NCBI RefSeq assembly: GCF_001028705.1
Contig: NZ_CP011770.1
Span: forward strand, 623,501 to 687,500
Source: Croceicoccus naphthovorans
GTDB lineage: Bacteria > Pseudomonadota > Alphaproteobacteria > Sphingomonadales > Sphingomonadaceae
Length of the DNA: 64,000 nucleotides
Direction of reading: 5' to 3'
Numbering within the stretch: the first letter of the stretch is position 1; each line of letters opens with the position of its first letter. Shown piece by piece: positions 1 to 64,000 of this stretch. Under the pieces are notes generated by a model. That model ran no database searches and was not told the origin of the DNA. It saw only the letters and a program-made list of their open reading frames with translations. The translations under genes and the position numbers were made by a program.

Positions 1-1
1 G

Positions 2-982
2 CAGATCGACTTCGACCTCAGCAAGATCGACCGTGTGACCATCGTCGCCTGTGGCACCAGCTATTACGCCGGGATGGTCGCGAAATACTGGTTCGAGAAG
101 TTTGCCCGCGTGCCCGTCGACATCGATGTGGCGAGCGAGTTCCGTTACCGCGACCCGGTGCTGCCCTACTGCGGCCTCGCGCTGTTCATCTCGCAGAGCG
201 GTGAAACCGCCGATACGCTGGCCGCGCTGCGCCATTGCCGAGAGGCGGGGCAGACCATCGCGGTCGTCGTCAACGTGCCGACCAGTTCGATGGCGCGTGA
301 GGCGGACTTGTTGTTGCCCACCCATGCCGGGCCGGAAATCGGCGTTGCCTCGACCAAGGCGTTCACCTGCCAGCTGGCCGTGCTGGCCGCACTGGCCGCG
401 CATTTGGCGGTGAAGAAAGGCAAGATGGACGAGGGCGAAGAGCGAAGCGTCGTCGACCACCTGTTGGAGGCCCCCGCCTGCCTGAATGCCGCGCTGGATC
501 ATGACGAGGATATCAAGGCGATGGCGCACCTTATCGCGCCCGCGCGCGACGTCCTCTATCTGGGCCGCGGTCCGGACTTTCCGTTGGCGCTGGAAGGCGC
601 GCTGAAGCTCAAGGAAATCAGCTATATCCATGCCGAGGGTTATGCCAGCGGCGAGATGAAGCACGGCCCCATCGCGCTGATCGACGACAATGTGCCGGTC
701 ATCGTGCTGGCCCCGTCGGGCCCGTTGTTCGAAAAGACCGTGTCCAACATGCAGGAGGTGCGCGCGCGCGGCGGCAAGATCGTGCTCATTTCCGATGCCG
801 AGGGCATTGCCGAGGCGGGAGAAGGCTGCATGGCGACGATCGAGATGCCCAAGGTCCATCCGCTGATCGCGCCGTTGGTCTATGCGGTGCCGGTGCAACT
901 CCTCGCCTATCACGTCGCCTGCGTGAAGGGCACGGACGTGGATCAGCCGCGCAATCTGGCGAAAAGCGTCACCGTCGAATAG
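2..982 (+). CDS. glmS: Glutamine--fructose-6-phosphate aminotransferase (isomerizing), C-terminal part
   Basis: Partial gene: the reading frame is open from the window edge, so the N-terminal glutaminase domain lies outside. The visible 326 residues are the isomerase half with two SIS domains: the first carries GTSYYAG and SQSGETADT, the second KEISYIHAEGYASGEMKHGP, and the chain ends in the family C-terminus DVDQPRNLAKSVTVE. The enzyme makes glucosamine-6-phosphate from fructose-6-phosphate and glutamine in the cytoplasm, the entry step to UDP-GlcNAc for peptidoglycan and LPS. A terminator-like hairpin follows the stop codon directly. Identification is firm; only the 5' end is missing. Confidence 0.96.
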   Translation, partial: QIDFDLSKIDRVTIVACGTSYYAGMVAKYWFEKFARVPVDIDVASEFRYRDPVLPYCGLALFISQSGETADTLAALRHCREAGQTIAVVVNVPTSSMAREADLLLPTHAGPEIGVASTKAFTCQLAVLAALAAHLAVKKGKMDEGEERSVVDHLLEAPACLNAALDHDEDIKAMAHLIAPARDVLYLGRGPDFPLALEGALKLKEISYIHAEGYASGEMKHGPIALIDDNVPVIVLAPSGPLFEKTVSNMQEVRARGGKIVLISDAEGIAEAGEGCMATIEMPKVHPLIAPLVYAVPVQLLAYHVACVKGTDVDQPRNLAKSVTVE

Positions 983-983
983 T

Positions 984-1017
984 ACGCGCATCCGGGGTCG
1001 CTTTCCCGGCTGCGCGT
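984..1017 (+). terminator. Intrinsic terminator-like hairpin after glmS
   Basis: ACGCGCA-t-CCGGG pairs with CCCGG-c-TGCGCGT around an eight-base loop: 12 pairs with one internal mismatch, followed by TTTA. It starts two bases after the glmS stop. The T tract is short, so termination may be partial. Confidence 0.6.
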
Positions 1018-1055
1018 TTACCAAGCATCAACCCTGTTTGACTAAGCAGGGAGCC

Positions 1056-3452
1056 ATGTTCGGGTCTAGGAAAGCGGGCGGATCGAACGCCCCTCAGCAG
1101 CACGCTGTCAGCGAGGATATCGCGATGGCCGCTCCGCGCCAAGGCATGGCAGCGCGCATGATGGGCAAGATAAAGCCCTCTGACGAGCGGCCCGGACGGC
1201 TTGTCGGCCTGCAATACGGGGCGCTGGCACGCGGCGCGTGGCTGCGATTCGCGGTCTTCGTCGCGGCTTCGCTTCCGGCGGTCGCGATCTGGAAGGCCAC
1301 AGCCGGACCGATGATCGCGGGCGGCTGGTTCGTGCTGGTCGTGATGATGGCGCTGGCCCTGATGCGGACGGAACGGACGTTCGGCGATGCCGAACGCCGT
1401 CAGCTATCCGCCGACGAATTGCGCACCCACTTGGCGATGGTTGGCCTTGCGGGCGGGCTTTGGGCTGCGCCGATGATCCTGTTCTCCGATGCGCTCACCT
1501 CGGGCAGCGCGCCGCAATATGCGGTGATGGTGATGTTGGTTGGCGTCTTCGTGCTGTCGCTGTCGGTCGTGCCGACGGCGGCGCTGGTGTTCATCGGCAT
1601 CTTCGGTGTTGGCGGGGCGATCGGTCCGGTCGTCAACGGCGATTTCATGGCGGCTGCGGCGCAGTTCGCGTTCAGCGGTGTGATCGCGGGCGGTGCGCTG
1701 GCGCTGTCGCGGCTCTACCTGCGCCTGCGCCTGACCGAAGCGAGCCTTGCCGAAAAGGCCGAGACAGTCTCGCTGCTGCTGCACGAGTTCGAGGAAAACA
1801 GCGCCGACTGGCTGTGGAGCGTCGATTCGTCCCGCCGGGTGCGCGGCGTTTCGCCCCGCTTTGCCCATGCCTTGCAGATGCACCCGCACGAGGCTGACGG
1901 CCAACCGATCCTGCGCCTGATCGCGGGTGAGGGTTGGGAATCCGGCTCGCTGCCGTCGTCGCTGCGCGATCTGGCCGAGCGGCTGAAGCGCCGCGAATCG
2001 TTTTCGAACCTTATGGTGCGCGTCAACGTCGGTGGGCGCAGCCGCTGGTGGGAACTATCGGGCACGCCAAAGCATGACGAGCACGGCCAGTTCTCAGGCT
2101 TTCGCGGAGTCGGGTCCGATGTGACCGAACAACGCGAATCCGCCGAAAAGATCGCGCAACTCGCCCGCTATGACCAGCTGACCGGCCTGCCCAATCGCAT
2201 GATGCTGACAGAGGCGCTGGGCACCGCTTTGCAGCGGGCCGAACAGTGGCGCACGCGCTGCGCGTTTCTGATGATCGACCTCGACCGGTTCAAGGCGGTG
2301 AACGATACGCTTGGCCACCAGATCGGCGATGAACTTCTGGCGCAGGTATCGCGCCGTCTGCGAGTCCTGATGGGCCAGCACGATACGTGTGGGCGCCTGG
2401 GCGGTGACGAATTCGCGGTCGTGATGGCCGATGTCAACGACCGCAACGCAGTCGACCGGATGGCGCACGCGATTATCGATGTGCTGTCGAAACCCTACGA
2501 CGTCGATCATCACACGCTTTACGTCGGGGCGTCGGTAGGCTCCGCCGTTGGACCGCGCGATGCGCGCACGGTCGAAACGCTGATGCGCAACGCCGACCTC
2601 GCGCTCTATCGGTCCAAGGACGAAGGCGGCGGCAGCCACTTTGCCTACGAACCGCAGATGCACGCCCATGCCGAGGAACGCCGCAAGCTGGAATTTGCGC
2701 TGCGCCACTCGTTGGAGCGGGATGAACTGACGTTGGCGTTCCAGCCGGTGGTCGATGCGACGACCGAGCAGATCATGAGCTTCGAGGCGCTGCTCCGCTG
2801 GAACTCCGCCGAATTCGGCCCGGTCAGTCCGGCCAAGTTTATCCCGATTGCTGAAGACACGCGCCTGATCGTTCCCATCGGCGAATGGGCACTGCGCCGC
2901 GCGTGTGAGGAAGCGGCGCGCTGGCCCAGCCATATCCGCATTGCGGTGAATGTTTCGGCGGAGCAAATGCTCGACGCCAGCTTTGCCAGCACTGTCGTTT
3001 CGGCCTTGGCCAGCAGTGGGTTGGCCGCGGAACGGCTGGAGCTGGAGGTGACCGAATCGATCTTCCTGCGTGATGGGGGCGCGGCGCAGAATACGCTGAG
3101 CCAGATCCAGTCACTGGGCTGCGGTATCGCGCTCGACGATTTCGGGACCGGTTATTCGTCGCTGGGATATTTGCGCAACAACCGCTTCACCACGATCAAG
3201 ATCGACCGTTCCTTCGTAACGGGAGCGGCCAAGGACAGCCCCGAATCGCTGGCCATCATCCGCGCCGTCGTCGCCATGGCCGATGCGCTGGACATGACCA
3301 CCACGGCGGAAGGCGTGGAAAGCGAACGCGAGCTGGACCGTATCCGCCAACTGGGCTGCACCAAGATCCAGGGCTTCCTGTTCGGTCGTCCGATGGGGGC
3401 TATGGAAGCGCAGGCGCTGCTGGCGCGCGATGCGGATCGCAAGATTGCTTAA
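1056..3452 (+). CDS. Membrane-bound PAS-GGDEF-EAL cyclic-di-GMP signalling protein
   Basis: 798 residues from ATG 1056; a TTG at 1038 would add six residues but has no ribosome site. The N-terminal third has about six hydrophobic segments (roughly residues 55-220), followed by a PAS-like sensor region (about 240-365). The GGDEF domain has an intact GGDEF at residues 449-453 and the EAL domain has EAL at 577 with DDFGTGYSSL and EGVE downstream. Both c-di-GMP synthesis and hydrolysis are therefore possible from sequence. The allosteric I-site position five residues before GGDEF reads GQHD instead of RxxD, so product inhibition is probably absent. It sits alone between glmS and the convergent chaA. 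Confidence 0.93.
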   Translation: MFGSRKAGGSNAPQQHAVSEDIAMAAPRQGMAARMMGKIKPSDERPGRLVGLQYGALARGAWLRFAVFVAASLPAVAIWKATAGPMIAGGWFVLVVMMALALMRTERTFGDAERRQLSADELRTHLAMVGLAGGLWAAPMILFSDALTSGSAPQYAVMVMLVGVFVLSLSVVPTAALVFIGIFGVGGAIGPVVNGDFMAAAAQFAFSGVIAGGALALSRLYLRLRLTEASLAEKAETVSLLLHEFEENSADWLWSVDSSRRVRGVSPRFAHALQMHPHEADGQPILRLIAGEGWESGSLPSSLRDLAERLKRRESFSNLMVRVNVGGRSRWWELSGTPKHDEHGQFSGFRGVGSDVTEQRESAEKIAQLARYDQLTGLPNRMMLTEALGTALQRAEQWRTRCAFLMIDLDRFKAVNDTLGHQIGDELLAQVSRRLRVLMGQHDTCGRLGGDEFAVVMADVNDRNAVDRMAHAIIDVLSKPYDVDHHTLYVGASVGSAVGPRDARTVETLMRNADLALYRSKDEGGGSHFAYEPQMHAHAEERRKLEFALRHSLERDELTLAFQPVVDATTEQIMSFEALLRWNSAEFGPVSPAKFIPIAEDTRLIVPIGEWALRRACEEAARWPSHIRIAVNVSAEQMLDASFASTVVSALASSGLAAERLELEVTESIFLRDGGAAQNTLSQIQSLGCGIALDDFGTGYSSLGYLRNNRFTTIKIDRSFVTGAAKDSPESLAIIRAVVAMADALDMTTTAEGVESERELDRIRQLGCTKIQGFLFGRPMGAMEAQALLARDADRKIA

Positions 3453-3466
3453 ACCGGCTAACGCCC

Positions 3467-4606
3467 TCAGGGCACGATCGTGGTGAACAAATAAACGCCA
3501 AAGATCACCAAATGGACCATGCCTTGCAGAATGGTAGTCCGTCCGGTGGCAAGCGATTGGGTCGTCACCAGTAATGTCAACAAAAGCAGTACGATTCCCT
3601 TCGCGCTCAGACCCAGAGCGATGGGAAGGTCGATCATGATCGAAACGACCGCGACCGCGGGGATTGTCAGGCCGATTGTAGCAAGTGCCGATCCAAGCGC
3701 GAGGTTCAGGCTGGTTTGAAGGCGGTTCGCCAGCGCTGCGCGTGTTGCGGCGATCCCTTCGGGCGCAAGAACGAGCGCAGCGATTGTTACGCCGACAAGG
3801 GCCCGCGGAAGGCCTGCCCCTTCGAATGCAGCGTCCAAGGGGCCGGAAAGCGCCTTTGCAAGCAGGACCACTGACCCCAGGCTCACGACCAAGAGGCCCG
3901 CCGAAACTAAAGCCTGAGGGGAAGAGATCGGATCGGTTGCCGATTCCGCTTCTCCCTGGCTCGAAATGGTCTTGGCGCTCGACGGGCGAAGGAAATACTC
4001 CCTGTGCCTGACCGTCTGGACCGTCACGAAGGTCACGTAGAGAATCAACGAAACTGTGGCGACGAATGCCAGCTGAGACGTCGAGTAGGCGGGCCCCGGC
4101 TCACTTATGGTGTAGTTCGGCAGGACCAAGCTGAGTACGGTGAGGGCCGAGAGAGTCGCGAGAGCCGCGCTGACGCCGGTCTGGCGAAACGATTGTTCCC
4201 GGTGTCTGAGCCCTCCGATCAAAAGGCACAGACCAACCAGCAGGTTAAGGATGATCATGACCGCTGCGATAACGGTATCGCGCGCAAGCGTCGCCGCGCC
4301 TTCCGCCGATCCTAGCATCAGCGTCACAATCAATCCTACCTCGAGAACTGTAACGGCCAAGGCCAGCACCAGTGTTCCCAATGGTTCACCAACCTTGTGA
4401 GCAATCACTTCGGCGTGGTGGACAGCAGCCATGATCGTGCCGGCGAGGACGAAGCCGGTCAGCAATACAGGTGGAGATACAAAAAAGGTCGCTGCCACCG
4501 TAAACAAAGCGATCAGGGGGACCAGCCACGACAAATGTATGATGAGGCGCGACGCTAGCGCGTTATCCCTTCCGGGATCCGAGTTGGTTTCGCGGGCCGG
4601 GATCAC
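3467..4606 (-). CDS. chaA: ChaA-type Ca2+(Na+)/H+ antiporter
   Basis: 379 residues with about eleven hydrophobic segments, close to the family length (366 in E. coli). The CaCA-family first alpha-repeat is clear at residues 62-92 ([20 protein letters not shown] followed by LAVTVLEVG). The second repeat lies near residues 265-310 with [12 protein letters not shown] and [17 protein letters not shown]. It would exchange Ca2+ or Na+ for protons across the inner membrane. The GTG start (4606-4604) overlaps the purQ stop, so it is the last gene of the purS-purQ unit, though no functional link to purine synthesis is known. Base composition looks less GC-rich than its neighbours, which could indicate later insertion behind purQ. 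Confidence 0.88.
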
Positions 4607-5280
4607 CCGACACTCAACCCCTCGAACACGCTCTCGAACAGCGCGCGGCCATCGTCACCGCCTTGCGCGGCTTCGATCATGCGTTCGGGGTGCGGCATCA
4701 TGCCCAGCACGTTGCCTTTGGCGTTCAGCACGCCGGCGATATCGCGGGCCGAACCGTTGGGGTTCTGCGCATAGCGGAACGCCACCTGGCCTTCGCCCTC
4801 CAACCGGTCCAGCGTATCTTCATCGGCATAATAGTTGCCGTCATGATGCGCGACGGGGATCAGGATTTCCTCTCCGGCCTGATACTTCGCGGTGAACAGC
4901 GAACTGTCGTTGCCGACGATCAGCGGCACGTCGCGGCAGACGAAGTGGATGCCCGCATTGCGCATCAATGCGCCGGGCAGCAGGCCTGTTTCGGTCAGGA
5001 TCTGGAACCCGTTGCACACGCCCAGCACGGGCACGCCGCGTCCTGCAGCCTCTGCCACCGCGCGCATCACCCGGCTGTTCGCCGCCATAGCGCCCGAACG
5101 CAGGTAGTCGCCGTAGGAAAAACCGCCAGGTACCGCGATGAAATCGAGTCCATCGGGCAGGGCGGCGTCGCCGTGCCAGATGCGCGTGGCGGGCTTGCCC
5201 GATACCGCCTCTATCGCGACGGCCATGTCGCGGTCGCAGTTGGAGCCGGGGAAAGTGATGACGCCGGCGGTGAAGCTCAT
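4603..5280 (-). CDS. purQ: Phosphoribosylformylglycinamidine synthase, glutaminase subunit
   Basis: 225-residue class-I glutamine amidotransferase beginning [18 protein letters not shown]. The nucleophile is Cys89 in [11 protein letters not shown] and the His/Glu pair is H197/E199 in MPHPERM. PurQ supplies ammonia to PurL for conversion of FGAR to FGAM, the fourth step of purine synthesis, in a complex with PurS. An upstream in-frame extension was dropped because it reads through purS; ATG 5280 lies one base after the purS stop. purL itself is not in this window. Identification is firm. Confidence 0.96.
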
Positions 5281-5281
5281 C

Positions 5282-5515
5282 TCAGCCGACCTTTTCGATG
5301 CGGTAGTTTTCGATGACCATGTTGGCGAGCAGTTTGCGGCACATGTCGTCCAGCGCCTCGTCACTCGTGTCGTCGGCCACGTCGAGCGCGATCAGGCGGC
5401 CGGCGCGCACGTCATTCACGCCCGCAAAGCCCAGCCCTTCCAGCGCATGATGGATCGCGCGGCCTTGCGGATCGAGCACACCGGGCTTCAGGCTGACGTG
5501 GACGTTGACCTTCAT
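5282..5515 (-). CDS. purS: Phosphoribosylformylglycinamidine synthase subunit PurS
   Basis: 77 residues, the usual PurS size, beginning [18 protein letters not shown] and containing the family segment [13 protein letters not shown]. PurS bridges PurL and PurQ in the small-type FGAM synthase. The gene ends one base before the purQ ATG, indicating translational coupling. It is the first gene of purS-purQ-chaA. The upstream gene (DUF4168 protein) is separated by 168 bases that hold a terminator. Confidence 0.95.
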
Positions 5516-5630
5516 GGGAAGGGGCCTTTCGAAAATCGCTGGAATCAGAGGAATTCGCGCCGCCTATGCCGAAAGCGCCGCGCGGGCACAAGGCACGCCC
5601 GCCCGCGAACCGGCATCCACGCACAAAAAA

Positions 5631-5655
5631 GGCCCCGATCCAGCGGATCGAGGCC
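5631..5655 (-). terminator. Intrinsic terminator downstream of the DUF4168 gene
   Basis: GGCC-c-CGATCC / GGATCG-a-GGCC forms a near-perfect hairpin. On the minus strand it is followed by six T residues (A tract at 5625-5630 on the plus strand), a good rho-independent terminator for the gene ending at 5684. It separates that gene from purS. The plus-strand flank CTTCTTT would allow weak action in the other direction. Confidence 0.75.
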
Positions 5656-5683
5656 CTTCTTTGCGTGCATCGCGATCAGGCGA

Positions 5684-6124
5684 TCAGCCGCCAGCCTGCT
5701 CTTCCGAAGCCTCGGCAGCTTCAGGCGAAGCGGCGGGGGCCGGGCGGCGGGCGAACGCTTCGGCCAGACGGTCCTTCAGCGCTTCGTCGCTCTGCGACTT
5801 GGTGGCGATTTCGTTGAACTTCGTGGCGTCGAGGCCGCTGCCGTTCACGGCTTCGACCATGGCGGCTTGCTTCTGCTCTGCAGTCAGGGTCGCGTCCTGC
5901 GCGATTTCGTTCACCTTCGTGGCGGCGATGGCGAACTGGTCCAGTTCGGCGTCGGAAATCGGGGCTGCGGCTTCGGCAGCAGCTTCCTTCGCCGGGGCGA
6001 CGGCGGGGGCTTCTGCGGTAGTCGCTTCGGGCGCGGCGGTATCGGCAGCGGCTTCAGCCTGGGCCAGCGCCGGGGTTGCGGCCAAGCCGGCGACGATCGC
6101 GGCGGTGGTCAGCAGTTTCTTCAT
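5684..6124 (-). CDS. Secreted DUF4168-family protein
   Basis: 146 residues from ATG 6124, chosen because GGAG lies 11 bases upstream and MKKLLTTAAIVAGLAATPALA is a typical Sec signal peptide ending in an AxA-type site; an ATG at 6145 lacks a ribosome site. After the signal comes an Ala/Glu/Pro-rich low-complexity linker. The DUF4168-like domain follows (about 65-125) with ISDAELDQFAIAATKVNEIA, LTAEQKQAAMVEAV and the repeated motif FNEIA. The protein is likely periplasmic. The molecular function of the family is not established. It is flanked by a terminator downstream and an AT-rich leader upstream, so it is a single-gene unit. Confidence 0.75.
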   Translation of the reverse strand: MKKLLTTAAIVAGLAATPALAQAEAAADTAAPEATTAEAPAVAPAKEAAAEAAAPISDAELDQFAIAATKVNEIAQDATLTAEQKQAAMVEAVNGSGLDATKFNEIATKSQSDEALKDRLAEAFARRPAPAASPEAAEASEEQAGG

Positions 6125-6244
6125 GATTAGGCTTGCTCCGTCCAAAAGGGAGCTAGCTTTTCGCGGCCATGGCCGAAGTGATCAACCGATCGCACCATGA
6201 ACCGTGCCTGACATACGATGAGTCGTTGGATGGTCCTGAATGAT

Positions 6245-6275
6245 ATCTTAATAAAACCAAATATCAAGTAGTCAA
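6245..6275 (-). promoter_or_regulatory. Candidate promoter for the DUF4168 gene in an AT-rich leader
   Basis: On the minus strand TTGACT (6275-6270) is followed after 19 bases by TAAGAT (6250-6245). The spacing is longer than ideal. The surrounding 6230-6380 is clearly AT-rich compared with the rest of the window. The leader from here to ATG 6124 would be about 115 bases. No other gene or RNA was recognised in 6125-6404. Confidence 0.3.
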
Positions 6276-6404
6276 AAGAACCGTACAAACACAGTTATCA
6301 AAGTAATCAGATTGATACTTGTTTGACTTGCATCATATCAAAATTCGAGATGACAATAATACGCGATCTTACTTCGTCACCACTTGGCCAGAACTTGATC
6401 GGTT

Positions 6405-9314
6405 TCAGGGCAGGTCCGGTTCCGCAGCGGCACGAGGAATGGCGATCAGGTCCACCGAGCCGCCTTCCGGCAACCAGCGTCTTGCCGCGGCTTGCAGATC
6501 TTCGGCCGTGATCGACATGATTCGCGTGCGATATTGCGCAAACCGTTCGACCCGGTCGGGCTGGCTTTGCGCGCGATCGGCAAGGTTCAGCCAGGTGCCG
6601 TTGGTCTTCAGGGCGTTGTCGTACTTTTCCAGCAGAGGCTGACGCGCGCGTTGCAGAATGTCGTCCGGCACCGGCGCGTCGCGCATGGTGGCCAGAGTGC
6701 TGTCCACCTCGGCCATCGTGGCGGGTACTTGCGACATGTCGACGCCGATGTTCAGCAGGAAGAACCCGAAATCGTCGTAAGTCCGGCTCATCGAACTGCC
6801 GACGCCGGGCGAATAGGTCTGGCCCAGTTTCTCGCGTATTTCCTGATTCAGCTCGATCTGCGTGACGGCTTCCAGCAGTTCCAGCGTGGCTGTCAGTTCG
6901 GGGTCGGCATCGTCGGTGGTGGGAAAGAATACGCGGATCAGGGCCTGATCGGGCTCGCCATCGTGGCGCAGGAATACGGGGCCGCGCCTTGCGGTAAAGC
7001 TGCGTTCGCGGGCCGCAGTCCGGTCCCGGAATTCCGCCTCTCTTTCGGGCAGGGCGCCAAAGGTGCGCGCAACGTCGGCGATGGCCGCGTCCTCGTCAAA
7101 GTCGCCGACAAGCGCGATTTCGATGGCGCCATGATCCAGCCTGTCGGTGATCGCCTCGCGTCCGTCGGAAAAGTCCAGCGCCTGATAGAATTCGATCGGC
7201 GCGGTCGTAAAGCGCGGGTCGCCGTCGGCGATCACCGCCAACTGGTGTGTCGACATCGCGGCGCTGGGGGTCGCCTCCATCCGGGCGAAACGGTCGGGCA
7301 GGCTGTTGCGATAGGCGCTGATCGCCTCTGGCCGCCAACCGGGATCGGTGACGAAGGCGGTCAGCAACTGCAGTTGCAGGTCGAGATCGCGCGGCGTTGT
7401 AACGCGGGTACTGACGAAGCTGTCGCCCGCGGGTCCGAAATCGAGCGCGACGCTCTTGCCTGCAAGGATCGAATCGAGTTCGTCGGCGCTGTGCTTGCCC
7501 AGGCCGCCGCGCGGCATCCACGGAACAAGTTCGACGGCACGGGGATTGTCGCGCGTCGAAAGCAGGTAGCCGCCGTCGAGCGAAACGCGCACGAAAACGC
7601 GGTCCTTGGACAAGTCGTTGGTTTTCAGGTTCAGCCGGACGTTGTTTGCAAAGGTAATCGTGCGGATGCCGTAAATCGGTTCGCGCACATCGCTGACGAC
7701 CGTGCCGGCGGGGCCGAAATCGCCATAGGCGAAGCTCTCTGCCTCTGGCGGCGAGACGTCGGTCATCGGGGCTTGCATCGCATTCACCCACGCGGCGCGG
7801 ATCGCGCCCGCGCCGCCGGTCGGTTCTGTCTTGCCCGAAAAGCGCAGCATCCCGTTGTCGAGCGGGACCGACACTTTCTTCAGCGCGGCCAGCACGTTTT
7901 CCGGCGTGATTTCCGACGAAAGTTCGTTGAACCGGTCCAGCCCGGTGCTGGGCAGGGTCGGCACTTTGCCCTCGTCGAAGAAATCCTCAAGCACGGCGAT
8001 CAGCGCGCGATTGCTGCGCGTGGCTTCCCCGGCGGCGGCGTCTTCCAGCGACGTGCGGAATTTCGCGACCTGTTCGGCCACTTCCGCCTGGCTGAAGCCG
8101 CCAGCCATCGCGCGGCGATATTCGGTCGCTGCGGCGGTCAGCCCGCGTTCCCAGCCGCCTTCGGTGGTGTTGACGCTCAACCGCGTGATCCGGCCGATGC
8201 GGAAGACATCCTCGCTGCCGATAGAGGCGGACTTGAACGGTGGCTCTTCCTGCCGCGCCAGCCGGACCAGCCTGCGGTTGATGATCGCGTGGCCGAGATA
8301 GGCCAGAACGTCCTGCTTGCGCTTTTCCAGCGTATCGGGCGCAGGATCGAACGCGCCTTGGCGCGTGACGGTGACGTTCTCGGGCAGCGCGGGGTTCAGG
8401 TGAATGTCGACCGCCGGTTCGCGCGCCAGGTCTACGGTGCCATAGGACCGCTGCGTCACCGGCGCATCGGGTGCCTGCCAACTGGCGAAGCGCTTACGAA
8501 TTTCCGCCTCGACCGCGTCCGGCGCGAAGTCGCCGATGACCATCAGCTGCGCCATTTCCGGGCGATAGTTCCGTTGCCAGAACGCCTTCAGGTTGGTCCC
8601 GTTCGCGGCATTGAGCGTTTCCAGCGTGCCGATCGGCAGGCGATCCGGGTAGCTGGCATCGGGCGATTCGAAGGCGATCTTGTCGACGAAATTGACGAAG
8701 CCATAAGTGTTGCCCTCGCGCCGTTCGGATAGGACGATGCCGCGTTCGCGGTCCACTGCCGCGTCGTTGAAGGTCAGCTCGCTCGCGGTTTCGCGCATCA
8801 GCATCAGCGCGGTATCGAGCAAGTCCGCGTCATTGCGCGGCAGGCTCAGCTTATAAGTCGTGGAAACAAACCCGGTCGATGCGTTGGTGTCCGCGCCAAA
8901 GGCCAGACCCTTACGCTCCAACAGGGCGATCATCTCGCCTTCGGGCACATTGGTCGATCCGTTGAACGCCATGTGCTCTACAAAGTGGGCATAGCCCTGT
9001 TCTTCGGCGCTTTCATCCAGCGACCCGACGTCGAACCGCAACCGCACCTCCGCCGTTCCTGCGGGTGTCGCATTGGGGCGGATCACATAGGACAGGCCAT
9101 TAGGCAGCCGCCCGAAGCGCATTGCAGGATCGGGCGGCAGGTCGCTTTGCGCCAGCATCTGTTCGAACGGGGGTAATCCCGATTGCGATGGCTTGGCATG
9201 GGTTGCCGCGGCAGCGACCGGCGTTGCCGGATCGATGCCTTGCGGAACGGTTGCGCACGAAGAGAGGAGCAGCGCGCCCAGCGCTGCGCCGATGGCCTTT
9301 GCCCTGATGTTCAT
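6405..9314 (-). CDS. M16 (insulinase/PqqL-like) zinc metalloprotease, lipoprotein
   Basis: 969 residues. The N-terminus ends a hydrophobic stretch in LLSSC, a lipobox, so the mature protein is probably lipid-anchored in the envelope. The inverted zinc motif HFVEH (HxxEH, in YAHFVEHMAFNGS, near residue 110) shows an active first M16 domain. The second half has the M16 C-terminal fold without a second HxxEH, as in PqqL-type proteases where two halves form a clamshell. The family degrades peptides; the substrate here is unknown. The gene starts 17 bases after the purC stop with AAAGGG four bases before ATG, suggesting co-transcription with purC. Confidence 0.88.
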   Translation of the reverse strand: MNIRAKAIGAALGALLLSSCATVPQGIDPATPVAAAATHAKPSQSGLPPFEQMLAQSDLPPDPAMRFGRLPNGLSYVIRPNATPAGTAEVRLRFDVGSLDESAEEQGYAHFVEHMAFNGSTNVPEGEMIALLERKGLAFGADTNASTGFVSTTYKLSLPRNDADLLDTALMLMRETASELTFNDAAVDRERGIVLSERREGNTYGFVNFVDKIAFESPDASYPDRLPIGTLETLNAANGTNLKAFWQRNYRPEMAQLMVIGDFAPDAVEAEIRKRFASWQAPDAPVTQRSYGTVDLAREPAVDIHLNPALPENVTVTRQGAFDPAPDTLEKRKQDVLAYLGHAIINRRLVRLARQEEPPFKSASIGSEDVFRIGRITRLSVNTTEGGWERGLTAAATEYRRAMAGGFSQAEVAEQVAKFRTSLEDAAAGEATRSNRALIAVLEDFFDEGKVPTLPSTGLDRFNELSSEITPENVLAALKKVSVPLDNGMLRFSGKTEPTGGAGAIRAAWVNAMQAPMTDVSPPEAESFAYGDFGPAGTVVSDVREPIYGIRTITFANNVRLNLKTNDLSKDRVFVRVSLDGGYLLSTRDNPRAVELVPWMPRGGLGKHSADELDSILAGKSVALDFGPAGDSFVSTRVTTPRDLDLQLQLLTAFVTDPGWRPEAISAYRNSLPDRFARMEATPSAAMSTHQLAVIADGDPRFTTAPIEFYQALDFSDGREAITDRLDHGAIEIALVGDFDEDAAIADVARTFGALPEREAEFRDRTAARERSFTARRGPVFLRHDGEPDQALIRVFFPTTDDADPELTATLELLEAVTQIELNQEIREKLGQTYSPGVGSSMSRTYDDFGFFLLNIGVDMSQVPATMAEVDSTLATMRDAPVPDDILQRARQPLLEKYDNALKTNGTWLNLADRAQSQPDRVERFAQYRTRIMSITAEDLQAAARRWLPEGGSVDLIAIPRAAAEPDLP

Positions 9315-9331
9315 GCGACCCTTTGTAGTGA

Positions 9332-10114
9332 TTACTTCTTGCCCCGCAATTTACGGTGCAGGTTGATGTCGGCAACCTCGCTCGGCCCGTCTTCCTGCAA
9401 TACGCCAAGGCGGCGGGCGACTTCCTGATAGGCGTCTTCTTCACCGCCAAGGTCGCGGCGGAACCGGTCCTTGTCCAGCTTTTCGCCGCTGGCGATGTCC
9501 CACAGGCGGCAACCGTCGGGGCTGATTTCGTCGGCCAGGATCACGCGGCTGTAATCGCCATCCCAGATGCGGCCGAATTCCAGCTTGAAGTCGACAAGGC
9601 GGATGCCGACGGCGGCGAACATGCCGACCATGAAGTCGTTGATGCGGATCGCCATCGCGGACATATCCTGCATCTCTTCATTCGATGCCCAGCCGAAGCA
9701 GGCGATGTGTTCTTCCGCGATCAGCGGATCGCCCAGCGCGTCGTCCTTGTAATAGTACTCGATCAGGGTGTGGGGCAGCGGCTCACCCTCTTCGATGCCC
9801 AATCGTTTCGACAGCGAACCGGCGGCGACGTTGCGCACCACGACTTCCAGCGGAATGATTTCCACCTGCCGGACCAGCTGTTCGCGCATGTTCAGCCGGC
9901 GGATGAAGTGCGTGGGAATGCCGATGTGCGACAGGCGCGTGAACACGAACTCGCTGATGCGGTTGTTGATCACGCCCTTGCCGTTGATCGTGCCTTTTTT
10001 CTGGGCGTTGAAGGCGGTGGCATCGTCCTTGAAATACTGGATGATGGTGCCCGGCTCCGGACCTTCGTACAGGATCTTGGCCTTGCCTTCGTAGATCTGG
10101 CGGCGACGCGACAT
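9332..10114 (-). CDS. purC: Phosphoribosylaminoimidazole-succinocarboxamide synthase (SAICAR synthetase)
   Basis: 260 residues from ATG 10114 ([18 protein letters not shown]); a TTG at 10135 would add seven residues and is less likely. SAICAR synthetase hallmarks are present: [52 protein letters not shown] and [14 protein letters not shown]. The enzyme condenses CAIR with aspartate using ATP in de novo purine synthesis. It heads a minus-strand run that later includes purS and purQ but is separated from them by the M16 protease and the DUF4168 protein, so the two purine groups probably have separate promoters. Confidence 0.97.
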
Positions 10115-10281
10115 GGGCGTTTCTTTCTTCGTCAAATACCAAGCCCCGACCTGCCAGCCGCGCCCCGGTGGGGCCTGCCTGACGATGCCGGGGCGTCCTT
10201 GCCGGTCCTATAGGCGAAGCGCGCCGAAAAGCAAAGCAGCCTGACGCTGCGCGATCATTGGCGTTTTCGGTCTGGAAAAAG

Positions 10282-10357
10282 TGGTGCCCGGGGGCGGGAT
10301 CGAACCACCGACACTGCGATTTTCAGTCGCATGCTCTACCAACTGAGCTACCCGGGC
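10282..10357 (-). tRNA. tRNA-Phe (anticodon GAA)
   Basis: A complete 76-nt cloverleaf reads on the minus strand from GCCCGGG (10357) to CCCGGGC-A-CCA (10282), so CCA is encoded. The D arm is GCTC..GAGC, the anticodon stem TGCGA/TCGCA carries the loop CTGAAAA with anticodon GAA, and the T loop is TTCGATC. A run CTTTTTC follows directly and may aid termination. It lies downstream of infA-maf-RNase E/G-yacG and may be expressed with them. Confidence 0.97.
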
Positions 10358-10469
10358 ACGCCATAAAGGCAGGGCCCATCACCGCGTTGCAAGAAGCCGC
10401 CCGGCGACGGGAGCGCCGCCTATGGCCAAACCCGCCGCGCCTGTCCAGCCCCAATTTATGGCTTGGCGA

Positions 10470-10643
10470 TCAGAGGTCTTCTTCGTCGTCCCCGGTGGGC
10501 ACCTTCGCCGGTTCGCCGGGAATCGCATAGCCATTGTCCAGCCATTTCACCAGGTCGCGGTCGCGGCATCGTGATGAGCAGAACGGGGTGTGTTCGGTGC
10601 TGCGGGGCTTGCCGCAGATGGGGCAGGATTTGCCTTTGGTCAT
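10470..10643 (-). CDS. yacG: YacG-type zinc-binding DNA gyrase inhibitor
   Basis: A 57-residue protein starting MTKGKSCPICGKPRS. Four cysteines at 7, 10, 22 and 26 (CPIC and CSSRC) form the YacG zinc knuckle, followed by RDRDLVKWLDNGYAIPGEP, the family signature, and an acidic tail GDDEEDL. In E. coli YacG binds GyrB and inhibits gyrase. The ATG overlaps the stop of the upstream RNase E/G-like gene (ATGA), so translation is coupled. The order maf, RNase E/G, yacG is common in alphaproteobacteria. Confidence 0.92.
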   Translation of the reverse strand: MTKGKSCPICGKPRSTEHTPFCSSRCRDRDLVKWLDNGYAIPGEPAKVPTGDDEEDL

Positions 10644-11614
10644 GCCGACACCGCCTGCGCGAATCCGCCCGAGGGATCAAGGGTGGGATCGGCCTCGACG
10701 CGGATTTCCCGGCCCGTGCGGCGGGAAAGCTCGGCGCGCCATTCGGGGCTGATGCGGGCCTCTACCAATGGGTGGCAGGTCATCAGGATCGGGCCTGCGC
10801 CGCCCACGGATTCGGCGCGGCGGAGCAATTGGCGTGCCGCTGCGCCAAGGGAATCGCGGGCGAAGCGATGCACGATCGAAGGACCGGTCAGCCGTGTAAC
10901 GATCTGAACGAAGCCGAAGCCGTTCATGGCGGTGCGTTCGTGAGGCAGGCGGTACAGTGCCTCGGCCAGCGCGGTGTCGACGGCCCGGCGATCGGCCTTT
11001 TCGTTCAAAGTGGGAAAGTCGATGCCGATCGAACCGCCTATGTCGAGTCGCGGCAGCGCCTCGGCAATTGCGGGCACGGCGGCGAGCGCCAGCGCGCGCG
11101 GCCGCAGCGTGCCGTCGATGTCGATCAGGGTCATCGCCGGGGTCGGCGAAAACAGCAGCGAACCGCCCGCGAAGTCGATGGTGCCCGCCTGGGCCTCTTC
11201 GCAAATCTCGTCCCAGCCATCGACCGGGAAGCGATGCGCGGTGCGGACCGAATGGCCCGCTGCTGCCAATTGTTGCGCCAATTTCGGGGCCGGCGACGGC
11301 GTGGCGCTGGTCGGGCGGGCTTGCGCGCGCTTGGTTCGGTGGCCCTCGCCAATTGCGGCGCGGGTGACTTCCAACGTGATGTCCGCCCCCTCGCTCGCGT
11401 CGCGGGGCAGGCGGTCGACCAGCACTTCGGTGCCATCGTCCAGCCGCGCCGTGCCACGGGCAGAGCCCGAGCGGCGCGAGGCGAGCTTTGCCGAAACGAC
11501 GGCCCCCGCGACCAGTTCGCCCGGCCATGCGATTTTTGCGGCGACGATGCGGTCGCCTTCGATGCGGATCGCGCGGGTCTCGCCGATCCCGTCCTCGATC
11601 AGCCAATCAGCCAA
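10640..11614 (-). CDS. Short RNase E/G-like protein
   Basis: 324 residues, shorter than RNase G (about 490). It keeps a recognisable RNase E/G core: LLFSPTPAMTLIDIDGTLR aligns with the catalytic IDxN strand and GGSIGIDFPTL with the second catalytic Asp strand (GGxIxIDF). The first site reads IDIDG where the family has ID-V/I-N, an Asp for the usual Asn, and the Zn-link CPxCxGxG is absent. It may be a monomeric or altered nuclease for rRNA/mRNA processing, or a degenerate paralogue. It lies in the infA-maf-yacG operon, overlapping maf by 8 bp and yacG by 4 bp, which supports identification by context. Confidence 0.78.
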   Translation of the reverse strand: MADWLIEDGIGETRAIRIEGDRIVAAKIAWPGELVAGAVVSAKLASRRSGSARGTARLDDGTEVLVDRLPRDASEGADITLEVTRAAIGEGHRTKRAQARPTSATPSPAPKLAQQLAAAGHSVRTAHRFPVDGWDEICEEAQAGTIDFAGGSLLFSPTPAMTLIDIDGTLRPRALALAAVPAIAEALPRLDIGGSIGIDFPTLNEKADRRAVDTALAEALYRLPHERTAMNGFGFVQIVTRLTGPSIVHRFARDSLGAAARQLLRRAESVGGAGPILMTCHPLVEARISPEWRAELSRRTGREIRVEADPTLDPSGGFAQAVSA

Positions 11615-12212
11615 CAGGAAATCCCGCGGCGCGCAACAGGGCGCGGGTCTCGAAAAGCGGCAGGCCGACGACGCCCGAATGGCTGCCGCCGATCCACGCG
11701 ATCAGCCCCTCGGCGCGGCCCTGGATCGCATAGCCGCCCGCCTTGCCGTGCCACTCGCCGCTGGCGATGTAGGCGTCGATCTCGGTTGGATGCAGCGCCT
11801 TGAAGCGCACCTCGGTTTCGCTCAGCCGTTCGCGGATCGAACCGTCCGGCGCGCGCAAGGCAATGGCGGACAGAACGCGATGCCGCCGTCCGCTCATCAG
11901 CGTCAGGCACTGGCGCGCGGTGGCTTCGTCCTCCGCCTTGGGCAGGATTCGGCGACCCACGGCCACCACGGTGTCGCCCGCCAGCACAAAGGCATCGTCG
12001 CGCGCGGCGGCTTCTGCCTTTTCGCGGGCCATGCGCACGGCATAGACGCGCGGCAGCTCGGCCTTTAGCGGCGTTTCGTCGATATCTGCGGGGGCAACCG
12101 CGTCGGGCGCGATGCCGATCCGTTTGAGCAGGTCGCGTCGGCGCGGGCTGGCCGATGCGAGGATGAGGCGCCCGTTCTGAATTGTGGGTAGATGCGTGGC
12201 GTCAGCCGCCAT
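11607..12212 (-). CDS. maf: Maf-family nucleoside triphosphate pyrophosphatase
   Basis: 201 residues with the Maf signature LILASASPRRRDLLKRIG near the N-terminus (15-32), the DID(E)TP segment, REKAEAAA, and LAGDTVVAVGRRILPKAED in the middle, then GKAGGYAIQG and GSHSGVVGLPL. Maf proteins hydrolyse non-canonical or modified NTPs to NMPs and PPi; which bases are preferred cannot be told with certainty here. It starts six bases after the infA stop and overlaps the RNase E/G-like gene by 8 bp, so it is the second gene of that operon. Confidence 0.93.
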   Translation of the reverse strand: MAADATHLPTIQNGRLILASASPRRRDLLKRIGIAPDAVAPADIDETPLKAELPRVYAVRMAREKAEAAARDDAFVLAGDTVVAVGRRILPKAEDEATARQCLTLMSGRRHRVLSAIALRAPDGSIRERLSETEVRFKALHPTEIDAYIASGEWHGKAGGYAIQGRAEGLIAWIGGSHSGVVGLPLFETRALLRAAGFPVG

Positions 12213-12218
12213 CGCCGG

Positions 12219-12464
12219 TTACTGCGGCCCCGGGCCGCCCCGGCCGGGCATAAAGCGATAGGTGATGCGGCCCTTGGTCAGGTCGTACGGCGTCAGTTCC
12301 ACCAGAACCTCGTCGCCCACCAGCACGCGGATGCGGTTCTTGCGCATCTTGCCGGCGGTATGGCCAAGGATCTCGTGATCGTTCTCCAGCCTGACGCGGA
12401 ACATCGCATTGGGCAGCAGTTCGACCACATGGCCGCGCATTTCGAGAAGTTCTTCTTTCGCCAT
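12219..12464 (-). CDS. infA: Translation initiation factor IF-1
   Basis: 81 residues, an S1-type OB fold beginning [20 protein letters not shown] and containing [20 protein letters not shown] and [12 protein letters not shown]-1 binds the ribosomal A site during initiation. It is about nine residues longer than the usual 72, with a Gly/Pro-rich tail [13 protein letters not shown] lies nine bases before the ATG. It is the first gene of infA-maf-RNase E/G-yacG(-tRNA-Phe). Confidence 0.96.
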
Positions 12465-12618
12465 ATCCGGGCCTTGCGGCCCATCCTTTCACTCGATCTC
12501 TTAGGAAAAACAGGTGCGCGGGCCTTTACCCGCACAACGCGTAAATGGGAAGCCCGTGCGGATTATTCAATTTTCGGCACGGTTCATCGCGCGTTTTGGC
12601 TTTTGCGACAAACCGATA

Positions 12619-12637
12619 CGCAACGATGCTTGTTGCG
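12619..12637. promoter_or_regulatory. Inverted repeat upstream of TonB-dependent receptor (candidate operator)
   Basis: CGCAAC-N7-GTTGCG is a perfect 6-bp inverted repeat 29 bases before the receptor ATG; a further TTGCG at 12604 gives three alternating half sites. The region also divides the receptor from the divergent infA operon. The binding protein is unknown. Confidence 0.35.
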
Positions 12638-12665
12638 AATGCAGCGTGTCGCCAGCTATCGTGCG

Positions 12666-15137
12666 ATGAGACGCGAAGCCCCCTTTAGCCTGCCCCGCTT
12701 TCACCTGATCGCCGGCACCGCCGTATCCGCCTTGGCCCTGACAATGGCCGCTCCCTCCTACGCGCAGGACGAGAGCGAGCCGATGGCCGATCCTACTGAA
12801 AACGAGATCGTCGTCACCGCGCAGCGTATGCGCGGGCAGGTTGATACGCCCTATCCCCCGGTGGCCGTGATCGATGAGGAAGAGATCGCCAGTTATGGCG
12901 CGGCGTCGCTGGCCGAACTGATCGAGGAACTGGCCCCGCAGACCAGCTCTGCCCGTGGGCGCGGCGGCGGACGGCCGGCGATTCTGGTGAACGGTCGGCG
13001 GGTCAACGGCTTTCGCGAAATGCGCAACTATCCGCCAGAGGCGATCCGCCGGGTCGAAGTCCTGCCCGAAGAAGTTGCCTTGCGCTTCGGCTTCCGCCCA
13101 GACCAGCGGGTGGTGAATTTCATCCTGAAGGACAACTTCTCGTCTGTCACGGCCGAGCTTGAATATGGATTTCCCACCGACGGCGGCTATTCCACCAACG
13201 AGCAGGAAGTGTCCCTGCTGCGGATCAATGGTGCGAACCGGCTGAACATCGCGCTGGAAAATGAAGACAGCTCGATGCTGACGGAGGCGGAGCGGGGCGT
13301 CTCCTCTATCGACGGCACGCCGCTGGCGGGCGATGCCGATCCGTCGGCCTATCGGTCTCTGATCGCGGATAGCCGCGACATCACGCTGAACACCAACTGG
13401 TCGCGCGGATTGGGCGAGGATGGCATAGGCGCGTCACTGTCGCTAAGCGGGACGTTCACCCGCTCTGACAGCCTGTCGTATCGCGGGCCCGATGCGGTGC
13501 TGTTGGACGATGGTGAGGGGAGCAGCGTCTATCGCACGCTTTATGACCCCGCATCCGGGTTCGGTCCGCGGTTGCGTGATACCAAGAGCGAGACGTTCGA
13601 GCTTGGCACCGCATACGACACGCGGATTGGCGACTGGCAGCTGAACGCCACCGCCAACTGGGCCCATGGCGAGAGCCGGACCCTGACCGACGGCAGCGCG
13701 AATACCGATGCGCTGGAACTGGCGGTGCAGAACGGCGATGTCGCCTATGACGCGCCGGTCGCGACCTTGCTGGCGAATGGTGTGACTGCGCGCCCGACTT
13801 ATCGCGCGACCTCTAACACTGAAGATGTTTCGACCCTCGTCACGGCCAGTGGCCAGCCGATCACCTTGCCTGCGGGCGAGGTATCGGTCGTGCTGAAGGC
13901 CGGGTACGACTGGAACAACATCGACAGTGCAGACAGCCGCAATCCCGAGAGCCGCCTGAACCTGACGCGCGGCGATCTCAACGGCGGCGTCACGCTGGGC
14001 ATTCCCATCGCCAGCCGCCGCACGGGTACGCTTGATGCCATTGGCGACCTCTCGCTCGACCTTTCGGGCGGGGTAAGTCACTTGTCGGATTTCGGCACGC
14101 TGTACGACGGCAGCTTCGGTCTGACTTGGGGCATCACCGACAAGCTCGATCTGCAGGCCAGCTATATCTACCGCCAGGCCGCGCCTACGCTGACCCAGCT
14201 TGGCGCGCCGCAAGTGCTGACCAGCGGGTCCACGGTTTATGACTTCACGACCGGCCAGAACGTACTGGTCGACGTGCTGTCGGGTGGCAATCCGAACCTG
14301 GTTGCGGAAAAGCAGAAGGACTGGAAGATCGCGCTGAACTGGGACTTGCCGTTCCTCGACCGGTCGCGGTTCATCGCCGAATACTATGACGAGACCTCGA
14401 CCAATACGTCCGGCTCATTCTCTGCCCTGACGCCGGAGATCGAGGCGGCATTCCCCGAACTGTTCGTACGCGATACGGCAGGCAACCTGATCCTTGTCGA
14501 CCAACGCCCGGTGACGTTCGCCGAGGAACGCGGCCGCCGCATCCGTTGGGGTCTGGACGTGTCGGACGAGATTTCGGGCGGAGAGCAGGAGCGGGGTGAA
14601 CGCGGCGCTGGTCGCGGTGGCCGGGGCGGCGGCATGCCCGGTATGGGCGGTCGCGATCGTCGGGGCGGGCGTTGGAGCCTGTCGCTGTTCCACACCTATC
14701 GCCTGCAGGACGAAGTGCTGATCAGCGACAACGGTCCGTTGCTGGACCTGCTCGACGGCGATTCGCTGGTGAACAGCCCGACTGCGCAGCACGGGATCGA
14801 GATGCGCGGCGGGCTTTACTACAACGGTTTCGGCCTGCGCCTGTCGGGCAATTACATTGGCGGAAGCTCCATCGACGGCAGCACGGCGACAGGGGCCAGC
14901 GGGCTGGATTTCCACCCCTATGCCACCTTCGATGCGCGCATGTTCGTCGATCTGGAGCGGCAGTTTCAGGACGTTGATTTCCTGAAAGGCAGCCGGGTTT
15001 CACTGCGCGTCGACAACATCTTCAACGTGCAGCAGCGGGTGACGGACGATACCGGCACGGTGCCCTTCGCCTACCTGCCCGACTTTACCGACCCCAAGGG
15101 CAGATTTTTCGAGATCGATTTCCGCAAGCGGTTCTGA
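12666..15137 (+). CDS. TonB-dependent outer-membrane receptor with Gly/Arg-rich loop
   Basis: 823 residues from ATG 12666, chosen because the signal peptide (about 1-36, ending APSYAQ) starts there. NEIVVTAQRMRGQ shortly after is a TonB-box/plug entry motif. The plug domain includes RGGGRPAILVNGRRVNGFREM and the beta-barrel ends in a C-terminal Phe (FEIDFRKRF). Residues about 637-665 form an unusual Gly/Arg/Met-rich insert (GAGRGGRGGGMPGMGGRDRR), probably an extracellular loop. The receptor would import a siderophore, metal chelate or other bulky ligand; the ligand cannot be read from sequence. A second receptor follows 79 bases later. Confidence 0.85.
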   Translation: MRREAPFSLPRFHLIAGTAVSALALTMAAPSYAQDESEPMADPTENEIVVTAQRMRGQVDTPYPPVAVIDEEEIASYGAASLAELIEELAPQTSSARGRGGGRPAILVNGRRVNGFREMRNYPPEAIRRVEVLPEEVALRFGFRPDQRVVNFILKDNFSSVTAELEYGFPTDGGYSTNEQEVSLLRINGANRLNIALENEDSSMLTEAERGVSSIDGTPLAGDADPSAYRSLIADSRDITLNTNWSRGLGEDGIGASLSLSGTFTRSDSLSYRGPDAVLLDDGEGSSVYRTLYDPASGFGPRLRDTKSETFELGTAYDTRIGDWQLNATANWAHGESRTLTDGSANTDALELAVQNGDVAYDAPVATLLANGVTARPTYRATSNTEDVSTLVTASGQPITLPAGEVSVVLKAGYDWNNIDSADSRNPESRLNLTRGDLNGGVTLGIPIASRRTGTLDAIGDLSLDLSGGVSHLSDFGTLYDGSFGLTWGITDKLDLQASYIYRQAAPTLTQLGAPQVLTSGSTVYDFTTGQNVLVDVLSGGNPNLVAEKQKDWKIALNWDLPFLDRSRFIAEYYDETSTNTSGSFSALTPEIEAAFPELFVRDTAGNLILVDQRPVTFAEERGRRIRWGLDVSDEISGGEQERGERGAGRGGRGGGMPGMGGRDRRGGRWSLSLFHTYRLQDEVLISDNGPLLDLLDGDSLVNSPTAQHGIEMRGGLYYNGFGLRLSGNYIGGSSIDGSTATGASGLDFHPYATFDARMFVDLERQFQDVDFLKGSRVSLRVDNIFNVQQRVTDDTGTVPFAYLPDFTDPKGRFFEIDFRKRF

Positions 15138-15216
15138 ATTGGCGCATTGTCCCTTCGGCCAATAGGACAGCGCAGGCGGGCCCCCTAGCCTGACGATCGC
15201 CTTGGGAGGGGTGACC

Positions 15217-17514
15217 GTGAGAGCCGTACCTGCAACCGTTATCTGTATTGCCGGGGTCGTGATTACCGCTCCGGCCTTGGCGCAGGATGCTGGGCAGACC
15301 ATCGTCGTCACCGCCCCCGGCGGGGCCTTCGATCTGGACGATGCACTGGCGCTGGAGCGCGCCGACATCGCGGTGGCGGGCGTGCCCGATGTGCTGGGCG
15401 CAATGACGCGCAATTTCGCGGGCGTCACGTTGCAGGATGCGCAGAACAACCCGTGGCAGCCGAACCTTGTCGATCGCGGCTATGTCGCCTCGCCCTTGCA
15501 GGGGCAGGCGCAGGGTATCGCGGTCTATCTGGATGGCGCGCGGTTCAACCAGCCCTTTGGCGATACCGTCAATTTCGACCTGATTCCCGATGCCGCGATC
15601 CGCGCGCTGACCATGCGCGATGCGGGGCCGGTCTATGGCCTGAATGCTTTGGGCGGGGTGCTGGTGATGGAAACGATGACCGGGCGCGACGATCCCGGCG
15701 TCGAGGCCGCCGCCGCCATCGGTTCGTACGGAGAGCGCGACCTCAGCGCTTCTGCCGGTAGCGCATTCGGACGGTTCAGCGCATTCGGCGCGGTGCAATA
15801 TCGCGAGGAGGATGGCTGGCGCGACTACAGCCCTTCGGACCTGCTCAACGGCTATGTCGATGTCGGCTTCGAAGGGGAGCGCGGCGGGGCGCACTTGAAG
15901 TTTATCGGTGCGGAAACGAACCTGACCGGCAACGGCGTGGCCCCGGTCGAACTGCTTGCCGCGCGGCGGCAGTCGGTGTTCACATGGCCCGACCGGACGA
16001 ACAACCGCTATGGCCGCTTCAGCCTGCACCCTTGGCTGGCGCTGTCCGATGGAATGCGGCTGGAGGCGACGCTCTATCGCCAGCGCCGCAAGGCCGATAC
16101 CGCGAATGGCGACGCTGCGGATATCGAGGAATGCGAGGAAGAAGAATTCGAGGGCTTGCTCTGCCTCGAAAGCGTGGGTGACGATGATGATGAGGCACAG
16201 ACCGTTCTTACGGACAGAGAGGGCAATGCCATTGCCGATTTGCTGGATGACGGAGAATATGGCGTGTTCAACCGGGGGCGCATCAAGACCCGTTCCGAAG
16301 GCATCCTGGCACAGTTGATCGCGGAAACGCCGATGGGCGCGCGGACCAACCGGCTGGCGGCGGGTTTCAGCTACGATTCCAGCGAGAGTGCCTTCAGCAC
16401 TTCGACCGAACTGGGCGAACTGACCGACACGCGCAGCGTCAATGGGCTGGCCATCTTCATCGACCAGCCGGACGGTGCGATCGCGCCGGTCGGCCTGAAA
16501 ACTCGCACCCGGTACTGGAGTGCCTTCGTCGGCAACAGCCTGCCATTGGGCGGCGCGCTGACGGCGGAAATCGGGCTTCGCTATAACCATGCCAAGGTGC
16601 GGCTGGTCGACCAGATCGGCACGGCACTGAATGGCAAGCACCGTTTCAGCCGTCTCAACCCCGGCATCGAACTGGACTGGGCGCTATCGCCCACAGTGTC
16701 GCTGCGTGCGGGCTATTCGGAGACGAACCGCGTGCCGACCCCGGCGGAACTGTCCTGCGCGGACGAGGATGCACCGTGCAGTCTGACCAACTTCTTCATC
16801 GCCGATCCACCGCTGGAGCAGGTCGTCGCCAAGACCTTCGAACTGGGCGCGACGGGCGAGATCGCGGCGGGTGCGTGGGATGTAGACTGGCTGCTCTCCG
16901 GCTATCGCACCACCAACACCAACGACATCCAGTACATCGCCAGCGCGATACGCGGGCGCGCCTATTTCCAGAATGTGGGCAGCACGCGGCGTCAGGGTGT
17001 GGAGGCGACCCTTCAGGCGCGGCGCGGCGGGCTGCGCCTGTCGGCCAGCTATGCATTCATCGACGCGACCTACCGTTCGCCGCTCACGCTAAGCAGCCCT
17101 GCCAACCCGGAGGCTGACGACGATGGCGAAATCTACGTAGCGCCCGGCGACCGCCTTCCCGGTCTGCCGCAGCATAGCGGCACGTTCAGCGCCGATTTCC
17201 AAGGCCGTGGGTTCACGCTGGGCGGCGACATGGTGGCGCGCGGCAGCCAAGGCCTGATCGGCGATGAGGCAGACCAGAACGCCCCGGTGCCGGGTTATCT
17301 CCTTTTCAACTTGCGCGGCAGCCTCGACCTGACGCGCGGCATTTCCCTGTTCGGCGAACTGCGCAATGTGTTCGACCGCGACAATGCGACTTTCGGCACC
17401 TTCAGCGAAGTCGACGAGGTGGAACTGGAAGAATCGCCTGACGCATCCGACCCGCGTGCCTACGGCCCCGGTGCGCCCCGTCGGTGGACGCTGGGGGTGC
17501 GCGCAAGGTTCTGA
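15217..17514 (+). CDS. TonB-dependent outer-membrane receptor
   Basis: 765 residues from GTG 15217, chosen because GGAGG sits seven bases upstream and the residues from there form a signal peptide ending ITAPALAQ. QTIVVTAPGGAF is the TonB-box region; the plug carries YLDGARFNQPFGDTVNFDLI and GPVYGLNALGGVLVMET. The barrel ends in RRWTLGVRARF. Around residues 305-335 there is a strongly acidic, cysteine-containing insert (EECEEEEFEGLLCLE, DDDDEA), probably in a surface loop. The ligand is unknown. It follows the first receptor on the same strand and may be co-expressed. Confidence 0.85.
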   Translation: MRAVPATVICIAGVVITAPALAQDAGQTIVVTAPGGAFDLDDALALERADIAVAGVPDVLGAMTRNFAGVTLQDAQNNPWQPNLVDRGYVASPLQGQAQGIAVYLDGARFNQPFGDTVNFDLIPDAAIRALTMRDAGPVYGLNALGGVLVMETMTGRDDPGVEAAAAIGSYGERDLSASAGSAFGRFSAFGAVQYREEDGWRDYSPSDLLNGYVDVGFEGERGGAHLKFIGAETNLTGNGVAPVELLAARRQSVFTWPDRTNNRYGRFSLHPWLALSDGMRLEATLYRQRRKADTANGDAADIEECEEEEFEGLLCLESVGDDDDEAQTVLTDREGNAIADLLDDGEYGVFNRGRIKTRSEGILAQLIAETPMGARTNRLAAGFSYDSSESAFSTSTELGELTDTRSVNGLAIFIDQPDGAIAPVGLKTRTRYWSAFVGNSLPLGGALTAEIGLRYNHAKVRLVDQIGTALNGKHRFSRLNPGIELDWALSPTVSLRAGYSETNRVPTPAELSCADEDAPCSLTNFFIADPPLEQVVAKTFELGATGEIAAGAWDVDWLLSGYRTTNTNDIQYIASAIRGRAYFQNVGSTRRQGVEATLQARRGGLRLSASYAFIDATYRSPLTLSSPANPEADDDGEIYVAPGDRLPGLPQHSGTFSADFQGRGFTLGGDMVARGSQGLIGDEADQNAPVPGYLLFNLRGSLDLTRGISLFGELRNVFDRDNATFGTFSEVDEVELEESPDASDPRAYGPGAPRRWTLGVRARF

Positions 17515-17563
17515 CGTCTTTGCAGTTCCATTCGGGCTGCGTCGAACCTATCTGCATTCGCAG

Positions 17564-19519
17564 ATGTCGCGGACCGAAGCCGGAACCCCGCCCAACCCGA
17601 AGGGCAGCGATCGCTTTCTGGAAGAGAAGGCGACCTATACCGTTCGCGGTTCGCAGCCGGACATAGAGGCGGGCGTCGGCGCGATCCGCGAAGTTCTGCG
17701 CACGCTAAAGCCCAAGCCCGGCGTTTACCGGATGCAGGACGCGCGCGGCGACGTGCTTTATGTCGGCAAGGCGCGCGCGCTGAAGAACCGGGTGGCGAAC
17801 TATACGCAGGTCGAACGCCTGCCGCTGCGCCTGCAACGCATGGTCGCGCAGACGCGGTCGATGACGATCGTGACGACCAATTCCGAGGCGGAGGCGCTGC
17901 TGCTAGAGGCGCAGCTGATCAAGCGCTATCGCCCGCCGTACAATGTTCTGTTGCGCGACGACAAAAGCTTCCCTTTCATCTTGCTGCGCGCCGATCACGA
18001 TTTTCCGCGCATCATGAAACATCGCGGCGCCCGCAAGGCCAAGGGCAATTACTATGGCCCCTTTGCCAGCGCCGGTTCGGTCAACACGACGATCAACGCG
18101 TTGCAGAAACTGTTCCTGCTGCGATCCTGCACCGACAGCTTTTTCAGCCGCCGCGACCGGCCCTGCCTGCTCTATCAGATCAAGCGCTGTTCCGCGCCCT
18201 GCGTCGATCGCATCGACAAAGCGGGCTATGCCGAACTGGTGGGTGAGGCGAAGGATTTCCTCGCCGGCAAATCCAGCGCGGTGCAATCGAAAATAGAAGC
18301 CCAGATGGCCGAGGCGGCCGAGGCGCTGGATTTCGAGCGCGCCGCCATGCTGCGCGACCGTCTGCGCGCGGCGACGTTCATTCAAGGTTCGCAGGGGATC
18401 AACGCGGCAGGTGTTGGCGACGCCGATGTTTTCGCGATGGCCACGAAGGGCGGGCACGTAGGCATTCAGGCGTTCTTTATCCGGGGCGGCCAGAACTGGG
18501 GCCACCGCGCCTTCTTCCCGCGTCATACCGATGGTTTGGAAGAGGCCGACGTCATGTCCGCCTTCCTCGCCCAGTTCTACGAGGAAGTACCGCCCGCCAA
18601 GACCATTCTGATCGACCGTGATCTGCCAGAGCGGGAATTGCTGGAAGAGGCGTTCGCGGAAAGCGCAGGCCGTGCTGTCAGCATCAGCGTTCCGCAACGC
18701 GGCGACCGGCGCCGTCTGTTGGAACAGGCGACCCGCAACGCGGTAGAGGCGCTGGAACGGCGGCTGGCCGAGACCAGCACGCAGGCGAAAACCCTGCGCG
18801 AAACGGCGGAATTTCTCGACCTGCCAGACCTGCCGCAGCGGATCGAGGTTTACGATAACAGCCATATCCAGGGCACCAACAGCGTCGGCGCGATGGTCGT
18901 CGCTGGGCCGGAGGGATTTCTGAAAGGCCAGTACCGCAAGTTCAACATCCGCAAGGCGCAGACCAACGACGATTTCGGCATGATGCGCGAAGTGATGGAA
19001 CGCCGCTTTGCCCGCGCGCTGAAGGAAGACCCGGATCGCGCCACGCAGGGCAAGGGCGACGGGATGTGGCCCGACCTCGTTCTTGTGGACGGCGGCAAGG
19101 GGCAGGTCTCTGCCGTGATGGACACGCTGGAGGAACTGGGCATCGAGGACGTGAACGTCGTCGGTGTCGCCAAGGGTCCGCACCATGGGCGCGAAGGGCG
19201 CGAGGTGTTCCACTTCCCCGACGGGCGCGAAAAGACGCTGCCGACCAATTCGCCGGTCCTGTTTTATCTGCAACGCCTGCGCGACGAGGTGCACCGCTTT
19301 GCCATCGGCGCGCACCGCGCAAAGCGCAGCCGGGCGATTACCGCCAGCCCGCTGGACGAAATCCCCGGTATCGGCCCTGCCAGGAAGCGCGCGTTGCTGC
19401 TGCATTTCGGCACGGCCGGCAAAGTGCGGGCGGCAGCTTTGGAAGACCTGCAACGCGTGCCCGGCGTATCCGATGCGGTCGCGCGGCAGATTTATGACTT
19501 CTATCACCCGTCTGGATGA
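17564..19519 (+). CDS. uvrC: Excinuclease ABC subunit C
   Basis: 651 residues from ATG 17564. The GIY-YIG nuclease domain starts with KPGVYRMQDARGDVLYVGKA (about 51-70). The UVR motif is around 245-280, the UvrC endonuclease (RNase H-like) domain has YDNSHIQGTNSVGAMVV and LVLVDGGKGQ, and a helix-hairpin-helix region is at the C-terminus (DEIPGIGPARKRALL, RVPGVSDAVA). UvrC makes both incisions in nucleotide excision repair with UvrB. The upstream receptor gene ends 49 bases before; the frame continues upstream but without similarity. Confidence 0.96.
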   Translation: MSRTEAGTPPNPKGSDRFLEEKATYTVRGSQPDIEAGVGAIREVLRTLKPKPGVYRMQDARGDVLYVGKARALKNRVANYTQVERLPLRLQRMVAQTRSMTIVTTNSEAEALLLEAQLIKRYRPPYNVLLRDDKSFPFILLRADHDFPRIMKHRGARKAKGNYYGPFASAGSVNTTINALQKLFLLRSCTDSFFSRRDRPCLLYQIKRCSAPCVDRIDKAGYAELVGEAKDFLAGKSSAVQSKIEAQMAEAAEALDFERAAMLRDRLRAATFIQGSQGINAAGVGDADVFAMATKGGHVGIQAFFIRGGQNWGHRAFFPRHTDGLEEADVMSAFLAQFYEEVPPAKTILIDRDLPERELLEEAFAESAGRAVSISVPQRGDRRRLLEQATRNAVEALERRLAETSTQAKTLRETAEFLDLPDLPQRIEVYDNSHIQGTNSVGAMVVAGPEGFLKGQYRKFNIRKAQTNDDFGMMREVMERRFARALKEDPDRATQGKGDGMWPDLVLVDGGKGQVSAVMDTLEELGIEDVNVVGVAKGPHHGREGREVFHFPDGREKTLPTNSPVLFYLQRLRDEVHRFAIGAHRAKRSRAITASPLDEIPGIGPARKRALLLHFGTAGKVRAAALEDLQRVPGVSDAVARQIYDFYHPSG

Positions 19520-19524
19520 CTACC

Positions 19525-19539
19525 TTGCCGGTACGGCAA
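19525..19539. repeat. Short perfect inverted repeat after uvrC
   Basis: TTGCCG-GTA-CGGCAA, six-base arms with a three-base loop, lies five bases after the uvrC stop and about 60 bases before folE. There is no T tract, so it may be a small operator or RNA hairpin rather than a terminator. Confidence 0.35.
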
Positions 19540-19599
19540 TGGTAACGCGGCGGCGCTCTGCCCTAGTGAGCGTGACGATTTTTGAGGGAGCATACCGAT

Positions 19600-20208
19600 A
19601 TGAGCAGCCTGGTCGGCCCGGACGAAGACAATCCGCTGGGCAAACCGCCCGTGCCCGAGGACGTGCAGGACGCAATCCGCACGCTGATCCGCTGGGCGGG
19701 CGACGATCCAGAGCGGGAAGGTCTGCTCGATACGCCCAAGCGCGTGGCGCGTGCGTGGAAGGAATATTGCCAAGGCTACACCGAAGATCCGGCGATCCAC
19801 CTGTCCCGCATTTTCGAGGAAGTGGGCGGCTATGACGAGGTCGTCTTGCTGAAAGATATCCCGTTCCAGTCGCACTGCGAACACCACATGGCCCCGATCA
19901 TCGGCAAGGCGGCCATCGCCTATCTGCCGCGCGATCACGTTGTCGGCATTTCAAAGCTGGCGCGTGTGCTGCACGGTTTTGCGCGGCGGCTGCAGATTCA
20001 GGAACGGCTGACGGCGGAAGTGGCTCAGTGCATCTGGGACCACCTGAAGCCGCACGGCGTTGCCGTGGTGATCGAGGCGAGCCACGCCTGTATGACCGCG
20101 CGCGGCGTTCGCACGCCCGGGGTGGCCATGACGACCAGTCGGATGATGGGCACGTTCCTTGAGGATGATCGCACCCGTAAGGAAGTGCTGAGTCTGATGT
20201 GTTATTGA
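19600..20208 (+). CDS. folE: GTP cyclohydrolase I
   Basis: 202 residues from ATG 19600 with GAGGGAG about ten bases upstream; a TTG six codons earlier would overlap that ribosome site. The zinc ligands are visible: Cys93 and His96 in FQSHCEHHMAPIIG and Cys164 in SHACMTARGV. LLDTPKRVARAW and GISKLARVLHGFARRLQIQE are family signatures. It converts GTP to 7,8-dihydroneopterin triphosphate, first step to folate and pterins. The last seven bases overlap the convergent TetR-family gene. Confidence 0.96.
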   Translation: MSSLVGPDEDNPLGKPPVPEDVQDAIRTLIRWAGDDPEREGLLDTPKRVARAWKEYCQGYTEDPAIHLSRIFEEVGGYDEVVLLKDIPFQSHCEHHMAPIIGKAAIAYLPRDHVVGISKLARVLHGFARRLQIQERLTAEVAQCIWDHLKPHGVAVVIEASHACMTARGVRTPGVAMTTSRMMGTFLEDDRTRKEVLSLMCY

Positions 20209-20810
20209 CCCTCAGCGCGATACCCGTGTGCGCCAAGACTTTCGCGCACACGGGCGAGGGCAGCGGCCTTCGGGTCCGGCTCTTCCAGCAGGGCGAAGCT
20301 GCCCGAAACGACGAAACTGCAATGTCCGTGCACGACCGCGACCAGCGAGCGTGACAGGCGGACCACGTCGGCCTGTGTGTCGGCGGGAAGGGCGGTGCGG
20401 ACTTCTTCCTCGACGATGCGAGTCAGCCCTGCGCGGCGGTCGCGATCGTCCTCGGGAAGTTCGATGCCTTCGGGCAGGCGGTGGGCATAGATTGCCGACC
20501 ACAGTTCCGGGTGCTGTTCAGCAAAGGCGAAATAACCGGCGACCAGCGCGGCGATGCGGTCGTCTCTCGCTTGCGACAGTTGCTCGTCCAATAATTCCGC
20601 CCAGCGTTCGAAGCTGCGCGAATTGATCGCCGCGATCAGGCCGTCGACCGACCCGAAGAGGTTGGCGATGGTGCCGACCGAATAGCCCGCCCGTTTGGCC
20701 ACTTCGCGCCCGGAAAAGCGGGCGAGGCCCACCTCGCCCAGATGCGCGTGGCCATGTTCGACGAAAAGTGCGCGCAATTCCCCGCGCGTATGATCCGATC
20801 GGCGTCCCAT
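20202..20810 (-). CDS. TetR/AcrR-family transcriptional regulator
   Basis: 202 residues. An N-terminal helix-turn-helix is visible (about 25-52: FSGREVAKRAGYSVGTIANLFGS). The C-terminal ligand domain contains SLVAVVHGHCSFVV, resembling the WHG-type TetR C-terminal domain. It is divergent from the DUF2339 gene, and the shared 101-base region holds an 18-3-18 inverted repeat, so it probably represses itself and perhaps its neighbour. The ligand is unknown. The 3' end overlaps folE by 7 bp in convergent orientation. Confidence 0.85.
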   Translation of the reverse strand: MGRRSDHTRGELRALFVEHGHAHLGEVGLARFSGREVAKRAGYSVGTIANLFGSVDGLIAAINSRSFERWAELLDEQLSQARDDRIAALVAGYFAFAEQHPELWSAIYAHRLPEGIELPEDDRDRRAGLTRIVEEEVRTALPADTQADVVRLSRSLVAVVHGHCSFVVSGSFALLEEPDPKAAALARVRESLGAHGYRAEGQ

Positions 20811-20830
20811 CCGGTCGCTTTATGCAAACA

Positions 20831-20869
20831 AATAAACACTGTCCAATAAAATATTGAACACCGTTCATT
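20831..20869. promoter_or_regulatory. Candidate TetR operator (18-3-18 inverted repeat)
   Basis: The arms AATAAACACTGTCCAATA and TATTGAACACCGTTCATT match at 14 of 18 positions around a three-base centre. The right arm itself contains TGAAC-ACC-GTTCA, a perfect small palindrome, and the left arm a degenerate copy. It lies between the divergent TetR gene (start 20810) and DUF2339 gene (start 20912). This is a typical two-dimer operator layout. Confidence 0.65.
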
Positions 20870-20911
20870 TATCGCGTACCGAGTCGCGGTCCAACTTGGG
20901 GAAGAGCGGCA

Positions 20912-23455
20912 ATGGAATGGATCGTCATCATCGGCATGGGCGTCGCGCTGTATCAGCTATGGCGGCGGCTGGAGCAGTTGGAGCGGACCGTTGCCTGGCA
21001 CGAACAGCGGTTGGCTGCGCCGGTTGCCGACCCTGCGCCATTTGCGCCTGAACCTGCCGTTCCCGAACCCGTGCCGGACCCGGCGCCAAGGCCCGCACGA
21101 TCCGTCGCATCAGTTGTGCCGCAGGTCCGCAAGATTGCGCGCGCCGTCGTCAGCGACGGGTCTGTCGCACAGCCGCGCGCGACCAGCGTCCCCCGTTCGT
21201 TTTCGTTCAACTTCGAAGACCTGTTCGGGCGTCAGCTGCCGATCTGGGCGGGCGGCATCACGCTGGCCATCGCGGGCTTTTTCCTGGTCATGTACGCCAT
21301 CGACCTTGGGCTGTTGTCGCCCCTGGTCCGCGTGTTGCTTGGTTTTGCGTTTGGTGCCTTGTTGCTCAACGGTGCGTTTTTCGCAGAGCGGATGAAGGCG
21401 CGCATTGCCGACGACCGCGTGCCGCAGGCCTTGGCCGGGGCGGGGCTGGCGACGCTTTATGCCTGCTTCTACCTTGCCGGAACGCAGTACGGCTTGATCG
21501 GCAGCGGCATTGCCTTTGCCGGATTGGCGGCGGTGACCGCCGGTGCGATCTGGCTTTCGTTCAGGTTCGGGCTGCCCTCTGCAATCCTCGGCCTTGTCGG
21601 CGGATTTGCCGCGCCGATGATGGTCAGTACCGATCAGGCGAACTTGCCGGTGCTCTCGATATACCTTGCGCTGGTGTCGGGCGGCTTGGTGTTGACCGGC
21701 AATCGCCAGCAGCGCCCGTGGCTGGGCATGGCGGCGCTGGCGGGCGGCATCCTGTGGGGCTTTGCAATGCTCTATGCGCAGGATTTCGGCGCGGCGGATC
21801 GGCTGTTTGTAGGTCTTTATGTAATCGGCATCGGCGCGGCCCTGCCCGCGATGCTGGGCGATGTGCCGCATCGCCGCTGGCTGCGGGCCGGGGCGGGCGC
21901 GTTCGCGGCGTTGCAGATGGCAGAGATCGTCGACGAAGGCGGGTTCGAGATGCTGACGTGGGGGCTCTACGCGGTGCTCGCCGGGGCGCTCAGCTTTCTT
22001 GCGTGGCGAGAGAGCGAGTTGCGCGATGCCCGGGCGCTGGCGGCGGCGGTGCTGCTATGGTTGTTGATCGATTGGTACAATCCAGATGCGGCGGTGTTCG
22101 CGGGCGTGGCCTTCGTCTTCGCCACGATTTTCGCCGCCGTTCCGCTGGCGCATATCTGGCGCGGGGATGCGCGTCATGCCGATATTGTACAACTCGCCGG
22201 ATTCGCGCCGCTGCTGACGCTGACGACGATGTGGCACTTTGGCGCGATGTTCAACGACCTGAAGCTTTTGGTGGGAGCGGCGGCGCTGGTGTTGGCTGCT
22301 CTCCCGGCAGTCGCGGCGTGGCGATTGGGCGAGGAAAGCCTCGACTGGCGCGGTCACTTGCTGGAGTTTTCGGCGGCGTTGACGACGTTCTTCGCCTTTG
22401 CGCAGGTCCTGCACGATGACTGGGGTGCGATCGCGATGGCCATCTCTGCGATCGGGTTTGCCGTTGTGCTACCCCGCCGTGTGGCGACCGCCCGCACGTT
22501 CGCGGCGATGGCGACCCTGTTCGCGATCTATCCTCTCGCCGAGTGGTGGGAGGCGGGCCTGAATGCCATGGCGACCGAACCGTTCTACAAGAGCGACCTT
22601 GTCAGCTGGCAGGATACGCTGCGCTATCTGGTGCCGGGTGTCGCGGCGGGGTTGGTGCTGGCGTGGCGACAGGCCGGGATCGGGTCGAAATATGTCACGC
22701 GGGGCATCGCGGTGGCGGCAGGTATCGGCGCGCTGGTCGCGGTGCACAGCCTCTACAAGCTGGTGTTCGGCATAATCGGTCCCGTCGGGTTCGAGGCGCT
22801 GGGCTTGGCCGAGCGGACCGTGTGGGAAGCATTGTTGCTGGGCGCGGCGATGGCGGCGGTGTGGGCGGGCGACCGGCTTCCGCACGGGCGCAGGATCGCG
22901 ATGGATCTGGCGGGAACGTCGCTGGCACATTTCGCGGTATTCACGCTGCTGATGCACAACCCGCTTTGGAGCGCGCAGGCAGTCGGGCCGGTGGTGGTCG
23001 CGAACCTTGGGCTGGCGGCCTATGCCGTGCCGGTTGGTGCGCTGGCGCTGTTGTCGCGGTTGGTGCCTGCCAAGTGGCGGGACGTGTTCGAGGTCGGGAT
23101 CATGGCGCTGTTGCCGATTCTGGCAATCACGCTGCTGCGGCAGGCGTTCAGCGGGACGATCCTGATCGATACGCCGCTGGGACAGGCGGAGGACCTGCTG
23201 CGCTCACTAGCCGGAATCTTGTTGGCCGTTGGCTACCTGTTGTGGGGTGCGCGCACGGGCGACCGCACTTGGCGGATCGGGTCGCTGGTGCTGATGCTGC
23301 TGGCAGTCGGCAAGGTCTTCGTGCTCGATGCCTCGGTGCTCGAAGGCCTCGCCCGGATCGCCAGTTTCCTCGCGCTGGGCTTCAGCCTGATCGGGATCGG
23401 CTGGTTTTACTCTCGGATCCTGTCGCGCCCTCAGCCCGCTCAGGCAGCGGGCTGA
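20912..23455 (+). CDS. DUF2339-family polytopic membrane protein
   Basis: 847 residues. A short N-terminal membrane helix (1-18) with a coiled-coil-like stretch (WRRLEQLERTVAWHEQRL) is followed by a Pro/Ala-rich linker. About twenty-plus hydrophobic segments then run to the end. The DUF2339 hallmark is clear near residue 105: FGRQLPIWAGGITLAIAGFF, followed by a Gly/Ala-rich helix series. No function is established for the family; it is an inner-membrane protein. The divergent TetR regulator and operator suggest inducible expression. Its 3' end overlaps the convergent prpE by 16 bp. Confidence 0.82.
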   Translation: MEWIVIIGMGVALYQLWRRLEQLERTVAWHEQRLAAPVADPAPFAPEPAVPEPVPDPAPRPARSVASVVPQVRKIARAVVSDGSVAQPRATSVPRSFSFNFEDLFGRQLPIWAGGITLAIAGFFLVMYAIDLGLLSPLVRVLLGFAFGALLLNGAFFAERMKARIADDRVPQALAGAGLATLYACFYLAGTQYGLIGSGIAFAGLAAVTAGAIWLSFRFGLPSAILGLVGGFAAPMMVSTDQANLPVLSIYLALVSGGLVLTGNRQQRPWLGMAALAGGILWGFAMLYAQDFGAADRLFVGLYVIGIGAALPAMLGDVPHRRWLRAGAGAFAALQMAEIVDEGGFEMLTWGLYAVLAGALSFLAWRESELRDARALAAAVLLWLLIDWYNPDAAVFAGVAFVFATIFAAVPLAHIWRGDARHADIVQLAGFAPLLTLTTMWHFGAMFNDLKLLVGAAALVLAALPAVAAWRLGEESLDWRGHLLEFSAALTTFFAFAQVLHDDWGAIAMAISAIGFAVVLPRRVATARTFAAMATLFAIYPLAEWWEAGLNAMATEPFYKSDLVSWQDTLRYLVPGVAAGLVLAWRQAGIGSKYVTRGIAVAAGIGALVAVHSLYKLVFGIIGPVGFEALGLAERTVWEALLLGAAMAAVWAGDRLPHGRRIAMDLAGTSLAHFAVFTLLMHNPLWSAQAVGPVVVANLGLAAYAVPVGALALLSRLVPAKWRDVFEVGIMALLPILAITLLRQAFSGTILIDTPLGQAEDLLRSLAGILLAVGYLLWGARTGDRTWRIGSLVLMLLAVGKVFVLDASVLEGLARIASFLALGFSLIGIGWFYSRILSRPQPAQAAG

Positions 23456-25311
23456 GGCGCGGCAAGGTCGACCAGCGCGTCGATCACGCTTGCGTCCTCG
23501 ATAGTCTGGGGCACGACGATCTCCTGACCGTTCAGGATCGCGCGCAGCAGGTTGCGCAGGACTTTGCCAGAGCGCGTCTTGGGCAGGGCATCGGCGAAGA
23601 ACACGTCGCGGGGGGAGGCGATGGCGCCGATATCCTCGCGAATGGTGCGCACGATGTCCTTCTTTACCGAGTCCAGATCGCCGACCCCGGCGCGGGTGAC
23701 GACGAAGGCCACGGCCATCTCGCCCTTCAACTCGTCCGCCGCGCCGACCACGGCACATTCGACGACCGCCGGGTGATTGGCGACGACTTCCTCCATCTGG
23801 CCGGTCGACAGGCGATGTCCCGCGACGTTGATGATGTCATCGGTGCGGCCCATGATGTGGATGAAGCCATCGGCGTCAATCATGCCCGCATCGCCACTGG
23901 TGTAGTGCCCTGCGAAGTCGACGAAGCCTTGCTGAAACCGTTCGGGATTGTTCCACAACGCGCGGAAGTTGCCCGGCGGCAGCGGCTGTTCGATCAGCAG
24001 CGTGCCGACGGTTCCGGCATCCGCGTCGTGCCCCGCTTCATCTTTCACCTTGAAACGGTATCCCGGCACGGCGCGGCCCGCGCTGCCCGGCTTGATTTGC
24101 GTTTCGCCCATACCGAAGCAGGTGGCGATGGCGGGCCAGCCCAGTTCGGTCTGCCACCAGTGATCGATAACGGGCTTCTTGAGCTGGTCCGCGATCCACA
24201 GCAGCGTGTCGGGATCGGCGCGTTCGCCCGCAAGGAACAGGGCTGTCAGGCTGTCGAGGCTGGCCTTGGCGATGAACTCGCCATCGGGATCGGCGCGGCG
24301 GATGGCGCGGATCGCGGTGGGGGCGGTGAACAGCACCTTCACATTGTGCTTGTCGATCAGGGTCCAGAAGATGCCCGCATCGGGGGTGCCGATCGGCTTG
24401 CCCTCGAACAGGACTGATGTCGCCCCGGCGAGCAGCGGGCCGTAAACGATGTAGCTGTGGCCCACGACCCAGCCGATGTCCGACGCTGCCCAATAAACGT
24501 CGCCCGCTTCGACGCCGTAGATCGCCTTCATCGACCATGACAGCGCGGTGGCGTGTCCGCCGTTGTCGCGCACCACGCCCTTGGGCGTGCCGGTCGTGCC
24601 GGAGGTATAGAGGATGTAGAGCGGATCGGTGCTGGCCACAGGCACCGGATCGACGGCAGTGGCGGCATCGTAGGCAGCGTTCCAGTCCAGATCGCGGTTC
24701 GGCACCAGTTCGCAGCGCAGTTCTTCGCGTTGCAGGATGAAGCACGCATCGGGCTTGTGCGAAGACAGCTCGATCGCCTTGTCGAGCAGCGGCTTGTAGG
24801 CAATCGTCCGATTGGGCTCCAACCCGCAGGAGGCGGAGAGCACGGCGACCGGCTTCGAATCCTCGATCCGCTTGGCCAATTCGGGTGCCGCGAATCCGCC
24901 GAACACGACCGAGTGGATCGCGCCGATCCGCGCGCAGGCCAGCATGCCGAACACGGCTTCGGGCACCATCGGCATATAGATGACGACGCGGTCGCCCTTT
25001 TTCACGCCGGATGCGGCCAGCATCCCCGCGGTGCGCGATACGCGTTCCAGCAGTTCGGAATAGGTGTAGGTCGCAGACTTGCCGGTAATCGGGCTTTCGT
25101 AGATCAGCGCCGCCTGATCCCCACGCCCCGCCGCGACGTGGCGGTCGACAGCGTTGATGCAGGTATTGATCTTTCCATCGGGGAACCAGCCGTCGGTGGC
25201 GGCATCATGGGCGACCGTCGGGGCCTTCAGCCATTCGAGGTCTTGCGCCGCATCCAGCCAGAACCCTTTAGGATCGTCCTGCGCGGTCTGGAAAGCCTTT
25301 TCGTAACCCAC
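23440..25311 (-). CDS. prpE: Propionate--CoA ligase (PrpE-type acyl-CoA synthetase)
   Basis: 623 residues from GTG 25311, chosen because AGGAGG lies just upstream; a TTG ten codons earlier precedes that site. It is an ANL-superfamily adenylating enzyme: P-loop-like YTSGTTGTPKG, the PrpE/ACSS3-type segment [20 protein letters not shown], and catalytic lysine 583 in KTRSGKVLRNLLRAI. It activates propionate (or another short acid) to its CoA ester with ATP. It lies downstream of the DcaP-like porin on the same strand, opposite acetyl-CoA synthetase, forming a short-chain-acid utilisation locus. Propionate versus acetate preference is inferred from similarity only. Confidence 0.85.
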   Translation of the reverse strand: MGYEKAFQTAQDDPKGFWLDAAQDLEWLKAPTVAHDAATDGWFPDGKINTCINAVDRHVAAGRGDQAALIYESPITGKSATYTYSELLERVSRTAGMLAASGVKKGDRVVIYMPMVPEAVFGMLACARIGAIHSVVFGGFAAPELAKRIEDSKPVAVLSASCGLEPNRTIAYKPLLDKAIELSSHKPDACFILQREELRCELVPNRDLDWNAAYDAATAVDPVPVASTDPLYILYTSGTTGTPKGVVRDNGGHATALSWSMKAIYGVEAGDVYWAASDIGWVVGHSYIVYGPLLAGATSVLFEGKPIGTPDAGIFWTLIDKHNVKVLFTAPTAIRAIRRADPDGEFIAKASLDSLTALFLAGERADPDTLLWIADQLKKPVIDHWWQTELGWPAIATCFGMGETQIKPGSAGRAVPGYRFKVKDEAGHDADAGTVGTLLIEQPLPPGNFRALWNNPERFQQGFVDFAGHYTSGDAGMIDADGFIHIMGRTDDIINVAGHRLSTGQMEEVVANHPAVVECAVVGAADELKGEMAVAFVVTRAGVGDLDSVKKDIVRTIREDIGAIASPRDVFFADALPKTRSGKVLRNLLRAILNGQEIVVPQTIEDASVIDALVDLAAPQPAA

Positions 25312-25359
25312 TTCGCACCCTCCTATGGTCGTCTCCCTCAAGACGAAATCACGACCGAA

Positions 25360-25384
25360 GGGGCATCCGGGTTACGGATGCCCC
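25360..25384 (-). terminator. Strong hairpin between porin and prpE (partial terminator)
   Basis: GGGGCATCCG-GGTTA-CGGATGCCCC is a perfect 10-bp hairpin downstream of the porin stop and upstream of the prpE start. On the minus strand only TTCGG follows, so there is no good T tract. It could reduce read-through or protect the porin mRNA 3' end. Confidence 0.5.
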
Positions 25385-25449
25385 CCCTCTCGCCAAGCAA
25401 CAGATCACCATGCTAGCGGATCTTCCCGCTTGGCTGTGACCCCATCGGC

Positions 25450-26823
25450 CTAGAAGCTGTATTTCGCCGAAACCTGCACCTTCTGCAGATTGCCGTCGAG
25501 CCCGGCTTCGGTCTCCCGCTCGGCGTACATGTACTCGATCCCCAGATCGAGCTTCGGCACCGGCGAGTAGATGAAGTTCGCCAGCGCGTTCCACACCGTG
25601 TCGGTCGCGCCGCCGCCGGTCAGGTCGACCGGGTTGTCCGCCTTGAAATAGCTGCCAGCGATCGTCGAGCGCGCCTTGTCGTTCCACACGTGGCGGAACG
25701 CGGCAAAGCCCGAATAGCTGGCGATGGTTTCAAGACTGCCGTCGGCATCCAATGCCGCACCGTTGACGATGTTGAGCCCGATATAGCGACCCAGACCGTC
25801 GCCCGCGTTGACCATGAAGCGCAGGTCGTCCTTCTCGCCCACCCCGATCTTGGCAGAGGCGGAGACGCCATAGCCGATCGCGCTGTCCGACCCATTGCCG
25901 CCGGTGTCGTTGTCGGTAACCTTCAGTTGGCGACCGATGGCGGCGATGGAAAAGGCGTTCTTGCCTGCCGTCTTGTCGAAACGGACCACGACATCGGGCA
26001 TTGCATCGTCACCCGGCGTGATGCGACCGCCGCCAAAGGGCGTAATCGTTGCCTCCGGGTTTTCAACCGCGAAGGACAGTCCGCCCTTCGACGTATAGCG
26101 GATCAGCGGCTGGCGGATGAAGACCGTGCCCGGCGTGGTGCCGATAAAGTCCAGCGTATCGGGCAGGGCACCGACGTTGAAGAAAGTCGACCAGGTCTGA
26201 CCCACCGTCCAACCGTCGTAGGTCAGAAATGCTTGGCGGATGCGCGGGGTATAGGAATTGGTCGTGCGTTCGCCGTCACCCGGGGTGGCCATGAAATCAA
26301 GCTCGATCATGGAATTCAGCGGCTTGCCCATGATGGGGGTGCTGGTCGAAATGTTGAAGCGCGTCTGGCGTGCGCTGAAATCGGTGTCCCAGCCACTCGA
26401 TTCTCCGCCACCCACCGGGATCGTGCCGGGGATCAGGAAGTCGCGAACGATGTTGTCGTTGGCATACTGTCCTGCATTGGTGCGTGCGCTGATCGCATCC
26501 AGTTTGACGTAACCGCCTATCTTGATCTGCGTATCGCCGACGTGGAAGCCGGAGCGATCCGAAGTCTCGACCGCAGCGACACGGGTTTCGAGAGCATCCT
26601 GCTTGGCGGCGACGGCGCGGGTTTCGGCGACGGCCGCGCGCATTTCGGAAACGGCGGCGGCATCTGCCCCGGTCGGCTGCTGCGCATCCATCCGCGCTTC
26701 CAGCGCCATGATCATTGCCTCAAGCTTGTCGAGCCTGTCCTCTACCGAATCCTGCGCAAGGGCGCTTGTCGGCACTAGAGCGCTGGCGGCCAGCAAAGCG
26801 GCGGTTATACGTGAACACTCCAT
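25450..26823 (-). CDS. DcaP-like outer-membrane porin
   Basis: 457 residues from ATG 26823, with GGAGAGGGGAG five bases upstream. A signal peptide (to about ALAQ, residue 24) is followed by a coiled-coil segment (DSVEDRLDKLEAMIMALEAR) typical of the DcaP trimeric porin N-terminus. Next comes a beta-barrel starting TQIKIGGYVKLDAIS and ending in a C-terminal Phe (VQVSAKYSF), required for outer-membrane assembly. DcaP porins pass negatively charged small substrates such as dicarboxylates. Between prpE and acs, it may admit organic acids. Divergent from acs across a region with an inverted repeat. Confidence 0.82.
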   Translation of the reverse strand: MECSRITAALLAASALVPTSALAQDSVEDRLDKLEAMIMALEARMDAQQPTGADAAAVSEMRAAVAETRAVAAKQDALETRVAAVETSDRSGFHVGDTQIKIGGYVKLDAISARTNAGQYANDNIVRDFLIPGTIPVGGGESSGWDTDFSARQTRFNISTSTPIMGKPLNSMIELDFMATPGDGERTTNSYTPRIRQAFLTYDGWTVGQTWSTFFNVGALPDTLDFIGTTPGTVFIRQPLIRYTSKGGLSFAVENPEATITPFGGGRITPGDDAMPDVVVRFDKTAGKNAFSIAAIGRQLKVTDNDTGGNGSDSAIGYGVSASAKIGVGEKDDLRFMVNAGDGLGRYIGLNIVNGAALDADGSLETIASYSGFAAFRHVWNDKARSTIAGSYFKADNPVDLTGGGATDTVWNALANFIYSPVPKLDLGIEYMYAERETEAGLDGNLQKVQVSAKYSF

Positions 26824-26949
26824 GGAAACTCCCCTCTCCATCTGTCGTGGTTGTGGGGCAAAAAATCGCAGTTTCAGGGGCGTTCCACTATCGGCAATAC
26901 GTCTATTAGACTAAGGTCGAGAAGCAAACCGGCCCGCGAAACGCTAGGG

Positions 26950-26971
26950 AAATGCGCAACATTTCGCATTT
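26950..26971. promoter_or_regulatory. Inverted repeat between porin and acetyl-CoA synthetase genes
   Basis: AAATGCG-N8-CGCATTT is a perfect 7-bp inverted repeat, immediately followed by GCAGCAA, 42 bases before the acs ATG and about 125 bases from the divergent porin ATG. It is a candidate binding site for a short-chain-acid or carbon regulator; the regulator is not identified. Confidence 0.45.
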
Positions 26972-27013
26972 GCAGCAAGGCGGGCGAACAACACCAGACC
27001 TCGGGGGAGTGTC

Positions 27014-28966
<1,953 letters not shown>

Positions 28967-29002
28967 GGTCACCGCTAAAGCCTTATCCAAGGGTCGGTTT
29001 TT

Positions 29003-29020
29003 GGGGAAGGGAGTCCCCTT
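29003..29020 (+). promoter_or_regulatory. Shine-Dalgarno-sequestering hairpin before the response regulator
   Basis: The only ribosome site (GGAAGGGAG) lies inside two mutually exclusive hairpins: GGGGA-AGGGAG-TCCCC (29003-29018) and AAGGG-AGTC-CCCTT (29007/8-29020). These end at the base before ATG 29021. Either would hide the site, suggesting low or conditional translation. Confidence 0.45.
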
Positions 29021-29662
29021 ATGTCCGGACGTGTCGTTATTGCCGATGATCACCCGCTGCTGCGCGCGGCCATTCGCGGCTGTGTTGAACAGGCGTGGCC
29101 CGGCCGCGAAGTGGTGGAGGTGGCCGATGCCGCCTCTGCCCGCGCCGAGGCGGCGAAGGGCGGAGTAGAGCTGCTGACGCTCGACCTGCATATGGCGGAC
29201 AGCAACGGATTGCAGACATTGATGGCGTTCCGTCAGGATTTTCCCGACATGCCCGTCGCCATCGTTTCGGCTAGCGAGGAGTCGCGGATTCGGCGCGGCG
29301 CGCAGGAACTGGGCGCCGCGGCATTCATCCCAAAAAGTGCACCGCTACCCGAAATGCGCGCGGCTCTGACCGCCGTGGCAGAGGGAGATGTCTGGTTTCC
29401 GAACGGTGTTGAGGACGAGGCCGAGGACGAAGGCAATATCGAGAAGCTGGCTCGGCTGACCCCGGCTCAGCGCCGCATCCTGACGCTGGTGTCCGAGGGT
29501 AAGCTCAACAAGCAGATCGCGCATGAGATGGATATATCGGAAGCGACGGTGAAGGCGCACATGACGGCAATTTTCCGGCGCCTGGGCGTCGTCAACCGGA
29601 CTCAGGCGGTGCTGATTGCGAAGGAACTGGACGCCGCCGGATTGCCGCCTGCCGAGGTGTGA
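29021..29662 (+). CDS. LuxR/NarL-family response regulator
   Basis: 213 residues. The receiver domain has the acidic pair in IADDHPLLR (D9, D10), the phospho-acceptor Asp55 in LLTLDLHMADSNG and a conserved Lys in FIPKSAP. The LuxR helix-turn-helix is at about 145-200 (LTPAQRRILTLVSEGKLNKQ, ISEATVKAHMTAIFRRLGV). It directly follows acs, and regulators of this type control acetate or alcohol metabolism in related bacteria (established for AgmR/ActR-like proteins). A role in controlling acs, porin and prpE is inferred. No sensor kinase gene is adjacent. Confidence 0.88.
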   Translation: MSGRVVIADDHPLLRAAIRGCVEQAWPGREVVEVADAASARAEAAKGGVELLTLDLHMADSNGLQTLMAFRQDFPDMPVAIVSASEESRIRRGAQELGAAAFIPKSAPLPEMRAALTAVAEGDVWFPNGVEDEAEDEGNIEKLARLTPAQRRILTLVSEGKLNKQIAHEMDISEATVKAHMTAIFRRLGVVNRTQAVLIAKELDAAGLPPAEV

Positions 29663-29682
29663 CAAGCGGCGAACAGCCAGAC

Positions 29683-30165
29683 TTATTCGTCGTGGACCGA
29701 CTTTGAATTGAGCTGGATGTAGTTCTCGATCCCCATGCGGGCGATCAGGTCGAACTGCTTTTCAAGGTGGTCGACATGCTCTTCCTCGCTTTCGAGGATG
29801 CTCTCGAACAATTCGCGGCTGATGTAATCGCGCACGGTTTCGCAATGGGCGATCGCGTCGCGCAGCAGCGGAATGGCCTCTTCCTCCAGCGCGAGGTCGG
29901 CCCTCAGGATTTCCTCGACATTCTCGCCGATCTTCAGCTTGTGCAGCGCCTGAAAATTGGGAAGCCCGTCAAGGAACAGGATGCGGTCCGCCAGCTTATC
30001 GGCATGCTTCATCTCGTCGATGGATTCGTGCCGCTCGAACTCGGCCAGCTTGGCCACGCCCCAGTTGTCCAGCATGCGATAGTGCAGCCAGTATTGGTTG
30101 ACGGCGGTCAGTTCGTTGGTGAGCGCCTTGTTCAGGTACTCGATGACTTTCGCGTCGCCCTTCAT
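29683..30165 (-). CDS. bfr: Bacterioferritin
   Basis: 160 residues beginning MKGDAKVIEYLNKALTNELT. All ferroxidase ligands are present (E18, E51, H54, E94, E127, H130), and so is the haem ligand Met52 in HESIDEMKHAD. It forms a 24-subunit haem-containing cage that oxidises and stores iron in the cytoplasm. The upstream gene on the same strand is bfd, its physiological partner for iron release. Convergent with the response regulator 20 bases away. Confidence 0.96.
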   Translation of the reverse strand: MKGDAKVIEYLNKALTNELTAVNQYWLHYRMLDNWGVAKLAEFERHESIDEMKHADKLADRILFLDGLPNFQALHKLKIGENVEEILRADLALEEEAIPLLRDAIAHCETVRDYISRELFESILESEEEHVDHLEKQFDLIARMGIENYIQLNSKSVHDE

Positions 30166-30281
30166 CGCAGGCCTCCTGTCGCTGGGATTGCACGCCCACC
30201 TAGGGGCACGCAGCGCGCCGGGGCAAGGAATTTCGAGTAGTTGCTAATGCCTTGCAGGACGCTGGGCAGCGGCGCTGGTAA

Positions 30282-30455
30282 TCAGGCCGCGCAGCAGCGA
30301 AATTCGTCGAGGATTTCCTCAGCCTCGTCCAGACACTGGCGGCATTGCGGCTGGTGGCCCAGTTCGGCGTAGATGTGTTCGGCCGTGCCCGCGCAGACCG
30401 GCGCCAGAGCGCGGAAATCCTTTTCGCGGATCGCATTGCAGATGCACAGGTACAT
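30282..30455 (-). CDS. bfd: Bacterioferritin-associated ferredoxin
   Basis: A 57-residue protein starting MYLCICNAIREKDFRALAPV. Cysteines at 4, 6, 38 and 41 match the four [2Fe-2S] ligands of E. coli Bfd exactly (CIC ... CRQC). Bfd delivers electrons to bacterioferritin haem to mobilise stored iron. It is 116 bases upstream of bfr on the same strand, and a Fur-like sequence lies about 40 bases before its ATG. The C-terminus carries an extra CC pair (EFRCCAA). Confidence 0.93.
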   Translation of the reverse strand: MYLCICNAIREKDFRALAPVCAGTAEHIYAELGHQPQCRQCLDEAEEILDEFRCCAA

Positions 30456-30495
30456 GCTCGAATCGGCCCTCTCGTTGCCTCTTCGCTCTTGTTAA

Positions 30496-30510
30496 TGCGA
30501 ATTGCTTGCA
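30496..30510 (-). promoter_or_regulatory. Candidate Fur-type operator upstream of bfd
   Basis: TGCAAGCAATTCGCA on the minus strand is an imperfect dyad with TGC/GCA ends, resembling alphaproteobacterial Fur sites. It is 41 bases before the bfd ATG, a suitable place for iron control. The central bases are not symmetric, so the call is weak. Confidence 0.35.
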
Positions 30511-30535
30511 AAAGCAAACCCCGCAATATGTCGTC

Positions 30536-31795
30536 CTACCGTGCAACTAGTGCGGCCCGCCTGATGCCCATCCCGGCCAGCTTGCGCCACAGCCATTCCA
30601 GCGGCCCGATCCCGAACCGCGCCAACCATGGCCGTGACCAGCCGAGCATCAGCGTCCAGCCTAGCAGCACGAACAGTACGAGCGTCGCCTGCCCATATTC
30701 GTACGCGCCGAGGTTCAATCCCCATCCGTGGAAAATGAACGTCATCACGACGGTGGTGCCGAGATAGTTGCTGAACGCCATCCGCCCCGCCGCCGCAATC
30801 CGCGCGCCCGGCCCCGACCGCGCGATCGCCGCGCCGAACAGCGCGAGCAGAGCCAGATACCCCGCCACCATCGCCACGCGCCCCACGATGCCATAGCGAT
30901 AGGGGAGCAATTCCGTGGTAATCGACGAGAACTGGACCGACGCGGCATAGGCCAGCATCGCGCCATACCACGCTACGCCAATCACCAGCCCGCAGCCAGC
31001 GGCCCACAACAGCGCCCGGCGCGACCAGCCGCCGGTAAAGAACCCGCTCTTGCCCAATCCCATGCCGCACAACATCAGCGGCAGCGCCTCCAGCACGGCA
31101 AAGGCCGCCATCCGCAAGGGCGCATCTGGCGTGACGGTCAGGCGGTAGCGGATCGCTTCCCAGAACCCCATCGCGTATTCAGCCATCTTCTCGGCAACGC
31201 GCGCCTGAATGGCGGCCTCGGTCTCGGCAGCAGCGGCGAGGTCGGAGGGGCTACCGACACCGCTCGCGCTAACCGCGCCAAGATGCATGCCCCATGCGCC
31301 TTCCAGTGCCCCGGCGACCGACAGATAGGCCAGCCCGCCAAGGCCGAGCACGAACAGGCTTCCCGCCCGCAAATCCTTGAAGAACAGCGCAATCATGCCC
31401 GCAATGGCATAAGTGAGCAGGATGTCCCCCCACCAGAACAGCGCGAAGTGCAGATACCCGAACACCGCCAGCCACAGCAGTCGCCGCACTTGCTCCACCA
31501 CCCGCGAAACTTCTTCCCCGCGCGACAGGAACAGCACGAGGCTGACCCCGAACAGCGTCGCGAACATCGCGCGCATCTTGCCTTCGAAGACGATCCACGA
31601 AACGCCAAAGGCCACCCAGTCCGCAGATTGAGCCTGGCCGTGCCAATCCGGATTGGCCGTCGCGAGGCCCGGACCGGCGATCGTCGTCACGTTAATCGCC
31701 AGAATACCCAAGACCGCGAACCCGCGTGCCAGATCCAGCGTGGCGATTCGGCCTGTTCGTTCAGTCGCTTGCGGGGAAAGCGGGTCATCCGCCAT
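30536..31795 (-). CDS. DUF418-family polytopic membrane protein
   Basis: 419 residues from ATG 31795; upstream in-frame sequence lacks similarity and covers the neighbour's promoter. It starts RIATLDLARGFAVLGILAIN, the typical YeiB/DUF418 entry (LDxxRGxAxxGIxxxN), and has about ten membrane segments. The C-terminal DUF418 domain follows with GRMAFSNYLGTTVVMTFIFH and GPLEWLWR. The family is related to membrane acyltransferases but has no defined function here. It is divergent from the ParA-like operon; the two starts are 109 bases apart. Confidence 0.83.
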   Translation of the reverse strand: MADDPLSPQATERTGRIATLDLARGFAVLGILAINVTTIAGPGLATANPDWHGQAQSADWVAFGVSWIVFEGKMRAMFATLFGVSLVLFLSRGEEVSRVVEQVRRLLWLAVFGYLHFALFWWGDILLTYAIAGMIALFFKDLRAGSLFVLGLGGLAYLSVAGALEGAWGMHLGAVSASGVGSPSDLAAAAETEAAIQARVAEKMAEYAMGFWEAIRYRLTVTPDAPLRMAAFAVLEALPLMLCGMGLGKSGFFTGGWSRRALLWAAGCGLVIGVAWYGAMLAYAASVQFSSITTELLPYRYGIVGRVAMVAGYLALLALFGAAIARSGPGARIAAAGRMAFSNYLGTTVVMTFIFHGWGLNLGAYEYGQATLVLFVLLGWTLMLGWSRPWLARFGIGPLEWLWRKLAGMGIRRAALVAR

Positions 31796-31833
31796 CGGAA
31801 AAATCGCCTTTTTCTCGGGTTCGAAGGGCAGGC

Positions 31834-31848
31834 TTAACGCAAAATTAG
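31834..31848. promoter_or_regulatory. CtrA-like box upstream of the ParA-like operon
   Basis: TTAA-N7-TTAG matches the CtrA consensus TTAA-N7-TTAA at seven of eight positions. It lies 57 bases before the ParA-like GTG and 39 bases before the divergent DUF418 start. TTGTCC (31851) and CATTTT (31875) could serve as weak -35/-10 elements. Cell-cycle control is inferred only. Confidence 0.4.
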
Positions 31849-31904
31849 GGTTGTCCCGCAAGAGTGGCGCACAGCATTTTAGTGTGACGCGAAGGGGATC
31901 ATCG

Positions 31905-32621
31905 GTGCGCGTACTCGCATTGGCTTCACAGAAGGGTGGATCGGGGAAGACCACGCTGTCTGGCCACTTGGCCGTTCAGGCCCAGCGCGCCGGCGCGGGG
32001 CCGGTCGTACTTATCGACATCGACCCGCAGGGCTCGCTCGCCGACTGGTGGAACGAGCGTGAGGACGAATTTCCCGCATTTGCCCAGACCGCCGTCGCGC
32101 GTCTGGCGCAGGACCTCGTGACGCTGCGTGAACAGGGCTTCAAGATGGCGGTCATCGACACGCCGCCCGCGATCACCATGGCGATCCAGTCGGTCATCAG
32201 CGTGGCCGACCTTGTCGTTGTGCCGACGCGTCCTTCGCCCCACGATCTTCGCGCTGTCGGCGCCACCGTGGACATCTGCGCCCGCGCCAACAAGCCGCTG
32301 GTCTTCGTGGTGAACTCTGCGCTGTCGAAGGCGCGCATCACGTCAGAAGCCGCAGCCGCGCTGGCCCAGTACGGCACGGTCGCCCCGGTCGTGCTGCATC
32401 ACCGCACCGACTTTGCCGCTTCGATGATCGACGGTCGCACCGTGATGGAGATCGATCCCTACGGCCGCTCCGCGCAAGAGATGGAGCAGCTCTGGGCCTA
32501 TCTGGCAGAGCGTCTTGAAAAGAACTTCCGCCGCAACGTCTTTGCCGGTTCCAAGCAGGCCGGTGCCGGTGTCGGCACTCGCCCCAGCGGAGGCTTCGGC
32601 CGCCGCGCCACTGGCGCATAA
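31905..32621 (+). CDS. ParA-family ATPase
   Basis: 238 residues from GTG 31905, with AAGGGG eight bases upstream. The deviant Walker A KGGSGKTT (residues 10-17) has both lysines, and IDIDPQGSLADWW (Walker A') and VIDTPP (Walker B) follow. This is the ParA/MinD-type fold that forms nucleotide-dependent dimers on DNA or membrane. It is not next to a ParB gene. Instead it leads an operon with a hypothetical protein bearing an RHH-like C-terminus and a SPOR/TPR protein. That suggests positioning of an envelope or division-related cargo rather than chromosome segregation. Confidence 0.88.
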   Translation: MRVLALASQKGGSGKTTLSGHLAVQAQRAGAGPVVLIDIDPQGSLADWWNEREDEFPAFAQTAVARLAQDLVTLREQGFKMAVIDTPPAITMAIQSVISVADLVVVPTRPSPHDLRAVGATVDICARANKPLVFVVNSALSKARITSEAAAALAQYGTVAPVVLHHRTDFAASMIDGRTVMEIDPYGRSAQEMEQLWAYLAERLEKNFRRNVFAGSKQAGAGVGTRPSGGFGRRATGA

Positions 32622-32636
32622 GGAGGCTTGGCTGTG

Positions 32637-33353
32637 ATGGCAGGTACATCGATCGGACCGGACACAGGCGGCTTGCTGGCCAAGAAGGGCGCGGCGCGTC
32701 CCGCCATGCGTCGCCAGTCCCAGATCCAGCAGACCGGCTTTGGCGGCAACGGCGGCGGCGGTGCCCTTTCGGGCTGGCTGACCGGCGCGGAAGACGACTG
32801 CGGCTGGAACGACATGGGCGAGGGTGCAAAGCCGAATTACGGCACGCGCAGCGCCATCGGCCTCACGGCCATGACCAATTCGCCCGAATCGCTCTATGTC
32901 AACGCATCGCCCGACGATGCCGACTGGGACGAAGCGGATAGTTACGACGACGATGCGGGCGACTGGAACGCACCGGCGGCATGGACCGCCCCGGTAACGC
33001 CAGCACCTGCAGCCAATCCGGTCGGCGCGATGCAGGAACGGCTTCAGGCCGCGACTGCCGCTCCCGCCGAAGCCTATGCCGAAGAACCGCTGGAACTTGA
33101 GGCGGCGGACGAGATCCCCGTCGGCCTGTTCGGCTCGATCCGCGCGGCTTGGGCTCGCTTCGTTTCTCTGATCGTGGGTCGCGGCCCGGTAACCGTGCTG
33201 CACCTCGACCCGGCGCTGCGCGAACAGCTTCGCAATGCCGCCTATCGGCAGGGTGTGGACGATGCGATCGTCGCGGAAAGGGCGATCGAACAATATCTTG
33301 GCGCGCTGGCGTCAAAAGGTGCTAACTCCGCGACATCTTCGTCGTGGTCCTAA
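32637..33353 (+). CDS. Hypothetical protein with RHH-like C-terminus, in the ParA-SPOR operon
   Basis: 238 residues from ATG 32637 (GTG 32634 is also possible; AGGAGG at 32621-32626). I do not recognise a named family. The N-terminal part is Gly/Gln-rich, the middle is acidic and aromatic (PDDADWDEADSYDDDAGDWN) then Pro/Ala-rich, so largely disordered. The last 50 residues look folded: VTVLHLDPALREQLRNAAYR then a helix IVAERAIEQYLGAL. This resembles a ribbon-helix-helix/antitoxin-type DNA-binding unit. It starts 15 bases after the ParA-like stop and may be its adaptor or DNA partner. Confidence 0.7.
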   Translation: MAGTSIGPDTGGLLAKKGAARPAMRRQSQIQQTGFGGNGGGGALSGWLTGAEDDCGWNDMGEGAKPNYGTRSAIGLTAMTNSPESLYVNASPDDADWDEADSYDDDAGDWNAPAAWTAPVTPAPAANPVGAMQERLQAATAAPAEAYAEEPLELEAADEIPVGLFGSIRAAWARFVSLIVGRGPVTVLHLDPALREQLRNAAYRQGVDDAIVAERAIEQYLGALASKGANSATSSSWS

Positions 33354-33375
33354 TCGAGAGCAAGGGATGCAACCG

Positions 33376-34734
33376 ATGAGCAAGAACCTTTTCGCGAATC
33401 GCAAGGGCCTGGCGGCCATGATGCTTGCCGGTTCGATGATGGCGGGTGTCGTTGCCGTTCAGCCTGCGATGGCGGGTGACGGATCGGTGGCCAAGGCGGC
33501 CGAGGCGCTTCAGGAAAACGAACTGGGCAAGGCCGTGCGCTATGCCGAAGATGCGGTTGAGAGCGAGCCGCGCGATGCCGCGCGTCGTGCGCTGCTGGGC
33601 CGTACTTACCTGCGCGCCGGCCGCATCTATTCTGCGCGGTCTGCGCTGGCAGAAGCGGTGAGCCTTGGCGACAACAGCCCGCGCACCGCGCTGATGCTGG
33701 CGCTGGCCGAAATCGGTGCGGGCAATCCGCGCGCCGGTGTTTCGGCGCTGGCCATGCAGGGCAATGCGATCCCGGCGGCGGACCGCGGCCTTGCCTTTGC
33801 GCTGGCCGGTGAAACTGCGCGCGGCGTGGAAATCATTTCTGCCGATATCCGCATTGGCAACAACACGCCCAAGAATCGCCAGAACCTTGCCTATGCCTTC
33901 GCCCTTGACGGTCGCTGGCGCGAGGCGCGCCTGATGGCGGCGCAGGACGTTCCGGCCAACATGCTTGATCAGCGGATCACCGAATGGGCGACGACATCGC
34001 GCCCCGATCAGGTCGGGCAACGCGTTGCCGCGCTGGTCGGCACCGAACTGGCGGACGATCAGGGCATGCCGCGTGCACTGGCCCTGTCGAACTTCCCGGC
34101 TCCGGCCCCGGCGGCAAAGCCCGCCGCGCCGGTCCAGATGGCGAAGGCAGAGCCGGTCGCTCCGGCCCAAACCGCCTCGGTCAAGCCCGCTGTTGTCGCG
34201 GCGCCTGAAAAGCCTGCTGCCAAGCCCGTCGTCGTTGCCGCGCTGGCCGAACCTGCCCCGGTAAAGACCGCCGCAGTTCCGGCATCGAACGCTGCGCCCC
34301 AGACGATGCAGATGGCGGTGATCCAGCCGACCCCTGCGAAAAAGGCAGAGGCCAAGGCCACGCCGGTCAAGGCCGCTGCGGTTACGACTTCGGCCAAGCC
34401 CGTCCCGGTCAAGAAGGCGGCCCCGGCGCTGCCGACGCCAGGCGCTGCGGGCACGCACATCGCCCAGCTCGGCTCATACGGATCGGAATCGCAGGCGCAG
34501 GCCGGTTGGAAGGTGTTCCAGTCGCGCTATGCCAACCTGAAGGGGCAGAGCCCGGTCATCACCAAGGCCAATGTCGATGGCAAGGATTACTGGCGCGTCG
34601 CCGCCGGTGGTTTTGACGCCAAGGGTGCGAACGCAATGTGCGCGGCGGTGAAGGCCGGTGGCCACGGCTGTCTCCCCATCGCCAAGAGCACGGCAAAGGC
34701 CGATGCCAAGGTCCGCGTCGCCAAGGCCGACTGA
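33376..34734 (+). CDS. Secreted TPR- and SPOR-domain protein
   Basis: 452 residues from ATG 33376 (an ATG three codons earlier is an alternative). A signal peptide ends VQPAMA. TPR-like helical repeats cover about 30-200 (LGKAVRYAEDAVESEPRDAA, ALLGRTYLRAGR), followed by a long Ala/Pro/Lys/Val-rich linker. A C-terminal SPOR domain (about 356-430: THIAQLGSYGSESQAQAGWK) follows, and a Lys/Ala tail ends the protein. SPOR domains bind denuded septal peptidoglycan, so the protein probably localises to division sites in the periplasm. It is third in the ParA-like operon and is followed by a terminator. Confidence 0.85.
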   Translation: MSKNLFANRKGLAAMMLAGSMMAGVVAVQPAMAGDGSVAKAAEALQENELGKAVRYAEDAVESEPRDAARRALLGRTYLRAGRIYSARSALAEAVSLGDNSPRTALMLALAEIGAGNPRAGVSALAMQGNAIPAADRGLAFALAGETARGVEIISADIRIGNNTPKNRQNLAYAFALDGRWREARLMAAQDVPANMLDQRITEWATTSRPDQVGQRVAALVGTELADDQGMPRALALSNFPAPAPAAKPAAPVQMAKAEPVAPAQTASVKPAVVAAPEKPAAKPVVVAALAEPAPVKTAAVPASNAAPQTMQMAVIQPTPAKKAEAKATPVKAAAVTTSAKPVPVKKAAPALPTPGAAGTHIAQLGSYGSESQAQAGWKVFQSRYANLKGQSPVITKANVDGKDYWRVAAGGFDAKGANAMCAAVKAGGHGCLPIAKSTAKADAKVRVAKAD

Positions 34735-34768
34735 CGAAACAAACGCTCCGTCGCAGCGGAGGGGGTAG

Positions 34769-34796
34769 AGGGGCGGTGCCGCAGGGCGCCGCCCCT
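34769..34796 (+). terminator. Hairpin terminator between SPOR gene and tesB
   Basis: AGGGGCGG-N12-CCGCCCCT followed by TCTCGTT. It lies in the 67-base gap between two convergent genes and could serve the ParA-SPOR operon and, less well, tesB. Confidence 0.6.
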
Positions 34797-34801
34797 TCTC
34801 G

Positions 34802-35716
34802 TTACGAGGGCGGGGTATAGCTGCCTTCGGGCAGGCGGATCATGCCTTCCTGCGAAGCCGTGGCGAACAGGCGACCGTCGCGGGTGAAGAAATACCCCTG
34901 CGTTAGCCCACGCCCGCCGCCCAGAAACGGCGAATCGGTGACGAAGGCGAACCATTCGTCGACCCGAGCATCGCTGTGAAACCAGAGCGCATGGTCCAGG
35001 CTGGCAATCCGCGCCTCGTGAAACGCCATTTGCAACCCGCGCCGCAGTAGAGCCGTGCCGAGCAGGCCGTAGTCGCTGAGATACGTGAGCGCCAAGCGGT
35101 GCAGCGCCATGTCATCGCCAAGTGTGGCAACGAGCCGGAACCAGTAAACGCTTGGCGTCGCCGGATCGACCTGTTTGCGCCACTGCGCTTCGCTTGCCCG
35201 CATTTCGAACGCGCGGTGGCGCAACAGCGCGGGCACCGGGCGGTCCCTATCGATCGCCTGATAGCGCTCTGGCACGTCCAGTTCGTCGATCAGTTCTTCC
35301 GGTCCGGGCACGTCGGGCATTTTGATCGGCCAGTGCGGCGCGGCGGACTTGCGCTGAAACGACGCGGTCAGATTCAGGATCGGGGTGCCGTTCTGCGAGG
35401 CGATGACGCGGCGGTTGGAAAAACTGCCGCCGTCGAAGTCGCGCTCTACCCGCAGCTCGATCGGAAATTCCTCGTTCCCGCCGCGCAGGAAATAGGCGTG
35501 AAGCGAGTGCGGATTGCGCCCATCGTCCACAGTCGCCTGCGCCGCCGCCAACGCCTGCGCCACGACCTGCCCGCCGAAGATGCGGCCATTACCGTCGGGC
35601 ATGCGCGATGCGATGAAGATGTCATGGGCAACGGGATCGACCCGGAGCAGGCGGCTGAGGATGTCTACGCGGTCCCGATCGGACCCTTCGACAAGGGAGC
35701 GGCGCGATTCAGTCAT
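34802..35716 (-). CDS. tesB: Acyl-CoA thioesterase II
   Basis: 304 residues from ATG 35716. Double hot-dog fold: first half with GRIFGGQVVAQALAAAQATV and LHAYFLRGG, second half with LDHALWFHSD (the catalytic Asp segment, LDHxxWFH) and GLTQGYFFTRDGRLFATASQ. It hydrolyses medium- and long-chain acyl-CoAs to free acids. Located downstream of hppA on the same strand but behind its terminator, so probably independently expressed. Convergent with the SPOR gene. Confidence 0.94.
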   Translation of the reverse strand: MTESRRSLVEGSDRDRVDILSRLLRVDPVAHDIFIASRMPDGNGRIFGGQVVAQALAAAQATVDDGRNPHSLHAYFLRGGNEEFPIELRVERDFDGGSFSNRRVIASQNGTPILNLTASFQRKSAAPHWPIKMPDVPGPEELIDELDVPERYQAIDRDRPVPALLRHRAFEMRASEAQWRKQVDPATPSVYWFRLVATLGDDMALHRLALTYLSDYGLLGTALLRRGLQMAFHEARIASLDHALWFHSDARVDEWFAFVTDSPFLGGGRGLTQGYFFTRDGRLFATASQEGMIRLPEGSYTPPS

Positions 35717-35773
35717 GCACCGGCCATGCAGCCCGATCCCGTCCGCGTCAATTCCGCTACGGCCCGCATAGCA

Positions 35774-35807
35774 AAAGGCCCCGCCCGGCGGTGCGGGCAG
35801 GGCCTTT
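35774..35807 (-). terminator. Intrinsic terminator of hppA
   Basis: AAAGGCCC-c-GCCC / GGGC-a-GGGCCTTT with an eight-base loop, 20 bases after the hppA stop on the minus strand and followed there by TTTTGC. It separates hppA from tesB. Confidence 0.75.
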
Positions 35808-35827
35808 CCCCCCATGCTCGTGAAACC

Positions 35828-37981
<2,154 letters not shown>

Positions 37982-38087
37982 GTTGGAATCCCCTCCTATG
38001 TCTCGCACCCCTATTTTCCGGGATGTCGTGGCGGGGAAGCTACACGGTATCGGGCGCGGCGCAAGCGCGCTGTGCACAGGGTGGAAT

Positions 38088-38999
38088 TCAGGGTTGACGG
38101 TGCAGGTAGCCGAGCTTGTCAGGACTGTCTGGCGGGGTACCGTCGATCAGCAGTGGGCGATCGCTCCCGGCCATTACCGTGCCGATGCGGGTCGCCGCGA
38201 CCGGCGGAGTCGACCCTTCGGACAGGGTGAACAGCAGGTTGTAATCGTCGCCCCAGCGCATCGCCTCGTCACGGCGGTCGGCAAGGGCGGGCACGACGGG
38301 TACGGCGCTGCTGTCGATGGCGATGGTCGTGCCGCTGGCCTGCGCCATGCGGGTCGCGTCGAGCAGCAACCCGTCCGATACGTCCATCATCGCGCCGACA
38401 TGCTTCGCCAGTGCCTCACCCGCCGCGACATGCGGTTCGGGGCGGCGGAACGGAGCGGTCAGGGCTTCATCGGTGCTGCCCGCTCGCAGGGCCTCGAACC
38501 CGGCAAGCGCCCCGCCCACAGTGCCGGTGATCCACAGCGCTTGTCCCGGCTTCGCGTCGGCGCGGGAAGGAGAGGGCACGACCTGTGGCTGACCGATAGC
38601 GGTGATCCCGATGGAGCGGGCCGACCCTTGCGGCGTGCTCACCGTGTCGCCGCCCAGCAAGGCCACGCCGAACCGAACCACCGCCTCGTCCAGTCCCTCG
38701 ACAAACCGCGCATTCCACGCGGCATCGCCCAGCATATAGCCCATGACCAGCGCCAGCGGCTGCGCGCCTTTGGCGGCAAGATCCGACAGGTTCGCCGCCA
38801 CCAGTTTCCACGCCACGTCGGCGGGGTCCTGTCGGGGCAGCCAATGCACGCCCTCCACCATCATGTCGTGAGTGATGACCAGCGTCGATGCGCTGACGCT
38901 CAGTTCCGCCGCATCGTCGGTCAGACCGCGTGCGCCGGGATCGCGGGCAATGGCGCGCAGGGCGGCGATAAAGCCTTCCTCCGCGCTTTGGCCCGTCAT
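38088..38999 (-). CDS. thiL: Thiamine-monophosphate kinase
   Basis: 303 residues from ATG 38999, overlapping the nusB stop (ATGA). Family features include the N-terminal Asp-rich site [27 protein letters not shown] (metal/substrate loop), [13 protein letters not shown], and [20 protein letters not shown]. It phosphorylates TMP to thiamine pyrophosphate. nusB-thiL adjacency is widely conserved. Last gene of hisG-hisD-DUF1993-nusB-thiL. Confidence 0.93.
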
Positions 39000-39463
39000 T
39001 CGGGGGTTTGCGCCTTCGGGTCTCGTCCCGCCTTCGAAATCGCGTCGAGCAGCCCGTTCACGAACTTCGCCTCGCGCGCCTCGAAAAAGGCGTGGGCGAC
39101 GTCGACATATTCGCTGATCGCCGCGTTCTTGGGCACATCGACCCGTGCCAGCAGTTCGTACGTGCCGCAACGCAGGATCTGCAGCATCGTGCGGTCCAGC
39201 CGCGACAGCGACCACCCCTCGGCCAGCTTGTTCGCGATCAGCGTGTCGATTTCCTCACGCCGGGCATCGACGCCCGACACGATGTCGTCGAAAAATGCGA
39301 CCTCGGCCTCTGCATATTGCGCGTCCTCGATCTCTCGACCGAGGCGATGCTGGTGGAATTCATCGAGCAGGCGCGCCAGCGGCGTCTTTTCCATGTCCAT
39401 CTGGTAAAGCGCCTGCACCGCGGCAAGGCGGGCGGCGGAGCGGGATTGGGATCGTGCGGTCAT
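38996..39463 (-). CDS. nusB: Transcription antitermination factor NusB
   Basis: 155 residues of the all-helical NusB fold: SRSAARLAAVQALYQMDME at the N-terminus (RNA-binding region), LAEGWSLSRLDRTMLQILR and VPKNAAISEYVDVAHAF, then KFVNGLLDAI. With NusE it binds boxA RNA to antiterminate rRNA transcription. The start overlaps the DUF1993 gene's stop and its end overlaps thiL, so translation is coupled on both sides. Confidence 0.95.
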   Translation of the reverse strand: MTARSQSRSAARLAAVQALYQMDMEKTPLARLLDEFHQHRLGREIEDAQYAEAEVAFFDDIVSGVDARREEIDTLIANKLAEGWSLSRLDRTMLQILRCGTYELLARVDVPKNAAISEYVDVAHAFFEAREAKFVNGLLDAISKAGRDPKAQTPE

Positions 39464-39987
39464 TGCGGCGCCGTCATGCGGGGCGTGCCCAAGTAGTCGC
39501 GCTTTCCGATGGCAATACCCTGTGCGCGGACCAGGTCATAGGCGGTCGTCGCGTGAAAATAGAAGTTGGGCTGAGAGAACGAGAGCAGAAAGTCCTCCGC
39601 CTTGAACGGCATGACGAAGTCCTTGAAGCGGAACTCTGCGGGCGCACCGACGAAGCTCTCCATCTCTTCGACAGTCACCGCTTCAAGCTTTTGGCGCGCA
39701 TCGTCGAGCACCTGCTTCAGGCCGTCGGCATCACGCGGCGCTTCGCTGAGATCAGGTGAGAACGTACCGGCCCGCACGCCTTCGATCGCGCCGATCGAAT
39801 GGACACGCATCGATTTCACCTGATAGCAGAAATCGAACATGTCGGGCGCAAGGCGCGCATCGGCGACGCTGCTGAAATCCTTGCCCTGTTCGGCGCATGC
39901 CGCTGCGGCTTTGTCGATCAGGGTGCCGGTTGCCGCAATCAGTTGCAGGCAGCTGGGCACGAAAGCGGCGTGGAGCGAAATCGGCAT
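39460..39987 (-). CDS. DUF1993-family protein
   Basis: 175 residues from ATG 39987. It begins MPISLHAAFVPSCLQLIAAT and has DMFDFCYQVKSM and SQPNFYFHATTAYDLVRAQG, matching DUF1993 (DinB-like four-helix bundle) proteins. The biochemical function is unknown; the His in NFYFHATTAY is where DinB-type metal ligands occur. It lies four bases after the hisD stop and overlaps nusB by 4 bp, so it is part of this operon, perhaps as a later insertion between conserved genes. Confidence 0.8.
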   Translation of the reverse strand: MPISLHAAFVPSCLQLIAATGTLIDKAAAACAEQGKDFSSVADARLAPDMFDFCYQVKSMRVHSIGAIEGVRAGTFSPDLSEAPRDADGLKQVLDDARQKLEAVTVEEMESFVGAPAEFRFKDFVMPFKAEDFLLSFSQPNFYFHATTAYDLVRAQGIAIGKRDYLGTPRMTAPQ

Positions 39988-39991
39988 GGAG

Positions 39992-41296
39992 TTAATCCTC
40001 TCTACGGCGGTTGAGCCGTACGGCGACCGAGCGGGCATGGGCGGGCAGCCCCTCTGCCTCTGCCAGCGCGACGGCGGCGGGGCCGATGGCGGTCAGCGCA
40101 TCGGCATCCAGCTCTATAAAGCTGGTGCGTTTCATGAAATCGAGCACCGACAAGCCGCTGGCAAACCGCGCGCGGCGCCCGGTGGGCAGGACGTGGTTCG
40201 GTCCCGCAACGTAATCGCCCACCGCCTCTGGAGCGTGGCGTCCGATGAAGACCGACCCGGCATGGCGGATCGATTCCAGTAGCGGTTCGGGGTTCGCGAC
40301 GGCCAGTTCTACGTGTTCAGCCGCCAGAGCATTGGCCAGCGCAGGCACCTCGTCCAGCGAGCCGACTTCGATGATCAACCCGTGGTCCTTCCACGATTGT
40401 TCCGCCACCTTGCGCGTGGCAAGCGTTGCCAGTTCCACCCCGACGCGATCGGCGACAAGGTCGGCGAATTCGGGATCGTCCGTGATAAGGATCGATTGCG
40501 CATCGGGGTCGTGCTCTGCCTGAGACAGCAAGTCGGCGGCAATGAATCCGGCGTCATTGTCCTTGTCGGCGATAACCAGAATTTCGCTCGGCCCCGCGAC
40601 CATGTCGATCCCGACGGTGCCGTAAAGCTGGCGCTTGGCTTCGGCCACCCAGGCATTGCCGGGGCCGGTGATGACATCGACCGGCGCGATGCGGTCGGTG
40701 CCATAGGCAAGGGCGGCAACGGCCTGCGCGCCGCCAATGCGCCAGATTTCGTCCACGCCCGCGATATGCGCGGCGGCAAGGACCAGCGGATTGGTATCGC
40801 CGCGCGGCGTGGGCGTAACGACGGCCAGCCGCTCTACACCTGCGACCTTGGCGGGAATCGCGTTCATCAGCAGCGATGACGGATAGGCCGCGCGTCCGCC
40901 CGGCACGTAAAGCCCGGCGGCATCGACCGGCCGCCAGATCGCGCCCAGACGCACGCCCTGTTCGTCGCGATAGTCGCGGCGTTCGGGCAGCTGCGCCTGA
41001 TGGTATCTGCGCACGCGCTCTGCTGCCAATTCCAGCGCATCGCGCAGCACGCCGTCGAGTGCGTGGTAGGCGGCTTCGCACGTTTCCGCCCCGATGCGCC
41101 AGTCGGCATCGTCGGCCAGTTTCCAGTGATCGAACCGCTCGGTATAGTCGGCGATGGCCTCGTCGCCCTCTGCCTTCACGCGTTCGAGGATGCGGCGCAC
41201 ATCGCGGCTGACATCGTCGTCCGCCTCGCGCCGGTCGGCGACCACGCGGGCGAAGGCCTTGGCAAAGCCCGGGTCGGAGGAGACCAGCCGCTTCAT
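39992..41296 (-). CDS. hisD: Histidinol dehydrogenase
   Basis: 434 residues from ATG 41296. Signatures include AGLYVPGGRAAYPSSLLMNA, IWRIGGAQAVAALAYGT, the NAD-site GPGNAWVAEAKRQLYG, DMVAGPSEILVIAD, and zinc-ligand regions LLSQAEHD and AGPNHVLPTG. It oxidises histidinol to histidine, the last two steps of the pathway. The ATG overlaps the hisG stop by one base (TGATG). Only hisG and hisD of the histidine pathway occur in this window. Confidence 0.96.
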   Translation of the reverse strand: MKRLVSSDPGFAKAFARVVADRREADDDVSRDVRRILERVKAEGDEAIADYTERFDHWKLADDADWRIGAETCEAAYHALDGVLRDALELAAERVRRYHQAQLPERRDYRDEQGVRLGAIWRPVDAAGLYVPGGRAAYPSSLLMNAIPAKVAGVERLAVVTPTPRGDTNPLVLAAAHIAGVDEIWRIGGAQAVAALAYGTDRIAPVDVITGPGNAWVAEAKRQLYGTVGIDMVAGPSEILVIADKDNDAGFIAADLLSQAEHDPDAQSILITDDPEFADLVADRVGVELATLATRKVAEQSWKDHGLIIEVGSLDEVPALANALAAEHVELAVANPEPLLESIRHAGSVFIGRHAPEAVGDYVAGPNHVLPTGRRARFASGLSVLDFMKRTSFIELDADALTAIGPAAVALAEAEGLPAHARSVAVRLNRRRED

Positions 41297-41955
41297 CAGG
41301 CCGCCTTGGCTTCGGCGGCGAGCGCGCGGAACTGTTCGATCAGATTGCCCAGCCGTTCCGGATCGGTCTTCAGCGCGGCACGGTTGACGATCAGGCGCGC
41401 CGATACCGGCAGCAACTTGGCGGTTTCGACAAGCCCGTTCTCGCGCAGCGTCGTGCCGGTGGAAACCAGATCGACGATCCGCGTGGCGAGGCCCAGCGAA
41501 GGGGCCAGTTCCATCGCGCCGTTCAGCTTCACACACTCGGCCTGAATACCGCGCGCCTCAAACCAGCGGCGGGTGAGGTTCGGGTACTTCGTCGCGACGC
41601 GCAGGTGGCTGGCTTTATCCTCGTTCTCTGCAGCATCCTTCGGCTCTGCGATGGATAGGCGGCAGTGCCCGATGTCCAGATCGACCGGCGCATAGAGATC
41701 GGGGTAGTCGAATTCCTCGATCACGTCGGACCCGACGATCCCGGCCTGCGCCGCGCCGTGCGCGACGAAAGTGGCGACGTCGAAGGCGCGCACGCGGATC
41801 ACGCGGGTCTGCCCGTCCTCACAATCGAACGAAAGCGAGCGGTTCTTCTTGTCGTGGAAACCGGCATCCGGAACGATGCCGGCGCGCGCCATCAGGGGCA
41901 GCGCCTCTTCCAGGATGCGGCCCTTGGGCACGGCGAAGGTTAGCTTGGCGGTCAT
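41296..41955 (-). CDS. hisG: ATP phosphoribosyltransferase, short form
   Basis: 219 residues from ATG 41955 ([20 protein letters not shown]). [11 protein letters not shown], the PRPP loop [17 protein letters not shown] and [15 protein letters not shown] are HisG hallmarks. The C-terminal regulatory domain of long HisG is absent, so by family rule it needs HisZ as partner, which must be encoded elsewhere. It catalyses the first step of histidine synthesis. First gene of a five-gene operon. Confidence 0.95.
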
Positions 41956-42018
41956 GACAGGCGGGCAGATAGGCCGCACCGGCCCGCAAGGCTAGGCCAA
42001 ATGTTGACGGCCAAGGAA

Positions 42019-42918
42019 TCAGGGGTAGCTGACCGTTTTGGGCTTTTCGGGGATCGGAATGAACTCCTCCTCGTCGCCGGGAACCACCGGAAAGCGGCCT
42101 TCGCGCCAGTCTTCCTTGGCCTGTTCGATACGCTCCATGCGGCTGGACACGAAGTTCCACCACACCCGGCGCGGCCCCATCGTCTCTCCGCCAAGCAGCA
42201 TGACCCGCCCGCCATTGGCGCTGGTCAGGGTCGCGGCGCGGCCCGGTTTCAGGACATGCAGTGCGTATAGCTCCAGCGGCTCGCCATCGGCGCTCGCCTC
42301 GCCCGCGATCAGCATGACCGCGCGTTCGTCGGCATCGGCATCCATGGGCACCGAACCGCCCGCAGCCAGCGCGACATCGGCATAGATCGTCTCTGCATGG
42401 CAGGTCGTCGGGGCGGTCTTGCCCCACAGAGTGCCCATGATGACCCGCGCCTCTGCCCCGTTATCGGTCAAAACCGGCAAGTCCTGAGCCGCGACGCTCT
42501 CGAACGCGGGGTCGGTCTCTTCCAGCCGTTCGGGCAGGGCGAGCCATGTCTGCATCCCGAACAGGTCGAAGCCAGTCTCACGCTCCCGCTGCGGCGTGCG
42601 TTCGGAATGGACGATCCCGCTGCCTGCCGTCATCAGGTTCACCGCACCGGGCCGGATCGTCGCGAAGGTGCCCAGGGAATCGCGGTGATCGATCGCGCCC
42701 TCGACCAGATAAGTCACTGTCGCCAGACCGATATGCGGGTGCGGGCGCACGTCCATCGCCGATCCCGCATCCAGCCGCGCCGGGCCGAACTCGTCAACGA
42801 ATACGAAAGGGCCGACCATGCGGCATTGCGCGCTGGGCACCGCGCGTCGGACGGCAAATCCGCCAAGGTCGTGGCTGACCGGGACGACGGTGGTGGTGAA
42901 GGGGGTTTCTTGGGTCAT
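42019..42918 (-). CDS. Pirin-family protein
   Basis: 299 residues of bicupin fold. The first cupin has the metal-binding motif RPHPHIGLATVTYLVEGAID and the paired SGIVHSERTP, matching the pirin His/His/His/Glu set. The second cupin has the WWNFVSSR segment. Some bacterial pirins are quercetinases or regulators of metabolic enzymes; no function can be assigned here. It lies 63 bases upstream of hisG on the same strand and 200 bases from the divergent exopolysaccharide cluster. Confidence 0.9.
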   Translation of the reverse strand: MTQETPFTTTVVPVSHDLGGFAVRRAVPSAQCRMVGPFVFVDEFGPARLDAGSAMDVRPHPHIGLATVTYLVEGAIDHRDSLGTFATIRPGAVNLMTAGSGIVHSERTPQRERETGFDLFGMQTWLALPERLEETDPAFESVAAQDLPVLTDNGAEARVIMGTLWGKTAPTTCHAETIYADVALAAGGSVPMDADADERAVMLIAGEASADGEPLELYALHVLKPGRAATLTSANGGRVMLLGGETMGPRRVWWNFVSSRMERIEQAKEDWREGRFPVVPGDEEEFIPIPEKPKTVSYP

Positions 42919-43118
42919 GGCAAACTCGCTTCCTCCAGACCGGATGTTTCGGACGGGATTTGGTTCCGATTCCGACCTTACTCTGCGCGATCCACGGGAA
43001 AATCCCTAGTGGCAACTTCTGCGGACTTACACGCGGCAAGCGACAGGACTGCGTCACGCCTTAACCATACAGAGGACGCTGCCGCCGACGACGAATGCCG
43101 GGGCTGCGACGCGTAGAC

Positions 43119-44522
43119 ATGAACGCTTTCAGCACGATTATCGCGGATCCGGCCATTGCCGCCGATCCCGTTTGCCATCGGCAGCGGCGGGCCGGACTGG
43201 GTCAGGGTGAACGCCTGATCGTGCAAGGCGGCATGGCGCTGATCGACGCGGTGTTCGTTTATGCTGCGGCGGTGATCGCCTGTGGGTTGCATGGCATTCC
43301 CTTGGATCACCGGACAATGGATTTTGCGGTGCTCTTGCCGCCGCTCTGCGTGGTGCTGGCGCTGTTCACCGGGGCCTATGACCGCTCGATCCTGTTGCGG
43401 CCGGTCGTTTCGGCGGCGCGGGGCGGGCGGGCTTTGCTCTATGCGGCGGCCACGATCATGCTGGTGCTGTTCGTCATCAAGGAAAGCGACGAAGTGTCGC
43501 GCATCGCCTCGCTGCTCTGGGTGATCCTTGCGCTGGCGGCGATCGCCGCGGCGCGGATGTTTCTGGCAATGCAGGTGCGTTCCGCAACGCGGGGGCAAGT
43601 CGAGCGCATTCTGGTGATCGAGGATGGTCGCCCCAGCCGCGACATCGCGTGGGCGCGCCATGCCGATGCGATGCACATGGGGATCGTACCCGATGGCGAT
43701 AGCCCGGACATGCTGGACCGGATCGGTACGCTGGTCCACCGGATGGACCGGGTGATCGTTTGTTGCCAGCCGGACCGGCGCACCGCGTGGGCACGCGTCT
43801 TGAAGGGCTTCGACGTTCAGGCAGAGATCGTCGACGAGACGGTCGATCGGCTGGGCGTTATCGGTGCCGGTCGCGCCGGGGCGCATGGCACGCTGATCGT
43901 CGCGGCGCATCCGCTGGCGCTGTATAATCAGGTTTTGAAGCGCGGGTTCGACATTGCCTTTGCAGCTGCGGCGTTGATCGCGGCGCTGCCGATCTTCGCC
44001 GTGGTCGCACTAGCCATCGTGGTCGAGGATCGCGGCCCGGTGTTCTTTCGCCAAAACCGCGTAGGGCAAGGGAACCGCAGCTTTCGGATGCTCAAGTTCC
44101 GCTCCATGCGCCTGGCCCAGTGCGATGATGCCGCGAACCGCCTGACCCAGCGTGGCGATCCGCGCGTCACGCGCGTGGGGCGGTTTATCCGCGCGACCTC
44201 AATCGACGAACTGCCCCAACTGGTTAACGTCCTGCTGGGCCAGATGAGCATCGTTGGCCCGCGCCCCCACGCGGCCATGGCGAAGGCGGGGGACAAGCTC
44301 TACTGGCAAGTCGACCGGCGATACTGGGAACGCCACGCATTAAAGCCGGGGCTGACAGGGCTGGCGCAAGTGCGCGGCCATCGTGGTGCGACCGATCATG
44401 AGGATCACTTGCGCAATCGGCTTCAGGCGGATCTGGAGTATCTGAACGGCTGGTCGATCTGGCGCGATCTCCGCATCGTCGCGGCGACAGCCAAAGTGCT
44501 GGTCCACCCGCAGGCGTTCTGA
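43119..44522 (+). CDS. Polyprenyl-phosphate glycosylphosphotransferase (EPS priming enzyme)
   Basis: 467 residues from ATG 43119 (ATG 43095 would add eight). Four or so N-terminal membrane helices (about 40-150) precede a soluble region. A fifth helix (LKRGFDIAFAAAALIAALPI) enters the bacterial sugar transferase domain: DRGPVFFRQNRVGQGNRSFR, MLKFRSM, SIDELPQLVNVLLGQMSIVG, KPGLTGLAQVRG. It transfers a sugar-1-phosphate to undecaprenyl phosphate, starting repeat-unit assembly. As the first gene of the cluster it indicates a Wzx/Wzy-type exopolysaccharide. Confidence 0.93.
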   Translation: MNAFSTIIADPAIAADPVCHRQRRAGLGQGERLIVQGGMALIDAVFVYAAAVIACGLHGIPLDHRTMDFAVLLPPLCVVLALFTGAYDRSILLRPVVSAARGGRALLYAAATIMLVLFVIKESDEVSRIASLLWVILALAAIAAARMFLAMQVRSATRGQVERILVIEDGRPSRDIAWARHADAMHMGIVPDGDSPDMLDRIGTLVHRMDRVIVCCQPDRRTAWARVLKGFDVQAEIVDETVDRLGVIGAGRAGAHGTLIVAAHPLALYNQVLKRGFDIAFAAAALIAALPIFAVVALAIVVEDRGPVFFRQNRVGQGNRSFRMLKFRSMRLAQCDDAANRLTQRGDPRVTRVGRFIRATSIDELPQLVNVLLGQMSIVGPRPHAAMAKAGDKLYWQVDRRYWERHALKPGLTGLAQVRGHRGATDHEDHLRNRLQADLEYLNGWSIWRDLRIVAATAKVLVHPQAF

Positions 44523-44523
44523 C

Positions 44524-45087
44524 CTAGTCTTTCGGCGGAAGGATGCGCGCGGGATTGCCGATGGCGCGTCCGCCTTTCGGCACATCGTCCAGCACCAGCG
44601 CGTTGGCGGCGACGGTCGCATTGTTGCCAATCGCTATCGGCCCGACGACCACCGCACCCGCCCCAATGGTGACGCCATCGCCAATCGTCGGCGTGCGCGT
44701 ATCGCCGGATGCGCGGCGGCCCAGCGTTACGTTCTGCAGGATCATGACATTGCGTCCGATCGCAATGTCCGACCCGATCACGATTCCAAACGGATGCGGC
44801 ACATAGAACCCGCCGCCGATTTTCGCCGAAATCGCGACTTCGCTCGAATAGCTCATTTCCAGCATGAACAGCCCAATCCGCGCCATCGGACGGCCAATGA
44901 TCGGCACTTTGCAAACGGCGCGCACCAGCCGATGGCCCAGCACGAAATTGAACCCCGGCATCAACGCCAGATGCCGCAGCCAAAAGCCCCAACCGGGATG
45001 CTTGCCTATTCTCTGCGCATAGGCGGCGACATCGGCGGCGATCAGGGCGCGCAGGCCGCCGCTCGTAACTGGCTCGCAATCCGCCAA
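44524..45087 (-). CDS. Hexapeptide-repeat acyltransferase (CysE/WcaB-like) in EPS cluster
   Basis: 187 residues from TTG 45087 with AGGGGG about seven bases upstream. The left-handed beta-helix part has the CysE-type GGGFYVPHPFGIVIGSDIAI with catalytic His, and repeats IGDGVTIGAGAVVVGPIAIG. An N-terminal helical region precedes it. Context makes polysaccharide or sugar-nucleotide O-acetylation more likely than serine acetylation. It starts two bases after the stop of the upstream glycosyltransferase, so they are coupled. Confidence 0.83.
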   Translation of the reverse strand: MADCEPVTSGGLRALIAADVAAYAQRIGKHPGWGFWLRHLALMPGFNFVLGHRLVRAVCKVPIIGRPMARIGLFMLEMSYSSEVAISAKIGGGFYVPHPFGIVIGSDIAIGRNVMILQNVTLGRRASGDTRTPTIGDGVTIGAGAVVVGPIAIGNNATVAANALVLDDVPKGGRAIGNPARILPPKD

Positions 45088-45089
45088 CC

Positions 45090-46283
45090 CTATGCCCCCT
45101 GCGCCGCGATCACGGTGCGATAGGCATCGAGGTAATCGTCAACCAGCCGCTCGACCGAGAACCGTGCCAGCAGGGCCTTGCTGGGCCGATGCCGTTTCGG
45201 GCCCTGCCGGATTGCGTCCTGCAACGCACCGGTCAGCGCACCGACATCGCCGCGATCGTACAATCGGGCATGGGGGTAAAGCCCCGCCACTTCCGCCGAT
45301 CCCCCGGCGTCGGAAACGATCACCGGCAGCCCGGCGGCCATCGCCTCTATCAAGACGCGCGGCATCGGTTCGGGCCAGATCGAGGGGATGACGATCAGGT
45401 CCAGTTCCGCAAAAAACCGGTCGATCGGCACGAACCCCGGCCACGCGACCGGCAGGTCGGCGCTTGCGGCTTTCAGCCCCTCGACATAGGATTGCTCACC
45501 CCGTCCGGCGACGGTCAGCGTCCAAGCGTCGTTTGGCAGCGGGCGGCAAGCCGAGAGCAAAGTCTCGATCCCCTTTTCCGCCTTTACCATCCCGGCAAAT
45601 CCGATCCGTAGGGGCTGTCCCGCTTTGCGCGGAGTGGGTTCGGGCGGCACCCCGATCCCCGGTACCGCGTTGAAGATCGTGCGCGACGGCGTATCGGCGA
45701 ACAGGCCTTCCTGTCGGTGCCGGTCGATCATGAACTGGCTGTTGCCGACCACCATGCCCACGCCACCTGCGTTCTTTATTCGGCGGCGGGTCAATACGCG
45801 GCAAGACAGGCAGCGCGGTGTGCAATCCTTGCCATCGCGGAACAATCCGGCCCGCGCGCAGACCAGCCCGAAATCGCGCAGCGTATGCACGACTGGCAGG
45901 TTCATCGCGCGCAGCATAGGGATTACGTCGGATCCAAAGCCCGTCAGGTTGTTGGTATGCACCGCATCGGGCGCAATACTTTCCAAAAGGCGCGCCAGAC
46001 CATCCATCCCGGCCCAGAGTCCCCGCGCCCGCCAGTGCCAGCCCAGCCGTGAAGCCGCGCCGCGTTCCTGCCCGTCATAGGGCCAATAGGTTTGCGCATG
46101 GGGCAGCCGATGCACGGTCACGCCATCTACGCTCTCGGTCGTCATCTCAGCGCCATCGTGCAGCACGATGGCGTCCACCTGATGCCCCGCTGCGACCAGC
46201 CCTTGGGCCAGCACGGCAACGCTACGCTCCGCACCGCCGACGGTGGAGGGTGGATAAAGCGTGTTGAGAATCGCGATCCGCAT
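45090..46283 (-). CDS. Glycosyltransferase family 4
   Basis: 397 residues. N-terminal GT-B domain opens MRIAILNTLYPPSTVGGAER. The C-terminal domain has IGFAGMVKAEKGIETLLSAC and the nucleotide-sugar motif WPEPMPRVLIEAMAAGLPVI with ExxxxGxP. Cysteines in CTPRCLSCRVLTRR (about 154-167) form a CxxxCxxC cluster seen in some GT4 enzymes. It adds a sugar to the lipid-linked EPS repeat. Coupled to the acyltransferase downstream; divergent from the small secreted protein gene. Confidence 0.9.
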   Translation of the reverse strand: MRIAILNTLYPPSTVGGAERSVAVLAQGLVAAGHQVDAIVLHDGAEMTTESVDGVTVHRLPHAQTYWPYDGQERGAASRLGWHWRARGLWAGMDGLARLLESIAPDAVHTNNLTGFGSDVIPMLRAMNLPVVHTLRDFGLVCARAGLFRDGKDCTPRCLSCRVLTRRRIKNAGGVGMVVGNSQFMIDRHRQEGLFADTPSRTIFNAVPGIGVPPEPTPRKAGQPLRIGFAGMVKAEKGIETLLSACRPLPNDAWTLTVAGRGEQSYVEGLKAASADLPVAWPGFVPIDRFFAELDLIVIPSIWPEPMPRVLIEAMAAGLPVIVSDAGGSAEVAGLYPHARLYDRGDVGALTGALQDAIRQGPKRHRPSKALLARFSVERLVDDYLDAYRTVIAAQGA

Positions 46284-46359
46284 TGCGGCCGTGAATGCGG
46301 CAATGCGCCGAACCAGTCACGCGCGAATACGCTGATTTTCCGCGTTTCTGATCCATATT

Positions 46360-46406
46360 GGAGGGGTTTTCCCGGAGCAGCACCGGAACGGTTCCGAAAC
46401 CCCCTC
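46360..46406. promoter_or_regulatory. Long imperfect hairpin upstream of the small EPS-cluster protein
   Basis: GGAGGGG-TTT (from 46360) pairs with AAA-c-CCCCTCC (to 46406); within it CGGAAC-g-GTTCCG forms a nested hairpin. It lies 72 bases before ATG 46478 and 77 bases from the divergent glycosyltransferase start. It could be a leader structure or operator. Confidence 0.4.
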
Positions 46407-46477
46407 CCTGCCATCGCTGAACGCTGACATGACCATGGCGAACGTCGTGTCACAGATCGAGCAGGAGATACCGGACT

Positions 46478-46735
46478 ATGAAATCTAAAATTGCCAATCC
46501 GCTTGCCGTGACCGGAGCCTTGGCGCTGGCCGTGTCACCGATGTTGACGTCGATCAGTGTCGCAGCTCCGGTAAGGGCGCCTGCTGGGCAGGAACTTCCG
46601 AAACGTGCTTCGGCCAAGCCAGAGGACGAATCGCAGATCGTCGGGCTTGGCACGGTGCTGGCGGTCATCGCCGTCGGCGGGGCGGTAGTCGCAGCTACAG
46701 TGGTTGCTTCCGGATCGTCCGATAGCAACGGCTAG
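46478..46735 (+). CDS. Small exported or membrane protein of unknown function
   Basis: 85 residues with AGGAGA nine bases before the ATG. The N-terminus is signal-like (MKSKIANPLAVTGALALAVS, then MLTSISVAA). After a charged stretch (AGQELPKRASAKPEDESQ) comes a Gly/Ala/Val transmembrane helix (about 54-77: VGLGTVLAVIAVGGAVVAAT), then SGSSDSNG. I do not recognise a family. Position in front of the Wzy/Wza/Wzc genes suggests a role in polysaccharide export or its regulation, but this is context only. Confidence 0.7.
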   Translation: MKSKIANPLAVTGALALAVSPMLTSISVAAPVRAPAGQELPKRASAKPEDESQIVGLGTVLAVIAVGGAVVAATVVASGSSDSNG

Positions 46736-46813
46736 CCGCCCGCTTGCGGCATTGCGACCGCCACGCGCATCCGCAGCCTTTTTCCTAACATTCTGAAGGT
46801 TCGCCAACCACAC

Positions 46814-48175
46814 GTGCCCAATCCGCTTCGCCTTGCTTTTCCGGCCGATCCGGCGGTTCGGCCGGCCTTACCGGCGGTCGGTGCGGAGCGTCCGCTGATG
46901 CTCTTGCTGGGCGGAGCGATCTTTTTCGGCGGAGGCGGCACGCCCGCGCCCTTGGGCGAAACCATGGCAATCCTTTGCGCCTTGGCCGCAGGCGCCTGGG
47001 CTCTTTTGCGAATGCGTGACAAGGCTGCCGGATTAGCGTCCGGTCTGCTGATGCTGGCGGTCGCTTTGCCGGGGCTGGCCCTTTTGCAATTATTGCCCTT
47101 GCCAGCATCGGCGGTCTTTGCGCTGCCGCTGCGCGCGCCGCTGGCTGCGGCCTACGATGCGCTGGGCGTGTCGCCCGTGCTGCATCCGTTGACGATGGAC
47201 CCGGCGGCCACGCGGTGGGGTCTGTTGTCATTGATCCCGCCCTTGGTCGCGCTGGTTCTGGCATCGCGACTTGATCGGCAGGGGGTGATGCGGATCATGC
47301 TGGCGCTGGTCGCGCTTGCGGTTCTATCCGGGGTGCTGGCGGGTTTGGAGCGTGTGGGCGGCGCGACCTTTGCCATCTATGCGCGCTCTGCCGGGACCGG
47401 CTCCGGCGGCTTGTTCGCGAACCAGAACTCGCAGGGCGATTTCCTGCTGATCGGCATGATCGCGGCGATCTTTCTTTCGTCTCCCAAGGATGCTGCGCTC
47501 GCATGGTTTCGCCCGCTTGTGCTGCTGATCGTGGCGTTTCTGGCGCTCTGCGTCTTGCTAACCGGCTCGCGCGCCGCGATTGCGCTGTTGGCGGTTCCGC
47601 TGGGGCTCTACGCGATCTTGAACTTGCGCGTGGGCCTGTCCCGCCGGTCAATCACCTTCGCCATGCTGCCGATTGCCGCGCTGGCGACCTTCCTTGCCCT
47701 GGCCCGTGATGCAACCGCCATTGCCACCGTGCTGGACCGTTTTGCATTGGGCGCAGACGGGCGGCTGACCGCGATCTGGCCCGATGCCCTTCACCTTGCC
47801 GGGGTCGCGTTCCCCTTCGGCACCGGGATCGGCACTTTCCCGCAGGTTTTCCCCATGGTCGAACGGTTATCGGTCGTCGACACGACCCTCGCCAACCGTG
47901 CCCACTGCGACTGGCTGGAATTCGCGATCGAGGGCGGGCTTCCGGCGATCCTGCTGTTGGCGGGGCTGGGCGCTTTTCTGGTTCGCACCACGCTTCGCAA
48001 ATGGCGCGAAGGCTTCATGTACGGAGATTCGTCGATGGTCTCGATCATGGCGCTCGTCGCCACGCATTCGCTCGTGGATTATCCACTTCGCTCCATTTCG
48101 CTGGCAGTGGTGACGGCCATTGCGCTTGGATATTTCGGACAAAAGCCGGGGGGTCGCGCTCATGCTCAGGTTTAA
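46814..48175 (+). CDS. O-antigen ligase/Wzy-like polysaccharide polymerase
   Basis: 453 residues from GTG 46814 with about 11 membrane segments. The Wzy_C-type core is visible: SGGLFANQNSQGDFLLIGMI, LLTGSRAAIALLAVPLGLY, and the large periplasmic loop ending TTLANRAHCDWLEFAIEGGL. Members polymerise or ligate lipid-linked repeat units in the periplasm. The next gene (Wza-like) starts inside its last 14 bases, so the two are coupled. A second, different polymerase-like gene is present at 52077-53390. Confidence 0.85.
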   Translation: MPNPLRLAFPADPAVRPALPAVGAERPLMLLLGGAIFFGGGGTPAPLGETMAILCALAAGAWALLRMRDKAAGLASGLLMLAVALPGLALLQLLPLPASAVFALPLRAPLAAAYDALGVSPVLHPLTMDPAATRWGLLSLIPPLVALVLASRLDRQGVMRIMLALVALAVLSGVLAGLERVGGATFAIYARSAGTGSGGLFANQNSQGDFLLIGMIAAIFLSSPKDAALAWFRPLVLLIVAFLALCVLLTGSRAAIALLAVPLGLYAILNLRVGLSRRSITFAMLPIAALATFLALARDATAIATVLDRFALGADGRLTAIWPDALHLAGVAFPFGTGIGTFPQVFPMVERLSVVDTTLANRAHCDWLEFAIEGGLPAILLLAGLGAFLVRTTLRKWREGFMYGDSSMVSIMALVATHSLVDYPLRSISLAVVTAIALGYFGQKPGGRAHAQV

Positions 48176-48863
48176 CGGGATGCGCGTTGGCGCAGCCATC
48201 TTCGTCGCAGCCGCGCTAGGCGGCTGCCAGTCGGTGCCGGACGCATCGATGGCGCGTGGACCCGCCGCCTATCAGGTACTCGCGCCGCAGGACGCACAGT
48301 CGATGGGCGCCTATCGCATCGGCCCGTTCGACCGGCTGACGATCTCTGTTTACGACGATCCCTCGCTGTCCTACACCGACCTGCCCGTCGATGCCGAGGG
48401 GCAGTTCGAATATCCGTTGATCGGCACGGTTACCGCCGCGGGCCTTACCAGCGGCGAACTGACGCGGCAGATCAAGGGCCGTCTCGATGACGCGTTCTAT
48501 AACGACGCGCGCGTCACGGTCTTCGTCAACAGCTCTGCCAGCCAGTTCGTGACGGTCGAAGGGTCTGTGACCGAACCGGGCCGCTATCAACTGCCCAACG
48601 GCCGCGCGACCCTGCTGGAAATGATCGCGCAGGCGAAAAGCCCGACGCGTACGGCCAAGCTGGACCAGGTGATGGTGTTCCGCATGGAGGATGGCCAGCG
48701 CATGGGCGCGGTCTTCAACCTTGCCGAAATCCGGCGCGGCGCGGCGGACAACCCCGCGCTGCGCGGCGGCGATATCGTCGTCGTCGGCAATTCGGCGGTG
48801 AAGGGCGCGTTCCGCGACTTCCTGCTGACCGCGCCGTTCTTCAACGTGTTTCAGGCGTTCTGA
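48162..48863 (+). CDS. Wza-like polysaccharide export lipoprotein (OPX)
   Basis: 233 residues from ATG 48162, with GGGGGG about eight bases upstream. A lipobox ALGGC (Cys near residue 22) indicates a lipoprotein. The Poly_export domain follows (AYRIGPFDRLTISVYDDPSL, VDAEGQFEYPLIGTV) and one SLBB-type domain (VTVEGSVTEPGRYQLPNGRA). It is shorter than Wza and lacks the long C-terminal alpha-barrel helix. It would form the periplasm/outer-membrane channel for polysaccharide with the Wzc-like kinase encoded next (one base gap). Confidence 0.9.
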   Translation: MLRFNGMRVGAAIFVAAALGGCQSVPDASMARGPAAYQVLAPQDAQSMGAYRIGPFDRLTISVYDDPSLSYTDLPVDAEGQFEYPLIGTVTAAGLTSGELTRQIKGRLDDAFYNDARVTVFVNSSASQFVTVEGSVTEPGRYQLPNGRATLLEMIAQAKSPTRTAKLDQVMVFRMEDGQRMGAVFNLAEIRRGAADNPALRGGDIVVVGNSAVKGAFRDFLLTAPFFNVFQAF

Positions 48864-48864
48864 T

Positions 48865-51048
48865 ATGAACAGGCATTCGTCCATCGCCGCCATCGGCACT
48901 TATCGACCCGACTTTGCGCCCGATCCGATCGAGAACGCTCCGGTCCTGAACATGGGCCGCGTCGGCGGGATCGTCTGGCACTATCGCCTGCTGATCGCGG
49001 GCCTGTTCCTTGGCGCATTGCTGCTGGGTCTGGCCATCACGATGCTTCTGACGCCGGAATATACCGCCAGCGCCAGTTTGCAGATCGATCAGGAAGCGCA
49101 ACGCATCCTCGATTCGCAGGACGAGGCGTCCAGCAGCGCGTGGCAGGATGCCGACCGGTTCCTGCAAACCCACGTCGACGTGCTGCGCAGCCGCCGCATG
49201 GCCGAACGCGTTGCGGGCGAGCTGGACCTGTTCGACGATGCCGACGCGTTTTTTGCCACGATGCAGGTCGACCCGCCCAAGGCCGGGCTGGGCGATCCCG
49301 ATCTGGCCAGGCGCGAGAAAGTGCTGCGCGTGATCGCCGACAATCTCGACATTCACCTGCCCGGCGATTCGCGGGTGGTGAGCATCGCCTTCACCAGCCC
49401 CGATCCGCAATTCGCCGCGCGTTTCGCCAATACTTTTGCCGACAGCTATGCGCGGTACAATGTGGACCGGCGGGTGGAGAATACCGAATACGCCCGCGAC
49501 TTCCTGTCGCGCCAGCTGTCCGAAGCGCGCGACCGATTGGAACGCGCCGAGCAGGATGCCAACAACTATGCCCGCACCGTCGGGCTGGTCCGCACACCCT
49601 CTACTGCGCCGGGCCTGCCCGAATCGACTCTGACCGCCGTCGATCTGGGGGCCTATAACGGCGCGCTGGCAGAGGCGCGGACAGAGCGGATCGCGGCGCA
49701 GAGCAAGTGGAACCGCGTGGCGGGTGCGCCCGATATCGCCATCGGCGATGCGATCTCGAACCAGGCGATGCAGCAACTGATCGCAGCGCGCGCCGCCGTA
49801 CATGCGCAACTTCAGGCGCAACTGGCCAACAAGCAGGCCGCGCATCCGGCGGTCGCACCCTTGCGCAATCAGCTGGAAGAATACGATGCGCAGATCGCTT
49901 CGCTGGCCGAAGGTATTCGCCGTTCGGTGCGCGACGATTACCTGATGGCGGTTCAGCGCGAGCAGGAACTGCAGGGCCGCGTCAACGGCCTCAAAACCGC
50001 GACGCAGCAGGAACGGGACGAGAGCGTGCAGCTCAACACCCTGATGCGCGAGGTGGACACCAGCCGCCAGCTCTATGACGCATTGTTGCAGCGTTATCGC
50101 GAGACGAGCGCAGAGGCGAACATCACCAGCAACAACGTGCAGCAGATCGACCGCGCGATGCCGCCGGTGCGGCCATCGTCGCCGCGCCTGTTGCTGAACC
50201 TTGCGCTGGCCGGCCTGCTGGGACTGGCCGTGGCGGCGGTGGTCGTGTTCCTGCGCGAGCAGGGCGACGATCGGCTGCGCCGTCCATCGGATATTGCCGA
50301 GAGGCTGGGGCTGAAACTGCTGGGCATTACCCCAAAGCTGAAGGGCGATGCCGATCCGGTGGCGGTGCTGGCCGAGCCTGCCTCGCCGCTGGCCGAATCG
50401 TTTGCATCGCTACGCACCGCCTTGCAGTTCGCGACACCTGTCGGCCTTCCGCGCCTGTTGATGCTTACTTCTACCGAGGCTGCAGAAGGGAAGTCGTCCA
50501 CCGCATACGGTATTGCGCGTTCGGTCGCGGACGGCGGCGCGCGCGTGTTGTTGATCGATTGCGATCTGCGCCGCCCGGCTATCGCCGACATCACAGGTGT
50601 TCGGAACACCGTGGGCCTGACCGGAGCGCTGGCGACGCCGGGGGCGGTCGGCAGCGCCATCGAACAGAGCGAAATCGCGAACCTGTTCGTGATGACCAGC
50701 GGCGCGCGGCCCGCTGTGCCGACCGATTTAATCGGATCGGCCCAGATGATGGCGCTGTTGTCGCGGTTTGGCGAACGGTTTGACACGATCGTTTTGGATG
50801 CCCCACCGGTGCTGGGGCTGGCCGATGCGCCGATCCTTGCCAACTTGCCGGGCGTTGCGACATTGTTCGTGGTTGAGGCCGGAAGAACGCACCGGGCTGC
50901 GGCAAAAAGCGCGCTGGCGCGGCTGCGCGATACCAATGCCGACGTGATCGGCGCGGTCATGTCCCGCTTCGACTTTGCAGAGGCACGTCGCCTTGGGCTG
51001 GGCCACGAATATGGGCGGGGGTACACCTATTACAACTACGGTGCCTGA
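48865..51048 (+). CDS. Wzc-like polysaccharide co-polymerase / tyrosine autokinase
   Basis: 727 residues. Wzz-type chain-length domain with TM1 at about 33-57 and TM2 at about 439-460 enclosing a coiled-coil periplasmic part. The cytoplasmic BY-kinase has Walker A STEAAEGKSSTAYGIARS (from about 534), Walker A' VLLIDCDLRRP (about 561) and Walker B FDTIVLDAPPVLGLAD. The C-terminus ends in a tyrosine cluster (EYGRGYTYYNYGA), the autophosphorylation tail. It controls polymer length and export through phosphorylation cycles. No cognate low-molecular-weight phosphatase gene is in the cluster. Confidence 0.94.
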   Translation: MNRHSSIAAIGTYRPDFAPDPIENAPVLNMGRVGGIVWHYRLLIAGLFLGALLLGLAITMLLTPEYTASASLQIDQEAQRILDSQDEASSSAWQDADRFLQTHVDVLRSRRMAERVAGELDLFDDADAFFATMQVDPPKAGLGDPDLARREKVLRVIADNLDIHLPGDSRVVSIAFTSPDPQFAARFANTFADSYARYNVDRRVENTEYARDFLSRQLSEARDRLERAEQDANNYARTVGLVRTPSTAPGLPESTLTAVDLGAYNGALAEARTERIAAQSKWNRVAGAPDIAIGDAISNQAMQQLIAARAAVHAQLQAQLANKQAAHPAVAPLRNQLEEYDAQIASLAEGIRRSVRDDYLMAVQREQELQGRVNGLKTATQQERDESVQLNTLMREVDTSRQLYDALLQRYRETSAEANITSNNVQQIDRAMPPVRPSSPRLLLNLALAGLLGLAVAAVVVFLREQGDDRLRRPSDIAERLGLKLLGITPKLKGDADPVAVLAEPASPLAESFASLRTALQFATPVGLPRLLMLTSTEAAEGKSSTAYGIARSVADGGARVLLIDCDLRRPAIADITGVRNTVGLTGALATPGAVGSAIEQSEIANLFVMTSGARPAVPTDLIGSAQMMALLSRFGERFDTIVLDAPPVLGLADAPILANLPGVATLFVVEAGRTHRAAAKSALARLRDTNADVIGAVMSRFDFAEARRLGLGHEYGRGYTYYNYGA

Positions 51049-52108
51049 TCGGGTGCCCCGGCCCTGGGGCAGACCGGTGCGGCTTGCCGCAACCGGGGTG
51101 CTGGCGGGACTGGCGGTTCTGACCGGTGGGTCCGGCGCTGAGCGGGCCAAAATATTTCAGCGCGACCCGGTTGAGGCCGCGCTGGCCCGTCCGTTGCAAC
51201 CGGGGGCGATGGCGCTGGCCGCCTTGGCTCTGCAGGCGGAGGGTCGAGAGGCGGCGTCGGGCCTAGTGATACGGGCCGCCGCGATGCAGGGCTGGCGCGA
51301 TCCGCTGGCGCAAAGCTGGGCGGTGCAGCAGGCGCTCGTGTCGGGGCATCCGAACATCGCGGCGGAGCGGATGGAGGCGCTGCTGCGGGCAGCACCTGAA
51401 AGCGCCTTGGCCGCGCCGGTGTTGGCAAGCGTGACGGCAGATGGCGACGCACGCCGGGCCTTGGCGAAACGGATGACCATTGGCGAGCCGTGGAGCGATG
51501 CCGTGCTGCCGATGTTGGCGGAGCAGGGTTCGCCGGGGTTGGTGCCGTTAGCTCGAGAAGCCCGCCGATCCGGCTACCTGCCCGCGCGCGCAGGGTTGGT
51601 CGATGCGGTCGGTAGGGCGGCTCAGCGCGATCCGGCGCTTGGACAAGACCTGCTCGCCGCCTTGGCAGGGCCGCGCGATCTGGCTCGCACCGGACTGTGG
51701 GATGCGGCGTTCGCCGCAGTGAAATTGCCGCGCGATCAGGTCACCCCTTTCGAATGGGCGCGAATGCCAGCTGCGGGTGTTGCGCTGTCCAGCGCCAAGG
51801 GGCGGCTGAACGTAAAGCGAACCGCCCACACACCCGCCCATGTCGCTGCCATAACCGCCGTGGTCGCACCGGGCAGATACCGTCTGACCTGGCATGCTTC
51901 GGGCAATGAACCATTGTCGTTGCACGCGGTCTGTGCATTTCCCGCCCGTGCGCTGGAAAACGCGCGCATCCAGCAACATGCCGATGAATTCGCGCGCACA
52001 ATCACCGTGCCTGAAGACTGCCGCGCAGTCCGGATTCGTGTATTCGCGCCGTCATCCGGGCCGAGCCAGAGCTGGCTCAGCCAGCCATCGATAGAGCGGA
52101 TCGACTGA
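51041..52108 (+). CDS. Hypothetical protein in the EPS export operon
   Basis: 355 residues if started at GTG 51041, overlapping the kinase gene; GTG 51053 or ATG 51011 are alternatives and none has a clear ribosome site. A hydrophobic N-terminal segment (VRLAATGVLAGLAVLTGG) suggests a signal or anchor. The middle is an Ala-rich helical repeat region resembling TPR/HEAT-like arrays (AMALAALALQAEGREAASGL, LAREARRSGYLPARAGLV). The last third looks beta-rich with two cysteines (VCAF, DCRAVRIRVF). No family recognised. Likely periplasmic partner of the export machinery. Its 3' end overlaps the convergent polymerase-like gene by 32 bp. Confidence 0.65.
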   Translation: MPDRVPRPWGRPVRLAATGVLAGLAVLTGGSGAERAKIFQRDPVEAALARPLQPGAMALAALALQAEGREAASGLVIRAAAMQGWRDPLAQSWAVQQALVSGHPNIAAERMEALLRAAPESALAAPVLASVTADGDARRALAKRMTIGEPWSDAVLPMLAEQGSPGLVPLAREARRSGYLPARAGLVDAVGRAAQRDPALGQDLLAALAGPRDLARTGLWDAAFAAVKLPRDQVTPFEWARMPAAGVALSSAKGRLNVKRTAHTPAHVAAITAVVAPGRYRLTWHASGNEPLSLHAVCAFPARALENARIQQHADEFARTITVPEDCRAVRIRVFAPSSGPSQSWLSQPSIERID

Positions 52109-53390
52109 CGGGCGCTTCCTCTCTGCCCAGCCGGATCAGGTGCATCCCGCTGGTCGCATAGCCGATGACGAACAGCGCGAAAGCCGGCGAATAGGCCTCT
52201 ACCGACAGGACGTAGAGATTGATCGCCGCGATCAGCAGCAGCTTGGTCCGGTCCTGCTCTTTCAGTGCGGCCAGCACCATCCCGGCGACCAGCGGCACGA
52301 AACACAGGCCGAACATCGCGAAGCTGGTAAGATAGAAATTGTCGATAGGCCGCAACAGCGATGCCCATTCCGAATAGCGCGCCGGAAAGGTCAGGCAGCC
52401 AAGTCCGCACCCGAACACCAGCGATTGGGGCGACCGATCGGCCAGAAAAACGAAGGGAAATTGCCAGCTTTCGCGCACGCGCTGTTGAAAGCTGGCAAGG
52501 TTCGGACTGATTTCCTCAAACCGGATCGACGATGCCGCAACCACCATCACCAGCGGCACGAGTACCAGCAGGAACGACCCCACCGCCAGCACGCGATGCG
52601 CTTCGCGTGTCCGCAAAGGGGCAAGGAAATAGGCCTGCACCGCGATAAACACCGTCGCCATGATCGAAACGACCAGTGCCGTCCGGCTCGTCGCGATCCA
52701 GCACGTCGCGATCACGCCCAGCCCCAGCGCGATGGCGGCGGTAGGGCTCAGCTTGCGGTGGACGAGCAGCAGCGTGAGCAAAGCGATCATCGCCGCCGTC
52801 GTCGATTCCCCGGAAAACCCGCCGAACCGCGTGACCGATTGAATCCACCAGACGCGGTCGACCGTCTTTTCCTGCCCAAACTGTTCGATGGCAAGGCCGG
52901 ACCACGGATAGGTCACGAACTGGTCGATCACGACACCCGCGATGGTCAATAGGCAGACCATAACCAACAGCCTGCGCATCCGCGACAAGGCGGGCAGATC
53001 GACCCCGGCCAGCAGCCAGCCGGCATAGATCGGCACGAACATCTTGAATGCCGCGCCCAGAAAGGCCGGGGCCGGCCCCACGGTCGCAGCGGCAATGAAC
53101 AAGGAAATCGGCAAGAGCGCCAGCGCATAGAGTGCAAACGGAGCCCTCCGCCGCAGTCCGAATTCCCACGCGAAGGCAGCCAGCGCGACGACCCCGATCA
53201 GATCGACCGCGAACCAGGCAAGACCCAGCCCGCCCAGATCGAGCCACCACCGCACCGGTGCGGCAAAGGCATCGCGCAGCAGGTGCGCCGCCCCGGCGAC
53301 AAGACCGATCAGGCGAACGGTATCCAGCGATGGTGTCTCGGCCCGATCCCACCGCGCGGCGGCGGGCAAGGCCCCCTGAAACTGTCCCAT
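52077..53390 (-). CDS. Second O-antigen-ligase/EPS polymerase-like membrane protein
   Basis: 437 residues with about 11-12 membrane segments. A cytoplasm/periplasm pattern like Wzy proteins is seen: GFSGESTTAAMIALLTLLLV, IATSRTALVVSIMATVFIAV and a large loop (FEEISPNLASFQQRVRESWQ) followed by FGCGLGCLTFPARYSEWASL. It differs from the 46814 gene and could be the true Wzy with the other a ligase, or the reverse. It ends with 32 bp convergent overlap with the hypothetical gene. Confidence 0.72.
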   Translation of the reverse strand: MGQFQGALPAAARWDRAETPSLDTVRLIGLVAGAAHLLRDAFAAPVRWWLDLGGLGLAWFAVDLIGVVALAAFAWEFGLRRRAPFALYALALLPISLFIAAATVGPAPAFLGAAFKMFVPIYAGWLLAGVDLPALSRMRRLLVMVCLLTIAGVVIDQFVTYPWSGLAIEQFGQEKTVDRVWWIQSVTRFGGFSGESTTAAMIALLTLLLVHRKLSPTAAIALGLGVIATCWIATSRTALVVSIMATVFIAVQAYFLAPLRTREAHRVLAVGSFLLVLVPLVMVVAASSIRFEEISPNLASFQQRVRESWQFPFVFLADRSPQSLVFGCGLGCLTFPARYSEWASLLRPIDNFYLTSFAMFGLCFVPLVAGMVLAALKEQDRTKLLLIAAINLYVLSVEAYSPAFALFVIGYATSGMHLIRLGREEAPVSRSALSMAG

Positions 53391-53417
53391 GCCAAAGGGT
53401 TATCATCGCGGGAAAAG

Positions 53418-53446
53418 CGGGGCCAGATCAGGTTGATCCGGCCCCG
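53418..53446 (-). terminator. Intrinsic terminator of the spike-base/beta-helix unit
   Basis: CGGGGCC-a-GATCA / TGATC-c-GGCCCCG with a three-base loop: 12 pairs with one internal mismatch. Six bases after the beta-helix stop on the minus strand, followed there by GCTTTTCC. It isolates the spike-like pair from the polymerase-like gene downstream. Confidence 0.75.
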
Positions 53447-53452
53447 ATGCAA

Positions 53453-54895
53453 TTACCAATTGTCCACCAAACCGGTTCCTTGCGGCGCGGACCGCAGTGG
53501 CGGCATCGCGCGCAAGTGGACGGCGGCGGCGTTGTCGGCGTGGGCATGGGTGGTGGCGGGCGGCATCGCGATACGCACCCGGTCGGCCCAGATCTGCGCC
53601 GACTCGTTCGCCACGATCGCGCCCGGCGGGGTCGTACCGCCCAACACGATGTCACCACGGTCGGCAAAAATCCGAGTGCCCGCCAGCCATGTCAGCGATT
53701 GCGCGACACAGCGGATCGTGCCGCCGTTGGTCCGCCCGAACTCACCCGCGAAATCCGCGCCGACGACGTCCTCGTGCAGGGTAAAGCTGTTGCAGCTGAG
53801 CGCCGCATTGCGTCCGCACAGGATGGACCGGCAGTTGACGGTGACAAGGTGGCAATCGGTATCCAGCCCGCCATAATTGCTGCCCGAAAAGCCGTCCTTC
53901 GCATTGTTGCTGGCGTCGCAATCGACGAACAGCGCCAGTCCGTGCAGGTCGCCGATGATGGTGCCGTTGGCATTGATCGCATCGCTGCCGCAATAGTTGA
54001 AGGTGCTGCGCTCAACCACGACTGCCTTCATCGATCCGGGCTTTGCGGTCGGCTGATAATGAAAGCCGGCAGAGGCGCTGCCGCCGATCGTATCGAAGCC
54101 CGAAATCGTGTCGTCCGCGCCCAGATACACGCTGGTCGGGGCATCGAACCGCCATGTGCCGCCGCCTGAACGCAGGACGCGGACGTTGCGGTTGGTCACC
54201 GCCTTGCCGTCGTGCCGGTTGACGTAGATCTTGCCGTTTACAAAGGCCCAGCTGCCCGGCGTGCGATTGCAGATCGCGGCGGTGTCGACGCGCAGCAGAT
54301 CGGGGTGAAAGCCATCGGCATCGTGGCGCGACAGGTCGATCACCCGGTCCACCGTCGCCACTGACCAGCCGTAGCAATTGGTCTGCGTGCCATCCTTCGG
54401 CGGGTTGGCGTAATCGTCCCAAGTGCCCGTCACCACCCGTCCGCCCTTGGCGATAAAGGCGATGTCCACGGTGGGGCGCATGGCGATGAACATCGAAGGG
54501 TTCGTGGGCTTGCCGTACTCGCCCGCGCGGACGATCACCTTGGCCGGTTGCCCGCTGGCGTTCGCCGCCTCGACCGCTTTCCAGATTGAGCGCCATGGCA
54601 GCGATTCGGTGCCTTGGCCGTCGTTGTCGCTGCCCGTGGGAGAGACGTAATAGGTGTTTGCCGGGGCCGAGCGCGCGGTCGAGAACAGGTCGAAAATCTC
54701 GGCAGGCGACTTGTCCAGCGTGGCGACGGTGCCGTCGGCATGGCTGGACAGCGCGACGTTTGGTTCCCACTCGGCGACGGTCCACGCCGCGCGCCAGTCG
54801 GCGGGGATGTCCGCGCGCACGGCTTCGTCCATCGCGACGCCGAAACCGGCAAGGGCGGAGCGGCTGACGCCGCCGATTGATCCGGAATGGTGCAT
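53453..54895 (-). CDS. Right-handed beta-helix protein, candidate head-spike/tailspike fibre
   Basis: 480 residues. The first 75 residues form a separate N-terminal region, then NTYYVSPTGSDNDGQGTESL (80-99) is the typical entry to a right-handed parallel beta-helix. Repetitive beta rungs follow (VIVRAGEY, GSMKAVVVERSTFNYC, LFVDCDASNNAKDGFSG, NGGTIRCVAQ). There is no signal peptide, unlike secreted polysaccharide lyases. It starts five bases after the spike-base-like gene, so the two are one transcription unit. By analogy with GTA GhsA/GhsB, it may be the fibre that binds or cuts capsule. An alternative is a cytosolic EPS-related enzyme. Confidence 0.6.
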   Translation of the reverse strand: MHHSGSIGGVSRSALAGFGVAMDEAVRADIPADWRAAWTVAEWEPNVALSSHADGTVATLDKSPAEIFDLFSTARSAPANTYYVSPTGSDNDGQGTESLPWRSIWKAVEAANASGQPAKVIVRAGEYGKPTNPSMFIAMRPTVDIAFIAKGGRVVTGTWDDYANPPKDGTQTNCYGWSVATVDRVIDLSRHDADGFHPDLLRVDTAAICNRTPGSWAFVNGKIYVNRHDGKAVTNRNVRVLRSGGGTWRFDAPTSVYLGADDTISGFDTIGGSASAGFHYQPTAKPGSMKAVVVERSTFNYCGSDAINANGTIIGDLHGLALFVDCDASNNAKDGFSGSNYGGLDTDCHLVTVNCRSILCGRNAALSCNSFTLHEDVVGADFAGEFGRTNGGTIRCVAQSLTWLAGTRIFADRGDIVLGGTTPPGAIVANESAQIWADRVRIAMPPATTHAHADNAAAVHLRAMPPLRSAPQGTGLVDNW

Positions 54896-54900
54896 TTTGC

Positions 54901-55164
54901 TCAGCCCTCCGCGATCAGGTCAGTCGCCGTCGTCCCGGTCGCGCGCACATGGCTGGCGCGCACGGCGATGTAGCTGGCGTCGGGAAGGTTGCGATAGGTC
55001 ACATCGGCATCGCTATCCATGCCGCGCAGGGTCACGTCCCCTCCGCTTCCGACGTAGATGCCCTTGGGAATCGCGGGCAGGCTGGCATTGTCGTCGGGTT
55101 GAATCGCGAAGGGCGCACGGGACGGCGAATTCGCGCTGTCCTGAAAGGATTCGAATCGATCCAT
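54901..55164 (-). CDS. Spike base protein, Rcc01079 (GhsA)-like
   Basis: 87 residues with GGAG about nine bases before ATG 55164. The sequence follows the small GTA head-spike-base family: an N-terminal FAIQPDDNASLPAIPKGIYV, then GGDVTLRGMDSDADVTYRNL, and the end VRASHVRATGTTATDLIAEG (family pattern RA..V.ATGTTAT.I). There is no signal peptide. In Rhodobacter capsulatus the family member Rcc01079 sits on GTA heads and anchors the fibre Rcc01080 that binds capsule. Here it precedes a beta-helix gene inside the EPS cluster. Family assignment is by motif recognition. Confidence 0.75.
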   Translation of the reverse strand: MDRFESFQDSANSPSRAPFAIQPDDNASLPAIPKGIYVGSGGDVTLRGMDSDADVTYRNLPDASYIAVRASHVRATGTTATDLIAEG

Positions 55165-55228
55165 GTTCTTGCTCCGTTCTATGGAGCCAGCCTCTTATGC
55201 AGGATCGCAGCTTGTAGGAAAGTGGATT

Positions 55229-56395
55229 ATGCGAATTCACCTAAATGCCCATACCGGTTTGGTTGACGCATCGGTTTCAGGGTCGCCGGCCATGGTTCGG
55301 GACGAGCAGGAACATTGGCCGCGCGTGCTGCATGTCAGCGAGGTGCTGCCCGGCGGGGTCGGGCGCTATATCGACGAGTTGTCGCGGGCGCAGGCGGCAG
55401 ACGCCGGGCCGGGGCAAGTGGCGGTGCTGGGGCCGGAGGGGCAGCTGGATACGATGGCGCCCGATCCGGCGGTGCGGTATTTCGGCTATCGGCAGGCGCA
55501 GCGCGGAGTTGGAGGGCTGGCATCGCTGGCGCGGGCCTTGCGGCGAACGGTGTTGGAGTTTCGGCCCGATGTCGTTCACTTGCACAGCAGCTTTGCGGGG
55601 CTGGTCGGGCGGCTGATCGGCACCGGGGTGGCGACGGTGTACACCGCGCATGGTTGGGCCATCGATCCCGACCGGCCAGCGCGGTTTCGCCCCGCGATGA
55701 TCGCGACCGAGCGGGCCTTGGCGCGGCGGTGCGATGCGGTGATCAATATCTCTCCGCACGAGATGGCGTTTTTGGGCGAGATGGGGTTTCCGGCGGATCG
55801 GATGCGGCTGGTGCTGACGGGTCTTGGGAATGCCGCGATGCGAACTTCGCCAGCGCCCGTCGGCGGCGATGGGCCGTTGCGGCTGTTATTCGTCGGCAGG
55901 CTCGATCCGCAAAAGGGCTTCGATCTGCTGTGGCCCGAACTGGTCGAGGCTGCGCCGGGCAACCTGCATGTGCGCGTGGCAGGAACGGCGATGAAGGGCG
56001 GCGGTGGAGCCGGGTATCGCCCGCTGCCCAATGTCGAATTCCTCGGCTGGGTCGATCATGCAGAGGTGCAACGCCAGCTGGGATGGGCCGATGCGCTGAT
56101 CATGCCTTCTCGGTGGGAGGGTATGCCGCTTGCCGCGCTGGAGGCGATGCGGGCGGGGCGGGCCGTGCTGTCCAGCGACCGGAGTGCGTTCCGGTCCATT
56201 GTCGAGCATGGGGTGAGCGGTTTGCGGCTGGATATCGACCGGCCCGGTTTCCTCGCCCGAGCGCTGGAGGGGGTCACACGCGCCGATCTGGTGCGGATGG
56301 GCGCGGCGGGTCGGGCGCGGATCGAGTGCGATTTTCGCCATGATCGCATGGTGCGCGAAATCTGGGATGTCTATCGAGAGGTCGTTGCGCCTTGA
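55229..56395 (+). CDS. Glycosyltransferase family 4
   Basis: 388 residues from ATG 55229 with TAGGAAAG upstream. GT-B fold: N-terminal LHVSEVLPGGVGRYIDELSR and VVHLHSSFAGLVGRLIGTGV, then C-terminal LLFVGRLDPQKGFDLLWPEL and the donor motif MPSRWEGMPLAALEAMRAGR. It probably adds a sugar to the lipid-linked EPS repeat on the cytoplasmic face. Divergent from the spike-base gene across 64 bases and overlapping the next glycosyltransferase by 25 bp convergently. Confidence 0.9.
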   Translation: MRIHLNAHTGLVDASVSGSPAMVRDEQEHWPRVLHVSEVLPGGVGRYIDELSRAQAADAGPGQVAVLGPEGQLDTMAPDPAVRYFGYRQAQRGVGGLASLARALRRTVLEFRPDVVHLHSSFAGLVGRLIGTGVATVYTAHGWAIDPDRPARFRPAMIATERALARRCDAVINISPHEMAFLGEMGFPADRMRLVLTGLGNAAMRTSPAPVGGDGPLRLLFVGRLDPQKGFDLLWPELVEAAPGNLHVRVAGTAMKGGGGAGYRPLPNVEFLGWVDHAEVQRQLGWADALIMPSRWEGMPLAALEAMRAGRAVLSSDRSAFRSIVEHGVSGLRLDIDRPGFLARALEGVTRADLVRMGAAGRARIECDFRHDRMVREIWDVYREVVAP

Positions 56396-57474
56396 GCGAC
56401 CCGGTCGACCAGTCCCGAAAGTCGCCGCGCGGACCGATCCCAGGCATAGCTGGCGGCCTGCAACCGACCCTTGGCGATCATCCGTTGGGCCAATTGCGCA
56501 TCGCCGGTGACCGCCAGCATTGCGCACCCCATCTCCCCTACATCGAGCGGGTCGACCAGCAACGCGGCCTCGCCGCAAACTTCGGGCAGGGCGGAGGCTT
56601 TTGCGGCGATCACCGGGGTGCCCAGCGCCATTGCCTCAATCGCTGGAATGCCGAACCCTTCGAGCAGCGAGGGCATCAGAAATGCCGCCGCCCCTTCAAT
56701 CACCGCGCGCAGTTCGGCGTCATTGATGCGCGACAGTCGGTGCAGGCGCGGGTGCTTGGCCATACCGATCTCATCGCCGAAAATGCGCGGATCGCCGCCG
56801 CCGACAATGACGAGGTCGAACGCGGGATTGTCCAGCGCGGCATAGGCGGCAAGCGCGGTGGCGAAATTTTTGTTCGGGTTCGCGCTGCCGACGCACAGCG
56901 CATAGGGCCGTGCCGCGATGCCAAGGCGTTCTGGGGCGCTGCGGTCGGGTTCGACCTCAAGGATATGATCGGCGGCGTTGTAAATCACCTCGATCCGGCT
57001 GGCGTCGATGCCGAAGGCCCGCGCGATCTCTCTTGCCGACCAATGCGAGACGGTGCAGATCGTCGCCTGCCGCGCCAGCGCGCCTTGCAACACGCGATAG
57101 GCAACGCGAAAGCGCCGCGAAAATCCATCCGGGCCGAGCAGATAGTTCACATCGTGGATCATCACGATCTGCCGCCGCAGCCCGACCGGTCCGGTACCGC
57201 CCAACCCGACAAGAACGTCCTGCGGGCCGAGATGGCGACGCAGCGTCACCTGTTCCCACAAGTGCCCCGAAAGGCCGGGCACGACCTCTACCGGCATCGC
57301 GTAATCGGGTCGTGGCGGTTCTGGCGCGACCGTCACCGCATCGGTGCGCGTCGTGATCAGCCGACGCCCAAGTTCATAGGCGACGCGCTGGACGCCGGTC
57401 ATCGGCTGGCCGGTGAAACGGGCATTCAGATGGATCAAGCGGCCCCCAATGTGGTTGGCGATATTGCCAAACAT
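56371..57474 (-). CDS. Glycosyltransferase family 4
   Basis: 367 residues from ATG 57474; GTG 57537 would add 21 residues but overlaps the divergent flippase start. N-terminal LNARFTGQPMTGVQRVAYEL is typical of GT4 enzymes acting in EPS loci. The C-terminal part has YALCVGSANPNKNFATALAA and MPSLLEGFGIPAIEAMALGT with the E..G.P donor motif. It likely acts in repeat-unit assembly. Convergent overlap with the preceding glycosyltransferase and a short divergent gap to the flippase. Confidence 0.9.
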   Translation of the reverse strand: MFGNIANHIGGRLIHLNARFTGQPMTGVQRVAYELGRRLITTRTDAVTVAPEPPRPDYAMPVEVVPGLSGHLWEQVTLRRHLGPQDVLVGLGGTGPVGLRRQIVMIHDVNYLLGPDGFSRRFRVAYRVLQGALARQATICTVSHWSAREIARAFGIDASRIEVIYNAADHILEVEPDRSAPERLGIAARPYALCVGSANPNKNFATALAAYAALDNPAFDLVIVGGGDPRIFGDEIGMAKHPRLHRLSRINDAELRAVIEGAAAFLMPSLLEGFGIPAIEAMALGTPVIAAKASALPEVCGEAALLVDPLDVGEMGCAMLAVTGDAQLAQRMIAKGRLQAASYAWDRSARRLSGLVDRVAQGATTSR

Positions 57475-57530
57475 AGGCAAGGGGTTAGGCAGCCCGCGGT
57501 GTTCGATCAAGCAAAGCAGGCTCCATATCG

Positions 57531-58763
57531 GTGGCACTTGCCATGTGGCTGACGGGCGGGACCATTTTCGGATTGCGTATTGCGACGCTCGGCTTGCGCT
57601 TTGCGCTTGCCGTTTACGTCACGGCGCTGCTCGGCCTTGCCGACATGGGCAGGCTGGGCATCGTTCAGGGCCTTAGCGCCTTAGTCCCGGCGGTGATCGG
57701 GATGGGGTACAACTTTCACATGTGCCGCGATGTCGTGGGCGGCGATCCGGCCGGCCGCATCGCAATCGTTCGCGACCGTCTGGCTTGGTCGATGCGTATG
57801 GCGGCGCTGGCCGCCACCCTGGGGCTGGGGGGATGGTGGCTGGTCCTCGGTCGGCCCGACTGGATCGTCCTTGTCGTCGTGGCGATCCTTTGGGCGGAGG
57901 CGCTGGCGATGGATGCGTATCTTGCGCTGACCGGGCTGCGCATGAACGTTCTGGCGAACGTCGGCGTTCTGCTGCGCACGGCGGCGTGGGTGCCTATTGC
58001 CATCGCGGGCGGCTGGCTGGCGCCCGACTTGCGGACGCTGGACTTCGTCTATGCCTGCTGGCTGGGCGGGCATGTCGCCAATTTCGCGCTGCTGTACCGC
58101 ACTTTGCATGCGCGCGGGCTTTGGCCCCGCTGGCGCGACGACCCGCCGACCGGCTGGCTGGGCAGAACGCGGAAAGGCGCGGTGCAGATATGGCCCAGCG
58201 ACGTGGCCCTCGTCCTGATTTCCTACGGCGACCGTTTCATTCTTGCGGCAATTGTCGGTGAAGCGGCATTGGGCGCCTATGTCTTTTTCTGGACCTTCGC
58301 CAACATGATCAGGACGCTGATGCAGTCATCGGTGGTCACCCCGGCCTTGCCGCGCCTGATCGAATTGAACCGGGTCGACAGGGCAAGCTGGCTGGCCGCC
58401 GCACGGCGGCTGGGCATCGCGATACCGCTGGTGGGGGCGACAGCTTCGGCGGGAATGCTGGCGTTCGTCTGGGCCGGACACGCCTATGTGCCGCAGGGCG
58501 ACTTCCCTTGGGACGGCCCGCTTGCCGTGGCGATCTTCGCGGCGATACTGGCGATCTATTGCGGCGATTACCTGTCGACCGTGCTCAACAGCGCCGGGGC
58601 GGTTCGGGCTTATTCCACGCTGAACATCGCGTTTGCCGGGGTGCTGATGCTGGGCGTGCTGATAGGGGCATTGACCGGCGGTGTCATCGGCGCAGTCGTC
58701 GCCAGCCTGATCGTCGCGCTGGTCTTCGACGCGTTGAAAGTCCGCGCCGTCGTCCGCGTTTAG
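57531..58763 (+). CDS. Wzx-like polysaccharide flippase
   Basis: 410 residues from GTG 57531 (ATG 57543 is an alternative without ribosome site). About 12 membrane segments in the MATE/Wzx pattern; characteristic elements are SDVALVLISYGDRFILAAIV, ALGAYVFFWTFANMIRTLMQ and SSVVTPALPRLIELNRVDRA. It would flip undecaprenyl-linked repeat units to the periplasm for the Wzy polymerase. It is the last gene of the cluster on the plus strand, ending seven bases from the convergent bolA. Confidence 0.82.
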   Translation: MALAMWLTGGTIFGLRIATLGLRFALAVYVTALLGLADMGRLGIVQGLSALVPAVIGMGYNFHMCRDVVGGDPAGRIAIVRDRLAWSMRMAALAATLGLGGWWLVLGRPDWIVLVVVAILWAEALAMDAYLALTGLRMNVLANVGVLLRTAAWVPIAIAGGWLAPDLRTLDFVYACWLGGHVANFALLYRTLHARGLWPRWRDDPPTGWLGRTRKGAVQIWPSDVALVLISYGDRFILAAIVGEAALGAYVFFWTFANMIRTLMQSSVVTPALPRLIELNRVDRASWLAAARRLGIAIPLVGATASAGMLAFVWAGHAYVPQGDFPWDGPLAVAIFAAILAIYCGDYLSTVLNSAGAVRAYSTLNIAFAGVLMLGVLIGALTGGVIGAVVASLIVALVFDALKVRAVVRV

Positions 58764-58770
58764 GTCCAGC

Positions 58771-59079
58771 TTAAACTTCGCCCGGCGCTTTCGCCTTGAT
58801 CGCCAGCGCGTGAACGCGTTGGCCCGGCAGGTCGCCCAGCGCGCGGTTCACCATCCGCTGCCTCTCCAGCCGCGAAACGCCGCGAAAGGCATCGGCCACG
58901 ATGGTCACCGTGAAGTGCGATTCGCCTGTGCCGTCATCGCCCGAATGGCCGCGGTGCATCGCGCTGTCGTTGCTGACGTCCAGCAGTTCCGGCGAAAACG
59001 TGACCTGCAGGATCGAACGGATTTCGGCCTCGACCGGGCCGGTATCGGATTCGGGGGCGGGGTGAGAAGTGCTGTCCAT
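58771..59079 (-). CDS. bolA: BolA-family protein
   Basis: 102 residues: helix-beta fold with VEAEIRSILQVTFSPELLDV, the conserved HxGHxG-like stretch MHRGHSGDDGTGESHFTVTI and FRGVSRLERQRMVNRALGDL with a conserved His in GQRVHALAIKAKAPGE. BolA proteins pair with monothiol glutaredoxins in iron-sulfur handling and stress response. Divergent from the DnaJ-like gene 62 bases away, an arrangement common in alphaproteobacteria. Confidence 0.92.
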   Translation of the reverse strand: MDSTSHPAPESDTGPVEAEIRSILQVTFSPELLDVSNDSAMHRGHSGDDGTGESHFTVTIVADAFRGVSRLERQRMVNRALGDLPGQRVHALAIKAKAPGEV

Positions 59080-59141
59080 GCGCCGCCATATGGGTCACGG
59101 GGGTTCCAATTGCAAAGTCGATCCCTATCCTTTGGGGCGCA

Positions 59142-59738
59142 ATGCGGCATGACAGGTTTCACGGACGGTTCGAAAGCACGGGGCGCGGGTGCGAGGCGCC
59201 GGGATGCGACGAGGCGGGAGAATTCCGCGCGCCCGGTTCGCGCGGACCCAGTTTCGACGGGCCGGGCGACTGGCGCTGGTTCTGCCTCGACCATGTCCGC
59301 GCCTTCAACGCGGGCTACGATTTCTTCGAAGGGATGAGCGCGGAGGAAATCTTGGACGCGCAGAGCCCGGTTCACGGCTGGCGCAACACCGCGCGGGTCT
59401 ATTCGGGTATGGGGAACGACGGTCCGCGCTGGGCCGATTTCGAAGATCCGCTCGATGCGATTTCCGCCCGCGCGCGCAACATCCGGGGCGAACGGGAACG
59501 GCAATGGCAGCAGGACGCCGAGGCGCGGCAACGCGGGCTTGGATCAGAGGATCGCCGTGCGCTGGACGAGCTGGGGCTTGGTTACGACGCCGACCGCAAG
59601 GCGCTTCGCCAGCGGTACTCGGCACTGGTGCGCCGCTATCACCCCGACCGTAATGGCGGCGACCGGACGCACGAACATCGCCTGCAGCGCGTTGTCGATG
59701 CCTACCAGCACCTGCGCAAAGCACAGCGCTTTGCCTAG
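59142..59738 (+). CDS. DnaJ-like protein with N-terminal putative zinc site
   Basis: 198 residues. The N-terminal half carries C-x4-C (CEAPGC) and later WFCLDHVRAFNAGYDFFEGM, which may bind zinc. The C-terminal J domain (about 140-195) has ALDELGLGYDADRKALRQRY, then LVRRYHPDRNGG with the intact HPD that stimulates DnaK. It is a J-domain co-chaperone of unknown client. Paired divergently with bolA as in many alphaproteobacteria. Confidence 0.88.
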   Translation: MRHDRFHGRFESTGRGCEAPGCDEAGEFRAPGSRGPSFDGPGDWRWFCLDHVRAFNAGYDFFEGMSAEEILDAQSPVHGWRNTARVYSGMGNDGPRWADFEDPLDAISARARNIRGERERQWQQDAEARQRGLGSEDRRALDELGLGYDADRKALRQRYSALVRRYHPDRNGGDRTHEHRLQRVVDAYQHLRKAQRFA

Positions 59739-59739
59739 G

Positions 59740-60216
59740 CTAAACCCCGCGTAGCTTCCGATACCGCGCGGCGCGGTCGGGGCCGAACAGCGTGTCGTAT
59801 TCGGACTTGCTGTAATAGACATCGTAAGCAGGCGCACCGTCCGACAGGTTGACCCAGTCCTGCTTGCTGCGGGTAAAGATATGTAGGTCGGGCGGGCAGG
59901 AATTCGGATCGTCCAGCGTGCCGATCCGCACGAAACTGCCTTTCTCGCCCATGCCGCCATAATGGCTCCATACCGCGACCTTGCAGGTCGGGCAGCGGGC
60001 GACCGACTGGCCCTTGCCGCTGTCTGACGGGGTCTGTACCCGTTCCGGCTCGCCTTGCAGGATGGTGACCTTCTCCGCCTCGATCAGGCCGTTCAGGGCA
60101 AAGGCCGCGCCGCTTTCGCGCTGACAGGATCGGCAGTGGCAGCAATGGACCGCGAATGGCCTGTCCTCCAGCCGATAACGCACCGCGCCGCACTCGCATC
60201 CGCCCTGATAGCCCAT
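59740..60216 (-). CDS. GFA-family zinc protein (glutathione-dependent formaldehyde-activating-like)
   Basis: 158 residues from ATG 60216 with GGAGAG upstream. Zinc ligands follow the GFA pattern: GGCECGAVRY (CxC), HCCHCRSCQRESG (CxxC) and RCPTCK (CxxC). Members bind two zinc ions; the original enzyme joins formaldehyde and glutathione, but most homologues have no proven activity. It lies at the end of a minus-strand group of small detoxification-type genes, with 20 bases to the SRPBCC gene. Confidence 0.9.
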   Translation of the reverse strand: MGYQGGCECGAVRYRLEDRPFAVHCCHCRSCQRESGAAFALNGLIEAEKVTILQGEPERVQTPSDSGKGQSVARCPTCKVAVWSHYGGMGEKGSFVRIGTLDDPNSCPPDLHIFTRSKQDWVNLSDGAPAYDVYYSKSEYDTLFGPDRAARYRKLRGV

Positions 60217-60236
60217 TCCTGCCTCTCCGTTGTTAT

Positions 60237-60683
60237 CTATCCTTCGCAAAGCGCGACGAACTGGTCGGCAACCGCGCCCCAGCCCTGTTCGAACCCTATC
60301 TCCTTATGCTGCAACATCGCCTCTTCGGTCCAGTGCCGCGCGCTGGCGCTATAGCGGGTGCCGTCGCCCTCTGGCACGACTTCCCAGATGCCGATCATGA
60401 AGGGGTCGCTTGGGGTATAGATACCATCGGCCAGCGACACGGCATCGGTGGTGACGAAGCGCGTGCCGTCTTCCCAGCTGAGGAACACGCCTTCCTGCGG
60501 CATTTCCTCGCCCTCCGGTCCCTTCATGACCATCGCACTGCGGCCACCGGCGTGGCGTTCCTGCGCGACCATTTCGATGCGCCACGGGGCGGGGCACCAC
60601 CACTCCTCCTGACGGTTGGCGAGGACATCCCAGCATTTTTCGACCGGCGCGTCGATCAGGCGAGTGATCGTCAGTTCGTACAT
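60237..60683 (-). CDS. SRPBCC (AHSA1-like) domain protein
   Basis: 148 residues starting MYELTITRLIDAPVEKCWDV, the usual AHSA1/START-like entry, followed by WWCPAPWRIEMVAQ, DGTRFVTTDAV, and the closing helix AMLQHKEIGFEQGWGAVADQ. Such proteins form a hydrophobic ligand cavity; function unknown. It is placed in a co-directional group with GST, RibD-type reductase, VOC and GFA genes, a grouping often seen in alphaproteobacteria. Confidence 0.88.
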   Translation of the reverse strand: MYELTITRLIDAPVEKCWDVLANRQEEWWCPAPWRIEMVAQERHAGGRSAMVMKGPEGEEMPQEGVFLSWEDGTRFVTTDAVSLADGIYTPSDPFMIGIWEVVPEGDGTRYSASARHWTEEAMLQHKEIGFEQGWGAVADQFVALCEG

Positions 60684-60702
60684 GATTGCGACTCCTTGGA
60701 TG

Positions 60703-61347
60703 TCAGTCCCGGTCGGGCGCGCCGAGCGGGAAGTATTGGCGATAGGGGTAGGCGGCGTCGACGCACTTCACGACTTCGGGCAGGGCCAGAAGGCGGGCGC
60801 GCAGGGCCTGAAGGTCGGGGCAATCGTCACCGATCGGTTCCACCCAGTCCGCGTAGAACAGCGAGGGCGCGGCGGCGCAGTCGACCAAGGTGATATGTTC
60901 GCGGCACAGCGCATCGGCGCGCGATTCCAGCCATGCATAGACGGTGCGCAATTGCGCGCGTGCCTCGTCCTGACGTGCGGTGTCGGGCGCATCGGGTGCC
61001 CGCATTTGCTCATAAACCGCGATGTTCATCACGTTCATGACATAGTTGTCGAACACCCGGTCCAGATTACGCAGCTTTTCCGCCCGGCCCGAAGGGATCA
61101 GGCCCGATGCGCGCTGGTGATGTGCGGCCAGATGCTCGATGATCGAGGTCGCTTCGAACACCACGGTTCCGTCGTCGTCCAGCACCGGGAATTTCCCGAA
61201 CGGCCCGCCATGCTTGGCAACGAATGCCATGTTGTCGGGGTGCCCCGGATCGATGACGTGCAGCTTGTAGTCGAGATCCGCGGCATGAAGCGCGATCTGC
61301 GCCTTCCACGTGTAGGACGAAAACGGGTGACCGTAGAGTTCGAGCAT
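60703..61347 (-). CDS. Glutathione S-transferase family protein
   Basis: 214 residues. N-terminal thioredoxin-like domain MLELYGHPFSSYTWKAQIAL with GKFPVLDDDGTVVFEATSII (the conserved Pro and E-(A/S)-xxI motif), then an all-helical C-terminal domain ending DAAYPYRQYFPLG. Likely conjugates glutathione to electrophiles. Its start overlaps the stop of the RibD-type reductase gene by one base. Confidence 0.9.
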   Translation of the reverse strand: MLELYGHPFSSYTWKAQIALHAADLDYKLHVIDPGHPDNMAFVAKHGGPFGKFPVLDDDGTVVFEATSIIEHLAAHHQRASGLIPSGRAEKLRNLDRVFDNYVMNVMNIAVYEQMRAPDAPDTARQDEARAQLRTVYAWLESRADALCREHITLVDCAAAPSLFYADWVEPIGDDCPDLQALRARLLALPEVVKCVDAAYPYRQYFPLGAPDRD

Positions 61348-62012
61348 TACCAGGTATCCTCCAATACGCGCCGCCGGCGGACCTTTTCGGCCTCGCTCGG
61401 ATTATCCGGCCCGAACGAGCCGACCTGTGCGGGCCCGTCCGGCACGTAAGTGGCCAGGACGAATCCGCCCGAAGTGACTCGCGCCTCTACCTGTCGCATG
61501 GCGAGCGGCGGTGTACCATCCGCAAACATGCGCTTGCCCTTGCCCAGCACCACCGGCGCCATCATCAGCACCAGCTTGTCCAGCAACCTCTCTGCCAGCA
61601 GTTGCGGATAGAGCGTGGTGCTGCCCTGAATGACCAGCGGCGGGCCGTCGCCTTGCTTGATCGCGCGCAGGGCGTCCATGCTGTCCACCCGTTCGCTGCC
61701 CACCCAGTCGAGCGGCTGGTCGCCGTGCGTCATCACGTATTTGCGGCACGCGGCAAAGCGGGCGGAGATGGAATCGCTTTCGGGCATATAGGGCCAGTAG
61801 GCGGCGAAGATGTCATATGTCCGCCGCCCCAGAAGCAGGTCGAACGGCGGGTTGAGCAGGGCGTTGATCTGGTTGCCCAGCCCCTCGTCGCCCACCGCCG
61901 CGATCCAGCCGCCGTGGGCGAAGCCGCCGCTGCGATCCTCTTCCGCCGCGCCCGGCGCCTGCATCACCCCGTCGAGCGAGACGAAGGCGCCGCCAATGAT
62001 CTCACGGCTCAT
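61347..62012 (-). CDS. Dihydrofolate reductase-family (RibD C-terminal) protein
   Basis: 221 residues from ATG 62012. It begins GGAFVSLDGVMQAPGAAEED and has FDLLLGRRTYDIFAAYWPYM, then PLVIQGSTTLYPQLLAERLL and DKLVLMMAPVVLGKGKRMF, all typical of the YwjB/RibD_C reductase family. It probably binds NADPH; the substrate is unknown. The ATG overlaps the upstream VOC stop (ATGA). Confidence 0.9.
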   Translation of the reverse strand: MSREIIGGAFVSLDGVMQAPGAAEEDRSGGFAHGGWIAAVGDEGLGNQINALLNPPFDLLLGRRTYDIFAAYWPYMPESDSISARFAACRKYVMTHGDQPLDWVGSERVDSMDALRAIKQGDGPPLVIQGSTTLYPQLLAERLLDKLVLMMAPVVLGKGKRMFADGTPPLAMRQVEARVTSGGFVLATYVPDGPAQVGSFGPDNPSEAEKVRRRRVLEDTW

Positions 62013-62500
62013 TCCCCGCCCGACCCTGCGCGTGCCGCTTCGATCGCGGCGATGTCGATCTTGCCCATCGTCATCATCGCCTCGAACACGCGCTTTCGGG
62101 CGGCTGGATCGGGATCGGCCATGCCGTCGGCCAGCTGCCTGGGCGTGATCTGCCACGAATGGCCCCATTTGTCCTTGCACCAGCCGCAGGCCGATTCCTG
62201 CCCGCCGTTGCCGACGATGGCGTTCCAGAAACGGTCGGTTTCTTCCTGCGAGTTGGTCTGCACCTGAAACGAAAAGCTTTCGTTCGGTTTGAACTGATCG
62301 CCGCCGTTAAGGCCGATGCAGGACAGGCCCAGCACGGTGAATTCCACCGTCAGCGCATCGCCTTCCTTGCCGTCGGGATAGTCGGAGGGGACGCGGTAAA
62401 CCGTGCCGACGGTGCTGTCCGGGAATGTATCGGCATAGAACCGCGCCGCTTCCTCTGCCGCGCCGTCGTACCAAAGGCATAAGGTGACGGGATTGCTCAT
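62009..62500 (-). CDS. VOC-family (PhnB/3-demethylubiquinone methyltransferase-like) protein
   Basis: 163 residues from ATG 62500. It begins NPVTLCLWYDGAAEEAARFY and continues DTFPDSTVGTVYR, LTVEFTVLGLSCIGLNGGDQ, FSFQVQTNSQEETDRFWNAI and CKDKWGHSWQITPRQLADGM, the pattern of the PhnB-like VOC group. No enzymatic activity is proven for the group. Overlaps by 4 bp with both neighbours, confirming one operon. Confidence 0.9.
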   Translation of the reverse strand: MSNPVTLCLWYDGAAEEAARFYADTFPDSTVGTVYRVPSDYPDGKEGDALTVEFTVLGLSCIGLNGGDQFKPNESFSFQVQTNSQEETDRFWNAIVGNGGQESACGWCKDKWGHSWQITPRQLADGMADPDPAARKRVFEAMMTMGKIDIAAIEAARAGSGGE

Positions 62501-63114
62501 GCGGGAACCTCGACGCCATCCATTTGCTTGCTCTTGCGATAGGCGGGACGCGTGCGCAGACGGTTCGCGTAATCCTTGAAGCTGTCTCGATAGGGCAGCA
62601 TTTCGAACGTGATGCCCCAGTCCACGTGGCTTCCGACATAGACATCGGCCATGGTGAAACGGTCGCCGCATACGAAGGCGTGTTCTTTCAACCAGCCATC
62701 GAGTGTATCGACGGTGCGCTCGACGCTGCCAAAACCGACCGTGCGTTGCTGGTCCTTGTCGGGTTCGAAGTTCAACGTTCTGCTCATGATCGCCTGTTCG
62801 ACCGGCCCTGCGGCAAAGAACAGCCAGCGAAAATAATCTGCCTTTTCCCCCTCTCTCGGCAAGAGCTCGGCGTCAGGATGGATCTCGGCAAGGTAGTGAG
62901 AGATAGCTGGAACTTCGGTTACCACCCGGTCGCCAGACGTGGTGTGATGGATGATCGTCGGGATTTTGCCCATCGGGTTCGCATCAAGCAGCGCTTGAGG
63001 CTTGGCATCCCAGGCGACTGGCAAGACATCGTAATCTGCACCGACCTCCTCAAGCGCCCAGCGGACGATCTGACCCCGGCTCATCGAGTTGTGAAAGAAC
63101 GTGATTTCGGCCAT
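62497..63114 (-). CDS. Glutathione S-transferase family protein
   Basis: 205 residues from ATG 63114. Thioredoxin-like N-terminal domain with ITFFHNSMSRGQIVRWALEE (Ser near the glutathione site), NPMGKIPTIIHH and VVTEVPAISHYLAE; helical C-terminal domain with FVCGDRFTMADVYVGSHVDW, the GST N-capping box. Different from the GST at 60703-61347, so the operon carries two GSTs. It begins four bases after the VOC stop. Confidence 0.9.
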   Translation of the reverse strand: MAEITFFHNSMSRGQIVRWALEEVGADYDVLPVAWDAKPQALLDANPMGKIPTIIHHTTSGDRVVTEVPAISHYLAEIHPDAELLPREGEKADYFRWLFFAAGPVEQAIMSRTLNFEPDKDQQRTVGFGSVERTVDTLDGWLKEHAFVCGDRFTMADVYVGSHVDWGITFEMLPYRDSFKDYANRLRTRPAYRKSKQMDGVEVPA

Positions 63115-63118
63115 CGAT

Positions 63119-63937
63119 TTATTCTCCCAAGGGTCCGACAAGGCCGAAATTGGCCCCGTCCGGATCGAGCGCGACGACGATATGCTCGCCGCCCGGCACC
63201 TCCATCGGACCCATCAGGACGGTGCCTCCGTTGCTTTCTATCGCGGCCTTCGCGGCGGTGACGTTGGGTACGCGGAAATAGAAGTGCCAGCAGTGCGGTC
63301 CGATCGGGAACTGCGCCATCGGACCTTCCGGCACGGCTTTCATGACCGCACCGATGCGCAGGTCGTTGACGTCCAGAAAGGAGTAGTCGCCCATTTCGCC
63401 CATAGGCATGCGTTCGTTGACTGCCATACCCGTCAAGGCCCCATAGAATGCGATCGCGCCCTCGGCATCGCTGGTCAGCAATTCGTTCCAGCCGCACTTG
63501 CCGAAATCGTTACGGTCCTCGCCGGCGAACACCTCGCTGCGCTCGGGGCTAGCACCGGTCATCAGATAAAATGGAATGCCCTGCGGATCGGCGACATAGG
63601 CCATGCGGCCCACGCCGGGCAGGTCGAACGGGTCCATTGTTACCGATCCGCCAAGCTCTTTGAGTTTCGCGACAGAGGTATCGACATCGGGCGTCGCGAA
63701 ATAGGCCAGCCAGCGGGGCTTCATCCCGCAGGATTTCATGCTGTCGGCCAGCGTCATGGCGCCGCCGGTCGCATCGTTGTCAGCGCGTTTCAGAAAGTAA
63801 TAATCGGTGCCGCCTTCGGCTGCCATGTGGGCCTTTTCAATCGACCACCCGACGACCGCCTCGTAAAATGGCGCAACCTTCGACAAGTCGTCGCTCAACA
63901 ATTCATACCAGATCGGTTCGCCCGCCTGATTTGCCAT
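63119..63937 (-). CDS. Two-domain VOC (glyoxalase/bleomycin-resistance-like) protein
   Basis: 272 residues made of two VOC domains. The first starts GEPIWYELLSDDLSKVAPFY and ends VADPQGIPFYLMTG. The second starts CGWNELLTSDAEGAIAFYGA and ends VVALDPDGANFGLVGP. Tandem VOC proteins of this kind are common in alpha- and actinobacteria (hydroxylase-like) with unknown substrate. It heads the visible part of the minus-strand detoxification-type operon. Confidence 0.9.
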   Translation of the reverse strand: MANQAGEPIWYELLSDDLSKVAPFYEAVVGWSIEKAHMAAEGGTDYYFLKRADNDATGGAMTLADSMKSCGMKPRWLAYFATPDVDTSVAKLKELGGSVTMDPFDLPGVGRMAYVADPQGIPFYLMTGASPERSEVFAGEDRNDFGKCGWNELLTSDAEGAIAFYGALTGMAVNERMPMGEMGDYSFLDVNDLRIGAVMKAVPEGPMAQFPIGPHCWHFYFRVPNVTAAKAAIESNGGTVLMGPMEVPGGEHIVVALDPDGANFGLVGPLGE

Positions 63938-63963
63938 CCTCTTTCTCCCGGCAATCGGCTCGA

Positions 63964-64000
63964 TTAGCGGCCCATCGTAAAAATCGGCTCGAACCCGCCG
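63964..64000 (-). CDS. 3' end of an unidentified gene
   Basis: The last 37 bases read on the minus strand as an open frame ending GFEPIFTMGR and stop TAA (63966-63964), 26 bases before the VOC gene start. Too short to identify; a small YciI-like or related protein would fit this type of operon, but that is a guess. The rest lies outside the window. Confidence 0.35.
   Translation of the reverse strand, partial: GGFEPIFTMGR

Follow-up and report, generated by a model that had tools for sequence, protein, structure and literature searches.

Two adjacent genes within an exopolysaccharide (EPS) locus of this Croceicoccus are well supported as head-spike equipment of a gene transfer agent (GTA), and they likely serve the GTA of the same genome. 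Since related spike genes are found in polysaccharide loci, with a linkage that goes beyond this genome, and since the motif TTTCCTACA in front of the pair is common to GTA genes, the pair is probably the genome's own GTA spike under GTA control. In its complete form, namely that the two proteins are the head spikes of the genome's own RcGTA-like GTA, are assembled on its head, are switched on with the GTA genes and have the cell's own EPS as likely ligand, we consider this reading reasonably probable. The window, i.e. the whole stretch of 64,000 nucleotides analysed here, represents positions 623501-687500 of contig C1 of the genome (G000, 3.86 Mb), and the pair lies among the following features:

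42892..58775, no strand: EPS-plus-spike block, which two congeners (G221, G036) lack in its entirety
43095..44522, plus strand: polyprenyl glycosylphosphotransferase, WcaJ type (TIGR03025, 310 bits, cut-off 296)
44524..45087, minus strand: hexapeptide acyltransferase (PF00132)
45090..46283, minus strand: glycosyltransferase (PF00534, PF13439)
46814..48175, plus strand: membrane protein of the O-antigen ligase/polymerase type (PF04932, 53 bits, cut-off 31.7)
48120..48863, plus strand: Wza-type export protein (Poly_export, PF02563, 73.5 bits)
48865..51048, plus strand: Wzc-type chain-length determinant/tyrosine kinase (PF13807, PF02706, TIGR01007)
50975..52108, plus strand: protein of the EPS cluster (no significant profile; homologue in the G178 cluster 32-33% identical)
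52077..53390, minus strand: membrane protein, possible second polymerase (no significant profile; 54-60% identical in L002, G119 and G178)
53418..53446, minus strand: terminator-like stem-loop after the fibre gene (13-bp stem; 66-nt stretch with -27.4 kcal/mol, z -3.5)
53453..54895, minus strand: head-spike fibre, 480 aa, with an N-terminal anchor (about residues 1-44) and a predicted right-handed beta-helix of phage type
54901..55164, minus strand: head-spike base protein (Rcc01079/GhsA family), 87 aa (profile, PDB match and predicted fold)
55163..56395, plus strand: GT4-type glycosyltransferase, divergent from the spike base (PF13439, PF13692; start probably nearer 55229, by eye)
56371..57537, minus strand: glycosyltransferase (PF00534)
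57531..58763, plus strand: Wzx-like flippase (weak profile, PF01943, E 0.024, below cut-off)

The reading frames and coordinates of base (54901-55164, minus strand) and fibre (53453-54895, minus strand), five bases apart, are those given by an earlier note on this DNA, which had also recognised the pattern of the spike base Rcc01079 in the 87-aa protein. This assignment was borne out by both profile and fold. The protein scores 100 bits against NF048002 ("spike base protein, RCAP_Rcc01079 family"), for which the curated cut-off is 28, matches PHROG 12296 as well, and aligns with the Rcc01079 chain of PDB 6tb9 at E=8e-6. Its AlphaFold2 model (pLDDT 90.3, built on an alignment of 28 sequences) is a small beta jelly roll like that of Rcc01079, and has 6tb9_A1 as its top Foldseek match (E 4.4e-6, TM 0.79/0.82), followed by a capsid chain of phage Carin1 (E 2e-3). 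It is the sole NF048002 match in the 3.86 Mb of the genome. One detail counts against a spike of the genome's own GTA, namely that an Asn takes the place of Glu12 of the RcGTA base in a pairwise alignment; Glu12, to which cation binding at the capsid is attributed (PMC7296036), is a detail of RcGTA and lies outside the family definition.

The pair had further been placed between Wzy/Wzc and glycosyltransferase/Wzx genes. EPS genes do flank it on both sides, and profile matches confirm the Wzc, Poly_export, O-antigen-ligase-type and glycosyltransferase genes, but the Wzx assignment stays below threshold (E=0.024) and the possible second polymerase has no significant profile. Similarly, a stem-loop is found exactly where a strong terminator of the pair had been proposed (53418-53446), but with its short T-tract (GCTTTTCC) it is a plausible terminator rather than a strong one, and the pattern scan for terminators did not list it. 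The GC content of the EPS block is not distinct from its surroundings, no tRNA lies at the block edges (the one tRNA of the window is at 10282-10357), and profiles of defence systems gave no match.

In order to place the pair in a wider context, the loci of spike bases were compared among relatives. In the family, NF048002 was matched in 45 of 249 genomes at E<=0.001 and in 39 of 249 above the cut-off, resulting in 43 rows from which 41 places (the window and 40 loci) were examined; neither a weak additional place in G164 nor the second fragment of a split match in G156 was counted separately. Canonical bases, defined by more than 90 bits, account for 33 of the 41, and the eight weaker ones (L073-L080) stand outside this tally. 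Of the canonical bases, 20 reside in polysaccharide loci, ten in the GTA cluster, where they lie between the capsid gene and g6 (L045, L048, L054, L058, L059, L062-L065 and L071), one beside prophage genes (L046, by eye) and two elsewhere (L055, L067). The polysaccharide-borne group comprises 18 loci with a gene of the Wzz family within 20 kb, L069 (Wzc and Wza by tblastn) and L044, which has nucleotide-sugar and O-antigen-type genes nearby. A class-wide draw gave 10 of 385 genomes above the cut-off, four of them family members already counted; among the seven loci of the remaining six genomes, L088 lies between capsid and g6, L089 and L091 lie near Wzc-type genes and L087 beside phage-type genes, and L085, L086 and L090 fall into no location class. 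The position between capsid and g6, seen in 10 of 33 loci of the family and in L088, identifies the protein as GTA equipment.

The linkage of the spike to polysaccharide genes that the earlier note had pointed out is found in relatives far above chance: Wzz lies within 20 kb of 18 of the 33 canonical bases compared with 1.1 expected from Wzz numbers and genome sizes, treating genomes as independent although they are related, and of 18 of 41 compared with 1.4 expected if the weak bases are included.

It had also been proposed that the spike is inherited together with the polysaccharide genes, and the comparison with congeners agrees with this. The window segments 39,074-42,891 and 58,776-59,732 align in G221 at a distance of 73 bp, and the same flanks lie 762 bp apart in G036, with one small gene within. 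Two congeners with colinear flanks hence lack the whole block of ~15.9 kb, EPS genes and spike pair included, and the spike base is found in neither genome. The Wzz-bearing loci of G036 and G221 are located elsewhere in the genome and belong to another EPS type (Wzc 39-40% identical). Altogether, five genomes of the genus were drawn, of which the three with the spike (G000, G119 and G178) have one EPS type in common and the two without it have another. L002 (C. bisphenolivorans), found via its fibre, is of the same EPS type (Wzc 60-68%, Wzx 57-66%, fibre 65-67%) and has a base 81% identical to that of the window. The gene of the left flank is found on a separate contig in both G119 and G178.

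The fibres of L042 and L049 are 44% identical, and these loci have no flanking proteins in common at 40% identity, so that similar fibres occur in different EPS backgrounds; this case and the off-site EPS loci of G036 and G221 were counted against the preferred explanation. Pairs of loci of the same fibre family have on average 3.6 flanking proteins in common (17 pairs) compared with 0.34 (173 pairs), which was not counted as proof of co-variation because relatedness is retained in these values and Croceicoccus loci dominate them. The idea of a fibre diverging more rapidly than its particle was dropped, as the capsids of G119 and G178 are 93% identical but their terminases 74-75%.

The linkage could also have another origin, in that a spike, a GTA spike all the same, entered an EPS locus in an ancestor and stayed there by descent or convenience, without the two being functionally matched. 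A tree of 40 bases (86 columns, many forks open) places the ten GTA-borne bases of the family in one clade (98/94), most polysaccharide-borne bases group apart from them, and the polysaccharide label changes five times compared with 13.4 in shuffles. The identity of the GTA capsid to that of G000 also differs by group, with 66-100% in the polysaccharide-borne group (15 of 16 at least 73%) compared with 61-68% in the GTA-borne group (10 of 10). Both splits imply that the linkage may be largely inherited. However, the flanking genes vary between genera and the linkage persists, the GTA-borne clade holds the polysaccharide-borne L066 besides the prophage base L046, the likewise polysaccharide-borne L089 and L091 belong to other families, which speaks for repeated association, and the same linkage exists in R. 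capsulatus. From our point of view, descent without functional match is therefore a possible but rather unlikely account of the data.

With regard to the particle itself, an RcGTA-like head-tail cluster is present at G000:C1:725257-739273 (minus strand), ~47 kb from the spike pair. It contains the families of portal, prohead protease, HK97 capsid, head-tail connector, tail tube, Rcc01695 distal tail, hub and gp10; the capsid scores 282 bits to Rcc01687, and the hub matches the RcGTA chain in 6tba/6teh at 1.9e-31. The megatron is a short variant (369 bits, cut-off 800) and the NlpC/P60 protein is below its cut-off. TIGR02217 is matched at two places in the genome, the first of which is this cluster. 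No spike is encoded between the capsid and g6 genes of this cluster, which adjoin. A GTA-type holin (PF11351), a lysozyme (PF00959) and a gafA-type DUF6456 gene (PF20057) are located elsewhere in the genome. GTA_TIM (PF13547) proved a poor marker here, with no match in G000 and one below cut-off among 249 genomes; a TIM barrel is fused ahead of the g12 domain.

Across the family, the GTA g12 family occurs in 34 of 39 genomes with a spike compared with 131 of 210 without (p=0.003, genomes treated without correction for relatedness), and a match to the G000 capsid at E<=1e-20 exists in 16 of the 20 genomes whose spikes are polysaccharide-borne. The other four (G041, G079, G102 and G244) have none at this threshold, though G102 and, weakly, G244 still match TIGR02217. 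Three of these four carry TTTCCTACA (loci L061, L060 and L047), DUF6456 is present in G041, G079 and G102, and G221 likewise has DUF6456 and no capsid match. Spike and motif can consequently exist without this capsid, a point that was held against a spike of the genome's own GTA.

With respect to regulation, three elements precede the spike base:

55165..55179, no strand: LexA-like box (GTTC-N7-GTTC) that abuts the start codon of the spike base
55194..55199, minus strand: CATAAG, possible -10 element after TTTCCTACA (proposed by eye from the upstream regions)
55213..55221, minus strand: TTTCCTACA promoter element, candidate site of the GTA regulon, 57 bp before the spike-base start codon

The window holds one copy of TTTCCTACA compared with 0.05 expected. 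Of the 20 polysaccharide-borne loci, 17 have the motif ahead of the base, with 56-79 bp separating it from the closest in-frame ATG, and it also precedes the base of L002. In L056, eight bases of the motif occur as reverse complement at -73, and the upstream regions of the bases of L066 and L068 lack it. Within 250 bp upstream, none of the ten GTA-borne loci has it. In G000, the motif also stands, at a distance of 63 bp, ahead of the GTA-type holin, a lysozyme and the single DUF6456 (gafA-type) gene. Six genomes together contain 133 copies compared with 55 of a reversed control pattern, and the downstream genes, spikes included, were read at 13/13 sites in G000, 13/13 in G048, 25/25 in G119, 26/30 in G103, 18/25 in G009 and 6/27 in G178. 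In all five of G000, G009, G048, G103 and G119 it precedes the only DUF6456 gene, in four of them (not G119) the GTA-type holin and in three a lysozyme (G000, G119 and, with an unlike lysozyme, G103), and these copies are 58-77 bp from the start codon. The remaining sites lie inside genes or before genes without evident GTA tie, some of them, by eye, before proteins resembling small terminases or HTH regulators. An exact copy ahead of the GTA head-tail cluster itself was found in none of 16 genome regions, which was weighed against the preferred explanation.

The GTTC-N7-GTTC pattern occurs four times in the window compared with 1.8 expected and is not significant alone. Yet 8 of the 20 polysaccharide-borne bases have the exact GTTC/GAAC-N7-GTTC/GAAC box, which we take to be LexA-like, in their upstream region, compared with 0.1 expected from mononucleotide shuffles, and it abuts the start codon of the base in the window, G119, G178 and L002.

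In the accessible part of one study, DUF6456 is the annotation of gafA homologues across GTA-containing alphaproteobacterial orders (PMC9765227). According to what is accessible of another, head spikes, tail fibres and lysis genes of R. capsulatus are late GTA genes under the control of GafA and CtrA, and two of those three promoters contain putative GafA sites (PMC9638019), and the accessible text of a 2024 Caulobacter paper states that the GafA binding elements of R. capsulatus were not mapped at nucleotide resolution (PMC11150451).

Taken together, we favour the following course of events. Transcription of the spike would be turned on together with the GTA lysis genes and the gafA-type activator gene via the common TTTCCTACA, possibly with LexA control in addition. 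As in the solved structure of RcGTA, one fibre would then be held at its N-terminus by five copies of the base seated on a capsid pentamer, and the spike would be released with the particle upon lysis, as suggested by the lack of a visible export signal: in agreement with the earlier note, no signal peptide is seen in either protein (by eye only). The beta-helix of the fibre would bind, and perhaps cleave, a surface polysaccharide. Because it is encoded inside the EPS block, the spike would be inherited with one EPS type, and by analogy with the capsule in R. capsulatus the most likely ligand is the EPS of the same block. The natural reading would be that the particles are addressed to the EPS which this block makes.

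The fibre itself leaves room for a different function. A 480-aa beta-helix protein five bases after the base had been described before, and both the fold, as a prediction, and the gap were confirmed; its gene order agrees with the role of Rcc01080, the GTA head-spike fibre. Its N-terminus holds ALAGFGVAM at residues 14-22, by eye a weaker form of the alternating hydrophobic star peptide (e.g. LGFGFG) that is seen, again by eye, in 12 of 20 polysaccharide-borne fibres. This weak form was counted against a spike of the genome's own GTA.

In structure comparisons of the model, the beta-helix resembles glycoside hydrolases, lyases and depolymerases, and it is ~41% identical to phage proteins named hydrolase. 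Foldseek gave low TM-scores and a second aligner ranked BT_1002 first, from which an enzymatic activity was not deduced, as a common fold shows no activity. The matches are thus phage proteins and polysaccharide enzymes of extracellular type, and not a characterised cytosolic enzyme, which the earlier note had named as an outcome that would speak against a spike. The other two outcomes named there, a base without structural match to GhsA and a genome free of GTA and prophage, did not arise either.

The pair could accordingly be a domesticated phage depolymerase that acts off the particle in EPS turnover or release, e.g. during lysis or biofilm dispersal. Besides these similarities, 14 columns of the fibre are invariant across 37 homologues (including D229, D334, H374 and D415), as expected of an enzyme, TTTCCTACA ties the pair to lysis genes, the GTA capsid match is missing from 4 of 20 such genomes, and the accessible part of a 2026 preprint describes a GTA tailspike that degrades biofilm and detaches (PMC13420450). 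However, each of the four Croceicoccus loci has a base gene ahead of the fibre, an export signal is not visible, and base-fibre pairs of the same base family are found inside GTA clusters. Both the spike base and the promoter element common with GTA genes weaken this alternative, which the earlier note had already raised with EPS turnover in mind; it appears improbable to us, even if the spike may be enzymatic.

Spike-base-like proteins are also encoded by phages (79 of 50,697 records at E<=0.01, of which 72 are weak matches of Flavobacterium phages; the best are Paracoccus phage Pben1 with 6e-8 and Rhodobacter phage RcapNL) and adjoin prophage genes in L046 and L087. A prophage leftover, or the spike of a different phage rather than of the GTA, is nevertheless very unlikely in view of the EPS genes on both sides, the regulatory element common to GTA-type holin, lysozyme and gafA-type genes, and the open frames and 82% base identity kept across congeners.

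With the genome's own GTA spike as the preferred reading, one could tentatively speculate, and we lean slightly against rather than towards so broad a model, that in Erythrobacter-like Sphingomonadales an EPS block carries the spike for its own polymer, so that exchange would stay within a coat type and a new block would mean a new particle address, and that TTTCCTACA is the site through which a gafA-type system acts on spike, holin, lysozyme and itself. If true, spike and receptor in one block would represent a physical mechanism for coat-type-restricted exchange and would make testable the long-debated question whether GTAs are kept for delivering DNA to kin. The motif would further offer initial access to the GTA regulon of Sphingomonadales and help to find additional dispersed GTA parts.

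The closest known system is GhsA/GhsB (Rcc01079/Rcc01080) of RcGTA, with which the pair shares base family and fold, the side-by-side arrangement of base and fibre genes and the adjacent polysaccharide genes. In R. capsulatus, the head-spike genes adjoin the capsule genes and are co-regulated with them (PMC10218006); for the pair described here, a motif common to GTA accessory genes was found. It also belongs to another order, the Sphingomonadales, with other polysaccharide genes, carries the candidate regulatory motif TTTCCTACA and lies in a block that can be wholly absent. The fibre differs by description, not by sequence, in that it has 480 aa and a hydrolase-like beta-helix, compared with the 325 aa of Rcc01080 (PMC7296036).

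Spike pairs inside the GTA clusters of other Sphingomonadaceae (L045, L058, L062) have the same base family, in several cases with a fibre-type ORF next to it, but they are located between capsid and g6 and lack TTTCCTACA (10 of 10). Actinophage hydrolases (Arthrobacter phage Sarge gp26 and Gordonia phage Rofo gp25) are ~41% identical to the beta-helix over most of its length, but the first 44 residues of the fibre are outside the match; the small gene ahead of Rofo gp25 was ruled out as a spike base by profile comparison. The tailspike TspA of RcGTA, as far as described in the accessible part of the preprint (PMC13420450), is likewise a polysaccharide-acting beta-helix GTA protein encoded outside the head-tail cluster, but, compared by description and not by sequence, it belongs to the tail instead of the head and has another N-terminal domain.

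Searches of the openly accessible literature on gene transfer agents gave no report of spikes in EPS loci of Sphingomonadales or of the TTTCCTACA motif. The spike-capsule linkage as such is already published for one species, R. capsulatus. Its recurrence outside the order of that species appears to be new, as do the all-or-nothing block and the TTTCCTACA motif.

A near-palindrome, AACC-N5-GGTT (for example AACCTATTTGGTT), was found upstream of the spike bases in the Sphingomonadaceae genomes G047, G180, G029 and G041, and in some genomes it adjoins or overlaps the site of the candidate GTA-regulon promoter element TTTCCTACA. Letters resembling it also occur near the holin of G009. Other TTTCCTACA sites have related proteins downstream that resemble, by eye, small terminases or HTH regulators, and these could possibly represent additional members of the regulon:

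G103: L192, L197, L198, L202
G009: L177
G048: L161, L163
G119: L204

In two congeners, C. naphthovorans (G000) and the spike-bearing G119, TTTCCTACA and, downstream of it, a LexA-like box, GTTCTATATATGTTC, stand ahead of a small secreted-looking protein:

G000:C1:1507474, minus strand, L148
G119:C1:49065, minus strand, L117

In the spike-less congener G036, the match to DUF6456, the annotation of gafA-type activator genes, is split into two overlapping pieces in different frames and is perhaps a broken gene of this type:

G036:C1:501845-502224, DUF6456 match

TIGR02217, the GTA g12 family, marks two places in G000. At the second, the gene calls include a long, tape-measure-like open reading frame, and the locus is perhaps a prophage or a remnant of one:

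G000:C1:1478000-1512000, TIGR02217 match and gene calls (L039, L040)

The first is the GTA cluster, whose g12-type protein carries a "non-contractile tail sheath" N-domain and a TIM barrel fused ahead of the g12-type part; the GTA_TIM family has zero matches in this genome:

G000:C1:729144-731477, g12-type fusion protein with PF23844 and PF23845 (L037)

Since the open frames at many of the TIGR02217 matches listed in the Sphingomonadaceae are long, often 740-980 aa, such a fusion is suggested to be common in the family.
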